A DNA stretch of 64,000 nucleotides, taken from contig OY987268.1 of assembly GCA_963920665.1 (NCBI GenBank), forward strand, positions 18,912,501-18,976,500. The letters run 5' to 3'. This DNA is from Straminergon stramineum. Lineage: Eukaryota; Streptophyta; Bryopsida; Hypnales; Calliergonaceae. The notes beneath the pieces are model-generated. The model ran no database searches and had not been told where the DNA came from. It was given only the letters and a program-made list of their open reading frames with translations. Each line of letters opens with the position of its first letter. Position 1 is the first letter of the stretch. Positions 1 through 64,000 of the stretch are shown piece by piece. A program made the translations under genes and the position numbers.

Positions 1-1033
1 ATTCTGTGAAGGACAATGAATCTTCTTGAGTATCCATTGTTGCACCAACTTCTGCATGTTCCAATGGAATTTGAGAATTATTTGAAGGCCCTTGCGCTTC
101 CCCTCGTGGATCCTGACCACCATTGGCCAATGTTGTTGCCTCAAGAGCGTGTCGAAGTACTTCCATCTCAAGTTGTTGTTGATTGATGATGTTGTCCTTC
201 TCTTTGATTTCTTCCCTCAATTTGTTAACATCATCATATAAAGAATGCAATTCGGCATTCTTGTCATTCACTTTGGTCAATAAACTCTGAATTCGGTTTG
301 CAACAGTTGTAACATCGACAATTCCTACTAATGGTTTGTCAGTAGGTGGCACTTGTTCCTCCACAACATTTTCTGGTAAAACCTCATTAGTTGCACGTGT
401 AGCCCTCCTCTTTTTAGCACGTTGTTTTTGTGTTCTATGGCTGACTACAATTGGCACATGAGATCCATTAGAGTCGTTGTCCATAGATGAGTCCGGAGTG
501 TCATAGTTTGGTGGGGCGTGAACTTGTGTAGTTTTTTTCGATAGACCACCTTCTGGGTATCTTTTTACCCCCCTTGGAATGAATCCATTTGCTAGGGTAG
601 GAATTTTGACATTTTCCCCCATTGTCTTCAAAGTTGACCAATCCACTCTCTTGTTCAACTTCACCTCCGCATGGACCCTTCGTGCAATGAAAAGATGCAC
701 TTCATTGCGTGTGACGTTCGGGACATCATACAACACCTGGAACACCTCAATGCATTGGTTCATGAACTCATTGTCAAGGCAATGTTTCAAATTTGCCTTG
801 TGGAAGCGTCTATAAAAGTTATGTCGCTCTTCTGGGAAGACCTTGTCAATGTGGCACCACTTGATGTAATTGGTGCAGTCATCGTAAGTCCATGGGTCAG
901 GCACGTCCTCCCACCCCTTGAATGCAAGCTTGGCAGGGTTACGTAGAACATGCAGTCGCTTACAATGTTTGGTTCCTGCTCGCAGTCAAGTCTTGTCTCG
1001 TTCCTCCTTCGTCATTCTTGGTGGTGTAGCCAT
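1..1033 (-). pseudogene. Coiled-coil protein of unknown function, N-terminal part, one premature stop
   Basis: The minus strand reads open from an ATG at 1033-1031 to the window edge, interrupted once by a TGA at 988-986 (codon 16, context KT*LRAG), which a single C>T change from CGA would give. About 340 codons are visible. The N-terminal half is Cys/His/Trp-rich (KHCKRL, WEDVPDPW, YIKWCHIDKVF). The middle is basic (KKRRATRAT), and the part near the window edge is a clear heptad-like coiled coil (NRIQSLLTKV to EMEVLRHALE) followed by a polar tail. I do not recognise the family. A TATA box on the same strand lies 129 bp upstream of the ATG, and the gene diverges from the kinase-like pseudogene at 1642, so the two probably shared a promoter region. 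The C-terminus lies outside the window. Confidence 0.6.
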
Positions 1034-1161
1034 TTTTGTAGAAAAATTTGAAAACCTCCAACGTGGCAATCAAGTAGAGCCCGCACAACGCTCACAACCA
1101 GCTCAATAAAGAGGTGGAAGGCTGAGAGTATGAAGGGCGGGCACAAATGGGGCAGAAACGG

Positions 1162-1171
1162 CTTTATATAG
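1162..1171 (-). promoter_or_regulatory. TATA box of the minus-strand coiled-coil gene
   Basis: CTATATAAAG on the minus strand, 129 bp upstream of the ATG at 1033. The same ten bases occur on the plus strand at 1438-1447, so the two boxes are mirror images around the minisatellite. Confidence 0.55.
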
Positions 1172-1186
1172 TTGGAGCTGGGGGAC

Positions 1187-1407
1187 ACCAAGGCACGGAC
1201 GCCATCGATGTCAGGGCGCAGATGCCATTGAGTAGGGGCGCGAACGCCATCAATGTTGGGGTGGGAATGCGTTCGAGTGGAGTCGCGGACTCCAAATGTT
1301 GGGGCGCAGACGCCATCGCGGTTGGGGTGCGGACGGCTATCAGCAACTATAGGGTGTGGACTTGTGGGAGTGGGGCGGGAACGCCACATGCAGGGGCGAG
1401 AACATGA
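1187..1407. repeat. GC-rich degenerate minisatellite in a divergent promoter
   Basis: Repeated GGCGCGGACGCCATCRATG-like words, spaced about 24 bp apart in the better part (1197, 1221, 1245) and looser beyond. It sits between two outward-facing TATA boxes. The reverse complement of the 40-bp minisatellite at 20547-20640 shares its core words. Overlapping open frames on both strands here are a by-product of the repeat and GC content. Confidence 0.65.
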
Positions 1408-1437
1408 GGGGACAGGGCGTGGATGTGCGCGGGGGGA

Positions 1438-1447
1438 CTATATAAAG
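1438..1447 (+). promoter_or_regulatory. TATA box of the kinase-like pseudogene
   Basis: CTATATAAAG on the plus strand, about 195 bp upstream of the chosen ATG at 1642. It is the mirror image of the box at 1162-1171. Confidence 0.55.
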
Positions 1448-1641
1448 CGAGTCCCTGCCCTCATTTCTTTGCCAAGTCCGCGCCCTATGCCTCACACGCT
1501 AGTTCGTCCCCGCGGCCTATGTGAGTGAGTTTGGTGGGTGGTGGGCTTGGCCCGCTTATGTGACCTGGTTTTTTTGAATTTTTTTTAACTTTCGTGCTTT
1601 TGGATAGATATGGAGGCCCATCGTACCAATTTTTTTTCATT

Positions 1642-3219
1642 ATGATAGGGGAAGGGAGTGGATCTGCGGAAAAACGTCCTATGTTTAAAGATTTGGATGA
1701 TGTCGGTGAGATGGTAATTCCATCCACGAACACATTGATGTCCTCAGGTTCATCAAATCCTTCCTCATCAAGCCAAAAGAAGCGCAAAAAAGCCCAAAAT
1801 CCCCATATGCCTCCACATGAATTCATAGTTGAAGGGAGAGCAATAGCTGTGGTGTTCTATACTCGTCGAGGTGCAACTATGTTGACCAGGGAGTATGTGG
1901 CGCACAACAAAGAAGGATACCACAAACTGACGAGGGACCTGTGAAGGGAGCTGGAGTCAAAGTTTGAAGCAACTGAGAAATTCAACAATTTCTCTGATTA
2001 TTGGTTGCACCAAGACTGGCTGGATAAACAGGTGGTTGCCTTCACAACCAATATAGTGTCAAATTGGTGTTACCACACGGGTAAGAAAGAGGATGGTAGC
2101 GATTGGGACATGCAAAACAAAAAGTTGGTTGCAAAATTGAAAATCATTCAAAATTTTGCTCAACAATTTTCTTCATCGCGTAAGAAAAAGCAAGCACCAT
2201 GGAAAGTGACAATTGAAGACGCAATAAGGGCTCATTGTGTGAGTGGAACATTCAAGTGGCTTGAAAGTTCAATAAAAGTCATCCCCATGCCGGAATAGAG
2301 TGCGGTTGGTTCATATGGGACTGTGAGGAAGGTGATGCTTACAAAACTTGAGAGCATTCCTAGTTGGATATTTTTTGCTGGGAAGAGCTTGAAAACCACA
2401 AATGAAAAGGCGAAGCGCCAAGGAATCACCAATGAGGTGGGAGGGTGTCCAGTGATACATCCTGGCATCATTCAAATTGCGTACCTCCACCCTAAAACGA
2501 TGGAAGGCTATACGGTGTGGTGGAATGGAGGATCTCTAATTTCTTTCTTATCCAAATACAATTCAAAAGTGAGCGAATCAGTGGATGTGGATGACATTGA
2601 GTGTGAACAAGGTACGGGGTTGACAAAAGAGGAGCTTGCATGGATTGCAACTTACTGAAAGAACCGAGTGAACTTGGCACTCTCCTTGCTTGTCATTGTG
2701 GGGAAATGCCACGATGCACAGTACATGCACAACAACATAACTCCATCCAATGTTTTGCTCCATTTTGATGATTGGAAAGAACACAGGGTGTACATAGGGA
2801 TATGTGATTGGGGACTTTCTAGTCAAGTTGTAGAGAAGGAGCCATCAAGGTATGGCTTTCCCAGCAAGGAGATTCTGGCGAAGGAGAAGAAGCGAAGGTT
2901 TGCAGCCCCTAAATTGTTTTATGTATACGGAGAGCAGGGTTCAGCAAATTCAATTGAGGCCATGTAGAAAACACATTTGTACTCCATGGCTGTTGATGCA
3001 CATGCAGCGGGATGGATAGTAGTTGCAATTTGGAAAGAGGACTGGAACCCCAAATACTTTACAACGAAGAATCCAGAGCAATATCAGAACCTCAGGATCA
3101 AATTGGAAAGCCTCATAAAAGAGGACGTGAGTGAAAGGGCGTCAGTGCCAGATGTTCTAGACACATTGAAAAAGGCCCCCCACTGTTGGACTATGCCAGA
3201 TTGTTGTTATCGTACATAG
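1642..3219 (+). pseudogene. Protein-kinase-like pseudogene with four in-frame stops
   Basis: One reading frame runs from the ATG at 1642 to a TAG at 3217-3219 (526 codons), broken only by TGA 1942, TAG 2296, TGA 2656 and TAG 2965, without a frameshift. The first 210 residues are Ser- and Lys-rich and unrecognised. From about residue 220 the order of a protein kinase can be followed: glycine loop (VGSYGTVRKV), a Lys-containing strand (FAGKSLK), a hinge-like GGSLISFL, a catalytic loop MHNNITPSNVLLH (about residue 362), and a CDWG in place of DFG. The catalytic Asp of the HRD motif is Asn here, which one G>A change would give. Later come APKLFYVYGE and DAHAAGWIVVAIW, similar to the APE segment and helix F. 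It was probably an active or pseudo-kinase before decay. It lies outside the MULE. Confidence 0.7.
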
Positions 3220-3529
3220 TATTTAGTTGTTTCACTTTTTGTAGTTTAGCATATAGTTTAGGCATAGAAGGAAAATCATCCTCATAGAGGACCATGTGTA
3301 CCTACTTGGCAATTGCCAAACACCTCAAAATATATATAAAATTGGATGTATTCTATACTCAAAATCTCATAATATATTAATATTCCATTTCATTGTTCTT
3401 TCTCATTGCATTTTTATGAGTTCTATGAATTGATGATAAAACTTAAATAAAAACAATGAATGCAGTAGTTTGGTATAAAAATACATACACTTAATTTTTT
3501 CACTATGCCTATGTTTTAGGAGTTCATGA

Positions 3530-4383
3530 AGCCCCCTAAGAAAAAAAAGAAATGATCCAACAAAAAAAAGAATGACATTGAAGTAGATTGGAAGAATTTT
3601 AGGAATGAAGAAAAAAATAAAAGGAAAGAGAATGATGGAACAAAAAAATAAAAATAATGGCTTTGAGTTTAGATGGAAGAACTTTAGTAAATAAGCAAAA
3701 ATAAAATAGGGAAGGGAAAGATTGAACAAATAAAGCAAAACTATGAGTTCAAATAAAACTGTCTTGCTAATTCATGAACCAAAACAAAATAGAAAATGGA
3801 ATGTTTCAACAAAAAAGAAAAGAATAACCGTGAGTTGGGATGGGAGAGTTTTAGGAATGAAGCCCAAAAAAAGAGAGAGAATGATCCAAACCCCCCAAAA
3901 TGGCATAGAGTTGGGATAGGAAGGGCTTTGTTCATTAATGGAAAAAATAGGAAAGGAAATGATGGAACAAATACAAAATGGCTTGGGGTTGGGATGGAAA
4001 ATTTTTGTGAGAGAGATAAGTCCACAAAAAATGAAAAAATATTGTGTCAAAATGATTTGAACTAACACCCTCCAAAAATTACCATTCAATTCGGATAGAG
4101 TTGGGATACCACAAAAAATAAATGAAATTCACTTGGGATGAAAGAGTTTTGCTAATGAAGCAAAAAATGAAATGAGTGGGAATGATCAACGATAAATAAA
4201 TGGCCTCGGGTAGAGATGGAACATTTTTGCTAATCACAAAAAATAAAATAGGAAAAAAAAATCATTCCACCCTACACAAGTGGCATTGAATTAAAATAAA
4301 AGACTTTTGGTAATGATGCCAAAAAAATAGGAAAGGGAATGATTCCGCCAAAAAAATAAGGGTAGTGACTTGGAATGGAAGTG
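3530..4383. repeat. Degenerate A-rich tandem repeat, about 80-bp unit
   Basis: Ten or so diverged units, each with a core like TTTTAGGAATGAAGC-A-rich-GGGAATGATCCAAC. Unit starts are near 3597, 3676, 3765, 3848, 3927, 4000, 4146, 4228 and 4308. The left end of the MULE lies immediately after the last unit. Low-complexity minus-strand open frames across it are not genes. The 300 bp before it (3220-3529) show nothing recognisable. Confidence 0.6.
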
Positions 4384-4395
4384 TGCTTTAAAAAT

Positions 4396-4500
4396 CGGGG
4401 TTGCTAGCATGCGAGCTTGTGAGCTTGTGAGCATAGGAGCGGGAATTATTTTTTAGAAAATAATTGGAAGGGACCTATGACCGTGGATTTTGAAAACCCT
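4396..4500. repeat. Left terminal inverted repeat of the MULE
   Basis: Pairs with the right end. Shared blocks are GCTAGCATGCGAGCTT (4403), GTGAGCATAGGAG and GGGACCTATGACCGTGGAT (4470). The right arm has extra A/T-rich insertions between blocks. Confidence 0.7.
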
Positions 4501-4730
4501 ATAATTCTCCGAAAGAAGGGTCATTTTTATGAAATAAAACGTACTTTGAACTTTTAGTTCATTTTTTGAACTAACAACTACATTTTGTCCAATATGGTCC
4601 AATCTTGAAAATGATAAATGCAAAGTAAAATAACAAACATGCAAGATATAGCCATAAAACACACAAATCCAATCATAATAGAAATCAACACATAATAGCA
4701 TGACTCATGAGATATGTCAATCTCGTGAGT

Positions 4731-7700
4731 CTAAGTCTCTGCAGACTCGATCGCATAATCAAAAGTCTTGGATGAGTTTGAAGACTCTGTACCCTCAGAC
4801 ACAGACCCATCTATAAATTGCAAGACACTCAAAGCGTAAGTGTCTTTACGGCGTTTTGGTTTAGAGCAACCAAAATCCACGAAGGCCTTAGCCATTTGTT
4901 GAGCATACACTGGAAGGTCAAAAGGCTTCTCCGGACTGATGACACTTTGTTTCTTCAACTTTGCACTTGCTGACATCAATCCTCGATGACTGCAATCCAA
5001 TATGATTCCATGTAAGAGTGTGACAATTTGGAAATCACCATATAAAGACAAAATTTTAAAAGTGCCAACTTACTTACTGAATTTTCCCTTCCGAGTGAAT
5101 TTCCGAGGTACGACGAGCATATCGTCTGGATCTTGTGAAACCAAAGCAATTGTCTGTGGTGGTGTTGCCACCATGGCCGGAGTGGACTTTTTCATTGGGG
5201 TGAGGATGGCGTCGAAAATGTCCTTGTTCTCCTCCAAAGCCACAATGTGGTAGCCTATTCCATGGCAAGCGGTAATTGATGCACCTGAAAGCAAGAGAAA
5301 AAAATTATTATTTCAAAGACTTCCACCATAAGTGACGGTTTGGAATACAACTAATGAAATTTCAACCCTAACCTGTAGATGCACTACAATCCAACACCAA
5401 ATCGCCTTCGACGATTGTAGCTTCCAATAGGATTTGGAAGAATCGTGGGTCTTTCTCGCGAGCACCCTGCCATGGCTTTCCACCGTTCATTGCCATGTCA
5501 TCTGGATGGGTGTAGTTCATCAACATGTCGTCTCGTGCAATGTCTACACTAGCTTTCTTCATCGTTGGTGTGCGTCTGAATGAGAAATTGGACTCGCCTT
5601 TTGTGCCTAAGTCCTTCACTATAAGGGTGATTCCAAATTTTTGCATCTGCAATCATCCCAAAGAGGTATAGAATCATGAGGAATGCAAGGAACATAATGC
5701 ACTATGAAGTGGTTGTGAATGCTACAAAGGTCCAATGGAATTTACCATTTTGGAATTGTCTATAGCCGAGGTCAAGTGCATGCGGTTCATGCCCATCCAC
5801 TCCTTTTTCTTGACCATCTGATACGTTTGACACAATCCAGCGATGTCGGACTTAGCTTTGGCACTCCACGAGTGAAACACTATTATGCATCCATGGTCCT
5901 GCAAGTGCTTCAAGGCGAAACTGAATGCAGATTGGAGAGCCTCATCTTCCAAATCTTCGTTCCATTCCGGCACCTCTCATGGCGGAGAAGATAGCCCCAG
6001 CACTGGCAAGTTTTCCGGGCAGTCAAAAAACACGACATCCACCCCCGGCCTAGCATTTGGCACACCGTAGAACATGCGAGGCTTTACCCCTAACAGCTGC
6101 CATTATAAAGAAGATCAAGAAACAAATGATGAGCATACCCTATATTCACAATAATTCAAACATGGAAATGCATTTTTAATTTCAACTCTAAGAACATTAC
6201 CTTCTTGAGAAAGGCCAAGACTTCTTTGTAGCATGTCGGATTCGTGGACTCCATGTCGTCTACAAGGTCTTCGATGGAGATGTTGAGGATTAAATCCTCA
6301 GACTTGGTTAAATCATCTTCACTAAGAACTATCGCTTGTGTGACATGAGTAATGATGTCTTGTGTGAGCTGCGAGAGAGTGGCCTTCCTCTTGATTCTGC
6401 TCTGAGATTTGGCTTGCATCTCAAAGCCTTGATCCACTGTGGAAGATGCTGGATTTTGGTTGTTGGCTTCGACCTTCTTCTTGCCTTTGGCCTTGGCCTT
6501 CTCTTCCTTCTATTTTTCCTTTTCTTTCTCTTTCTCTGCCAACTTGGTCAATCGCTCCGCTTCCCTCTTTTCCTTGGTGGTGAGAAGAACTTGGACCCGC
6601 ACCTCCTTCTTTCTGTCATTTGCGTCCCTCTTCGCAATGGCCTTCCTCCTCTGCCTGTTTGTCATGCCCAAGAACTCATCCACGTCCAAATTGATGGCAC
6701 CTTTGCCATCCAAAGATGCCCGAAGCTCCACCTCAGACGGATGAGTGAATGCCAGTGCACAGTCCACATACCACGCTCCTCCACTGAGATGAGCCGTGGT
6801 GAATGTTCTCATTTGGCTCGGTGTGAACATGTAGTCGGTGGAGCTTCGATCGAGCCAGGTGGACAAGAACGGAGGTAGTTCCTTCCAGTCGATTGCACCC
6901 TTTGCCTCTAGTTCGTACTTGAAGTATTTATAGCGCAAGAACTTATGGTCATTAAGGTCAAGTGGACAGATGTAGATGCAAATCAGAAGAGTGGGAGCAC
7001 TTTGTCATCCACCATAATGCAATATGAAGATCCTTCAACTATACAAATAATCAAAACATTTGAAAACCTTGGAAGAGAACCAATATGACCACAATATCTG
7101 CATGGAGCCATCTTTTACAATATTGGAAGACATGTAATGTCCTTAAGTTGTAACGAACTACAATCATACCTGAAAAGAACCCTTCTGATTGTCAAGTTTG
7201 ACCCCTCGTGATTCATGAAGGAGTCCCCTTTCTTGAAGTAATTTGCCCCTTTGAAGTATGGTCCAAAACCTTGGTCCCAAATCTTCCTCCTCCATCCCTC
7301 CATGTACTCCTGTAAGGTCTCTGGTTGTTGCGAGGCATTCATGTCTATTTTGATGTTGTCTTGTTTGACCACCCCCTCGAAGTACTCCACTACTGCATCT
7401 TCGATCTGGAAAAATCATTCAGTGTGACTAACATAGTATAAATGAAGGAGATGAAAGAGTCATAATCAATTACAATTACGGGTATTGGACAATATACATC
7501 ATTCCATTGAATTCACTAACTTTAGATACAAGTATACTTACCCTTGCATACCAAACACACTTGTTTAAGAAAGGTCCGAGGTGTGTTTTAGAGACAAGCT
7601 TGGGAGGGAACTTCCTCGCCTCTCGAGATGGAAGTGAGGAGTTCCACCATTTCAAGAATTTCACCTTGTGGTCGGCCATGGTGTTGTAAGTGGCTACCAT

Positions 7701-9126
7701 TTGCAGTTTCTCCAAGGTCATTTCTAGCACTTCGTTGGAGCTCCAATGCCTCTCTACCTGCGCCAACAAAAAGGAATGTTCTCATATGTTTAAACTGTAG
7801 TCCCAACTTGAAGAGAAAACAAATCGTGACATAATTTCTGAAATTTGTGTACTCACTTCTTGAAGAAATCCAGCCCCATGAGTAGGATTGGCCATTGTCA
7901 ACAACTTTATCATCTTGACATAGAGCTTCACGTTTTTCTCCTTCGCCCCTACCCTCATGGCGTGAGCGGCCCCTTCCATGGACTTCTCATCAATTGGTGT
8001 GGTCTCGTGGTATCTTCTAAGGGTTGCATCTGCTGCCAAAGCAATTTCGTGCTGCCAAAATCCAAATACTTTTGAAATATTGAATAAAGCAAGTCATTTC
8101 ATAACTTAGAGGACCACAAAAATGAAGCGGAATAGTTTCCTAATTCCAATCTCACCTTGAAGACAAATGAGGTGAACACCTCTGTTGGCATGGAGTACCA
8201 AGTCTTCCTTTGTAGTTGGGAGACACATCTCTTCCTCTCCGATGGTCGCAACATTTCATTGAACCTCTTAATCGGGAGAAGGCCGTACTTATGAACCCGA
8301 TACAGGGTATGTACCAAGTTTGTCTTCACATGTGAATCCTCTATTGATCTGCATGATTTTGAATGGACCATGGCTTTAGAACTCCATCAAAAAATGACAC
8401 GACAACACGCCCCCCCCCCACAACATTCATTTAAAAATCCAAATGTGAAGCATGTACTCACTTGTTGATGTTGTGCATAACCTGCATGATAAGCTCTATC
8501 TTCCCTTTCGTGTCCAATAGTATGGAGTCCACTACATAATGCCAATCAGGGTTCATGGAATACATCCTTGAGATGATGTTCATCCAAGCCAGGCATCGAT
8601 GATTTCCATCGCAAACGAAGAACTTCATATTCTTGAGAAACTTCAACGTTGGCTCGGAATCCACATACTCCTCAAAGGTGTCGTTCTTCTGCTTCCAAAG
8701 AGGATCCCAGTCGTCCATCTCTTGCGTCGTGAACACCGCACTCTCACCGGCCTCATTCGTAGTGGATACGTAGAAGACGGCTGCCCCATCCCGATAGCCA
8801 CAAGCAAATTCCCGCTCCAACAGCTGTATGTCACATGAGAGCGTGGGACATACCATTGGTATAGCGACAAGCGTGCAAAGGGGTATTGAAAGTCAAAAGG
8901 TTTTCTCTGGCTTCATTCTCAGAGCATTGATAGTTGAAACTGAGTCTACCTTTTGCAACCAGCGTAGGTCATCTTCTAACAATTCCTTCTCCTCCTCATC
9001 AACCACGTCCTCCTCCATGAATTGTCCTTCCTCCTCCAAGCCGATTTCAGGTTGCATGGTGTCATCAGTCCTTGGAGTCTCTATTAATGTGTCTTCTTGT
9101 GTTTGATTGATAAGCGACACATCCAT
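4731..9126 (-). pseudogene. ParB-like / beta-class amino DNA methyltransferase gene, ten phase-consistent exons, three premature stops
   Basis: Exons read 9126-8462, 8348-8156, 8051-7857, 7757-7542, 7405-7170, about 6969-6201, 6096-5746, 5646-5373, 5284-5074 and 4989-4731, about 1,122 codons. All introns start with GT and all but one end in AG, and phases agree throughout; the acceptor at 6970 reads AT instead of AG. An acidic N-terminus is followed by a ParB/sulfiredoxin-like region (VCDGNHRCLAW, then MHNINKSIEDSHVK), a long middle with a Lys/Glu coiled coil, then methyltransferase motif IV (VVFFDCPENLP), a motif X-like segment (GGKPWQGAREKDPRFFQILL) and motif I (LVLDCSASTGASITACHGIG, then ALEENKDIFDAI). 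The order IV-X-I defines beta-class enzymes that methylate an exocyclic amino group. In-frame stops are TGA 8895, TAG 6512 and TGA 5979. The ATG sits directly after an acceptor, so a 5' exon is possible. Confidence 0.75.
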
Positions 9127-9346
9127 CTGTAAAGCCAATTCAAGAAGAGAAGGAAGAACATTTAAATGGGAGAATGAAAAGAAGAACACAAATTCTATGT
9201 GAAAACCAACAAAATTTCACTTCACTGAAACCAAAAGTACAACAACACTTATGATGAAATATATAAAACATGTTAATTACCAAGAACATGCTATAGTCTC
9301 CACATTAGATAGAGAATGTATCTAAATACAAAAGAATGAGTTACAC

Positions 9347-9706
9347 TCAATCATCTATAATCTCCACATCACTCTCTAAGTCAGAGCTGAGAAGAATGAT
9401 CACTTCACCAAACCAATCCACACTATCACTACCATCACACTGACAAAAGTCTTCAAACTCTGGACTGACAATCGAAAGCGAAATTTGTTGTTCCGAACTA
9501 TACTCGGTCTGTACGCTCAGAGAAGAAAACTCAGGCCTTTTTCGTTTATGAGTGTAGTCTGCAATGAGGTGACCTGGCCAATTGGTATTCCGGCTAAGCT
9601 TTGAGAGCACCAAGGTGTCAGAAATTGGCCTGGCGGACTTCTTTTTACCCTCAAGTCTTACGAAGTCTTGCTCCTCTTCTTCTTCGTCTTGCGAGTCGCT
9701 TGACAC
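9347..9706 (-). CDS. Acidic/basic ORF upstream of the methyltransferase gene, possibly a 5' exon
   Basis: An open stretch ending in TGA at 9347. It begins with an acidic run (SSDSQDEEEEEQDF), then a basic segment (GKKKSARP; THKRKRPEF) that could be a nuclear localisation signal, and ends acidic (SSDLESDVEIIDD). The same frame stays open upstream to a TAA near 9761. It has no recognised domain. It lies 220 bp upstream of the methyltransferase ATG on the same strand, so it may be the last exon of a small separate gene or a mis-spliced first exon; no good donor that joins it to 9126 was found. Coding status is plausible from composition only. Confidence 0.35.
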   Translation of the reverse strand: MSSDSQDEEEEEQDFVRLEGKKKSARPISDTLVLSKLSRNTNWPGHLIADYTHKRKRPEFSSLSVQTEYSSEQQISLSIVSPEFEDFCQCDGSDSVDWFGEVIILLSSDLESDVEIIDD

Positions 9707-10059
9707 CTCCTCTTCCTCATCTATGGAAGTCTTCGGTTTCGAGGTACCACAAACCTCTTGGGCTTATTCTGCTGCAATTGGATCATTGGATGACGAAGTA
9801 ATGCATAGGAGTTTGCTTCCTTCCACCTGTACAACATACTAGAAGAAATCAATGTAACAACTACTGAAGAAGGATAAACAATAATTAAATAACCACACTA
9901 CAATCTGAAATAATCTACAAGAACATCAAGGTTGCCACCTAGACATCTTATAACATACTCCAGGACCAAATAAATTACTAACAATACAACCAATATTAAG
10001 CATCCAACAAAAGGTGCCCTCCCCTGGTGCTACGACCGTCACGAGGAGGTCGTGCCACA

Positions 10060-12435
10060 CAGGACCCCACCGCGAGTCCCCTTGTCCCCCGCCCAAAGTT
10101 GCGAGTGAAGTCAAGGACATTGCGACTAAAGTCAAGGACACGATAGCTCCTTTCCAAGCTCGCACTGGTGGTGAATGCCGTGAGGAGGCCACACTGTAGA
10201 TAAAATCAATCCAAGGCCGTGCCATCCCTATCTCGCACGCCAGAGGCATTGGTGCCATGCCAGTGACGAGTAGGTCGCGCCGCGCCTCAAGAAAGCCTGG
10301 GAGTGATGAAAGAAAATTGTAAGTGATTTGGTGAGGTCCCGTATTGAAGAGTACCACAAGCATCGCTGTCGACCCCAGTCGGGTCCAACTGAAGTCCCAA
10401 GCCAAGTGCGAGGTACCCCTAAAAATGGGACCCCACCGCGAGTACCCTTATCCCCTGCCCAGAGTTGCGAGTGAAGTCAAGGACGGGACAACTCCTTTCC
10501 AGGCTCGCTTTGGTGGTGAATGCCTTGAGGAGGCCACACTGTGGATAAAATCAACCCAAGGCTACACGGCCACATCATCCTTGTCTCGCACGCCAGAGGC
10601 ATTGGCGCCACGCCAGTGACGAGTAGGTCGCGCCACGCCTTGAGAAAGCCTGGGAGTGATGAAAGAAAATTGTAAGTGATTTGGTGAGGTCTTGTTTTGA
10701 AGAGTACCGCAAGTATCGCTGTCGACCCCAGTCGAGTCCGACTGAAGTCCCAAGCCAAGTGCGAGGTACCCCTAAAAATGGGACCCCACCGCGAGTACCC
10801 ATGTCCCCCGCCCAAAGTTGCGAGTGAAGTCAAGGATGCGACAGCTCCTTTCTAGGCTCGGTTTGGTGGTGAATGCCATGAGGAGGCCACATTGTGGATA
10901 AAATCAACCTAAGGCCGCACGGCCACGCCATCCTTGTCTCGCACGCCAGAGGCATTGGTGCCACGCTAGGGATGAGCAGGTCGCGTCGTGCCTCAAGAAA
11001 GCCTGGGAGTGATGAAAAAAATTGTAAGTGATTTGGTGAGGTCCTGTTTTGAAGAGTACCACAAGCATCGTTGTTGACCCCAGTCGGGTCTGACTGAAGT
11101 CCCAAGCCAAGTGCGAGGTACCCCTAAAAATGGGACCCCACTGTGAGTACCTTTGTCCCCCACCCAGAGTTGCGAGTGAAGTCAAGGATGCGACAGCTCC
11201 TTTCTAGGCTCGCTTTGGTGGTGAATGCCGTGAGGAGGCCACACTGTGGATAAAATCAACCCAAGGCCGCACGGCCACGCCATCCTTGTCTCGCACACCA
11301 AAGGCATTGGTGCCACGCTAGGGATGAGCAGGTCGCGTCGTGCCTCAAGAAAGCCCGGGAGTGATGAAAGAAAATTGTAAGTGATTTGGTGAGGTCTTGT
11401 TTTGAAGAGTACCGCAAGCATCGTTGTCAACCCCAATCAAGTCCAACTGAAGTCCCAAGCCAAGCGCGAGGTACCCCTAAAAATGGGACCCCACCGCGAG
11501 TAACCATGTCCCCTGCCCAGAGTTGTGAGTGAAGTCAAGGACGCGATAGCTCCTTTCCAGGCTTGCTTTGGTAGTGAATGCCATGAGGAGGCCACACTGT
11601 GGATAAAATCAACCCAAGGCTGCACGGCCACACCATCCTTGTCTTGCACGCCAGAGGCATTGGTGCCACACTAGGGATGAGTAGGTCGCGTTGTGCCTTA
11701 AGAAAGCCTGGGAGTGATGAAAAAAATTGTAAGTGATTTGGTGAGGTCTTGTTTTGAAGAGTACCGCAAGCATCATTGTCAACCCCAGTCGAGTCCGACT
11801 GAAGTCCCAAGCCAAGCACGAGGTACCCCTAAAAATGGGACCCCACCGCGAGTACCTTTGTCCCCCACCTAGAGTTGCGAGTGAAGTCAAGGATGCAACA
11901 GCTCCTTTCTAGGCTCGGTTTGGTGGTGAATGCCATGAGGAGGCCACATTGTGGATAAAATCAATCCAAGGCCGCGCTATCCCTATCTCACACGCTAGAG
12001 GCATTGGTGCCATGCTAGTGACGAGTAGGTCGCGCCGCGCTTCAAGAAAGCCTGAGAGTGATGAAAAAAAATTGTAAGTGATTTGGTGAGGTCTTGTTTT
12101 GAAGAGTACCGCAAGCATCGTTGTCGACCCCAGTCGAGTCCAACTGAAGTCCCAAGCCAAGCGCGAGGTACCCCTAAAAATGGGACCCCACCGCGAGTAC
12201 CCTTGTCCCCTGCTTAGAGTTGCGAGTGAAGTCAAGGACGGGACAACTCCTTTCCAGGCTCGGTTTGGTGGTGAATGCCATGAGGAGGCCACACTGTGGA
12301 TAAAATCAACCCAAGGCCGCACGGCCACGCCATCCTTGTCTCGCATGCTAGAGGCATTGGTGCCGCAACAGTGATGAGTAGGTCGTGCCGCGCCTTAAGA
12401 AAGCCCGGGAGTGATGAAAAAAATTGTAAGTGACT
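10060..12435. repeat. Tandem array, about 352-bp unit, roughly 6.7 copies, inside the MULE
   Basis: The landmark GAGGTACCCCTAAAAATGGG recurs at 10410, 10763, 11115, 11468, 11820 and 12165, i.e. spacings of 353, 352, 353, 352 and 345 bp. A first, partial unit begins near 10060 and the last stops near 12435 at AAATTGTAAGTGAC. Units are roughly 90-95% alike by eye. The minus strand stays open across a whole unit, but the unit length is not a multiple of three and the frame shifts from unit to unit, so these are not genes. The array lies between the two divergent genes of the element and could act as promoter or enhancer DNA, or simply as satellite expansion. Confidence 0.85.
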
Positions 12436-14710
12436 CTGTTGGGTTGGTGCATGAACTTGATTGAAGGTGATGTGCAGAACCTCATGGACGCGTTTCTTTT
12501 GCGGTGTTCGCGATGGGTTGTCTTGTTGAGTGTCTTCCTCTCCGTCATGAGCTTGACTACGAGTCCTCTACATCTTGCCGGCTTGCTCCTTGCGTTGGAC
12601 AATCGACATTAGTTTTGGTATCAAGTGCATGAGAAATAGTTTGATTCAAGCGCAACTGCACCAGAGAAACCCTCAGACACGCGGAAGGAGGATTGGGACC
12701 ATAGTATACGGTCAACTTCATTCTGATCGTGATTCCAAGGCCCAGGGCTCGGCGCTTGGCAGGCACCTCTTTGAGGGAGTAGGGTGAAGACGATATCAGG
12801 CTATGAAAGGCTCCCGAAATATTGGTCGACGGGGTTACTCAGAGTTGACAGGAATAGAATAATTGGAACTTTTAGCATGAGGCTGTTGAGTTTGGTGGAC
12901 TGGTGTGAATGGACCCTGCGTTGGTCCCCATTGCTCAAGCCTCAACCAATTTATCTTATTCGTCACATGTGATCAAACTCTCGAATTTTGAGCTCATACT
13001 TTTAATTTGAATTGGATGACCAAATTTAGCTTGGCGAGGTAGAGAAGATAAACTAATGAAACACGAAAAAGGGGGGCTTCTTTTTTACATGCACCCCTGG
13101 ACTAACCCGTGGAGGATGAGTGAGAGGGTCAATCCACCCCGAACATCTTGGAGGTATCGAAGATTTGAAAATTCTCAAATGAATCGTCGGCCTCGCGTTC
13201 ACTTATGCTACCAAACTATTTCTACAATACAGCTATGTAGAAGCTCACATGAATGAATCAGTATTCTAAACCTCTTAACGATTGAATTCAAACTATGACA
13301 GTCCTAGAAATGCTCAAATGAAGGGAGACCTTATTAGCAACCCCAAAAATGCTTAAATCCTTACAAAGTGATCATGCAAAGGATACCTAAACCCTCAAAA
13401 ATTGTTGGACGTGACTCAATCTAACAAATTGTGAGACAAGTTGGACGGATATTCACTCTTCATAAATACTAAGATTCCTAGTTTAAGGGTGAAAAAGTTT
13501 GATTTGTGCATCCTATCTACTTAATGGAAAGGAATAATGTACTCTAGTTTCTAGGAGACATTGAAGAAACTTTGAAATGTAGTAATGAATGGGAAAGGAT
13601 TCCTCTAAAAGCAATATGAACGATGGATGCTTACATTGTCAAAAATTGTGAGGTTGTCAGTAGCTTCATTTTGTGTGCTCTTTGGACCACATGACACTTG
13701 TCGCACTATTTCCATGTTGTGCGCTTCGACGTCCTCCTCCACAGCGCCACTAACTTCTCCAAAGCTTAGTATTCTACGAAGATCATTTGGTGTTGAGTGG
13801 CTTGTCTTCAACAATACTTTCTTGGCACAAGTCATCCTTGACCTTCTAAGTGTTTTGGAAGATGAAAAAAAAAAGGAACTACGCTTCCTCCTCTTTTTTG
13901 ACTGTTTTGCTATGATAAGTGAGGTGTTATTGTCATCTGGGTGCATGAGGGGATGCAAGATCATGTGGAACAAATGAATCTTTTCTACAAATATAAAACT
14001 ACCAAAACACACTAGAATGGCTACAGGATGCTAAAATGCCCATTACTTATATGCTGGACAACATCCGTAGAAATGCAAGTGAAAAGGGCCTACTAAAAAA
14101 TTAAAATGATAGACGGATACTTTGAATTTCAAAACATCGTCCCTTGCCGCCTTATTTAATGTGTCGTCCGAACAGATTGGATACCATTCAAGGCAATTAT
14201 AGCCTCTTCATGTGCGCGGGTTCTTGGGAGTTGCCAACTCTACATCTCACACACTTCAGAGCATTTATGACAGCCGCCTACATCAAAATTGGCAACCATG
14301 CCATTTGGAATTACCATGAAGGCGCTGTCCCTATTTAGAATGTACTCATGCTAAATCAAATTTCTTGATGACGTTGTGTTCATCAATTGAGCCTCCAAAC
14401 AAATGAGGAATGCATCATTACTCCCCAAACCGCACATTCCTTCCAAACTAATCCTATTGAAATCCCGTCGACAATGGCGCATGTATGCCATTATTGAAAT
14501 TCTAGGAGTACGCAATGGAAGAGGCCGTACGTGGTGGTGCATACACTGTTATTCTAAATGAGAGTCCATAATTTTCCCATCACCCTCTTTCATAGCTGGA
14601 CATCGAACTAGACATTATAAAATAGTATCTTCGAAGTTCACTTCTTGGCAACCCCACTACTTGGACCATTTCCATTCAATCCCTACATCCATTGAGCCCA
14701 TTGTATTCTC
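12436..14710. other. Internal MULE spacer with one possible minus-strand exon
   Basis: No recognisable gene. The only candidate is an exon-like block at 13936-13635 on the minus strand. It is preceded by CACCCAG (acceptor), followed by GTAAGC (donor), and encodes a basic stretch (SKKRRKRSS) and an acidic one (GAVEEDVEAHN). It could be an upstream exon of the methyltransferase transcription unit or of an unknown small gene. Confidence 0.3.
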
Positions 14711-17700
14711 ATGGCTTGCATACGAGTAGACGGTCATGAGATTCCCTTAGTATTTCTTGTAGACAGCGGAGGATTTGCTAGGGTCACGAGTCACTTGCTA
14801 CACGTTCATTTCAAGTTTGTAGAGTCTTCCATCTATGTCGAAGAAGAGAGGAAGTCGGAATTAGGTGAGCTGCAGGAATTTGTCCCTGTAATAAAGCTCT
14901 TGGAAGAAGGAGGGCATTGTTGGTACCTCTCTTCTAGAAACTATAGGGCCTACGGATTTCCTCTATCTATACTTGTTGCGTCTACAGAGATTCTTAGCCG
15001 CCAATCCGATGTATCGACAGTAGATATGCCGTATGTCACACATACCATTTCACCTAGTTCTCCTCAAGAAGTGGGGATGGTCCCACCCCAATCTACAATA
15101 CTTCATACATTGAAAGTAGAGAAACTAGATCCTATCATAGAAGTGTTGTATGAATCGGAAGGAGAGTCTCCGGATTTAAGGCTCCGCCACCAACCACGCT
15201 CTATCATAATTCCATGGGAAGGACCAACTCATGTCAACTCGGTCTCTAGTACCCCGTCCAATACTCTAATGCAGTCATTGTTCTCACGTCCTCCTTTGCA
15301 CCCAAGTCCACTTGAGGGAGTGAGCATCATGGAAAGCTTGAGGAGACTCGCCACCATGCATCGCTCACGGAATGAATTGTCTGCAACTGATCTGAATGCC
15401 ATGAAGCATCACCGCGTGGAATTCTTGCCTTCAGCTTTTAATGGCGATGTCATCTTCGAGTTGCCTCCATGTTGCTCCTCTTCATCTTCATTGGCGGCCA
15501 AGAACTTAGAAGGAATGAACAAGCGATTTGACGAACCCCCGTGCTGCAAGTTGGTGACAACAAACATCAACAACTGTGAAAACCTCAAATTCCGTAAGTC
15601 CTATTGTGCTAGGCATCTGTCTTGTCAAAATCCTGAGTGTGATTATTTGAAGAGGGCTTCGAAAGGGAATGAAATAGAGTGGAGTGGCTATACAATCTTT
15701 GCGTTTGCTGTAGGGGCCAATCTGCCCAAAGATTCTACTCTAGTCTGTAAAGTGTGCAAAATGGCCCTTGCATGCTTGAAAACATGCAATGCTAGGATAT
15801 ACTACTCCTATAGTGATAATCCGAATATGAGTAGGGCTACAATTCACTTCGGAGATCATGCTCACCCTGTTGCGAAAGGCATGTACAGAGATTCCACAAA
15901 GAAAATATGTGGACTCATTGCAGAGCAAGTGGCCAAAACACCAACGGCCACGAATTCTGCTATCGCGCTCTTTGCTAGCAAAGATTTCCTTACCAATTAT
16001 CTATTTCACAAAGGAGAGGGAGAAAAGGAAATGTTGAAGGGGGAGGAACTAGAGGAGGTCATGGACCGATTCCAATATTTGAGTAGTCCGAATATTAGGA
16101 ATTTGATCTCTTCATTTCGCTCTAACAACCAAGGAGGTGTCATTGACAACATCATGACTATGAAGAAAGAATCAAAGTTTGAATTTGTCCATGACAGCGT
16201 ATTTTCAGGCCAAGGCAAAGAGAAGGTGTACGTTTTCAAAATGCTCACCAAAGGACCCGGAAGTGGTATTGATCTAGTGAGGCAAATGCAACCGGGAGGT
16301 GATCTTCAAAATGCGTGGATGATGTTTGACCACGTCAAGTGCGTAAAGGAGTGGACCACGATGGCTTGCCACATGTATGATCCTCAATACAAAAAGGTGA
16401 TGACCATTTCAACCTACAACATGCAATCTAAAGATATTGAGATCCAAGTGAAATTTTGGAGGTGCTTGAATGATGTCATGTCAAAAAATGGTGTTCACCA
16501 TCCATACTTCAAGGGATTTATGGCAGACAATGCAATGGCTAATTGGAATGCGGTTCGCATCGTCTACAGTAGTGGTTCTGCCAAGGAAAAAATGGAGAAC
16601 CGTGAAAGGACTTGTTTGTTGCATTGGACTACTTCACTTCAGAAGCATACATAGAAACACATAAAGGTAGCATTCCAACAGCAACACAATACATTGTGCA
16701 AGCAGTACAAAGATTCCAAAACTACGGAGGAGGCAGAGACGCGGTATCTAGCGATACGATCATGGTGGTTGTCATCTGGAGTTACCAATGAAGAATCACT
16801 TCATCACTTAGACCACTGGCTGGCATTCTGGCATTTTCGGTACCATCAATGGGGAGGCTTCATGCAAATGGTAAGTATCTATTTGTATTTAATTTTATAT
16901 AATCATTTTGCTGCTTGCAAATTTCGGTCTGTGATAGATTATATGTGTCATTATCGATAGAGGATTTGAGAAAGTCATCCACTTTTTTCAATTTCATAAA
17001 AATCTGAGGAGAATGGAGTTGGGACCCCAAAATGGGAGTACCTCAACATTCAACTGGAACATTAGTCGGATCCGACTGATGTGTTCAAGGGATGTACAAG
17101 TATCCCTTTTTGGAGTATCGTCCTCTAAAAAGAGTAATTGTTTGGCCCCAACTCTAGAAAGTGATCATGTATTGTTGATAGTGAAGAATCCAATTCTTCA
17201 AGTGTTCATTTCTAGCGTAGAAATGCATTCATTGTATAGTGGTGAAATGTCTTTGTTTGTCCATCTTTAGTAGATTACACCCTTAGTCAACAAAATAATT
17301 CAAGTGTACTAAAAGACTTGAAATATGTCCCTGCAAGTAGTAATTGAAGTGTTGTTGTGGATGGATTTAAAGGATTTGAGTTTGGAGGAAATGGCAGATA
17401 TGCCTTCGTGCAATCTATCAGAAACAGTTCACAACAAGTGGCTTCAAATGTCTAGTAATCGAGGAAACAATTTGTTTGATGCCACTTGTGACGACAGTAT
17501 CCGAGCTTGGATGCAAATGACAAACTACTGTGCATACTTGGGAGGCCACACATCTGGGTCTAGTCCATCAAAGGGGGAGTTGAAGTTGAGAGTTGCAAGA
17601 CGAAGTGGAGATCCCAAGAAGATGGTTGAGGCCTTAAACACACTACCTGGAGCCGTCGGGATTGGAACTCGAGTACCACATCTAGAAGGAGAATAAATTT

Positions 17701-18734
17701 TTGGAAGCACAAAGAGGAAGTTGGACGTACCTATTGGCGATGCTGGAGACTCACATCGACCAAATAAAGTTAATTTTTCTCAGCCTCATATTCGCATGAG
17801 ATCCACTGTGGCTTCTACACAAGTCATGCAGGATTTAGAAAAACAACATGTGGTGAACCCTTCTCAACATGTCACTATCGCATTTGAAAGTGATTGTGAC
17901 ACATCGAAATGGCACATAGCAAGAATCAACCACAAATCAAACGCAAAATGTCAAGCTCAACAGTGTGGGTCCAACATCAAGTGCACTGCCAAAATTGCAA
18001 GGGGACGAAAGGGATCACCAGCTCCTACCTACCGTGGGAGGAAAGAAGATTACGGAAGTAAACGAGAGGTAGTGGCGGACTTCTGGTTCTGCTGGGATGA
18101 CATACAAAGATGTGTGAAAGGTACAAAAAGGAAGTGGGTCATTGATTGGCCAGAGGTACCGGAAGTTTGGCCAGTTCTAACTGGGACTAATCTCAATCAA
18201 GAGGAGACCTTGCTACTACAACATGCAGGCTTCCATCTCCAAGAACGTCCTATACTATCGCCACGTCGCCTGTTCAACATGTCCAAGATTTTCGAAAGTG
18301 TTGTATATGATAGTAAGCCACCCACAAATGCGGATGTGTACCCAACGGTTACGAACAATCGAACCATTCGGCGAATTGCAAATGCACCATCTACTGAACA
18401 GCAAAACAAATAGGAAAGCGCTGGTAATGTTAAAGGACAAATCCTTGGAGTCACATTACTTCCCTTTCCAGGCCTCAGTGCAATTGTGTCCTTGGAGACA
18501 GAGGTAGACCATAACAAAAATGTCTATCAAATTATAGTGGGTATATTTCCCGCGTGCACATGCCCCGACTTTGTGAACATGGTTGTCTCGGCTATTGGAG
18601 GTCGTCATCAATATGTGAATTGCAAGCACTTATACTACTTATACCACTACTTTTGTAAGATGGACCTACATGATGGCAAATTCATTCATGCACCAAGTTA
18701 TAGCTTCAACGAGTTGAAGCTACTTTTAGTTTGA
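14711..18734 (+). pseudogene. MULE (MuDR-type) transposase with SWIM zinc finger, intron-containing, three premature stops
   Basis: Exon 1 runs from the ATG at 14711 to 16870, before a canonical donor GTAAGT. Exon 2 resumes about 17311-17325 and ends at TGA 18732. In-frame stops are TAG 16652, TAA 17694 and TAG 18411. The first 230 residues are of unknown type. At residues 299-387 is a Cys/His set like a FLYWCH/WRKY-GCM1 finger (CARHLSCQNPEC, CKVC, GDHAHP). The DDE-type core follows, with FKGFMADNAMANW around residue 606 holding the likely second catalytic Asp. In the segment where the first Asp is expected (TYNMQSKD, about 567) there is an Asn, which may be a further lesion. Exon 2 ends with a SWIM motif, CxC (CTC at 18556) through NCKH. 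This gene defines the superfamily of the surrounding element. Confidence 0.8.
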
Positions 18735-19000
18735 GCAGGAATTATCACAGTTCTAGAGTAGGCATGAACTCATTTATCGATGTACTTCACTTGGATTGTA
18801 TTCATTCATATATATTATAATTGAAATGATTTGGAGTGTATGGAATTGAAAATTTGAATGCATTCATGAAATAGAAAAGCATGTCTCATTGGTCTATTAT
18901 TTTGTAGTTAGTTCATATAAATGATTGAAATATAGCACCATAATCCCTATTTTAGTAAGGCATATATGAATACATAATTCGGTCTTCCCCCTTTGCCCTA

Positions 19001-19440
19001 GTGTTTTCCCAATTTTTTAACTTCCTCATAGTCTTCTTAATTCCATTGTTTTTCCCTTCATTTCCGCTTCTTATTCTGGGGGTTTTCCATTATACATTCT
19101 TGTTGGTTTTCCTTTACTCCAAATTCTTCCTTCCACCATTATTTTCTTCTTTAATCCATTTTTTCCCTTCTCCCATTTTTTTCTCTTTTCCCATTTTTTT
19201 TCTTCTTCCATTTTTTTCTCTTTCCCCATTTTTTTCCTTCTACCATTTCTTTCTCTTTCCCCATTTTTTCCCTTTCCCCATTTGTTTATGCCCTTTCCTC
19301 ATTTGTTTCTTCCCTTACCCCTTTTGGTTTTCCCTATACCCATTTATTTTTCCTTTTCCCATTTCTTGGTCACTACTCATTTCATTTTATTTTCCCATTT
19401 TCTTCCTTTCCCCATCTTCTTTTTCTTCTACCAATTTCTA
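19001..19440. repeat. Pyrimidine-rich low-complexity tract
   Basis: Mostly C/T, built of units like CCCATTTTTTTCTCTTTC about 22-25 bp long, on the inner side of the right MULE terminus. The 146-codon frame it opens encodes only Phe, Pro, Leu and Ser and is not a gene. Confidence 0.7.
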
Positions 19441-19894
19441 GGGCCAATTATTACAATTTCTTTAGAGGATGTCAACATTTGGTAGTAAATTTCAATCATC
19501 ACAAAAAAACTATTTCAAAATAGAAAATTATGTAAAGAAAATAATCTGAAGATTTCAGTGAAATGTCTACCACAAATCCACAGTGGCTTGTGGACGTCAT
19601 CTCATCCAAACCTTCAGATTGTCTACTCATCCTACACATGTGCACATACACTTTTGCTCATGGAAATCCCATTAGTTATGGGATAGTCAGAACCCTAGAT
19701 CCTATGTATTCAAATTAGGTAGACTGAAAAACGCAATGGAGTTGTGTCCAAATGACATCTACCTACAAAACTCACACCGTCCAACATATTTCCCATTGTT
19801 ATCATTGAACCAAGTGGCGAAACTTTTCACCTAAGTTCCAAGGTCTTTTCCAGTAGTAGTAAGCAATTTCAAAAGGATAAAAAATGACTCATTC

Positions 19895-20101
19895 CACAAT
19901 CCACGGTTTTAGGGGACATGGTCTTAGGTCATAATAATTACTATAAATAGTATGTTTTCCTCTATTTTTTGGAAAAAAGGTGAAAAAAAAAAAAGGGTGG
20001 TAAAAAAACTAAAAAAAGAGGTTCTGTGGGCTCCAGGCTCACAAACTCCATGCTCACAACTCACAGGCTCACGACTCTAAGCTCACATGCTAGCGTCGTT
20101 G
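19895..20101. repeat. Right terminal inverted repeat of the MULE
   Basis: Inverted match to 4396-4500, interrupted by A-rich insertions (19975-20020). Outer block CATGCTAGC at 20086-20094, inner block CCACGGTTTT at 19901-19910 and GTCTTAGGTC at 19921-19930. Confidence 0.7.
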
Positions 20102-20188
20102 CTTTAAAAATGAATGTCCAATAGGGGAGATGGAGTGACCCAAGCTTTTGAAAAGCATACCAATTTATTTTAGAGTGGCCAATTATTT

Positions 20189-20480
20189 TTAAGGAGTTAT
20201 GTAATCTAACATTAAAAGAAATATGAATGGTGGAGTGCTTTCGAATATGGAAATGGTTTGGGTGTTAGTGTGATTTGATGTAACACCCAAAAAATTTATG
20301 GAATGGTGGAGTGATTTGGACATGGAAGTGGTTTGGGTGTTACAATGATGTAATTTAACACCCCCAAAAAATATGGAATGGTGGATTGATTTGGATATGG
20401 AAATGATTTGGGTGTTACAGTGATATGATGTAACATTAAAAAAAAATATGGAGTGTTGGAGTGACTTGGAATATGGAATA
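20189..20480. repeat. Tandem repeat, 75-bp unit, four copies
   Basis: Units contain GAATGGTGGAGTGATTTGGA and TGGTTTGGGTGTTACAGTGA. Spacing of GGTGGAG is 20229, 20305, 20380 and about 20455. It lies just outside the right end of the MULE. Confidence 0.8.
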
Positions 20481-20546
20481 TGGAATATGAAATATGAAAT
20501 ATGAAATGGAAATATGTAAAAGCATATTAATTTAGCATATGTAAAT

Positions 20547-20640
20547 CCCGTCCGCGCCTTGACAATGGCATCCACGCCCTGACGATCCCGTCCGCACCCT
20601 GACGATGGCATCCATGCCCTGATGATCCCGTCCGCGCCCT
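20547..20640. repeat. GC-rich minisatellite, exact 40-bp period
   Basis: CCCGTCCGCGCC recurs at 20547, 20587 and 20627, alternating with GGCATCCACGCCCTGACGAT. Its reverse complement resembles the minisatellite at 1187-1407. Between 20641 and 21700 I recognise no gene; a 64-codon frame at 20935 has no supporting feature. Confidence 0.8.
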
Positions 20641-21700
20641 ACATGTTCCAGAATCCATGTGGCATCTACGTGGCCTATTTTTCGGTTTTCATAAAGTCAA
20701 CTTTGTGTTGATTGTATCGGACAAGTGAGACCTCTAACGGACGGGCGAATCAGACGGACAGGCGAACCAGACGTCCGTCCACTATGACAACCATGCCTGT
20801 GATCAATTTTTAGAGGTTCGGGTGTACTTCCTCCACAATTGGACGAACAAAGCTTCTATGTATGAGTTAACAAAGGGAAGCATGCGTAGTGCTGCCAATT
20901 TCCAAACTTAATCAATTCATGCACTTAGATAGAGTTGATGGAGAACAGTGACCTACGAATTGAGGATTTTACCTACAACAAAGAAGGAGAGTTTGCTTGC
21001 ATACCTTTCCATGAATGTCATGCCCCAACAGCATATTTCCTTAGGACACATTGGGCAAATCTAGAGGACTGTCACTTGCACACCAAATTAAGACGAAGCT
21101 GCCGCCCAACTGATTGCCTTCCACAATGACTTATTTCAAATTTAGCTTACACCTGGAATGCACTTCTCTAAAATAAGGCCTTTTGAGAAATTGAGGTTGC
21201 ATTGCTAGTTGTGAGCTAGGAATAGAGTAGTTCAAATAAGAAGAAATACGAGAAGAATTTGACCACAAGGAAGGTGGCTAAACCTCGTGTTTGCATCAAC
21301 GTGAAGCACCCCATGTTCATTCCCATAAGTTCTCTCTGCCCAGGGTAGCACTTTTGCTTTGTCTTCTAATGCTGTCACGAAAGTTGCCCATAAATGTGCA
21401 TCGGAGAAAGTGCCTTATTAGAACCCTAACATGCAATTGGATGAACTTCATTCATCCAAAACGTCTGAAGAGAGGACAGAGTAAGTATGTTCTATTGACT
21501 TCACTTTCTGTCCTCAATGATGTGAAGAGAATTAGATTTCAAACCTGCTCGTGCTTAATGTGCAGATTATCCTTCAGTGATGCACTTCTTGTTTATAGTT
21601 CACTACGGCTAAACAAATTCATAGTATAGAGGCAAGCAACTTCACAAACAAGTAGCATAGTTGGTAGTCACTAGTATTGGACAACAACAGTATCAAGGAG

Positions 21701-24700
21701 TGTAAGCGCCAAATTACCCACCTTTGGTAATTCGTGAACACAACTAGGTTCTAGGTTTTGACTAAGTGACTCCTACTTTTGGGTGTCTAAGCATGGTCCA
21801 CTGTGCCTTCCAAGCAATGGATCTTTCAACTACGTGCCTAAGTGACCCCCCCAATTGCACGATCCGCTTAACCTACTTTCACTATTTGGGGCCGATCAGA
21901 TGGAGAGCCTGCTGGATGATTTAGGTGGGGCCCACACTAGGGCAGAACTATCAACGGAAACCTCTAGTTCATCTCGTGCCATTTCTAAAAATATAAGACT
22001 CGACCTTATCCGACCTTCCTAGCCAAAGTTGTGGGTGGATGAAGTTTGATCGCCACTCGGTTCCTCAAACTTCATCCATCCCTTACACCTAGTTCCCCAA
22101 TTCAGAAAGGTCCGAAATTTTGGGGGATGGTTCACAAGGATTTCCCCTACCCAGATCTAGAGTTGGACCCTGATCGGGGATTTCTACAACACTTTCATCC
22201 AAGCCTTACCTAAACTTCATTTGCTAATTTCTCCTAACCTATAATTCGGAATTAACTTTTCTCTTCGGCCTTGGACCCTAATTAGAAGCCTCCTACTAAT
22301 CTAATTAATTCTCTTTCAAATCCGACCTTTAGCTATGCTTCATCCAATTTGACCCTTAAACTTCATCTGGTGATAACTTCCTCACTTTAACTCTGATTTG
22401 GATGTGCCTTAGGATTTTGGGAAGCTACGGACCTCCTCTATAGGTTTCTACCCTAGTAAATGACCTAATCTATGGTCTCAAGGGCCTGACCTAAGGATGG
22501 GCCTCGGCCCTAGCTACCAACTCCTAGTTAGAGCCCTAGGGGAAGTTAGGGTAGGGTTAACTCATACCTCAGAACTTAAGTTGCTATTCATGCCCATCGA
22601 AAGCTCTACCTCCTCCGCCATGAACCCTTGTGCCGTGAGACAACGAACCACTGTTCTAATCATAAAATAAATTGGTAAAAGGATTTAATTGTCAATTTTC
22701 TCTCCTATTTCTTTCCTCTACCCTCCTTTTCTTTCCTCCCACACTTGAAGGTGGCCCAACTAACCTCCAACCTTCCTACTAAGTTAATCTTAAGTACGCA
22801 TCATTCCCTTCTCCAAGTTGAGCTATCTCTTATGTCCTACTTCTTATGTCCTATGCTTACGTTCCACACTTGATCTCGGGGTAATTACCTACTTCTAATC
22901 TAAGGCCTAAGTAAGTCGTGGGGATTTCCCTTCCTATCTTATTCACTTCTACTCTTCACCTTCAAATGTTCATTCCCTTTGTTGTTTCTCCTCATTCTTC
23001 CAGCCTTACGCCATCCTTGCTCCCTTCTTCTTTGTTCATCTTTTCCTACCATAGTGAGGTTTTGTGGGAGATAGGGAGTTAGATTCTCCGCCCCAAAGCT
23101 ATGTTAGAGTGGTACGGACCTCGAGTGGTGTCTCTTCTCTCCTTCCCTAGCTTGATTTTGGAACCCCATTCTTCTCTAGCTGATTTTGGAATCCACCCCT
23201 TTGTTGATTTTGGGCCCCAATCCCTCCCTAGCTGATTTTGGAACCCAACCCCTCTCTTAATCCCGGCCTAGCCCTCCATGCACCCCTCCTTTAACTCAAG
23301 CCAATTCTCCCTGTGTTCCTCTTAACTCTGGCGAGCTCTCTCCATTGGCTGCTACTGGTACCCAACCCGTTGGTTGCTGATTGCTGGTTGCCGAGTGTTG
23401 GACACTGGGACGTGCTTGATTCTTGTGCTGATTTCTAAGGCTTTGAGTTGGGCACTAAGGCTTGCCTAATTCTTGTGCTAATTTCTAAGGCTTTAGAGGA
23501 GAAGACTGGGACCAATATGGGGGGACCTTGGCTTGTTGGACTGAGGCTCCTACCCTAACCTCCCTTAGCCATCCTACTTACTCTTCTCGACTTCTAATTC
23601 CTAGTTTTCTTTTTGGGGGCTAAACCTTGGTTTGTTCCCAACAAGTTTTGGGAACTAAACTTTGTCGAGTGGAAGGCCACGTGGTCCCACAGTCTTCCTA
23701 TGAGGTGGTTTTAACACACTACAAAGACTTTGTACCCCTAGGGGGTCCAAAGCTTCGCTGCCATCCCTCTTTTTAACACACTGCTAAGACTTTTTTACCC
23801 CTAGGGGGTTCAAAGCTTCGTCATACTTTCCCTTTCCACCTCGCCACTAAGACTTTTCACCCCTAAAGGGTTCAAAGCTTTGCCGTATGGGCAAGACCCA
23901 CTACCCTCACACCCTCGTTTCTCTCAATAAGGAATGACACATCACTGATTAGGGGCAAGAACAAAAGGCAAAGAAATCGCCTTGGACACTCAATGGCTAG
24001 CGCCACAGATTTGGAACATCAACAACTCGCACTAAAGGCCCCCCAAAGCAGCATCGCCAGTCATATGGGGGGTTGCTCTAGGGTTAGTATATGGGAAAAA
24101 AACAAGGGAAGTGATCGGAAGGGACCCACTAAAGTAAACGTACACAAGCTCTAGTAACAAGGTAAGGTAAACAAACTTTCAAGCTCAAGCTTGGAAGGGT
24201 TAGTGCCACCCTCAATCAACAAGAGAAAGCAAGGGATCTACAAAAGACCTTGCAAGCTCCAAAAACAACAACAATGGCCAAAAAGTGCCCCAAAAACACC
24301 GTTGCAAGGTTTATGGCTAAAAATGCCACAATTCCAACATCAATTGGACCCAACGAACCCAATTACACAAAAAGGGAGTTGTGAGAGAGGAGAAGGGGTG
24401 CCCTTTTATACTCTTTCCCAAGCACCCACCCCTCCTCATTCATCTAAGTTAACCTTATCTTCTTGGATTTTCATCCAAAATTTAAGGTTTTCATTTTATG
24501 CTAGCCCATTAAGCTAAATTTTGGAGATTAACTCTAAATCACAAATTGATTAAGCCATTGGCTTTAAAAAGCCATTTTTAGTCCCAAGACACTCCCCTCC
24601 CCCTTTTCTATCTTCAAAATCAGAATGAAACCTAATGCCAACTTAACACCAAAAACTAGGAAAAATCCCAACTTTGTGGGGTTGACTTTTCTATCAAAAG

Positions 24701-25676
24701 TAACTAGCCTAGGCTCCTAAGTAAGTACGGGGGAGTGAGAAAAGACCTATCTTGCGCTCCATTCTGCTTTCATATGCTCCCACTCTATCGGTCAAACCTG
24801 CCGTGGACTTTAACTTCTGTTAATTGTTGGGGAATGTTGCAGGTTTGGGTACTTTTGACTATCGGAATGTCATGAAACTTGTTGGCGCAGCTTATCAACA
24901 TAAATGATGCTATGCTAATTTTTAATGGGAATTTAATGCCATTTGAGGAATTTCTAGGAATTTCCCATCGTAGGTTTGGGTAGTTGACCTTCCAGAAAGA
25001 CATCTTCTGACTATTAGAAAATTCCAAAACTTTTCGTAGAACCTCCCATGGGATCCCACGATACATGTGTAGGCTCATATTCTTACTCTACACATCGGCC
25101 CAAGGGGGACAAATTCCACCCCCTCATTTGATTATCGGTGGCTGTGGAATCTTCCACATTGGAGGGGATCTTGGCAAACCGACTTTGCCGTTGGTTCCTA
25201 GGCATGGGTTTTACCCCAAACCACCCTCCTTGGACCTCAGATTCTTCAATGGTCCCACCTTGGTATTTTCGACATCTACAAGTCAACAATTAATTTTGGG
25301 GTTCTGCTATTTCGTCGGTGGAATGGGGCAACTAGAACCTATCTTCGGGAACTAATTCCTATGCCTCATCAGGGTTACCTCGACCAAATCTAGCCTAGAG
25401 ATGACTATCCCATATGGGGTTTTGAGTTTAATACACCCATCACTCATAATTGACCCATTTGCCACAATTAGTTGGGTTCTAACCTATTTACAACTCGTGG
25501 TTGGGCCTTTCTAGCTACAACATTCTCAAACTAGACCAAATACTATATTGGAATGTGACATTCCTATTTTGGTTCTACACTTTTCTTGGGGCTTTTTGTA
25601 TAATAAAATGCAATTAAAAGGACAAAATACAAAGAAGAGAAAAAGGGAGCCCTTGGTAACGAATTGGGGGCTCACA
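21701..25676 (-). mobile_element. Family C long LTR, copy 1 (about 4.0 kb)
   Basis: Starts TGTAAGCGCC and ends GGGGGCTCACA, so the termini are TG..CA and inverted over about seven bases (TGTGAGC). The whole unit recurs inverted at 54311-58444, and a diverged relative with a clean TSD occupies 31921-41390. A TATAAAAGG box on the minus strand at 24412-24420 suggests minus-strand transcription. No gag or pol domain is present. Inside are three copies of a roughly 62-bp unit (23700-23890, TTTTTACCCCTAGGGGGTTCAAAGCTTCG) and a minisatellite of AGCTGATTTTGGAACCC (about 23150-23260). The flanking 5-mers (AGGAG and CCCAA) differ, so I cannot show a TSD for this copy. Confidence 0.65.
24412..24420 (-). 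promoter_or_regulatory. TATA box in family C LTR copy 1
   Basis: TATAAAAGG on the minus strand, followed by GCACCCC. The same box stands at 55578-55586 (plus) and 39806-39814 (minus) in the other family C copies, which argues that it is the LTR promoter. Confidence 0.55.
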
Positions 25677-26060
25677 CCCAACGAGCTCCAAATGCAACCA
25701 CAAGCAAGCACAAAATATAACAATGAGCGATCTTCAAATTTAACAAGCAAGCTCGAATGTAACAACAAGCGAACTCCAAATGGAACAATAAAACTAGAAT
25801 TGTACCAACAAGAAAACTCCAAATTCCAACAGAAGAAAGCTCAAAATATAACAAAAGTGAGCTCCAAACTCAACCACAAGCAGGTTAAAAATGTAACAAT
25901 GAATGAGCTCCAAATTCAACAAGCAAGCTAGAATAGTAACAACAAGCGAGTTCTAAACTCAACCATAAGCAAGCTTGAAATGTACATAACTACAAGCAAT
26001 CTAAAAATGTAACAATATGCTAGCTCAAAATGCAACATAGACAGAGAAGTCATGCTCTAG
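25677..26060. repeat. Degenerate short tandem repeat (about 23-bp unit)
   Basis: Irregular units such as AACAAGCAAGCTCGAATGTA and GAGCTCCAAATTCAAC, directly after the end of the family C LTR. Mostly A/C on the plus strand. Confidence 0.5.
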
Positions 26061-29000
26061 CTACCTAAGAGATTGCAGTCGTGGGATTGCTCGCTTCTAA
26101 AAAGCAGAGCATTTACTGTCGTTCCATTTTGTTGTTTTTGGTGATCTCTTCCTTTGAATCCACACTTTTGGTTGACACTCTAAGCGGCAGTCTCGGTGTG
26201 TGGTCCTCTTCACCGCCTTCTTGTGGTTTTGACTTGCTTTGGAGGTGATTATGTTCGCTCAGAGAGTTCGATCTCTTTTACCCCACTATAACTATATTCG
26301 CTAATTTAATTTGATAATAAGTGTGAACTTTCCACTTCAAGCTTATGTGTATAGTGAAATTGATTGTCTCGTATCTCAATCCTTGTTCAAGGATGAGGAT
26401 GGTGGACTTGATTAAAACTACAAATCAATTTAAATAGGAGAATCAAAGCATTCATTTCTCTTCATGAAAAGCATGATTGTTTGAGAGTGATAATACCTAT
26501 GTAAACTATCAAATTTGTAAACAATAATTGAAAAGGAAGTGGCTATTTTTGATTGATTACAACACAATACGTCTTACTAATCTAGCCGTTTGTATGGAGT
26601 GGAAGATAGCTAGAAATGTCCAAGCTTTCACCTTGAAGTAGGAATTAAATATCCTTGATGCACCCAATCAGTTGTTAAGAAAAATCAATCCTCATGACAC
26701 AACTAACTAAATAATAGTTTCTTTCTTCCAATTGTGAGTTTGGGAGTGTGAGAAAAAGTTTCAAAATTCTATATCAATTCAAGTTTTAAGGCAAGAGAAT
26801 TTTTTGTTAGCACATAGTATTACAGTGTGAAAATGTATACACTAACTGTAGTGATTGATTTTGTTGTTAACAAACTATGAATTATTGAGACTTTAATTAA
26901 TATTAGAAGGCTAAAGATGATGCACCCGAAGTCGTGATGTAAGATAAATGCATCTGATTGAACTCAAAATGCAAATCACCAGTGACACCTAAAGAGCTGT
27001 AGGATCAGTAGCAACCTCAGTCTTATCCTACACTTCTGTAACTCCTTCACTAACATGCAACAATGAGCTGCTCATTTATCTTTTGTATTTTGATCACAGA
27101 GTTCATCAACAAGTATCAGAACTTGGCTTGCATGCCAAGAAAAATGAAAGTAAAGATGCCTAAAACTTAAACTACTACAAACCATTTTTAAGAAGACTTT
27201 GAATAACTGTCAATCTTTTAGTTACCAACACGAAACCAATCAATGAATCCAACTAAAGCTGCAAAAGAACGCCAATTACCTCCTTCAGCTTCATGATATA
27301 GTGTTGAGCAGTAGCGAAAAGAGTCAATTCCTTTAGAGGCAGAACACTCGCTTCCATGTTCTCATCACTAAAGCCTTTGCGTGCAGCACTTGGGCTCAGG
27401 AATTGCAATTACACTTCAAATCAAAAGTCACCCGGTCAAACATTCATTCTCTAATCTCATAATAATGTCCATTTTACACAAGTTATGACCACTTAAAACA
27501 ATAGTACTAGGATTTTAGAACTGCCAACAAAATATGAAGAAGTTGTAGCTATATCTTAAAGTATCATAGGGACAAAATGTTGGAGCACACATTGCACTTT
27601 CCAAAGTTCATTCTTCACCATGAGTCTCCATCTGCTCAAGGTTAAGATCTGACATGGTGCACAATAAAATTCTGTGCAAGCCAGAATGCTATACTACTCC
27701 TACTAAAGAATATTTTGAATTGAGGGTTACAAATCACCTTTGGTCGTGAGTTTGAAAATTTTCCACCACATGTTATACTTGTAGTGCAATGTGATTGTTG
27801 CAGAGTTTCTTTGCTGTTGCAATCACTTGAGCTGTGGGACTACATATTCGAATCAGTAGCACAGTGGTTGCAGCCCTTCGTTCCAGATATCTCGTTATGC
27901 CATGAGCCGGATGTTGAAACGCTTGATGCCACACTCAAGCTTCCTTCCTCAACTTCTTCTTGGGAGTATTTGCAGCCTTTGGAGGAACTTCTTCCACGAG
28001 TAGAAGATTCCATCTTTATATATGATACACTTGATTTGGAAGCATTTGCATTGAAGCTTGCATTTGGTGTTTGTTGTAACAAGGTGCGATTCTACTGGTG
28101 TTGGTTTGATGAGTTAATATTTATAAAAGTACTACTCATCAACTTTTCATGCCAATTCACTTTCATCTCTTCTGTTAGGTTCTGGTTACTAAGCTAATGC
28201 TATCACAACCCTACCCATGTTAGTTTGTTCAACCCTTGTAAGGCTTGTTTACAACAATCAAGCAAGTGTGTGATCAAAGCTCACAAGTCATCTAGCAGCT
28301 ATGTATATAGAGTATTCTAAACACAATTGCGGAAGTAGTCCATAATGTTTGAAACTACTTAAAGGTCCACGATGCTCATTGCTTTGTAATGCACTTCCCC
28401 CAAAACTCAGACGACCAGCACTGGATGCAAGCATTGTGAAAAACAAACCTTGTAACTTAGCATGTACCCAAACCTTCTGAAAACCATCTCCGTCAACCAC
28501 CTCTCTGTCATCGTCAGAAAAACCTTCATGCAATCCTTCCACATCATCACTCTCTAATTTTGTCAAACTCAATGAATTGCAAGTTCTATTTTCCATTTAA
28601 AGACGACGTTGCTCTTCCTAATTGGAGAACTATCAATAAATGTTGCTATCAATTCCAGCGAAAGCATAAATAGACACACATCCATTATTTGAAAAGTCTC
28701 TTGATTTGGACATTCTACACAACCCATTTCAAGGAAAGGTTGCACATCGTGCACATGCATGCATTGTCTTTTCCTTGAAATAGATGCAACGATCTCAAAA
28801 AAGACAATGTGAAATTCTAAAGTTGCTGCAAATGACACCTGGTTCAGGGTATAGGTTATATAACCCTGCCAAGCTAGTCACATACTATAGTTTGGGGACC
28901 GCCATTACCAAAACAGACACTTCCTAGACAAAGGAATGTCCAACAACCAATCACAATGGTAATCTGGAACCCTAAACCTTCCTATAATTTCTATGATCTT

Positions 29001-31315
29001 CACTCGCAAGTCACTCCATGTAACCGCCTTAAAGATATAAGTTAGGGTATAGAGCCCTATTGTTATGCGGGCCCCTATTGCATACCTGAAACAACTATCT
29101 TGGAGCACCAAACCCTACTGTAGGATTTTAGGTTATTTGCGTGCTTGTTGCTGTGGAGTGAGTTTTGGAGGTGAGTCATAGTTTGTGGTATCAGCATAGT
29201 CGATCTATAAGTTTATGCTTTGTTTTTTCTTGAAATTTGTGTGAAATAGTGTGCAGCTGTGGTGGCGATGTATTGGTCACCTGTAGATTTGGCTTGGGGT
29301 TTTGAGAGGAGTCAGTGATTGCTTTTAAGTCGGATTTGATATTATTTGCAAGATATTGTTGTAATTTTGATTACAAATGCAGATGGACAAATATTTGTGA
29401 GGCATATTATGGAGTCTCACTCTATTAACAGCAAATTCTTAATTCTAGATTTCAAGAGCACATTGTTGTTGCCATTCAATTTATTAGCAATAGGAAAGCA
29501 ACTAATCTTCGTACCAAGGAGAATGCTTAGCGATTGAAGTAGTACAAGTGCCTTGGTAAATTACGAATCCTCTATTTCTTCACATTTGGCGACTAGCTTA
29601 TAGATGTGGATCTAGAGTTGTGAGCATATCTACAATGCAGTCTATACTACAAATTATTTGAAATTTTGTATACATTTAAATTTCTTCAAAGGTTTCGAAA
29701 CAAGTCGTTTAATTCTTGCAAATCTGGGAACCAATTTGCTTGGATTGGAGGGTTTGGTAGGATTTGTAGGCTTGTAAGAATTGTATAAGGTAGGGAATGT
29801 CTATATTCCAATGGTTTTTTTAGTGGTTTCCATTGTTAGAAGGGTTTGAGCTCTTATCTTTTTTCTTCTTTCATTGTTGATATTCTCCTGCAACACTTCT
29901 TGAAGATCTTGTCCCAGGTGCACTTGCGGTGATTTTGCACTTCATCCATACTATTTCAGGGTACTAGTGGTTTTCTATGTGTCAATTGGAGTTTTTTCTT
30001 AGGCCACAATAGGCTTGTAGCAGCTTAGAGTGCCGAATCTTGTAATAGATCTTCATGTATGCAAGGAAATATATTGAACATGTTGTGATTCATATTCAAT
30101 TATTGTAAGATTGGTCCCTTTCGAGTTGTTAAGGAATGTGTACGTGGGCTTGACTTAAGTTTCAAAGGAATATTAGGTGATGGAAAAGAGCAACTTTCGA
30201 ATACTCAATTGATCATGTTGAGGTAGCACTGGCATAGGCAAGTAGGCTAGTATCTCCTAAACATGCCAATTGCAGTTGACAAATCCAAGGTGTTGGAATG
30301 CAATAAAGGTTACAAATAATGATTTGCATATTTGTAGATTAAAGAATTTGCCAGGAGAAAGACTATTTTGAAAGAAGCCAAGGCTTGTACAGGTTTATCT
30401 GACTAAATGTATGTGATGGTGGAGTATTGTCTTGCAATTGGATAAAAAATTGTTGACTTCGTCTTTCTATGAAAATAAAGTTGACGAAGTGCCTTCTTAT
30501 GCGGATCAGTTTACGTCCTCAAATCGAATCTCACATGTTTCAAAAAAGTAGGAGTGCATGCAAATTGAGGTGTTTGCTCTAAGATTTGAACTTGTGGAAC
30601 AAATGACATTGAATTTTACATTATTTTTGTCAATTAAAAAATACTCAAAAAATGATATATAAAATAGTTTGGGTGTCATAGTTGTGGAAATGACAATAGC
30701 CATACTAGTATTCTTTATTTTACCTTGATGTTTAATATATTTCATCATTTCATGTTCATAGTACGTTATTTTTCAACATGGAATTGGAATTGGCAAAAGC
30801 ACAAATTACTTTGTTAAGCCCAAGCTAGATCTCCTCCTCGAATGCTCTTGGAATTGGATTATCGAAAAATTGGGGTGATGCTTCTACCCTAGTCATGAAG
30901 CCTAAATCTCTAGTGTTTTGAGTAAGATCAATGATGATTGTTTTCATTTTTGCTCATCTTCTCTATATATGCATCAAGTTGCACAAGGTGAAGCATCAAG
31001 AAGTCGTGCATGTATTCTCTATGTCAAGAAAGTGATTACAGATCCAGAAAACATTGGGAGATGGTGTATAGAAAGAAGAAAGTGGTTCAAGATCTAATGG
31101 TACTGATCTTCAATTTGAATGCATTCGAATGCAGAATATGGATATTAGGTGAGAGGAGATGATGATTTTGCCTCAAATTTTAATGTTAACCATCTAAGTC
31201 TCTCTTGCCATACACAATTAAATATCTTGAATAGTTGGTTGATTACAAGTATTTCAGACATTCTTGAAGTTAGGGTTCAATTTGGAACACTATCTATTGT
31301 CTTGTTCGATCTTGG
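26061..31315. other. Low-repeat interval with possible exon remnants
   Basis: No complete gene. The best exon-like block is minus 27398-27280, open as ARKGFSDENMEASVLPLKEL and onward to a good donor (GAG|GTAATT). A block near 28090-27786 is open on both strands and has splice-like borders on each (plus: TTGCAG..AAG|GTGCGA; minus: TAG..CAA|GTATAA, with one internal TAG). A third block at minus 28596-28288 reads like protein (SSAGRLSFGGSALQSNEHRG). They may be remnants of one host gene on the minus strand. I do not recognise the protein. The remainder, including 28850-31315, shows nothing. Confidence 0.25.
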
Positions 31316-31647
31316 CACTATAACAAAAGATTGTAAGAAAAAACTGTAGTCATAATCAACTACGGGTTTTTTGACCACGTTTTTGTGCAAGCCCACTACG
31401 AACGCAACCGACGTTTTTTGCAATTTTTTAGTGCAATTTTTAGAATTTTTGGGCATTTAATATACCATTCGAAAAGTATTTTCAATACCTTTTCAATGGT
31501 ATATTACACACCCCCAAATTCCAAAAATTGCAGTGGGAAATTGCAAAAGAAGTTAATAGCCCACTACGCACGCATGCACAAAAATGTGGCAAAAAGAACT
31601 ATAGTCAATTTTGACTACGGTTTTTCTTACCATGTTTTGATATAGTG
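31316..31647. mobile_element. CACTA-type MITE, 332 bp, near-perfect fold-back
   Basis: Starts CACTATAACAAAAGATTG and ends with the inverted counterpart CATGTTTTGATATAGTG. Terminal inverted repeats are about 75 bp and the inversion continues through the centre (AATATACCATT at about 31458 against AATGGTATATT at about 31495). It is flanked by TGG on both sides (31313-31315 and 31648-31650), the 3-bp duplication expected of CACTA elements. The transcript would fold into a long hairpin. Confidence 0.85.
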
Positions 31648-34600
31648 TGGCCTTTCTACCATTTTATTATCCCTTGCCATTCGTGTGCTTAATGGGGAAC
31701 CATAGAGTTGTAAGGAATAGAATATGGTAATGTTAAAGGTGTCATCTTGATATTAAAACATTATGATGCTAATACTTTCTAGTGCACTTGGCAGAGTTTC
31801 AAGAATCTCTTCATCCAAAATATAGTGTAGGAGCCAATGTTTGACTGTATGGTTGTGCTTTACAGGTAACATTTTTATGTCTCTTATAGATAAAAGTGTA
31901 GAATGTAGCTAGGAGAGAGGTGTGAGTGTTTTAAACTCCACCCTTCGAGTTAAAACGTGCACACGGGTTCTAACAGTTGCTTAAATCAATTTCCTTAGGG
32001 TGTTTTCGATCTAAATTCAATTCACGCCTTCCAAGCAATAGACACTTTGTTTTTAAATATCCAAATTGAACTTAAATCCTGTATTCCTAATTAAATCAAA
32101 TACCTAAAAGATGAATTCAAACTAAAATTAATCTTACCTAACTTGGAGAATGTAATTTGTCCTTTCCAGAATGATAAAGCAAGTGAAATTTTGACTTCCC
32201 TAGTAAAAGAAATGAATGGATGAAATATTGATTCCTAAATTACATCACAACTTTCATCCATGAATTAAAAATAATAAAACTAATCGAAATAAATCTAGAT
32301 TTTAGGGTTGAGGTTTTTAATTATGTTAGTTACCTAATTCTAAGACTAAACCTAATTTGACCAATAATCAAGGAATTTCATCCAAATTAAGATCAAACTT
32401 CATCCAACCTTTTCTCACTTAAAATTAAAGTATTTTAAAAATGAAAATAGGTTCTAGAATCTTTAAAAGATTCCCTATTTTGATTCCTAATTTAAATGAT
32501 TCCTTAAAGATTCCTTAGAAATTCATTTTAATTATCTTCTATTCTATCATAAACTAAACTTTCTATTCTAAAATTAGTATTTTTAGGGTTTTATGTTTTT
32601 AAATGAAAACTTAGAAATTACCTTCCCAACAAGGTAAGACACAAAAACCTAAATTCCTAATGAAAGAGTTATTAATGAATGAAATTTGTTTTAAAAGCCT
32701 AACAAGTTAAATTTCATTCATTAAGTACTTCTTAGTCTGAACGAAAAATTATAATTTCTAAATTAATCTAAAATTCAAAATTCTCCCAAGATTCTAAGAT
32801 TCCTCTGTTTGATTATTTTGGATGGAAATATTAATTTTTCATCCAAATTTCAAATAAGGTGTATCTAATTGTAATTGGTTAAATTTTGGATTATTTTCTA
32901 AATTAAATTATAATTTTTAAATGTTAATTTTATTTTCTAATTTTCCGAAAGTTTTCAATGGTTTATTCTATCAAGTGAAATTTTAATCAAATTGAAATTA
33001 AAAAAAACGAAATATGAAGAAATTTAACATACCTTTCTCATGAAGTGGTCAATTGTACCATCCTCGAGGATCACGAGATGAATGGTTTCATAGTAACCCG
33101 CTCCATCCTCCATTTTGCTAATTCATCATGCCACTTAAAATTAGTCCTCTTTCAATGTTGTATTTCAATTTCAATTTTTTCTTTTCCTACTAATGGTTAT
33201 GGGATTTTATTAATTTTTGTTGTATTTAAAACAATTCCTAATTAATTAGAAATTATTTTAATACGTCAAAACCTTTTAAATCCGCTAAATCAAATCAAAT
33301 CTAATAAATCCTAATTATTTTGTAATTTCCTAATCATCCAAAAGATATTAGTTGGCGTTTTGTCTTTATCTATTTGTCTTATTAAGCCTAATAAAACAAA
33401 ACGCAACCAAAGCCTAGCCTTCTAATCCCTAAAGAATCCTAATTAATGACTAACCAACAATTTCATGAATAATAATGAGAATAAAATAAAATTCAAGAGA
33501 TTCTTACCTTATTAATTGTTTAGATTCCTTTTATTCTTCTTCTTCCTTTCGTCTCCAACCTTTCCCTTCAACTCTCTCATATGTGTTGCGTTTTATGTTT
33601 CTCAAGAGTTCTTTGAGAGTGATATGGGTTGATGATGAGTGTTTAAAATTAATTTCATTCCATTGAAATTTTCTAGAGTGAGTGGAAAGCTCACCTTAAC
33701 CTTTGTTATGATTTTCCTTCACAACTCCTGAAATTTTCTTCGAGTTGGGCTCCTATCACTCCCTGGTTGACCTAGTTCCTTTCGCTCCTTGGTTCGAGAT
33801 GGCTCCTTCCGCTCTCTGGTGGAACTGGCGTCTACAACTTCTTAGGTCGAGTTGACTTTTGCCACTTTAGGTTGGCTCTTCACCTCACTTCAATACCTCG
33901 CCCTAGTTCTGTTATTCTATCTCGTTACTCAAGCTCTCACCACGTGGCGAGACGTGGTTCACTCGACTTCCATGGCTAATTGGTTGCTATTGGTTTTGAC
34001 TTTGTTATTGGAACTCTCCACTTTGGTCCTTGTGTTGAGGCTTCAGTATTCTGGTTCTGGTCCTTTTGGTGAAATTTTGAGACCTCCATAGATCTTGGCC
34101 AATTAACTACTAATAAATCTAATTTTTGTAATTAAAGGCTTAACTAATTTTCTAACTATTAATCAATTTTTGGGTTTTTTTGAGGGGAATCTCTTAACTC
34201 TTTAAATTCTAAAAGAACAATCTGATTTTTTGGGAATTTTTGGAAATAAGTCTAAACTAATCAACTAAGTATTGTAAGCTAATAAAAAAAAAATCTTTTT
34301 CCAGGATAATTTAAATGACTCTAACTAAAGGGAGACTAATCTAAATTTTGGGTTTTCTCTAACTAATACTAAGGGTTTTATCAAGAGTTCAAACTAAAGA
34401 ATTCTGACTACTTTTCTCTAATCTTTCTCACTAAATTAAATGTTCCTAATTACTACTCCTGCAAAGCATTTTTCCAAGCATGCAAATAAGGAAATTTTTC
34501 TAATACTTGGAACCACTTAAAATGTCAATTTCAAATATCCCAAAGTCAAAGCTTCGCCATGCAAGGGCGACCCTAAGCATACATGGTATTGATGGTCAAA

Positions 34601-34739
34601 TTCTAGTATTTCGAAAGTTTTAATTTTTAAAGGAGGTACATACGATAGTGTTTAATCGAACATTAAAGATTAATCCCTCAAAATTTCAAAGTATCCAAAT
34701 TTAATCACTAAAGGAAGTACGCATGATAGGGTTAAAACT

Positions 34740-35879
34740 TGTTACGACCCTCATCACAAGGCGTGCCCATGCCACCTTGGTGAGCAAGGGGGACATTGGG
34801 GGTGATGCCCCAAGCCTTGTAAGAGATGAGGTGAGGGGGACTAGGAGTCCCGAGCGATCAGAGCGATGTAGCGCTCTGATCCAGACGAATTTGGGGGCGT
34901 GTGATACGTTCTTGGAAAGGTCTTGAGAAGATGCTTCTAGCCGTCCAAAAAACGTGTGATTTAGACTTGCGAGTCTAAAATTATGGGTGTTCAAAGTTGG
35001 GGGTGTCCCGGTCGCGCTGGGAGTGCCCTGGCCACGCCAGAAGTGTCCCGGCCGCGCCGAGAGTGTCCCGAATCTTTGGAAGGCGATATCTTTGCGAGTA
35101 CTTGTCCGAATGGAGCAAGTGAGTAGTCCATCAGCATCTACGCGTCGCGTAGATGTCGAAAATGGGGTCGCATGTGCGATTTGGATCCCGGACCGCAAAG
35201 TTATGCCAGGTGGAAGTTCGGGAGTCCCAAACTAGTGCGAATCGGGAGAAACGGGGTGGTCTTCCAAAACCAAGGGGTGTTTGGGAGTCCCCCTTGACAT
35301 ACAAGGGGGGGGCTGCTGAATCCCGCAGAGAGTACTATGAGGAGGGGTGGTCTCACTCCTCACTCCTAGATGGTGCCATGGTGAGCCTAAGTGGCCCCGG
35401 GTGGTGAGGCTAGTGTTGGAGCCTCACCACCACTTGTGTGTTACCATGGAGTGCTTGTGCAATCCTTGATACCGGTTGGGTGGTGTGCCACTCTACACTA
35501 GGCCATGGTGTGAGTCCTGTTTGGTGAGTCCCAATTAGCGAGTCCCGAAATGAGTTGGGTTGGGCCTAGTGGGGAGTTGGGTCCCATTCAAGGGCGGTTA
35601 GCACTGGTGGGAGTAGTGCCTCACCGAGTGCTTGAACATCAATGGAAGTTCCGCCCCATGTCATCAAATGACATGCTCGGTGTCTTGTGGGAGTTAAGTA
35701 TTGGAAGGAAAGGATTGGGAGTCACGGAGGAATGGGGAACCCCGTGACTTGAGTTGGAACCTAACATTGTGGGTGGGTGGCATGTGCAGTGTTAGGAGAG
35801 CGTGAACTTTGGTGGCACTAAGGTGTTAAGTGTTTGGAAAGTGAGCTTAAGGGGGTAAGTGTTACTAAGGGGTGCGACA
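34740..35879 (+). mobile_element. Family B solo LTR, copy 1, TSD AAACT
   Basis: TGTTACGACCCTC to GGGGTGCGACA, 1,140 bp, with AAACT at 34735-34739 and 35880-35884. A second copy, inverted, is at 45256-46549 and matches over its length (shared blocks include GACCCTCATCACAAGGCGTG, GGACTAGGAGTCCCG and CTTGGAAAGGTCT). There is no internal region, so this is a solo LTR left by recombination. It is inserted in the family C-like element. Open frames on either strand here (34701-35747) are recurrent in both copies but have no recognisable domain and I do not call them genes. Confidence 0.85.
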
Positions 35880-36291
35880 AAACTGGACTTTAGTAATTAA
35901 AATCCCAATTTCCATTGTACAATGGATTTCGGGCAAAGATTGGTCTAATAAACTTTTGGCAAAGTCAAGCTTCGTTGCCTTAAATATATTAACACCAAAT
36001 TCTGTTGTAATGAGCACAAATTGTTAGTATTCAAGAAATCTTAAATGGAATTAGAGTTTAGAGGTCTATCCCTTCCAAAACTCTCACAAATCAAACAAAA
36101 TGGAGGCTTAGCCTCGAAAACTCAAAGAACTCAAATAGAAATCACTTTGAAGGAACCCTCTCGTCCTTCAAAGTGTGCAAATCAAGAAATAGAATGAAAA
36201 TCAGGTTGGATTTTGACTTGGATCAGTGCTCCAACCACGCTAGTAGTACAAGAGAAACAAAAGCAAAGGTTAGATATATGAATGAGGGTAC

Positions 36292-39200
36292 TGTCGCGAT
36301 CCGTAATCTTAGAAGTCACCATATTAGTACTAAAAGAAGTATAAGTATATAGAATTTTTCAAAATTCTTAACAGACAAAAAGGGTTAAAACCCTCTTAGC
36401 CTAAAACATCTCACTAACACTAGACAGATGCTCCAAGTAATCCGTAATGGAATCCAGGAAGGATCCGGATTCCGGAAATCCAGATAGCAATAGCCTAGTA
36501 CCTAGACTTCCGGTCTAGAAATAGGGACCCGTTATGAGTGAACGGTCCGCTTTACGAACGGTCGGTATTTTGACGGGTACTTAACCCCGCCACTGTCATT
36601 TCCTTTGCCTCTTTTCCCACAACTGTTTTGTGCGCGCATAGCTGAGTGAAAGAGTGGTGAGTTAGTGCTCGCGTGAGAGGTGATAGTATCTATAGATTTC
36701 TGAATAGTTGAGATGGCGGAGGGAGATATCCGGAAGACCTTGGTCACCAACCGGATGGTTTGTCCAACCATTCCGGAAAGGTTGAGAGACAGATCCCAGT
36801 TAGAGGATGACCTTAGTGAGATAGGATGTATCGGTCTGTTCATGCGGCCATGGACCGTAAAGAACGACCGGATGATCCAAGAATTGATAGTTGGTGCTTC
36901 TAATCAGTATGAGTTGACCGTGAGAGGAAGGCCTCAAACCTGGACTGATGACGTCTGGGCTAGAGTTTACGGATTTCCTAAGAAGGGATCCGGTTTAGCG
37001 TCATGGACAGACAAGTTTGTAGTCGGGAAGTTCAAAAACGCGGCCCATTCTAAGGAAGGGTATGCGATTAGTGATTGTTTGGATGCCCGACAGAGACACA
37101 TCTTGGAGTTCTTGATTTCCATCCTGTATCCGGAAAAGCCTACCCGGGTTACGGTTACGGTAGCAAACACCATATTTGGTGCATTTGAGGGTAGACCAGT
37201 CAGTTGGGGCAAGGTGATTGGATCCGTAGTCGCCAAGCTTGCCGCCAACGTGGGAAAGGGAAAGACGAGTCCCATAGGGCCATATCTTTTCCATCTATAC
37301 CATCACGCAGAACTTCTCAACGATGCGGAGATGGTGGAGTACAACACTGGAGCAACGATCCTGCAATACGGATTGACGGAAGAAGTGACGGCAACGCAGC
37401 CGCCGCTGGAAGAGGAGGAGGATCCGGAGGAAGACAAGCAACCCCTGGAGCGGAGGCACCGGAAGTCCATGGATCCGACATCATGGGGAAAGCTTCCGGC
37501 TCAACAGAGGATTACGGAAGAAGAGGAAGGAAGCATATCCGGGTTCTTCAAAACCGGATTCAACTGGGTGCTCCAAGCGCAAGAGTACCATGAGAGCCTG
37601 ACGGATCTGCTCAGGAGGATAGGCCGCGAGCTAAAGACGGAACCGGAAGATATCCTCGACGCATTGAAGAAACTTCCAAACCCGGAAGTCCTCAAGCAGA
37701 AAGATAAGCAGATCGTAGCCCTGGAGAAGGAGAAAGCGGATCTTCAGGTGAGACTCAGTTGGGCGTAGGGCGAGATGGCTGAAGCGAAGCAAAGGGAGAA
37801 GGAAGCCCTCCAACTGCTGAAGAATTTATCCGGCTTGGTAGACAAGCCGACCGATATGGTGATGAAGGCGGCTCTAACCCAAAGCCGATTGACTAAGGAA
37901 GGGCACCTCACCGGATCCAAGGTCATCCGGATACTCATCGACTTCTCATCCCGGATGGAGCTCACACTCAAGGAGATGAGGCAGCTGCTTGGATGGATCG
38001 ACCCCGATTGGGTAATGGACTTCTCCAACTTCTCGAAGATACATTTTGACACGGAGACACCCGTCAAGCTCAGCACCTCGATGCCGCTACCGTCGAAACC
38101 GGAAGTTCCGAGGGAGAGTCTTCGGTACTCCACGGAACCTTTCTCCAAACAACTGGAGAAGACAATCCGGGGGAGCGTGAAGTCAGCACCCAAGTCTAGC
38201 AAGCAGCCGGAGACAAGACGGGAGTTGGCACCTCCAAAAGTTACGGTGTCTCCACCCGTCCCAGTCTTCAACCTTCCGGAAACGGAGCTGCTGCCGACGC
38301 CTCACGTCCAAGCCTGTGGCCAACTGATAGAGCGGCTCAGGGGATTGTTGAATCCGGCTCGCTCTCATCCGGAGGAGTTCGAACATATGGGGGAAGAGGA
38401 GCAGCAACCAAGGAAGGAGATCAAGCTAATCGTGTTGGATGAGACGTCTCCAAGCGAGGAGACTGAAAGGCGGATCACTCAGATTGAGAAATCTGAGGAG
38501 GAAGAATATCGGATTGGATCGGAGGACGAGGACGAGGAAGAAGCCGACTACTCTCCTCCGGAAATCTGGAAGATACAAACCCGGGCGGCTTTACGGTCGA
38601 CCCCCATGAAGGCGACCCCAAAGGCAACACCAAGGGCATCTCAGCGAACACCAGCGAGTCAAGGTGGAAGCAGCCAGGAGAAAGCGCGAAAGGCGAAGTA
38701 GTTAGGACTTTTTAGGGAGATAGGATTTTGATTTTGAACCGGATCCGGATTTCCAGGTGTGGGACCGGGTTCCGGATTTGTAGGATCTCACCTTTCCCAG
38801 ATTTCTCGGGAAGGTTGTGAGTGGTCACCTGGATTTCCGGGTGGCCTTTCAGCCTTTTTGGCTTTGAGTTGTTTTGTGTTTTTAAAGTGTGAGGCGGGTT
38901 GTTTGCTTCTCATTCCATCCTAGCACTATATTTTGTACCTTGACATCCTTTCTTTTTAATCTGAGCCACCAAGTGGACCTTCAGGGATTGATCTGTCGTA
39001 TATCTAGCTTTCTTGTGTTTCCATGTAAGTGTCTGACGTGTGAGAAAGGAGGAGAAAAGGAGGAATACGGATCTAAGGGGACTTGGGTTTGATTTGTGGG
39101 GAATGTTTGTGATAGAATCTAGACTAGTGACTTTGGTATTGAGCACGTGCCTTTAAACTACTATAACGGGAATCCGATTAGGAGTGGTAGGGGCGCGAGT

Positions 39201-39780
39201 CCGGATTACCAGGAAGGGTTCCGTGCGGAGATAAGCAACCGCCAGTGGAAGAAAACCCCATACCACTTACCGGAAGGTTAGCCAAACCCTAGGAGCAGTT
39301 TTGCAAATAACTTACAACCCCCGGATTAGTTCCGGTTTCTGTTGGTTTGTCGTTGTAGTGGAGAAGACTTGTTACGTTTCTGAATGACCTGCCTCCTGGG
39401 TTGGCCATTCGGAAGGTTGTGAGAGTGTTTCCGGTCTGACCTAGTGCAACATTTGGTCTAAGTGTGTGGTTGTAGTTTTGGGAGAGAGAAGAGTGTGAGG
39501 AATACAAGTGGCCAGTCCCTGCCCCTTTATACAATCAAAGGCGGACCCTCTGAGGGTAAAACAGAGGTACCAAAAACCAGTACTTGTGAGTGAAGTGACG
39601 GATCTGGAATCTGGAAATAGAGTGAATCCGGATTGGATTCCGGAAAGTGAGAGCTTAAGTGGGTAAAACAGATAACCTAGGCTTGTAACAACATACTAGA
39701 ATCCCCTGGGACGATATTTCGAGTTAATTTACACGTTTGGGTGTCGTAAATGGTATTTACCGCACGCTATGCGTACGACA
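36292..39780 (+). mobile_element. Family A element, copy 1: LTR-like unit carrying a long ORF, TSD GGTAC
   Basis: TGTCGCGATCC to GCGTACGACA, 3,489 bp, flanked by GGTAC at 36287-36291 and 39781-39785. TG..CA ends and a 5-bp TSD are typical of integrase-inserted LTR elements, but I find no direct repeat between its first and last several hundred bases. It therefore looks like a solo LTR that itself encodes a 662-codon ORF. Words with CCGGA are dense throughout. It sits inside the family C-like copy. Confidence 0.75.
36713..38701 (+). pseudogene. LTR-encoded protein of unknown function (662 codons, one in-frame TAG)
   Basis: ATG at 36713, terminal TAG at 38699, and a TAG at 37766-37768 in the same frame. 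The reading continues across it inside a coiled coil (LKQKDKQIVALEKEKADLQV before, AEAKQREKEALQLLKNL after), so it is almost certainly a CAG>TAG lesion. Residues 1-220 are globular, with a segment RHILEFLISILYPEKPTRV and then VANTIFGAF that is the best conserved part in copy 2. It may relate to the family annotated as putative plant transposon protein, but this is from memory. An acidic stretch (EEEEDPEEDKQ), the coiled coil, a Pro/Ser-rich part and a basic tail (TPMKATPKATPRASQRTP) follow. There are no gag zinc knuckles, protease, RT or integrase motifs. Whether it binds nucleic acid is unknown. Confidence 0.65.
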
Positions 39781-39805
39781 GGTACCAACAACCTCAAGAG
39801 AAGGG

Positions 39806-39814
39806 CCTTTTATA
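39806..39814 (-). promoter_or_regulatory. TATA box in family C-like copy 3
   Basis: TATAAAAGG on the minus strand, in the same context as in the two other family C copies. Confidence 0.45.
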
Positions 39815-41390
39815 CTTGTCCTAGATCCCTCCTCGGTAAGTTGTCGGTGGAAAAACATTTACTTTCGATCTTGAGATATTTCCTAAACTACCCTAACGTA
39901 CTTCAAAAATAATCTTTGTTTAATGGAAGAATTCTCTAGAACCCTCTCCATTTAGCTAATAAATCTTAGCTAAATTCAATCCAAGATCTTTTCTCAAAGA
40001 TATTTTGAAAATAACCTTAATTAACCTAGATATTTTGCTAATTAACCCCAAGTATTCCTAAATTGTCTTTCTTTAAACAAAAGATGGATTATTACGCAAG
40101 AAAAGAGATCTTATCCAAATCCAACCTTCAATTTTTCAAAAGATATTTGCAAAATTAACTTTGAATTACCACTAATTACTCTAAAAAAGTCAAACCTACT
40201 GCTGGACCTTTCCTATTTTCTAGGGAACAACTCCAAATTGAAAAACGATTATGCCATTGTGTTTAGAAGACCCAAATTAGCCCAAAGGTCCTCCCTACCC
40301 CCTGCTTCCCAGCCATTCGTAAGTGTAAAATCAACTTACGGTAACTCCAAAGAAAAGTGAAAACTCTAACTTTTGAAATTTGTTTCTTTTGAAGAAATTG
40401 TTTTTCTAGGGTTACTTAGAAGATTTGTGGGAGTAAGAAAAGACCCCTTATTTACGTCATTTGGACATCGCCATCTCCTAGTACGCTAGTCAATCCGCCG
40501 TAAAGTTGTAAATTGTTCAAAAGTCGAATGTCGTCGCCGATTCTGGTACATAGGAATGTTAGAATGTCTTCAAACTTTGTGGAACGCTTTATTAGCACAC
40601 AAAACACTATTCTAATTTTTAATGGGATTTTATTGCAACATGGGTAATTCCTAGGAATTTATGACCATGTTCAAAGGTAGTTGACTTTCCATGGAGTCAT
40701 TGTAATTGTTTCGGAAAAATCCAAAACTTTTTGGATAGCTTCTAGGAAACTCCCAAAACCTAAGTGCAACATCACATTTCACTTTGCACTATTCATACGG
40801 AAGCTAAAATTAGCAATTCCCTTTCAATTTCCGCCCAAGAGGGAAATTATTCATGTATCGGGGAATCTTGAAACACCCGGCTTCAATGTCGGCTCCTGGT
40901 ATGCTTTTAGAGTAAAAGCACCTTTCTTCATACTCCGTTTGCTCTCCCATTACTTTATTTGCAGATTGGATCATTCTTCTATAAGTTACTTGCAAATAAG
41001 AACTTATCAATTCAAATTCTTTATGAATTTGATGGTGACCTATATTAGACTCTCTAGACCTAAAATGGACTTAGCCAGCTTGTCACATGCAATTGTAAGA
41101 CTTAGTTTAATATAGACAACTACTAGGACTAGCTAACATTCAAACCCTTAATTCTCTCGGAAATACTTAATTGACCTCTCAAACTCTCAACTAGGCATTA
41201 GAAGTATGAAATTTGAGTATTTTATATACTCTACACTTCTAAGATGACCCCTCACTGTATTGGTAGGGACTTCTACCAAATACCACTCAAACACTCTTTT
41301 TATGCATTTTTGCATATAATTAAGCTAAAATACTAACAAAAACAAAAACAAGAAAACCTTGAGTTCTAAGTGCCAACTTGAAAGTTCACA

Positions 41391-43322
41391 AGAGGCTCTA
41401 CATTTTTATAGTTGTATACATCGAGTGTCTGGACATCATGTTTCAATTGCATGATGCTTAGAAGTTTCATTGTCATTAGCTAAATGCCATTCTGGAATAG
41501 CTTATTTTCCCCATGTAACAACATAGATGTTTATTTATGATGGTTTGTCCTCAAATCAAAGTCAAACTGGACATACCTTTCCATGAGCCAGGGCACCTCT
41601 AAACCGCATCATATTCTTAATCCCCTAGGAGATCGATCAATTCACATCAAACATTTCCGTAACATACCTTCAGCAGATGTGGAGCTTCTTCTTGTAATTT
41701 GATAATACAAAGACACCAAAGAAGATGTATATTTATAATATTCTTTTACATGTAATATTTAAGTAGGCATGACACCCATCTTTCTTATATGAGAATTTGA
41801 ATGGAGTATTTTCATCCATGGTCTCTCAGATTATTATTGCCGAATTTTTAATAATTTTATTTGTTGATATTCTCATGCTAGAGGTCCTTCATGCTCAACG
41901 GGATATTAGAGCACTAAAATAAAAAATCTTTGAAGTTTGAAGTAATAGGGATTCAAGAGCCTCAACTCTATATCCTTGAAACAAGAGTATGGCGTTAAGT
42001 GTAGTATTCATTGATACAATTTAGAATTTGATCTCATTTCTTACAAGTCACATGTTTGGATAACATTTGCACCGAGTGAGTGACATTTGAGTCCATGTGA
42101 AGCAGACCTAGCACAATTAGGGCTTCTACTTTAGTTATAATCATAGAGTTTCTAATTGGCAATAATAGACTTTGTATGTAACATTAGTTTGCTGTAGGAA
42201 TGGAATTGAATGAGGGTTGAGGGATCTTAGCTTGTGGACATTGTAGTGGCACTTGCTAGTACTTTAATAATTCTCATATGAAAACAGTAATGGAAAGAGG
42301 GAGAAGTTGTCTTGCATTAGCTGCAAACCTATAGTACAAGAAAAGAACAAAATGCTCTTAGAGAAAGTATCAACTAAGGTGCCGGAAGTGGGGACATCGT
42401 TCTGTTTCATGGCAAAGGGCAACATGTGGCTTTTGGAATTTGAAGCATCTAGACTTCGGGTGCTTATTGATCCATGACTTATTGACAACCAAACATTTTA
42501 GGATAAGGGCTGGCTCTACACTAGTGCATTTAACTTTCTCACCCAATTTTAGGTTTTAGCTCAAAAACCTACTGATCTTTCATAACATTTTTGAGTTGTG
42601 TTGGACTTGCATCCTTTCAACTATTATTAAAGACAAAAAATAATAATATCATGATTTGAGAACTACTAATGGCAATTGCAACTTCACATTCATATGGCAT
42701 ATATTTCAAGCTTGCTTCTTCTGAACCACTATAATTTATAACTTGTGAGTAAGCTTGCTTTCAAGTATGGAACTCAAAATATTTGCTAAGTTGTGTGAAG
42801 GAAGGCAAATGTCAACAGATCATTAAATCTGGGATGTCTTGAAATAGTGGATGTGCCTAAGGAGAGAGATAGAAGCAAATGTCAAGAATGTTATGTTTTG
42901 ATTGACTTTGTTTAGTTCATATATTATCTTGGAGATGATACTTTGGTAGTAGATTACATACTGTGCTTTAGTTGACGAGGGTTTTGAGAGAAAGACAAGA
43001 TACTTCCTTTGAACAACATATATCGTGTAAATTCAATTGTCTGCTTATTCTACTTTGAAGTGAACCAGATGTTAAGTGCAGGTGTCACCATGTAACTTTT
43101 TTGAGGGAGAGTGTTTTGGTAATACTAAAGGTGGATGTGATATGACTATTTATTTCTTATTTATACTCTACATCATATTATAATCATTGATTTTGGTCGT
43201 CTTAGTGTAATCGTCAGTGTTCAATGTATCCTACATTTTGATGGTTTTATTCCCTGATTTTCTTGTTAAGTATCTAAAATAATTCTCTTACTCTTGTCTA
43301 TACTGGGTAACTATGCATGTGT
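41391..43322. other. Interval without recognised genes
   Basis: AT-rich sequence between two transposon insertions. No convincing exon, RNA gene or tandem repeat was seen. The 74-codon minus-strand frame at 42264 has no supporting feature. Confidence 0.4.
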
Positions 43323-44553
43323 TGTTGTAGCACAGAGCAAGTAAATTCCCTGTTATACTCACAAAAATCACTCTAGAGTATAACTAAATGATTCTAAAGA
43401 TCGAACCCATGAGATTCTGTGAAGTATTTAACTTTATTAAGCAAATAAGCCTTACTAACCTCTAAACCTTTCTTCTAGTCCTAGATCTAGAACCGAAAAC
43501 AATCAATCACCAGATAATATCAGACTCGATTCATCCTCTTCCCGGTCCCCTAAATCTCTGCTTGATCCAAATTAACCCAATCCTAGGACTGCACCACTTC
43601 CGGTCCTCGTACTCCTCTGGACCAATCCGTTCAAGATTGCTTGTATATATCCTCATGCCTATTCCGGTTTAGTTTTGCCTCTGTCGGACCAACAGAGGGG
43701 TTGCCACTTGATTTTGTGAGTAGTAGGCCCACCACTCCTTCCATGGATTATAGTGGCTGAAGACCCACTGTCCTATTTCTTCTTCTCCTAAACTAATTCA
43801 GATCCGATTTGATCCCTTACAACAACCTAGATAGTAATCCGGTTTGTAGGTCATACAGAGACCTCCCGTACGATCCTTCTTTACTACAACAACCTTGATG
43901 CCAGTTCCTACTTGTGCAAAGCTAGGTGGTCACAAGTGTACTCGTCCGTTCCAGCATTTATCAGAGCTATTCTGTTTACCAACTAAGGTGGTGAGACCTC
44001 TCAGAAGATCGGACACTCAACCGGATTTCCCACCCAGGAGTTTTAGAGTGACTAAAGATACCCTCCCTATCCGCCTAGCCTAACATTGTCTTTCTCACCT
44101 GGAACTCAAAACTCTAGATCTACAGAGGCACTGAAGTCGACTCCCAACACTTCCACAACTTGCTCACATACACTAAGGATCGGAAACTTATACACCAAAG
44201 GGAGAAATCAATTCACAAATTAGTTCTACACCTTCCTAACTCCATACCATGTAACCCTGCCAAGCTTGGGAGATACACACACAATACAAGAGCGCATACA
44301 AAAGTACAAGAATTTTGCAAAAAGAAAACACACAGTATCCTCCGTAGGGACTGACTTAAATACAACCTAAAAGGTACAAACATGCCTAAAAGCCTGCAAA
44401 AGTTCCGCCACAACTCAGGCCGTATTTTTTGGTCCCTACCTACTACTAACCGGATCGGAACAAGATCTAGATCCGTTCCTACTCTTCCTAATATTTACAC
44501 ACCTATTTATCCACCTGAGATCCAATGGTGGTACTATCTGCTTCCGGCTCCAT

Positions 44554-47490
44554 TTATTTGAAGATCTTGTTCAAGTTCCGATTCCATTCCCCCTCCTGAG
44601 GGTTAGGAACTGGGTCGCCTTCTCTGGATTGGAGGGTTGAGTCTAAGTCGATGGCAGTTCCAGGCGTACCGGCCAGATTCACCTTAGCCTCCAATCTCTT
44701 GGACTTGGGAGTGACATCCTTCCCCTCTCTTGCCGCTGCATCTAGGAATGAATCCAGAAGTGATATGTCTAAGAGTCGAATCCCTCGAGAGTAGGTGCCT
44801 CTCGATAGTATCCGGGTACTCTCCTCCATCCAGTCTGTCGCTTTTCGCGCCTCCTTCACTAGCGCTTCAACCTGTTCAGCAAAGTCTGTGAGAATCCGGA
44901 CCATCTAAGACCCGGATGGCTTCTTCTCGTCGTGCACCTTCTCATCAAACAACTTAGCCTTCGCGGCGGCCATTCTGGTCTCCCCAAATGTGGCCTTCAC
45001 CTACTCAACCATTTTCTGAGCCTCATCCGCCATCGAATGAGCGGCTGCAAAGTTCTCCTTGAGTACAAGGAGTTCTACCTTCAGTCGATCCACCTCCTTC
45101 TATAACCGGCGAATCTCTGTTTCCTATTTCCGGGTCTCGACCGGATCGGAGATGCAGCTCGCTACCTTCTCTGGTAGCTCACTGTCTGGCGGCGCTCCCA
45201 CTAATTTCCCGATCACTCTCAGGATCCTCTTCTTTAATTCCCAATCCACTCTTATTGTTGCGCCCCTTAGTGACACTTACCACCTTAAGTTCACCTTTCA
45301 ATGTTTTCCAAGCACTTAACACTTTAGTGGCACCAAGGGTCATGCTCCCCTAACACTGCACATGCCACGCACATCCAATGTTAGTCTCCCATTCCAACTC
45401 TTTGTGCTAAGTTCCAATCAACGGGACTACTAGCATACACACACCCATCATGACACTGGGGCATGTTACTTGGTAACATGGGGCGGAACTTCCATCTTAT
45501 TGTGCAAGGACCCATGGTGGCACTACTCACCATGGTCCTAACCACCCTTGAGTGTCACCCCAACTCCATACTAGGCTCCTTGTGTATTTGCTACTTTTCA
45601 CTTCGTCACTAATCCGGACTCATCATTCGGGACACCTCAACATAGCCTAGTAAGGAGTGGGACTCCACCCAACCGGTGCCACGGAACACCTACAAGTGTC
45701 CCATGATGCCTTAGAGTGGTGGTGACCCTACACCATCAATCTTGAGTCACCAGGACTCACCAAGGCTCCAAGAGGGAGTGGGGAGGAAGACCAACCCCTC
45801 CTATAGTACTCTTTGTGGGATTCGGCAGACCCCCCCTCCCCTTGTATGTCAAAGGGGACTCCCAAACCCTCTTTGGTTTTGGAAGACCATCCCATTTCTC
45901 CCGATTCGCCTTAGTTTGGGACTCCCGAACTTCTACCCGGCGTAACTTTGCGGTCCAGGCTCCAAATCTTACATGCAAGCCCATTTTCGACATTTACTCG
46001 ACGAGTAGATGCTGATGGACTACTCACTTGCCCCATTTGGACAAGTAATCTCAAAGTTATCGCCCTCTAAAGATTCGGATCCACCGGGAGAGGCGTCACG
46101 CCTTCACCACGGCGCTTCTTTTGGCCATAACTTGACGCTCCTACCTTAGAACTTCGTAATGCTTGTCAATATAGCATCCTTGTGTTCTTAGCTTTCCAAG
46201 GATATGCTACATGACATACTTCATAGAAGGATTCCTCATGAACCCCTCCCTCCTAGCCCTTAAGTGTCCCGGCGCCACCGGGACACCCCCACCTTTGAAC
46301 GCTCATAACTTTTGACTCACAAGTCTAAATCATGCGTTCTTTAGATGGTTAGAAGCATCTCCTCGAGACCTTTCCAAGAATGTGTTACATGCCTCCAAAT
46401 TCGTCCGGATCAGAGCGCTAACACGCTCTAATCGCCCGGGACTCCTAGTCCCCCTCACCTCATCTCTTGCAAGGCTTAGGGAGTCACCCCCAATGTCCTC
46501 CTTGCTCACCAAAGTGGCACGGGCACGCCTTGTGATGAGGGTCGTGACACTTATGTCATACAGGATTTTAATGAGAGGATTGAACGGATCCTTGGAGTTC
46601 GATTCCTCTGATACGGTCTTCTCGACCTCTAGTCTCTCTTCCAGGACCGAGATATCACGACCAAATGGCGTCCCTCGTTTGTGAGGTGAGGTCATCTTCT
46701 GTCGCTTAATCAACGGCATTGTCGGCTCCTCATCCTCTAACTTGCTCTCATCCCCTAGATCAGAATCGGAATTAGCTTTGTCATCCATTTCTAATTTTCC
46801 ATACTTCAGGAGGACTTCTTGAATCTTCCACACCTTCTCTTCTCCAATGCTTAGGAGCTAATGGAAATGGTAGAGATGGATGAAGTAGGAATACACAGGA
46901 GTGGCCCTACTCTTTCCAATTCTTCCTACGAGTTGGGTGACCAGATCGGAAATGATCCAGGCCCAGTCAACTCTCCGGTCTCCCCTCAAGGCACTGAAAA
47001 TTATATTCGCGAGGGAGATCGTTACCCTCGTTGGCTTTTCCGGATGTAGGATCGGAATGAGGAACTGCAAAAGCCGACGGTGACGCTCGTCGACGCAGTC
47101 CTCTACAGTGTAGCCATCTTTTGGGTTGATAGCACCCTAGAACTTGCCCCAGACGAACTGGTCCTTCCGATTTGCCATTCCCAATCCTCTTGACTAGAAA
47201 TTGTACATCGCTCTCCAGACCTCCTCCGTCCAGAGATGCGGAACTACTCTCATGGTGTTATTGAATTCATTGGATAACTTACCCAAGAGTTCCCTCACCA
47301 TAACCTCTTCCTTGAAGCCCTAGGATTTCTCTGCAAACCCTAGGCAACCCATGGAAGTCAAATCTTCTATGAGTTGGGACTTTGCTAGTTTGGTAGAGGG
47401 AATGACCGAAATCACCTTCCGGAGCTTCACCTCCACCGAAGACGTACTAGCCTATCCACCTCTACTTCTCCTGAGCTGTAGCATGGACAT
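44554..47490 (-). pseudogene. Second copy of the LTR-encoded ORF, nine in-frame TAG stops, interrupted by a solo LTR
   Basis: Reads from an ATG at 47490 to TAA at 44554, about 546 codons without the inserted LTR. Conserved with copy 1 around LLQFLIPILHPEKPTRV, YFIHLYH and MVRILTDFAEQVEALV. The frame enters the insertion after LIKILYDI (46555) and resumes in phase at 45250 with VDWELKKRILRVI, so the insertion and its CTTAT duplication can be placed to the base. Nine in-frame stops remain, all TAG, and there is no frameshift; each could be CAG>TAG. The C-terminus differs from copy 1 and is shorter. Confidence 0.7.
45256..46549 (-). mobile_element. Family B solo LTR, copy 2, TSD CTTAT
   Basis: Minus-strand TGTCACGACCCTC to GGGGCGCAACA, 1,294 bp, flanked by CTTAT at 45251-45255 and 46550-46554. 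It is inserted in the ORF of family A copy 2. Confidence 0.9.
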
Positions 47491-48012
47491 GGATGCGAGC
47501 TCGGAACCCCTTTCTAATTCTACTTTACTCTCTCCTAGCCACACGTCCCGTTCCTCACTTTTTCTCTCCGATCTCAACCGGAAATCAAAACAATAACAAC
47601 ACAACTCTCGAAAAAGACACTCTCATGCGAACCCAATATGAACAACTAAGTCACAAACATGAGCAAGGAGCTCAGAGCGTGGAGAGTGCTGAGACAGGCA
47701 AAAAATGCAAAAGAGGTTCAACTGGGCAAGCCAGCCCTTATATAGTTGTTGGACCTATGTCACCCTATCATGACCTATTCCAGATCTGAGTCCTCCATGA
47801 TATCTGGTCCATCCCTGGTCCGGTTAGACTTACGTTCTCATCCATTTTCTTGCTGGGACCGGATTCGAGTAGATTCTTCCACTATCTCATTTTCCTTCTC
47901 TATTTTAGCTCCTGATGGTTCTTTAGCTATATCCAGATACCTACTTTTGGGTTTCCGATTAGTTTTACTAGGTAATCCAAAAAAAATTAAAGTTTTACGT
48001 CACCACACGTGT

Positions 48013-50835
48013 GCAAAAGAATCCTCTAATATATTACTATTCTCCTCCCTTCACCATGGATTATGGTCGTTAGTGGCTTGGTCTTGCCCTTCTACTATTT
48101 GGTGTTTCTCAATTTACAATAGTTGCAAATATGTTGAGGACAAGTAGCTAGTGGTACTTGATGAAGAAGAGAAACTATCAGTTCTGAATGAACCAATAAG
48201 ATAATGAACATCTATGATAACATAAATTTTTGGAATGGTAGAATCTTTCAAGTGAGGAATCCAAAGTATTTTGTTCATTAATCATTAATATTGGAATAGA
48301 CTGGTCTATTTTCTCAGTGAAGAATAGTAGACATAGATCTTAGCTCTATCACTAATTGCATGGCTATTCAAAAGATTGTGCAATATGGGTAGGTGGAAGA
48401 TGCTATTGACAATATCAACAACTTAAATCTAGAGGTCAGTACTTATATCTCTTACTTCAGCTTTCTTTTGATTTGATTCGTAGTATTTAAAGTGGAGTTC
48501 AAGAGTATTTCTTAATCATAGATTATTTCATATGCATTTGAGATTGTTGTGGGAAGATTTTGGGAGCACAATAGTGTAAAGTGTTCATATAAGCTCTTTT
48601 AACTTCACGTATTCATAAAGTTATCAAATAGTGTCAATATCAGAAATAGCCTTCTATGCAAACATTGATACCAATGCGATATGCATGCTCACTTTTGATT
48701 TTGTAGTTGGAATAACAGATTCTTGACACAAATCCATAGTTGGGTTTTCATCTATAGCAATAGTGGCTTATTGAGTCGATTTGTGTCGGCGAAGTTGAAG
48801 AGGCTCTAGAGTTCGTGCAAGAAGAGTTGGCTCCACATGGCAAAGAAAATGTACATCAATCCAATAAATTATTCCTTTGTTTATGTTAGAACTAAATGAT
48901 TTAATAGAAGTTGCATTTTGGTGTAGACATAATTTGCATCACTTTAAGGAGTTTTACAAATGTATGAGTGCCATTCCTAGGAGATTAGGGTGAAATTGCA
49001 TGAAGTGCTTGTATAGTGCTCATTTTTCTTCCGAATTTTGCAAATTGTGATTATAGTATTTCTCATTTGGATTTTGGTGTACACAATCCTTAGGACTTTG
49101 GCTAGAGTTGTGTGCCTTCTTGCAAATACTTATAACACATTCCAAGTGCTTTCGGTCAAGGGCTTGTAGTATGTGAAAGGATTTCCTAGTGAAAGGATTT
49201 CTTTCCTATCACATCCACTTAGGGCCACTTTAGAGTTTATATTGTACAAGTCAAAGTAGCAAGCTGAGAATTTGAACCAATATTATGTGCAAGCAATGTA
49301 GCTATGGGTGACATTAGTAGCGTCCAATATTCCATTTGCATTTGTGAGACATTTGAGGTAACATGTGTCCAATCTATCCAAATTTGATGAAGGTTGTGAG
49401 TTCTCTATGAGAGACCTAATATTGCATCATTATTCTAAGGCCTTTCTATTCTTGGCCAATTAGTATATGCAGATGGTAGCATTTGCTCAGACATTTTTTT
49501 TTGAATCAATGGAGTCCCACTTATGACATGGTTGTGTTCCTCACTTTGATTTTGGTGTGTTAAAGTCTCGACTTTAGCAATTGTCAAATCTTGCCTTTGG
49601 AATTTATTATGCACTTTGAACTTGGCATTTTGGAGCACCAATGGATAAGTGGTGCTATGTACTATGACTTGAATGTGTAATTTGGAACTCATCTAAGATT
49701 GCAACTTATTCTGATTTGTTTTAATTTGTTTCATCTACATAGAGTTGCTATGAGTGTAGCAACCAGTTAATAATGCTTTTCAATTTTTCTTGCATGAAGG
49801 GTTTAAGATAGTGTCATTCACTTGTTACTTGGTGTGATTGAGAATTGTTTTTCTCTATTCTAGTGATCACTTTAGGATGTTGTGTCTATTGTGTTGAACC
49901 TCCTTTGGAAATATAGTTGTTTGATGTGATCCAAATCCAAACTTGCAAGCCATTTTTGAGGCCGATCAAATGTATAGCAAGAATTGTAGTGAGTACAACC
50001 AAGTATGTGGTGAGTGCAAGTGCAATAAGTGGCCACTACTAGTGCGATAAGTGACAAGTGCGAGTACAATAGGTGATGAGTGTAAGTGCGATAAGTAGCA
50101 AGTACAAGTGCAACAAGTGGCAATTCCAATGAAAAAAATTAGTGCAATTGCATTGTGGTGGATGCAACCAAATTTGACTAAATTGTTAATGAATGGAAAT
50201 AAACTTCACAAAATTTCCATTGGTTTTACTAACACATTTGTAGTGAATGCACAATATGCAATGATAATAATGACTTTATTTCAACATGTTTTATTAAAGT
50301 GCACACAATTGTGATTGTGAAGATTCATGTTGCACTCATGCACTACATTAGAATAGTTATATGAATATTGTGGCAAATGTGATCATAGCTAGGGAACTTG
50401 ATAGTGAACTTAATTGCACAATAATGTCACTCGCATTTGAAGCATGCATTCATATTTGAATGCTTGAAATAGAGCTATAAGCAAAGGAATACATTTAAAT
50501 TTTAGTTCTTCTATTTTAACAAGTTTTTAGTATTTTAATGAAGATGAATTAAATGTTTGGAAGAGGCACTTTAGGTACTTGATCAAGAATGCATGAATAG
50601 GAACAAGCCTACTATATATGGATCACAGTACTATGAGAGGAATTGTAGTCACTTACGTGGATGTATGTAGATGCATGCAACAAATGCATGGAAATGCAAA
50701 ACACTTTAAATTACGATGAAGATGCACATGTATGTATGTGCCGACTACATGTTTGGAATTTTGCATTCAATCAAATAGAAAAATGAGCAAAAAAATTGTT
50801 TGACAGTCGATCAATTCAATCCAAATAATGTGTTT
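48013..50835. other. Interval without recognised genes, one short repeat
   Basis: No gene recognised. About 49985-50125 holds an irregular repeat of (C)AAGTGCAATAAGTGG-like words. The remainder is AT-rich and unremarkable. Confidence 0.4.
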
Positions 50836-50927
50836 TCTGTAGTCAAAAATATGTGCACAAAATGGTGGTAAAAAGAAACGCACTCAAATTTGAGTGCGGT
50901 TCTTTTTTACCATGTTTTGTTATAGTG
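50836..50927. mobile_element. Terminus of a CACTA-type MITE, other end not found
   Basis: Ends CCATGTTTTGTTATAGTG, nearly the same as the right end of the MITE at 31316-31647. It contains a perfect 18-bp palindrome, GCACTCAAATTTGAGTGC, at 50880-50897. I did not find the matching CACTATAAC left end nearby, so it is a truncated or rearranged copy. Confidence 0.5.
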
Positions 50928-51010
50928 GTCATTCCCAAAATATTCGGTATACCTCCTACCCTTTTCACTTCCGTCATCTATTGGTGCCTTGGCATGTAGT
51001 GTCAACTAAT

Positions 51011-51680
51011 GTTGGTTGTCTATCTAGAGGAAGATGGTTATCTTTCGAAGGAAAGATGTAAAAGCTATATATGTCTCCAAACAAAAAAATGTAGCTGTCA
51101 TAGTTAGAAAGATGGCTCAGAAAAAATCAACAAAAACCCTAAAAATTATAAAATCCTTAAAAAACACTAGACAATTTCAAAGTTTGATTCCTATCTAAGA
51201 CTTTGATTTGTTGGTTGATATTCTAAGTATCAACAAGTTGGTTGTTTGCCCAGAGGAAGATGGTTATCGTCTAAAGGAAAGACATAAAAGCTATATATGC
51301 CTCCAAACAAAAAAATGTAGTTGTCATAGTTAGAAAGATGGCTTAGAAAAAATCAACAAAAACCGTAAAAATTATAAAATCCTTTAACACAACTAAAAAT
51401 CTCAAAGACTAACTCACCCTTTATAGAATTAGGATTGCATGTTGGATGCCTCTACTTAGGACTTCAATACATGTTTGGTGCACTACCGGTTATCCTTCTA
51501 AAACAATGTTCATTGGCACCGATTATGGTTTTAAAAGAATGTAAAAGCTATATATGCCTCCAAACAAAAAAATATAGCCATCCCCTTGTGATGGCTCAGA
51601 AAAAATTAACAAAAACCCTAAAAAATATAAAACCCCTTAAAATACCAAAAACTTTTGAAAATCCCTAAAAATATAAAAAG
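51011..51680. repeat. Tandem repeat, three diverged copies of about 230-257 bp
   Basis: The block AAAGCTATATATGCCTCCAA followed by ACAAAAAAATGTAG and CAGAAAAAATCAACAAAAAC recurs; CTATATATG is at about 51065, 51291 and 51548. There is no coding capacity. Confidence 0.7.
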
Positions 51681-51779
51681 CACAAAAAATGTTGATGCAC
51701 CATTGCAACCTCTTGATCATTAAATGGTAGCTATTGTGCAAGATAGTTCAACATGAACATAGTCATGAGAATTGTAGCT

Positions 51780-52500
51780 CACATTAGGGATTCCTGGTTG
51801 CTATTATCTTAAAGCTAGAGGTAGCATAAAATTGGCCAACAAGGCCACCAAGGAACCTTAGTGTCCACTTGTCACTGTTACCTTTAAAGGCCACAACAAT
51901 CGTTGGACTCACCTCTAGTCAGGGAATGTGGGACCTTAGACTGGGCATAATATAAGTCATAGTGGCTGAAAAGACGGCTAGGGGTCACCAACCAATTTTC
52001 TGATCCCTTGGGGTTCCTAAAACAAATCACTCAATGCCACTTGGTTGTTATTTCTTAGGTTTTTTCCCTTGGCAAAGGAAGAACTTACATCTAATGTAAA
52101 AAGAAAGGCTTAATTGCCAGCCAATACTCTATTTAGACTTGTTTTTGCGCAATCTTCTTAGGATGGCCATCAAGGAGTGACATTAGGGAGTGATTCCCCT
52201 GTAACCTAGGCACTACCGGAGGTCAGAAGATAGCAAAGGCCACGACAATTGCTAGACTATCTTATAGTAGGCAATTGAGCCAAACAGAATTCTAGTGGGG
52301 GAGGGTGGGACCCTAGACCGAGCATAATATATGCCAGAGTGTTGAAAAGACGGCTAGGGGTAGCTTGTTAAAATCTTGGCCTTTTTGAAGGTCAATGCGT
52401 TCCAATTAAGAATCTCGTGGTTGTTATTCCCTTAAAGATAGGGGTAGCATAAAATTGGATGGCAAGGCCACCAAGGGGTCTTTAATTTGCACGTCTAGTT
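51780..52500. repeat. Direct duplication, about 377-bp spacing
   Basis: GGGACCTTAGACTGGGCATA at 51930 and GGGACCCTAGACCGAGCATA at 52306, each followed by GAAAAGACGGCTAGGGGT. GGTAGCATAAAATTGG and AAGGCCACCAAGG also recur. Confidence 0.5.
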
Positions 52501-52644
52501 GCAAGTCTCTTGATAGTCAGAGTTAGGTAGAGGATGTTGAGGCTAAGTACTCCATGCCTCACCTGCCATTGTCAAAGGTTAGCGTAAAAATGAAGCCTGG
52601 TGCTTCCCAACGGTAGATTAGGAAAAATTTATTAAGCCGGCATA

Positions 52645-52915
52645 CCTAGGTCTTCCCCTCTATAGGATTGTTGGATGTGAGGTTATCCATATGTCTCTTT
52701 TGTCAAGACACAATCTAGGATCTTCCCCTCCATACAATTGCTAGACGTGTTCCCGACCCTCTATATTTGTATTAAATTTTTGCTTACTATAGTCTAGGAT
52801 CTTCCCCCCCATAGGATTGCCAGATGTGGATGGGCAAACCCCTTTGATGATAACCCCTAACATTTGGCTCCTGCATGCCTAAATCTTCCCCTCCATAGGA
52901 TTATTGAATGCGAGG
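52645..52915. repeat. Tandem repeat of about 70-80 bp, four copies
   Basis: CTAGGATCTTCCCCTCCATA followed by GGATTGCCAGATGTG recurs near 52650, 52725, 52793 and 52877. The region 52920-53850 shows only short TCTTC/GTGTCACT-rich stretches and no recognised gene. Confidence 0.55.
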
Positions 52916-53856
52916 CTGGTCGATCTTGTATATGGCCTATCCGTGCACAACCCCGGTATGAAGGCAAGGGGGAACTCTCACCTTTCATGCTTAAGGTTGT
53001 GACATTGCAGGTATGGTGGAATAGCTTATGGACTAAGGTTGGCACCATCCACCCTCAGTCTTCCCCGCTGGAGTGTTCAATGACCAGATTCACTATGTCG
53101 AAAAGCAGGGTTTTACCACGTTCCTTCTCTTTCACTTTGGCATCAACTTTCTTAACCAAGTTATGCATTGTCCATGACCTATGTTTGTCCTAGTTGTCAA
53201 CTATGGTAACAATTGGGAGTGTCTAATCTACATGCTAATTTAGCATTAAGCTAAGCGAACTATGAGCATCTGGGGCTCCAAGCCCCCTCTTCTCCTTCTT
53301 CCTCTTTTTCTACCTCTCTCTGTGTCTGAACTCACTCCATTGAGGAAGGAAGGTGGTTTTGAAGCATTTTTTATTTGTAGGTCCAAGCCAACTCCATTTG
53401 GAGCAAACAAAGTTGTTGTAAGGGTGTAGTGTAGCATAGGAGCCACCCACTTAACGTCTTAGCCACCTAGCAATTCCAATTAGCCTATGAAGTGATCACC
53501 ATCTTCGGGCCTTGACGGGTTGACTACTTATTCAACTTCTTCTTCTTCAATGTCACTATTGTTGACCTTGATATCTAAATTTCTCTTCAGTGTCACTGTC
53601 TTTGACTTCAGCAATGTTACCAACTTCAAACTTTCACTACTTCGATATCCAAAAACTCATCTTCTTTAGTGTCACTATTGTCACCATTGCCGCGCAGGAG
53701 CGAGGCAGTAGAGTGCCAGTCGATCGCCACCCTACACTTTTCTGCGCAATTGTTGCTGCCGATCCACCTCGGCCGACCCACCTACGCGCAGGGAGAAGTC
53801 AACACACTTCATACCGGGTAACTGAATCCAGCTAACCCCTTTCTGCACTATCCTCT

Positions 53857-54249
53857 GTGATGCTAGGATTACCAAGCGAGGCCCCTGAGGCTTCCCTCTC
53901 CACCCTACCACCATCTTGGCCACCCTCATCACCGGCACTATTGGAGGCCTCGACACAGCCATTGGAAGAGGCCTTCACGCAACCTTGCACCAAAACCCTA
54001 ACCAAGTTCAGCAAAGACTCAAGATCGGAACCAAAGGAAGTACCAAAGATAGAGCCCATAAACTCGCGCTTCAAAGACCCGAACAGCGCCATAGCCGGAC
54101 TCGTGACGTTGGTGCAATTATTGGCTTCACAACGGAGGGGATGTAAGGATGAGGAGCCCACTCTTCCAAGGCAACCACAGCTGCAGTCAAGTGAACTAGT
54201 CCCAAGGGCCGAGATCCTTGGTGTTATATTTGTAGCACCAGCCCGATGA
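53857..54249 (+). CDS. Possible small ORF of unknown function next to family C copy 2
   Basis: 130 codons, Pro/Ser/Leu-rich at the start (PEASLSTLPPSWPPSSP), then a more ordinary stretch (FKDPNSAIAGLVTLVQLLASQR) and PRAEILGVIFVAPAR at the end. The complementary strand is also open for 109 codons, so coding is not assured. It ends 60 bp before the family C LTR on that LTR's transcribed strand and could be a remnant of an internal region. I do not recognise it. Confidence 0.25.
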   Translation: MMLGLPSEAPEASLSTLPPSWPPSSPALLEASTQPLEEAFTQPCTKTLTKFSKDSRSEPKEVPKIEPINSRFKDPNSAIAGLVTLVQLLASQRRGCKDEEPTLPRQPQLQSSELVPRAEILGVIFVAPAR

Positions 54250-55577
54250 GCGCACAGGGGAACGGTGCACTCTCATGGGCACCTTTGTCCGTTGGGAGGG
54301 TCCCGTAGCTTATAAGCCTCCAATTTGTCACCAAGGGCTCACTCTTTTTTTTTTTTTGTATTTTGTCATTTTAATTGCACTTTATGATACAAAAAGCCCT
54401 AAGAAGAGTGTAGAACCAAAATAGGAATGTCACATTCCAATATAGTATTTGATCTAGTTTGAGAATGTTGTAGCTAGAAAGGCCCAACCACGAGTTGTAA
54501 ATAGGTTAGAACCCAACTAATTGTGGCAAATGGGTCAATTATGAGTGATGGGCGTATCAAACTCAAAACCCCACATGGGACAATCATCTGTAGGCTAGAT
54601 TTGGTCGAGGGAACCCTGATGAGGCATAGGAATCAGTTCCCAAAGATAGATTCTAGTTTCCCCATTCCACCAACAAAATAGCAGAACCCCAAAATTAATT
54701 GTTGACTTGTAGATGTCGAAAATACCAAGGTGGGACCATGGAAGAATCTGAGGTCTAAGGAGGGTGGTTTGGGGTAAAACCCATGCCCGGGAACCAATGG
54801 CAAAGTCGGTTTGCCAAGATCCCCCCCAATGTGGAAGATTCCACAGCCACCGATAATTAAATGAGGGGGTGGAATTTGTCCCCCTTGGGCCGATGTGTAG
54901 AGTAAGAATATGAGCCTACACATGTGTCATGGGATCCCATGGGAGGTTCCACGAAAAGTTTTGGAATTTTCTAATAGTCAGAAGATGTCTTTCCGAAAGG
55001 TCAACTACCCAAACCTACGATGGGAAATTCCTAGAAATTCCTCAAATGGCGTTAAATTCCCAATAAAAATTAGCATAGCATCATTTATGTTGATAAGTTG
55101 CACCAACAAGTTTCACGACATTCCAATAGTCAAAAGTACCCAAACTTGCCACATTCCCCAACAATTAACAGAAATTAAAGTCCACGGCGGGTTTGACCAG
55201 CGGAGCAGGAGCATACAAAAGCGGAATGGAGCGCAAGATAGGTCTTTTCTCACTCCCCCATACTTACTTAGGAGCCTAGGCTAGTTACTTTTGATAGAAA
55301 AGTCAACCCCACAAAGTTGGGATTTTTCCTAGTTTTAGGCGTTAAGTTGGCATTAGGTTTCATTCTGATTTTGAAGATAGAAAAGGGGGAGGGGAGTGTC
55401 TTGGGATTAAAAATGGCCTTTTGAAGCCAATGATTTAATCAGTTTGCAATTCAGAGTTAATCTCCAAAAGTTAGCTTAGTAGACTAGCATAGAATGAAAA
55501 CCTTGAATTTTGGATGAAAATCCAAGAAGATAAGGTTAACTTAGATGAATGAGGAGAGGTAGGTGCCTGAGAAAGGG

Positions 55578-55586
55578 TATAAAAGG
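55578..55586 (+). promoter_or_regulatory. TATA box in family C LTR copy 2
   Basis: TATAAAAGG followed by GCACACC, the mirror of 24412-24420. Confidence 0.55.
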
Positions 55587-56139
55587 GCACACCTTCTCCT
55601 CTCTCAAACCCACTTTGTTGTATAATTAGGTCCGTGGGGTCCAATTTGTGTTGGAAATTGTGGCACTTAGCCACAAGCCTTATAACGGTGTTTTTTGGGC
55701 ACTTTTTGGCCATTGTTGTTGTTTTTGGAGCTTTCAAGGTCTTTAGTAGGGCCCTTGCCTTTTCTTTTGGTTGAGCGTGGTACTAATTCTTTCAAGCTTG
55801 AGCTTGGAAGCTTTACTAACTTCCTAGGTTGCTAGAGGTTGTGGGTGCTTACCTTTGGGATGTCCATTTGGTCACTTCCCTTGTTTTTTTCTGATGTACT
55901 AACCCTAGAGCAACCCCTCATATGACTGGTGATGCCACTTTGGGGGGCCTTTAGTTCAAGTTATTAATGTTACTAACCCATATCTCTAGGCTTGAGTACC
56001 AAGTCCCTTCCTTTGTCTTTTGTCCTTGCCTCTAATTGTGACGTGTTATTACTTGGTTGAGAAGCACAAGGGTGTGAGAGTAGTGGGACGTGCTGTATGT
56101 CAAAGCTTTGAACCTATAGCTTACAAGAGTTCTTGTAGT

Positions 56140-56330
56140 GTGTGAAGTAGTGGAGGGACGGTGAAGCTTTGAACCCCCTAGGGATAAAAAGTCTTAGTAG
56201 TGTACTAAAAGGGGGAACGACGGCGAAACATTGAATCCTTTGGGGTAAAATTTCTTAGCAATATGTTAAGAGAGGAAACAATGGCGAAGCTTTGAACCCC
56301 TCAGGGGTAAAAAGTATTAGCAGTGCATTA
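56140..56330. repeat. Tandem repeat of about 62-65 bp within the LTR
   Basis: GGCGAAGCTTTGAACCCCT with GGGGTAAAAAGTCTTAGCAG, three copies. The same unit is found three times at 23700-23890 (inverted) and twice at 58560-58690. Confidence 0.65.
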
Positions 56331-56689
56331 AAACCACCTCACGGGCCAGCCGTGAGATTACGTGGCCCCTCCCCCTACAAGGTTTAGGTCCCAAAATGTG
56401 TTGGGAGGAAACCAAGGTTTAGGCCCCAAAAGAGTAGAAGTAGAAGTAGAAGTCAAAGTTGAAGGTAGGAAGCAATTAGAGAGAAATCAAGTGAGAGGGG
56501 CCCACCACAAGTTCGACTTACACCTGCAACCCGCAGGCATGTCATATTCCAAACCCCCCTAGCATTCGCAAATAATCAGCAAATGCCCAAACCAACCCAA
56601 CACTGAGCCCACCAAGACCTTGATACTTGGGAGGCCAAACCCAGGGATTGGCCGGGGTAGGGTTGGATACCAACAGTGATGGCTGCCGG

Positions 56690-56960
56690 CAATCAAGGCA
56701 GGGGTACTGGGAGAGTCAAGATCCGCCATCGGGGCTTACTGAGGGGGGTTGGGTCTGCCACCAAGGCTTCTAGGGAGTCGAGGTCCGCTTTGGGGTTATT
56801 GGGGGTTGGATCTGCACCACGATTCTGGAGAGTCAAGGCCGCCACCGGGGCTTATTAGAAAGTTAGGGTCTGCCCTCAAGCTCATTGGGGAGTCGAGGTC
56901 CGCACTGAGGTTTACTAGCGGTCGAGTCTGCCATTGGGGGGTATTGGAAGGTCGGGGTGA
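56690..56960. repeat. GC-rich minisatellite within the LTR
   Basis: Imperfect units such as GAGTCGAGGTCCGCYNTGGGG followed by CTTATTGGGG, about 40 bp. At the corresponding place copy 1 has an AGCTGATTTTGGAACCC repeat and the partial copy has TTGGGTTATAGTACT words (59090-59210). Confidence 0.55.
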
Positions 56961-58444
56961 GAAAAAAGGGTTGTCTAGAGGTGAGGTGGGGGAGAACAGG
57001 GAGTTGTCAAGAAGAAGGGGGAAAAGAGAAAAGGCCTAATAATCAAGGCAAAAGAAAAAGGGAGGTCTATAACAAACTCCACCATGCTAAGCAATCGTCA
57101 GGGCGGGGAATCCAACTCCTCGTCTCCCGCAAACCACTCTCAAGGCAATGATTAAATGAACAAGAGAATGAGAAAGAGGCAAGAGGAAGGACAATTTAAA
57201 GGTTAGGAAGCGGAAGTAGATAAGGAAGACGGGGGGAATCCACAAGACTTGCTTAGGCCCTTAGATTAGAAGTAGGTAATCACCCCAAGATTAAGTGTGA
57301 GAAATAAGTGTAAGACATAAGAAGTAGCTCAACTTGGAGGAGGGAATGATGCATACTTAAGACTATCTTAGTAGGAAGATCGAGGGTAGTTGGGCCACTT
57401 TAGAGTGTGGGAGAAAAGAAAAGAAGGGAGGAGGAAAAAAATAGGGAGAGGAATTGGCAATTAAAACCTTGTACCAATTTATTTTATGATTAGAACGGTG
57501 GTTCGTTGTTTCATGGCACGAGAGTTCATGGTGGAGGAGGTAGAGCTTTTAGTGGACACAAGCAATGATTCAAGTTCCGAGGTATGAGTTAAACCTCCCC
57601 AAACTTTCCTTAGAGCTCTAACTAGAATTTAGCATCTTGGGTGAAAGCCTACCCCTAGGTCAGACCTGTTGGACTGTAGGTCAGATCATTTCCAGAGGCA
57701 TAGGCATAAAGAGGGAGGCCGTGGCTTCCTAAAACCCTAAGGCACACCCTAATCAGATGAAAATTGAGGAAGTTATTGCCGGATCAAGTTTAGGATCAAG
57801 TTGGATGAAGAATAGCTAAATCCCGGGGTAGATAGAGAATTAAACACATTAGAAGGAGGCTCCCACCTAGGATTTAGGGCCGAAGAGAAAAGTCAATTCT
57901 GAATTACAGGCTAGGAGAAATTAGCGGATGAAGTTTGGGTAAGGCTTGGATGAAAATTCGGTAGAAATCCCCAATCAAGGTCCAACTCCAGATCTGTGTA
58001 GGGGCAATCCTTGTAAACCATACCTACAAATTTCGGATCTTTCTGAATTGGGCAACTAGGGGTAATTAATGGATGAAGTTTGAGGAACCGAGTAGCGACC
58101 AAACTTCATCCATTCATAACTTTGCTAGGGAGGTCGGATAGGCTCAAGTTTTATGTTTTTAGAAATGGCGCAAGCTGACCTAGAGGTTTCTTAGGTTATT
58201 TCTGCCTTGGTGTAGGTTCCATCTAGATCATACAATAGGCCATCTATTCAGTTGGCCAAAACATTGGAAGTAGTTTGAGCGAATCTTGCAAATTTGGGGT
58301 CACTTAGGCACTTAGTAAAAAGATCCATTGCTTGGAAGGCACAGTGGACCATGCTTAGACACCCAAAAGTACGAGTCACTTAGCCGAAATCTAAAATCTA
58401 GTTGTATTCACGAATTACCAAGGGTGGGTAATTTGGCACTCACA

Positions 58445-60738
58445 CTAGGCCTTTGAGTATCCAAGGCCCTTTTGTTTTCTTTTGTCCTTGTTCGTAACAA
58501 TGACATGGTAATCCTTGGTGAGAGACACGAGGGTGTAAGGATAGTGGGTCCCACCTATATGGCGAAGCTTTCAACCCTCGTAGGGTAGAAAGATCCTAGT
58601 GGTATATTAAAAGAGGGAATGACGGCGAAGCTTCGACCCCCCTAGGGCTAAAAAGTCTTAGCGGTGCATTAAAACCACCTCACGGAATCACCGTGAGATT
58701 ATGTGGGCCCTCTCCCCACAAGGTTTAGTTCCCACAAGGTTTAGTTCTCAAAACGCATTGGGTACAAACCAAGGTTTAGATCCTAAAAAATAGGAATTAG
58801 AGGGTAGCAAGAGCATGAGATGGGAAGGACCCTTCACCCCCCACAAGCTTAAAAATACCGCCTATTGGCATAGTCATGACCACCTAAGCTTCCTATAGAA
58901 AATAAGCACCAAAATTTGTCAAAGCAAAGGTCACAACCAACACCCCAGTCTAGCCAGACCAACACCCCAGACTAGCCCTAATACCCAAGAGGGGGCCAGC
59001 TGGGTACCATAGGTGGGCCGATGGAGTAGGGTTGGATACTAGGAGAACTAGATTATAATATCAGGAGCTTGGAGAATCGAGGTCCAACACCAAGACTCGG
59101 GGAGAGTCGGGTTATAGTACTAGTGCTTGGCAAGAGTTGGGTTATAGTATTGAAGGCCTAGAGAGTTAGAGTCCAGCATTGGTGCCTAGGGAGGTTGGGT
59201 TATTGTCTTTGGGCCGGGGTCCAATAGTCGTAGTGGAAAGGGGGAAAGGGAAGAAAAAAGACTACAGGCCAAGGGTAAAGGAAGAAGGAAAAGTATCGAC
59301 CAACGGTCTCTGTTACTCTTATATAGTCCTTGGGGTGGGGAGTCCAACACCCTATCTCTCGGAAAACTCACTGAGGCAATCAAAGCAAACAAAGAAGGAA
59401 GGGATGGAGATGGCAAGAGGTTGGAAGAATGAGAAGAAGTGACAAGAAGGAAGACAACTTGAAGGAAGAAGATGAAGGTAGATAGGATAGGGTAGAATCC
59501 TCAAAGCTCAGTGAAGCTCTTAGATTAGAAGTAGGTAATTGCCATGAAATTAAGTGTGGGACGTAAGTGTAGGGCATAAGATGTAGGACGTAAGAAGTAG
59601 CTCAACCCATGGAAGATGGTATGACATGTCTTTAAGATTAGCTTAGTAGGTGGAAGCAAGGGTAGTTGGGCCATCTTAGAGTGTGGGAGGAAAGAAAAAG
59701 GAAAGAGAAGAAAGAAAAGAGGAGAGAAGGGAAGAATTAGGAGAAAATCCACAATTAAACCCTTGTATCAATTTATTTTATGATTAGAATGGTGTTTCGT
59801 TGTCTCACGACATGGGAGTTCATGGTGGAGGAGGTAAAGCTTCCAGTTGGCATGATTAGCGACTCGAGTTCTGAGGTATGAGTCAAACCTTTCCAAACTT
59901 CCCTAAGTCCCTAATTAGAAGCTAGTGGCGTTGGCCGAGGCCTACCCCTAGGTCAGACCCTTAGGACTTTAGTTCATGTCATTTTCAAGGACATAAATTT
60001 AAAGAGGGAGGCTATAGCTTTTTAAAACCCTAAGGCACGCCCTAATCAGATAAAAATTGAGAAAGTTATCGCTAGATGAAGTTTCAGGTCAAAATGGATG
60101 AAGAATAGCCAAACTCCGAATTTGAGAGGAAACTAATTAGGTTAGGAGGAGGCCACCAATTAGGGGACAGGGCTGAATGGAAAAGTTAATTCCGAAGTAT
60201 AGGTTAGGAGAAATTAGTGGATGAAGTTTAGGTAAGGCTTGGATGAAAATTTTGTAAGAATCCCCGATCAAGGCCCAATTCCAGATCTAGGTAGGAGAAA
60301 TTCTTGTAACCCATACCTACAAATTTCGGATCTTTCTGAATTCGGGAGCTCGGTGAAATTGATGGATGAAATTTGAGGAACCGAATAGCAGTCAAACTTC
60401 ATCCACCCATAACTTTGGCTAGGAAGGTCGGATAGGCTCGAGTTTTATGTTTTTAGAAATATCACAAGATGAACTAGAGGGTTATTAGGTGAGTTCTACC
60501 CTGGCATAGATTCCATCTAGATCACATAGCAGGCCATCCATTTGGTCGGCCAAAACATTGGAAGTAGTTTGAGCGAATCTTGCAAATTTGGGGTCACTTA
60601 GGCACTTAGTGAAAAGATCCATTGCTTGGAAGGCACAGTGGACCATGCTTAGACACCCAAAGGTAGGAGTCACTTAGCTAAAATCCAAAATCTGGTTGTG
60701 TTTGCGAATTACCAAGGGTAGGTAATTTGGCGCTCACA
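58445..60738 (+). mobile_element. Partial family C LTR, head-to-tail with copy 2
   Basis: Homologous to 55986-58444 from CTAGGC onward to the common end GGCGCTCACA. It lacks the promoter half. It abuts copy 2 with no spacer (ACTCACA|CTAGGC). The two differ enough (perhaps 15-25% by eye) that this is not a recent duplication. Confidence 0.6.
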
Positions 60739-61599
60739 TACTCTAAAGTTGTTTCCAACATTAGGTTTTATGAGGCAAAGCTACAAAAATGGATGGAGAG
60801 CTCTCTTCATTCCCTTCATCAAGATCTTGACTTTTGTTGAGTTCTTTTTTAGCTCGTACTATATATGTACTCTATTCCTTAAAGTCTTATTTGGGGTGTT
60901 GGAAGCGTATAATTGCCCACCTTTGGCAATGACATAAGTATAACCAGGTTCTTATATTTTGGGAGGTGAACTCCTACTTCAATGGGTGCCTAATATCGGT
61001 TCACTGTGCCTTCCAAGCAATGGATCTTCTCTAAGCCTCCTACTTCTTCTAGTTCACCGTGACTCCCAACCCTTCATATTGTAGAGCTAATACTTGAATT
61101 TTTTTATTGCTGGAACTAATAGAGAACCACTATTACCTTCTTGGGGATCGGTTTGTGCCATTTCTAATGCCTATGCAAGTCCCGAGGACAGATGACCTCT
61201 ATTTTACCTCATCCATGTTAGACTCCCTCTATGTCTACTCTTTGGTACTAAGTGGAGACTAGCCCTCGCCCCTAGGGGTGCTTTCCGCTTCTAGGCCTCG
61301 GCCTTACTCCGTGTTTGTGGAAGTGAACTAGCAAAAAGTGAGGAGGAACGATGGGGTCATACCTCGGTCCAAGGTTCCTCTTCTATGTGCTTGAGACTCC
61401 CCCTCAATAGGTTGCGTGCTGCCATGTCACCTCCGTGGGTTTGGATGCATCTTGGATGTGGGTTGGGAGGAAGGATAATCGATGAATCTAGCTCCCCATC
61501 TTTCCTTCCTTCTTTTGTTGTGGTCTTGGTAGATAGAAGGAGTGGAGGAGAGTGATTGGACCTACCCGATTCTATATACTATCCTCTCCTTCCCTTCTC

Positions 61600-62010
61600 C
61601 GATCCATTCCTAATGGCTAACTTCTACTCCCTCTACTATCCTTTCACTCTACCCAAATTGCCAACTTTTTCCCCCTCCAATCTATCCAAATTGCTACACT
61701 TTATCCCCTCTATTATCCTTTCACTCTATCCCAATTGCCAGCTTCTTTCCCCTCCGATCTATCCTAATTGCTACACTTTATCCTTTCTACTCTACCCTAA
61801 TTGCTAAACTCTATCCTTCTATCATAATTGCCAAATTCTTTTCCCTCCAATCTATCCTAACTACTAAATTCTATCTTTCTATCATATTTGCCAAATTCTT
61901 TTCCCTCTGATCTACCCTACTTGCTAAACTTTATCCCCTCTACTCTATCCTAATCGCTAAACTCTATCCCTCTATTCTATTCTAATTGCTAAAGTCTTTT
62001 CTCTCTACCT
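61600..62010. repeat. Minisatellite, about 40-bp unit, roughly ten copies
   Basis: Units of TCTATCCTAATTGCTAAACT alternating with CTATCCCTCTA or TTTTCCCTCCAATC. The 83-codon frame here (from 61556) is a by-product. Confidence 0.75.
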
Positions 62011-62790
62011 AGATTGATTTTTCATCCCAATTGCCCTAGCCAAATTCCTCAGTCCCTAGCCAAAATCTCCCCAATCCTTGGTGAACCCCCCTAGCCCCTA
62101 ATTGAAACTCCCATCCCCCCTTGTACTAACCGATACTCAAGTCATCGATACCCAGACTTTTGGGCTAGTCTTATGGTGCTAGTGCGGATGTTAGTACTAG
62201 CCTACTAGTGTCGGTCACCGTTGGTGCTCAGTCCAGTAATGAGGGGGTAGATGTTGCATTGTAAATGCGTTCATTATGTAAAAATACATAATTGTTTGTT
62301 AAATTGGAGGGGTTTTTTCTAGAGTCTCAAGAAACAAATGAGGTCATACTCCATTTGAACTCTTTTTTTTTACTTCTATTTGACAAACATTTAGTTCTTT
62401 GATTTCTATACTTAAAGACGTTTTAATATTTGAAGTTGTTTATTTGAAGTTGTAAAAACAAAAGGTAAAGCTTGTTTTACCTTTTCTCTAGTTGTTTTTA
62501 ATGAATTAGAAGTCCACGTAGATGATGTGGATAGACTTATTAAGGATAGGAAGTGGCCTATGGGTGTCTTATGGCCCACAAGGCATCTTGGTGGCCAAAA
62601 TCCATTAGCTTAAGTAAATTGTATGGAGGTGAAGGTGGAGGGTCATCTTTTTCCTCTTCCTTGTTTACTTGGGAGAACCCGTCACTTTGAGAAGGTATAG
62701 CACTTTGCATATGAAGGTTTTTGCAATGAAATTTTGAGAGCTTGTATATTTTGTTTTTTTGTTTCCGAAAAGCTATCACTTACTTAGTTT

Positions 62791-63330
62791 GGAATTAATA
62801 TGTGTAAGTTATGAGTTTGAGAATGAAGTGTTGTGAACTTGCCTCAAACTTTCAAGAGAGTGAGCTCTACTAAACTATAAAAGGTGGAAAATATCTTAGT
62901 TTTGAGTGAAACTTAGAGATCTTGTAGATACTTATGTTAACTTTCCAAAATGGGTTTATTTTTTTGGTTTGGAGTTAGTATGTGAAAGTTATGAACTTGA
63001 GAGTGAAGAGTTGAAGAACTATTTTTGGTTTTCAAGAGAGTGAACTTTGGAGGATTATGAAAGGTGAAAAGTACCTTAATTTTGAGTGAAACTTAGAGAG
63101 GTTGTAGATACTTTTTTAGCTTTCCAAAATGGATTTATTTTCTTAGTTTGGAGTTAGTATGTGAAAGTTATAGGCTTGAGAATGAAGTATAGATGAATTG
63201 CCTTTGAGTTGGGAAGGGTGAATTTTGACTAACTATAAAAGTCAAAAAGTAGCTTATTTTTTAGTGAATTTTGGAGAGGTTACAGAAATTTTTGTTAGCT
63301 TTTCAGGGACATATCACACTCTTAATTTGG
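62791..63330. repeat. Tandem repeat, 179-180-bp unit, three copies
   Basis: GGAGTTAGTATGTGAAAGTTA begins units at 62791, 62971, 63150 and, degenerate, 63329. Each unit also contains TTTTGAGTGAAACTTAGAGA and CTTTCCAAAATGG. Confidence 0.85.
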
Positions 63331-64000
63331 AGTTTTAGGACATTCGTGGCATTCATTTTTCTATCAGACACTTCTCCAAAGGGAGTTTACGAAGGATATG
63401 ACTTTTTTTACTATCTTTTATCACATATAATGTATATTGAGACTCCATGACATCTTTTAAGGGGTATATGAAGATGTGATAGTATTTTGATTTATATGGC
63501 ATCATCCGAAGGTTTATTATTATGTTTATAAGTTTCTATGACTATAGGATCTTCTATTTTGTGGGCCACATCTAATTGCACCTAGAAGCCTTGCATTTTC
63601 CAAGGCAAGGCCTCTCTATTCAACAATCTCTCTATTCAACAATGTTGGTTGCGGCAAGAGCCAAAACGAGAAAAATTGCCTCGGAAACTGAGCTCTTCAT
63701 ACTCACCATGGGTTGAAAATGTCAAGTGTAGGGCTTTAGAGAATGCTTTTCTTTTGCCTGCTAGGATCTAGGACCTAAGATCGGTTCTTTTGGGTACTAA
63801 ATTTTAACTTGTTTCCAACTATTTGGAGAACTAAATTTTGGAGGTGAGTAGTATTTAGGGTCAAAGCTCGGCCATCAATTTGGATTTAACACCAAATCTA
63901 GGACTTGGAGGCACCTAAAGTCCCAAGGCTCTACTATTAGGAAGAAAAGAGAACACTTTGGGAATACGCAGAGTATCTGGTTGCAACTGGAAATAGTTTA

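Follow-up and report, generated by a model that had tools for sequence, protein, structure and literature searches.

Positions 4396–20101 of the window, i.e., the whole 64,000-nucleotide stretch of DNA analysed, constitute a single Mutator-like element of 15,706 bp with imperfect terminal inverted repeats (Table 1). Its termini read CGGGGTTGCTAGCATG... from position 4396 and ...GCTAGCGTCGTTG up to position 20101. At both ends, GCTAGCATG(C/T)GAGCTT is present in inverted orientation and the outer 7 bases are imperfect; when pairs of 30-base stretches were drawn at random from the window, a shared word of at least 12 bases appeared in 1 of 4998 trials. Three other copies have identical borders and individual 10-bp duplications, and related ends with a 10-bp duplication were thus seen in 4/4 copies read to both ends. 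The inverted ends that a sequence-only reading had taken to define one element are borne out by these shared borders. The flanking duplication, given there as 10–12 bp, is indeed exact, but since each of the three other copies carries its own 10-bp duplication, its length is 10 bp (4/4 copies) and not 10–12. MULE target site duplications range from 8 to 11 bp. Inverted GTGAGC clusters lie at both ends of 4/4 copies, with a density of 6.7–33 per kb over the outermost 150 bp versus 0.13–0.52 per kb in the interior. In the window copy, GTGAGC hexamers sit directly inside the left terminal inverted repeat.

Table 1. Features of the element, in positions of the window; MTase, methyltransferase.
Feature	Position	Strand	Remarks
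Target site duplication, left, CTTTAAAAAT	4386..4395		Exact 10-bp repeat; likewise in three other copies
Left terminal inverted repeat	4396..4418	+	GCTAGCATGCGAGCTT matches right end; related end in other copies
ParB/MTase-like gene	4731..9126	-	Ten exons, GT-AG introns; MTase matches; decayed here
MTase-like gene exons	9126-8462, 8348-8156, 8051-7857, 7757-7542, 7405-7170	-	GT-AG gene model; exon 1 continuity from copies
MTase-like gene exons, continued	7038-6201, 6096-5746, 5646-5373, 5284-5074, 4989-4731	-	GT-AG gene model
Motif I position, DCSAST, continuing into next exon	5373..5391	-	Comparison with other copies
Motif IV position, DCPENL instead of DPPYNL-type	6007..6024	-	Comparison with other copies
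ParB-like box CDGNHRCLAW	8584..8613	-	Recognisable in 8/8 other copies aligned, two with stop inside
Third gene, last exon: acidic protein ending EVIILLSSDLESDVEIIDD	9347..9763	-	Related ORF in 7/8 other copies examined
353-bp tandem array, 6.6 copies, between genes	10120..12433		Much shorter in C2 copy
Basic ORF with KRRKRSS	13605..14030	-	Similar ORF in four other copies, 34–87% identity
MULE-like transposase gene	14711..18736 (end approximate)	+	Exon to ~16869, intron, exon from ~17340; stops
Right terminal inverted repeat	20079..20101	-	Matches left end; related end in other copies
Target site duplication, right, CTTTAAAAAT	20102..20111		Exact 10-bp repeat

The presence of a MULE-like transposase, as read from the sequence alone, is supported. 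F539-D540 and A605-D606 are invariant and C635..H638-W639 is nearly so, and a low-confidence model (pLDDT 49) displays an RNase H-like order of strands and helices. The top Foldseek match of this model was the transposase of ISCth4, an IS256 family member, at a non-significant E value of 0.12. Neither the window protein nor the 7 relatives scanned matched a Pfam MULE or SWIM domain; because this match is absent, though a divergent family could be missed, the element is termed MULE-like only. A scan of viral contigs with the transposase gave no match. A CxC...CxH pattern near its C-terminal end was picked out by eye.

The large gene transcribed away from the transposase was correctly recognised as intron-containing; it lies on the minus strand and has GT-AG introns. 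The other copies show that exon 1 is continuous, which rules out an intron between its first two stretches. The window copy is broken: the MTase-like gene carries in-frame stops at 8893–8895, 6510–6512, and 5977–5979 and a frame change near 6962, and the transposase carries stops at 16652, 17694, and 18411. This decay did not figure in the sequence-only reading. The acidic third gene was found in 8/9 copies, window included, the exception being the distant C3 copy, in which none was detected; a stop follows shortly after DVEI in 8/8 of its ORFs, window included. In our reading, the end of the acidic protein looks like a SUMO-interacting motif, and the basic ORF is probably a 5′ exon of this gene.

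Assignment of the MTase-like protein required the other copies, as individual pieces of the window did not match any methyltransferase in Pfam and a protein-database search with a single sequence gave no match. Peptides were collected from 37 loci, 5 of which fell below the coverage rule, leaving 32 peptides from 30 places; seven of these and the window's own make up an 8-sequence alignment. In profile searches, 8/8 members matched PF01555, at best with 1.6e-5, as well as PHROGs methyltransferase families, at best with 1.4e-8; the PF01555 match of member 1 lies under the curated cut-off (18.6 vs 26.7 bits). The PDB match was DpnA (5e-4), and a Foldseek search with a model of a Ceratodon relative retrieved M.BceJIV (6e-12) and CcrM (6e-11). 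Motif IV precedes motif I, as in beta-class enzymes. An MTase fold is thus supported by profiles and predicted structure, and, together with the motif order, these matches uphold the earlier proposal of a beta-class MTase-like gene inside the element. Searches with the MTase part gave one distant phage match in a viral scan and no match in a prokaryote genome scan, and most of the 20 matches listed by a phage tblastn are annotated methyltransferases, at E values of 0.1 or weaker. T-cell receptors, the majority of matches in a single-sequence search of solved structures, were discarded as noise.

The catalytic motif is altered. The DPPY position reads D-x-x-E in 30 of the 32 element peptides and is canonical in none; [DNS]PP[YFW] was found in 0/32 element peptides and in 0/51 database relatives. 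Of the latter, many are fragments, and 19 span the site as searched. In the 8-sequence alignment, the D, E, N, and L of motif IV are invariant, and the E-N-L, W-N, H-S, and L-T-S positions are strongly conserved. Motif I, the SAM-binding loop in beta-class enzymes, is mostly DC[ST]ASTG in the copies of this genome, with S replacing the first G of the loop, and DVTASTG in copy L047; SAM-loop-like sequences occur in two relatives, P0024 from Ceratodon (DIGAGTGAS) and P0031 (DCTAGTGAS). Parts of motif I thus remain (D...STG; DIGAGTG in P0024). The ParB domain of the protein is weakly supported. The earlier ParB-like label draws on a conserved DGxHR-type box and on weak profile matches (PHROGs ParB-like, E 0.17, in 1/2 proteins; with the window exon, DUF6551 at 0.13, under the cut-off); no Pfam ParB match was found among 3 proteins.

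The window element belongs to a large family of cut-and-paste transposons in what is probably a moss genome. All four copies that were followed from one end to the other possess matching ends, 10-bp duplications, a transposase, and a divergent MTase-like gene, with a transposase identity of 65% for the most diverged. The 68 MTase-like places considered are those taken from the matches listed, and the true number is at least 68. A listed transposase lies within 20 kb of 40 of them, in opposite orientation in 40/40, and in 38 of these pairs it is located 5.4–14.1 kb away on the 5′ side of the MTase-like gene. The transposase list behind this count comprised 25 copies at ≥81%, 3 already paired, 2 from examined loci, and 57 class-II places; other listed transposase places were left out, and the rate for the T1 class of transposases, 21/30, is hence biased. 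When a single listing of 68 transposase places was used, 21 of the 68 MTase-like places were paired versus 0.14 expected from a simple chance formula that ignores repeat clustering. Among the matches listed, 16/25 transposase copies at ≥81% have an MTase-like partner within 20 kb. The pairing in several independent insertions, named in advance as a supporting result, was thus found at 40/68 listed places representing many separate insertions. Conversely, 28/68 MTase-like places have no listed transposase nearby, and 40/57 class-II transposases have no listed MTase-like place. For six transposases with no listed partner, the upstream 10 kb (about 2–13 kb from the gene start) held an MTase-like gene in four (L049, L050, L051, and L056) and none in two, L054, with another, more distant transposase there, and L055, with nothing similar. 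Given these unpaired cases among the matches listed (28/68, 40/57, and 2/6), the MTase-like gene is not proven obligatory. Between the window and C6 copies, Ka/Ks is 0.123 over 815 codons for the MTase-like gene (at Ks 1.0), 0.110 over 647 codons for the transposase, and 0.137 over 125 codons for the acidic gene; the transposase and MTase-like gene are under purifying selection between subfamilies.

MULEs capture host sequence, and the MTase-like gene might be a mere passenger, a piece of a host gene picked up on a single occasion. However, gene order is common to elements with MTase-like copies 44–92% identical to that of the window (exon 7 matches), and Ka/Ks is 0.12 at Ks 1.0; on the pairing and purifying selection, this explanation was therefore rejected as largely contradicted and highly improbable, although a host relative of the gene may exist. 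Terminal repeats without the gene, combined with the gene alone at a conserved host locus, had been named as the finding that would point to such a capture: the gene is absent upstream of two of the six transposases above but present upstream of four. It is unlikely that the gene encodes an active amino-methyltransferase whose motif IV is non-canonical and which writes 4mC or 6mA on the element, so that the element escapes silencing or its ends are marked for the transposase. This reading has in its favor that the closest folds and profiles are those of DNA N6-adenine and N4-cytosine enzymes, that motif I remnants are retained, and that 4mC enzymes have eukaryotic precedent, with one described from bdelloid rotifers and a mention of another in the sperm of Marchantia (PMC8885841, in excerpt). 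Yet the canonical tetrapeptide is missing from the element peptides (0/32) and the relatives (0/51, 19 covering the site), and an acidic residue occupies the base-stacking aromatic position. The proposed marking of element DNA with N4-methylcytosine or N6-methyladenine is, with a DPPY-type tetrapeptide in 0/32 peptides, not supported.

From the motif I remnants, the protein may still bind SAM and retain a degree of methyl transfer activity, possibly towards a different substrate. That it uses SAM to methylate a protein, an RNA, or a modified base, aided by the new glutamate, would agree with the SAM-loop-like sequences of P0024 and P0031 and the strongly conserved positions listed above, but the S at the loop's first G in most copies of this genome argues against it, and we regard it as quite unlikely. 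Most MULEs transpose with the transposase alone, which, like the 2/6 probed transposases with no gene in the 10 kb upstream, weighs against the protein being an architectural subunit of the transposition machine, whose ParB and MTase folds would bind and join the GTGAGC-rich ends with no role in silencing. This option, to which the inverted GTGAGC clusters in 4/4 copies and the retention of the gene along with the transposase lend some weight, is somewhat unlikely; a ParB-adenine methylase fusion exists, and a Bacillus cereus ParB-methylase has nicking activity (PMC5512222, in excerpt).

Because DPPY is altered in 30/32 peptides and canonical in none, a repurposed DNA-binding or regulatory protein seems likelier than a 4mC/6mA writer, and the MTase-like gene probably aids the transposon otherwise than by ordinary DNA methylation. 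We infer, with evenly balanced confidence, that a phage- or bacterial-type ParB-methylase was repurposed as a DNA-bound accessory factor of the element. In this ancestral enzyme's descendant, the flipped base would no longer be stacked on an aromatic residue; the protein would attach to the DNA of the element itself, with the GTGAGC-rich ends or the non-coding middle as the likeliest sites, and would help to keep copies expressed or to assemble the transposase, a role comparable to that of the VANC proteins of VANDAL elements. The anti-silencing role is thus suggested by analogy. Plausible, if short of an even chance, is the wider scenario in which a plant DNA-transposon lineage recruited a bacterial or phage ParB-methylase long ago, exchanged the base-stacking aromatic for an acidic residue, and kept the protein as a non-methylating transposase partner, i.e., a new accessory class in which a dead MTase fold recognises ends or chromatin.

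This family has terminal inverted repeats, whereas VANDALs are not known to have clear ones. VANDAL elements are MULEs with a VANA transposase, VANB, and VANC (PMC10398659, in excerpt), and resemble the present family as multi-gene elements combining a transposase, accessory proteins, and tandem-repeat non-coding parts; in the present case, the accessory proteins are a ParB/MTase-like one and an acidic one, likened to VANC and VANB by description and not by sequence. Selfish elements retaining a DNA methyltransferase gene include retrotransposons of Symbiodinium and charophytes, which carry active 5mC DNMTs (PMC5890265, in excerpt); here, the carrier is a DNA transposon and the fold that of a beta-class amino-MTase with an altered motif IV. 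Likewise, TET/JBP genes in fungal DNA transposons and SET genes in oomycete MuDR and Harbinger elements (PMC12730594, in excerpt) are epigenetic modifiers carried by DNA transposons, MuDR included, but differ in enzyme class and chemistry. A transposon pairing of this kind was not found in the literature searched, a search only partly aimed at pairing. Carried epigenetic modifiers (VANC, TET/JBP, SET, and DNMT) reveal how selfish DNA counters silencing. Here, an N4/N6 amino-methyltransferase fold with an altered catalytic tetrapeptide accompanies a transposase across deep subfamily divergence, making the family one in which the repurposing of a methyltransferase by a eukaryotic transposon can be put to the test; 4mC/6mA writers should not be called on domain matches alone. 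METTL14-type pseudo-methyltransferases bind nucleic acid and likewise conserve an MTase fold by selection despite an altered catalytic tetrapeptide, but they belong to class MT-A70 and an RNA pathway, and the likeness is one of description alone. ParB-methylase fusions, CcrM, M.BceJIV, and DpnA share the MTase fold and the order of motif IV before I; the element's protein differs from these phage and bacterial enzymes in the loss of DPPY, a long middle region, and a spliced gene inside a transposon.

The transposon and the methyltransferase-like (MTase-like) gene it carries are real, multi-copy and conserved. As the sequence-only reading proposed, this is a single element with inverted ends: its borders and target duplication are present in the window, and exact 10-bp duplications with related terminal inverted repeats were found in all four copies read at both ends. 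The duplication, previously put at 10–12 bp, is 10 bp long in each of the four. Two random 30-base window stretches shared a word of at least 12 bases in 1 of 4998 trials. In the genome searched (326-Mb assembly, 59 contigs; window at C6:18912501–18976500), a copy on contig C2 is collinear with window 4413–20101 at 93% identity, with a shorter tandem array (duplication GGTAATGTAC). A second-subfamily copy on C6 shows 69–76% identity to the window in long aligned pieces (CAGCACACAC), and a distant C3 copy shows 65% transposase identity (AGTCCCAACT); of a fifth copy, on C10, only one end was read, and it lies outside the count of four. In the outermost 150 bp at each end, GTGAGC hexamers reach 6.7–33 per kb versus 0.13–0.52 inside, and the two clusters have mirror orientation. 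In the C2 copy, the whole stretch between the matches flanking the 353-bp array is ~0.5 kb. Judged from these sequences, the array appears to change rapidly in copy number, as has been reported for VANC target repeats.

Features of the element and of its surroundings in the window
Feature	Position	Strand	Remark
Element, left end	from 4396		begins CGGGGTTGCTAGCATGCGAGCTT
Element, right end	to 20101		finishes GCTAGCGTCGTTG
Target duplication	directly outside 4396 and 20101		10 bases, CTTTAAAAAT
METHYLTRANSFERASE-like (MTase-like) gene	9126–4731	−	ten exons, GT-AG introns
Acidic ORF	9763–9347		related ORF in 7 of 8 other copies inspected
353-bp tandem array	10120–12433		6.6 copies
Basic ORF	13605–14030		weaker conservation; found in four other copies
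Transposase gene	starts 14711	+	13 database relatives, 45–77% identity
Tandem arrays outside element	20214–20483; 25682–25975; 51027–51502; 62783–63302		periods 75; 43/134; 226; 180
Two adjoining long ORFs	36704–38701	+	354 and 310 aa; no Pfam match at E 0.1; possibly, as a guess, gag-like parts of another repeat

The MTase-like and transposase genes are repeatedly found together. The C-terminal half of the MTase-like protein gave at least 228 exon-level genome matches; since 70 of 2040 candidates were scored, the counts are lower bounds. Among the matches listed, 68 distinct MTase-like places were compared with 68 listed transposase places: at least 21 lie within 20 kb of a transposase and at least 23 within 40 kb, all divergent, against a chance expectation of 0.14 (simple formula) for the 21. 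With second-subfamily transposases added, a transposase is found within 20 kb of at least 40 of the 68 places; such repeated pairing is the outcome that the sequence-only reading had named as support. Transcription away from the transposase is supported: the two genes are oppositely oriented in all 40 pairs, and the transposase lies on the 5′ side, at 5.4–14.1 kb, in 38 and on the other side in two. Against the pairing, among the matches listed, 28 of 68 MTase-like places are without a partner, and 17 of 57 second-subfamily (class-II) transposases have an MTase-like neighbour. Reading 10 kb upstream of six transposases without a listed partner revealed the gene in four, and the lists therefore miss true pairs. 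Of the other two, one has another transposase in the gene's place and one nothing similar; thus, not every element has the gene, which is absent from some or has been lost there.

Between the window and C6 copies, the MTase-like gene has a Ka/Ks of 0.123 over 815 codons (Ks 1.0) and the transposase one of 0.110 over 647 codons (Ks 1.8). The acidic gene, with Ks 2.3 close to saturation, gives 0.137 over 125 codons; most more distant pairs are saturated at synonymous sites. Close copies give higher ratios (0.28–0.53 for the two large genes, 0.78–0.79 for the acidic gene), as expected for decaying copies. The window's MTase-like gene is itself broken by three stops and one frame change.

The label of MULE transposase fits the ends, the duplication and the motif, but neither the window protein nor seven relatives scanned matched a Pfam MULE profile. 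FD and AD are invariant and C..HW nearly invariant in the alignment. The predicted model shows the RNase H strand order but is poor (pLDDT 49), and with this low-confidence query the top Foldseek match, non-significant, was the ISCth4 transposase, a member of the IS256 family. MULE-like is the best label by ends, duplication and motif. At L054 (C7), the region upstream of a class-II transposase holds a more distant one (3662–7738, ~48% core identity) that has an end-like repeat near 8617; this may be a nested insertion or another subfamily.

The carried gene was claimed to encode a beta-class methyltransferase. As a single sequence, its C-terminal part gave weak PHROGs methyltransferase matches (E 0.0026–0.05), and among the phage tblastn hits listed, methyltransferases predominated, with E values of 0.1 or weaker. 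The assignment is settled because all members of an eight-sequence set (the window's own plus 7 chosen from the 32 peptides extracted from copies) match both PF01555 (best 1.6e-5; member 1 under the curated cut-off) and PHROGs methyltransferases (best 1.4e-8); motif IV precedes motif I, which is the beta-class order. The profile matched DpnA (5e-4) and CcrM (0.012) in the PDB. The predicted model of P0024 (Ceratodon purpureus KC19_N032100, a 275-aa moss relative on a 47-kb contig) has pLDDT 77 and pTM 0.75 and matches the DNA N6-adenine enzymes M.BceJIV, CcrM, RsrI and MboIIA (E 6e-12 to 3e-10).

A 4mC/6mA function was the claim with the least support. At motif IV, DPPYN stands in the phage and bacterial relatives; the canonical tetrapeptide occurs in none of 32 element copies and none of 51 database relatives (many are fragments; of the 19 that cover the motif as searched, 18 have E and one has K). 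The copies read DCPE (14), DCSE (6), DYPE (3), DCQE (3) and, once each, DYLE, DCLE, DCHE, DRPE, DCPK and HCPK; D, E, N and L of this region are invariant in the eight-sequence alignment. Most copies have DC(S/T)ASTG at motif I. P0024 reads DIGAGTGAS at motif I and DIPEGL at motif IV, so the altered motif IV extends beyond the S. stramineum genome. We infer that the usual base methylation has probably been lost or changed, while SAM binding may persist. DWQCGVG stands at motif I in 14 of the 51 relatives, including P0050, P0051 and P0054, which share a PWRGAREK block; this group appears to be a second branch of the family.

The ParB-like label is plausible only: FVCDGNHR..AW is recognisable in all eight other copies (with a stop inside in two), but among profiles a single PHROGs entry matched, at E 0.17, and no Pfam ParB match was found for the MTase-like proteins scanned. 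DUF6551 matched the window exon at 0.13.

Transposons carrying epigenetic-type accessory genes are already known, and the element is a variant among them, with an MTase-like gene. Comparable published cases are VANDAL anti-silencing (PMC10398659), retrotransposons with DNMT (PMC5890265), DNA transposons with TET/JBP and SET (PMC12730594), 4mC in bdelloids, with mention of Marchantia (PMC8885841), and a ParB-methylase nickase (PMC5512222). In searches of mostly openly accessible literature, no title or abstract listed concerned a MULE that carries an N4/N6 methyltransferase gene.

The acidic gene, also present at locus L056, went undetected in the distant C3 copy. It ends within a few codons of a common hydrophobic-acidic tail in 8 of 8 cases, including the window. 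This tail looks like a SUMO-interacting motif. Transposase residues near 143–158 (window 14711–16651), LDPIIEVLYESEGESP, and those of its relative P0001, LDPIIELSSESEGESP, resemble the tail. The basic ORF may be the first exon of the acidic gene.
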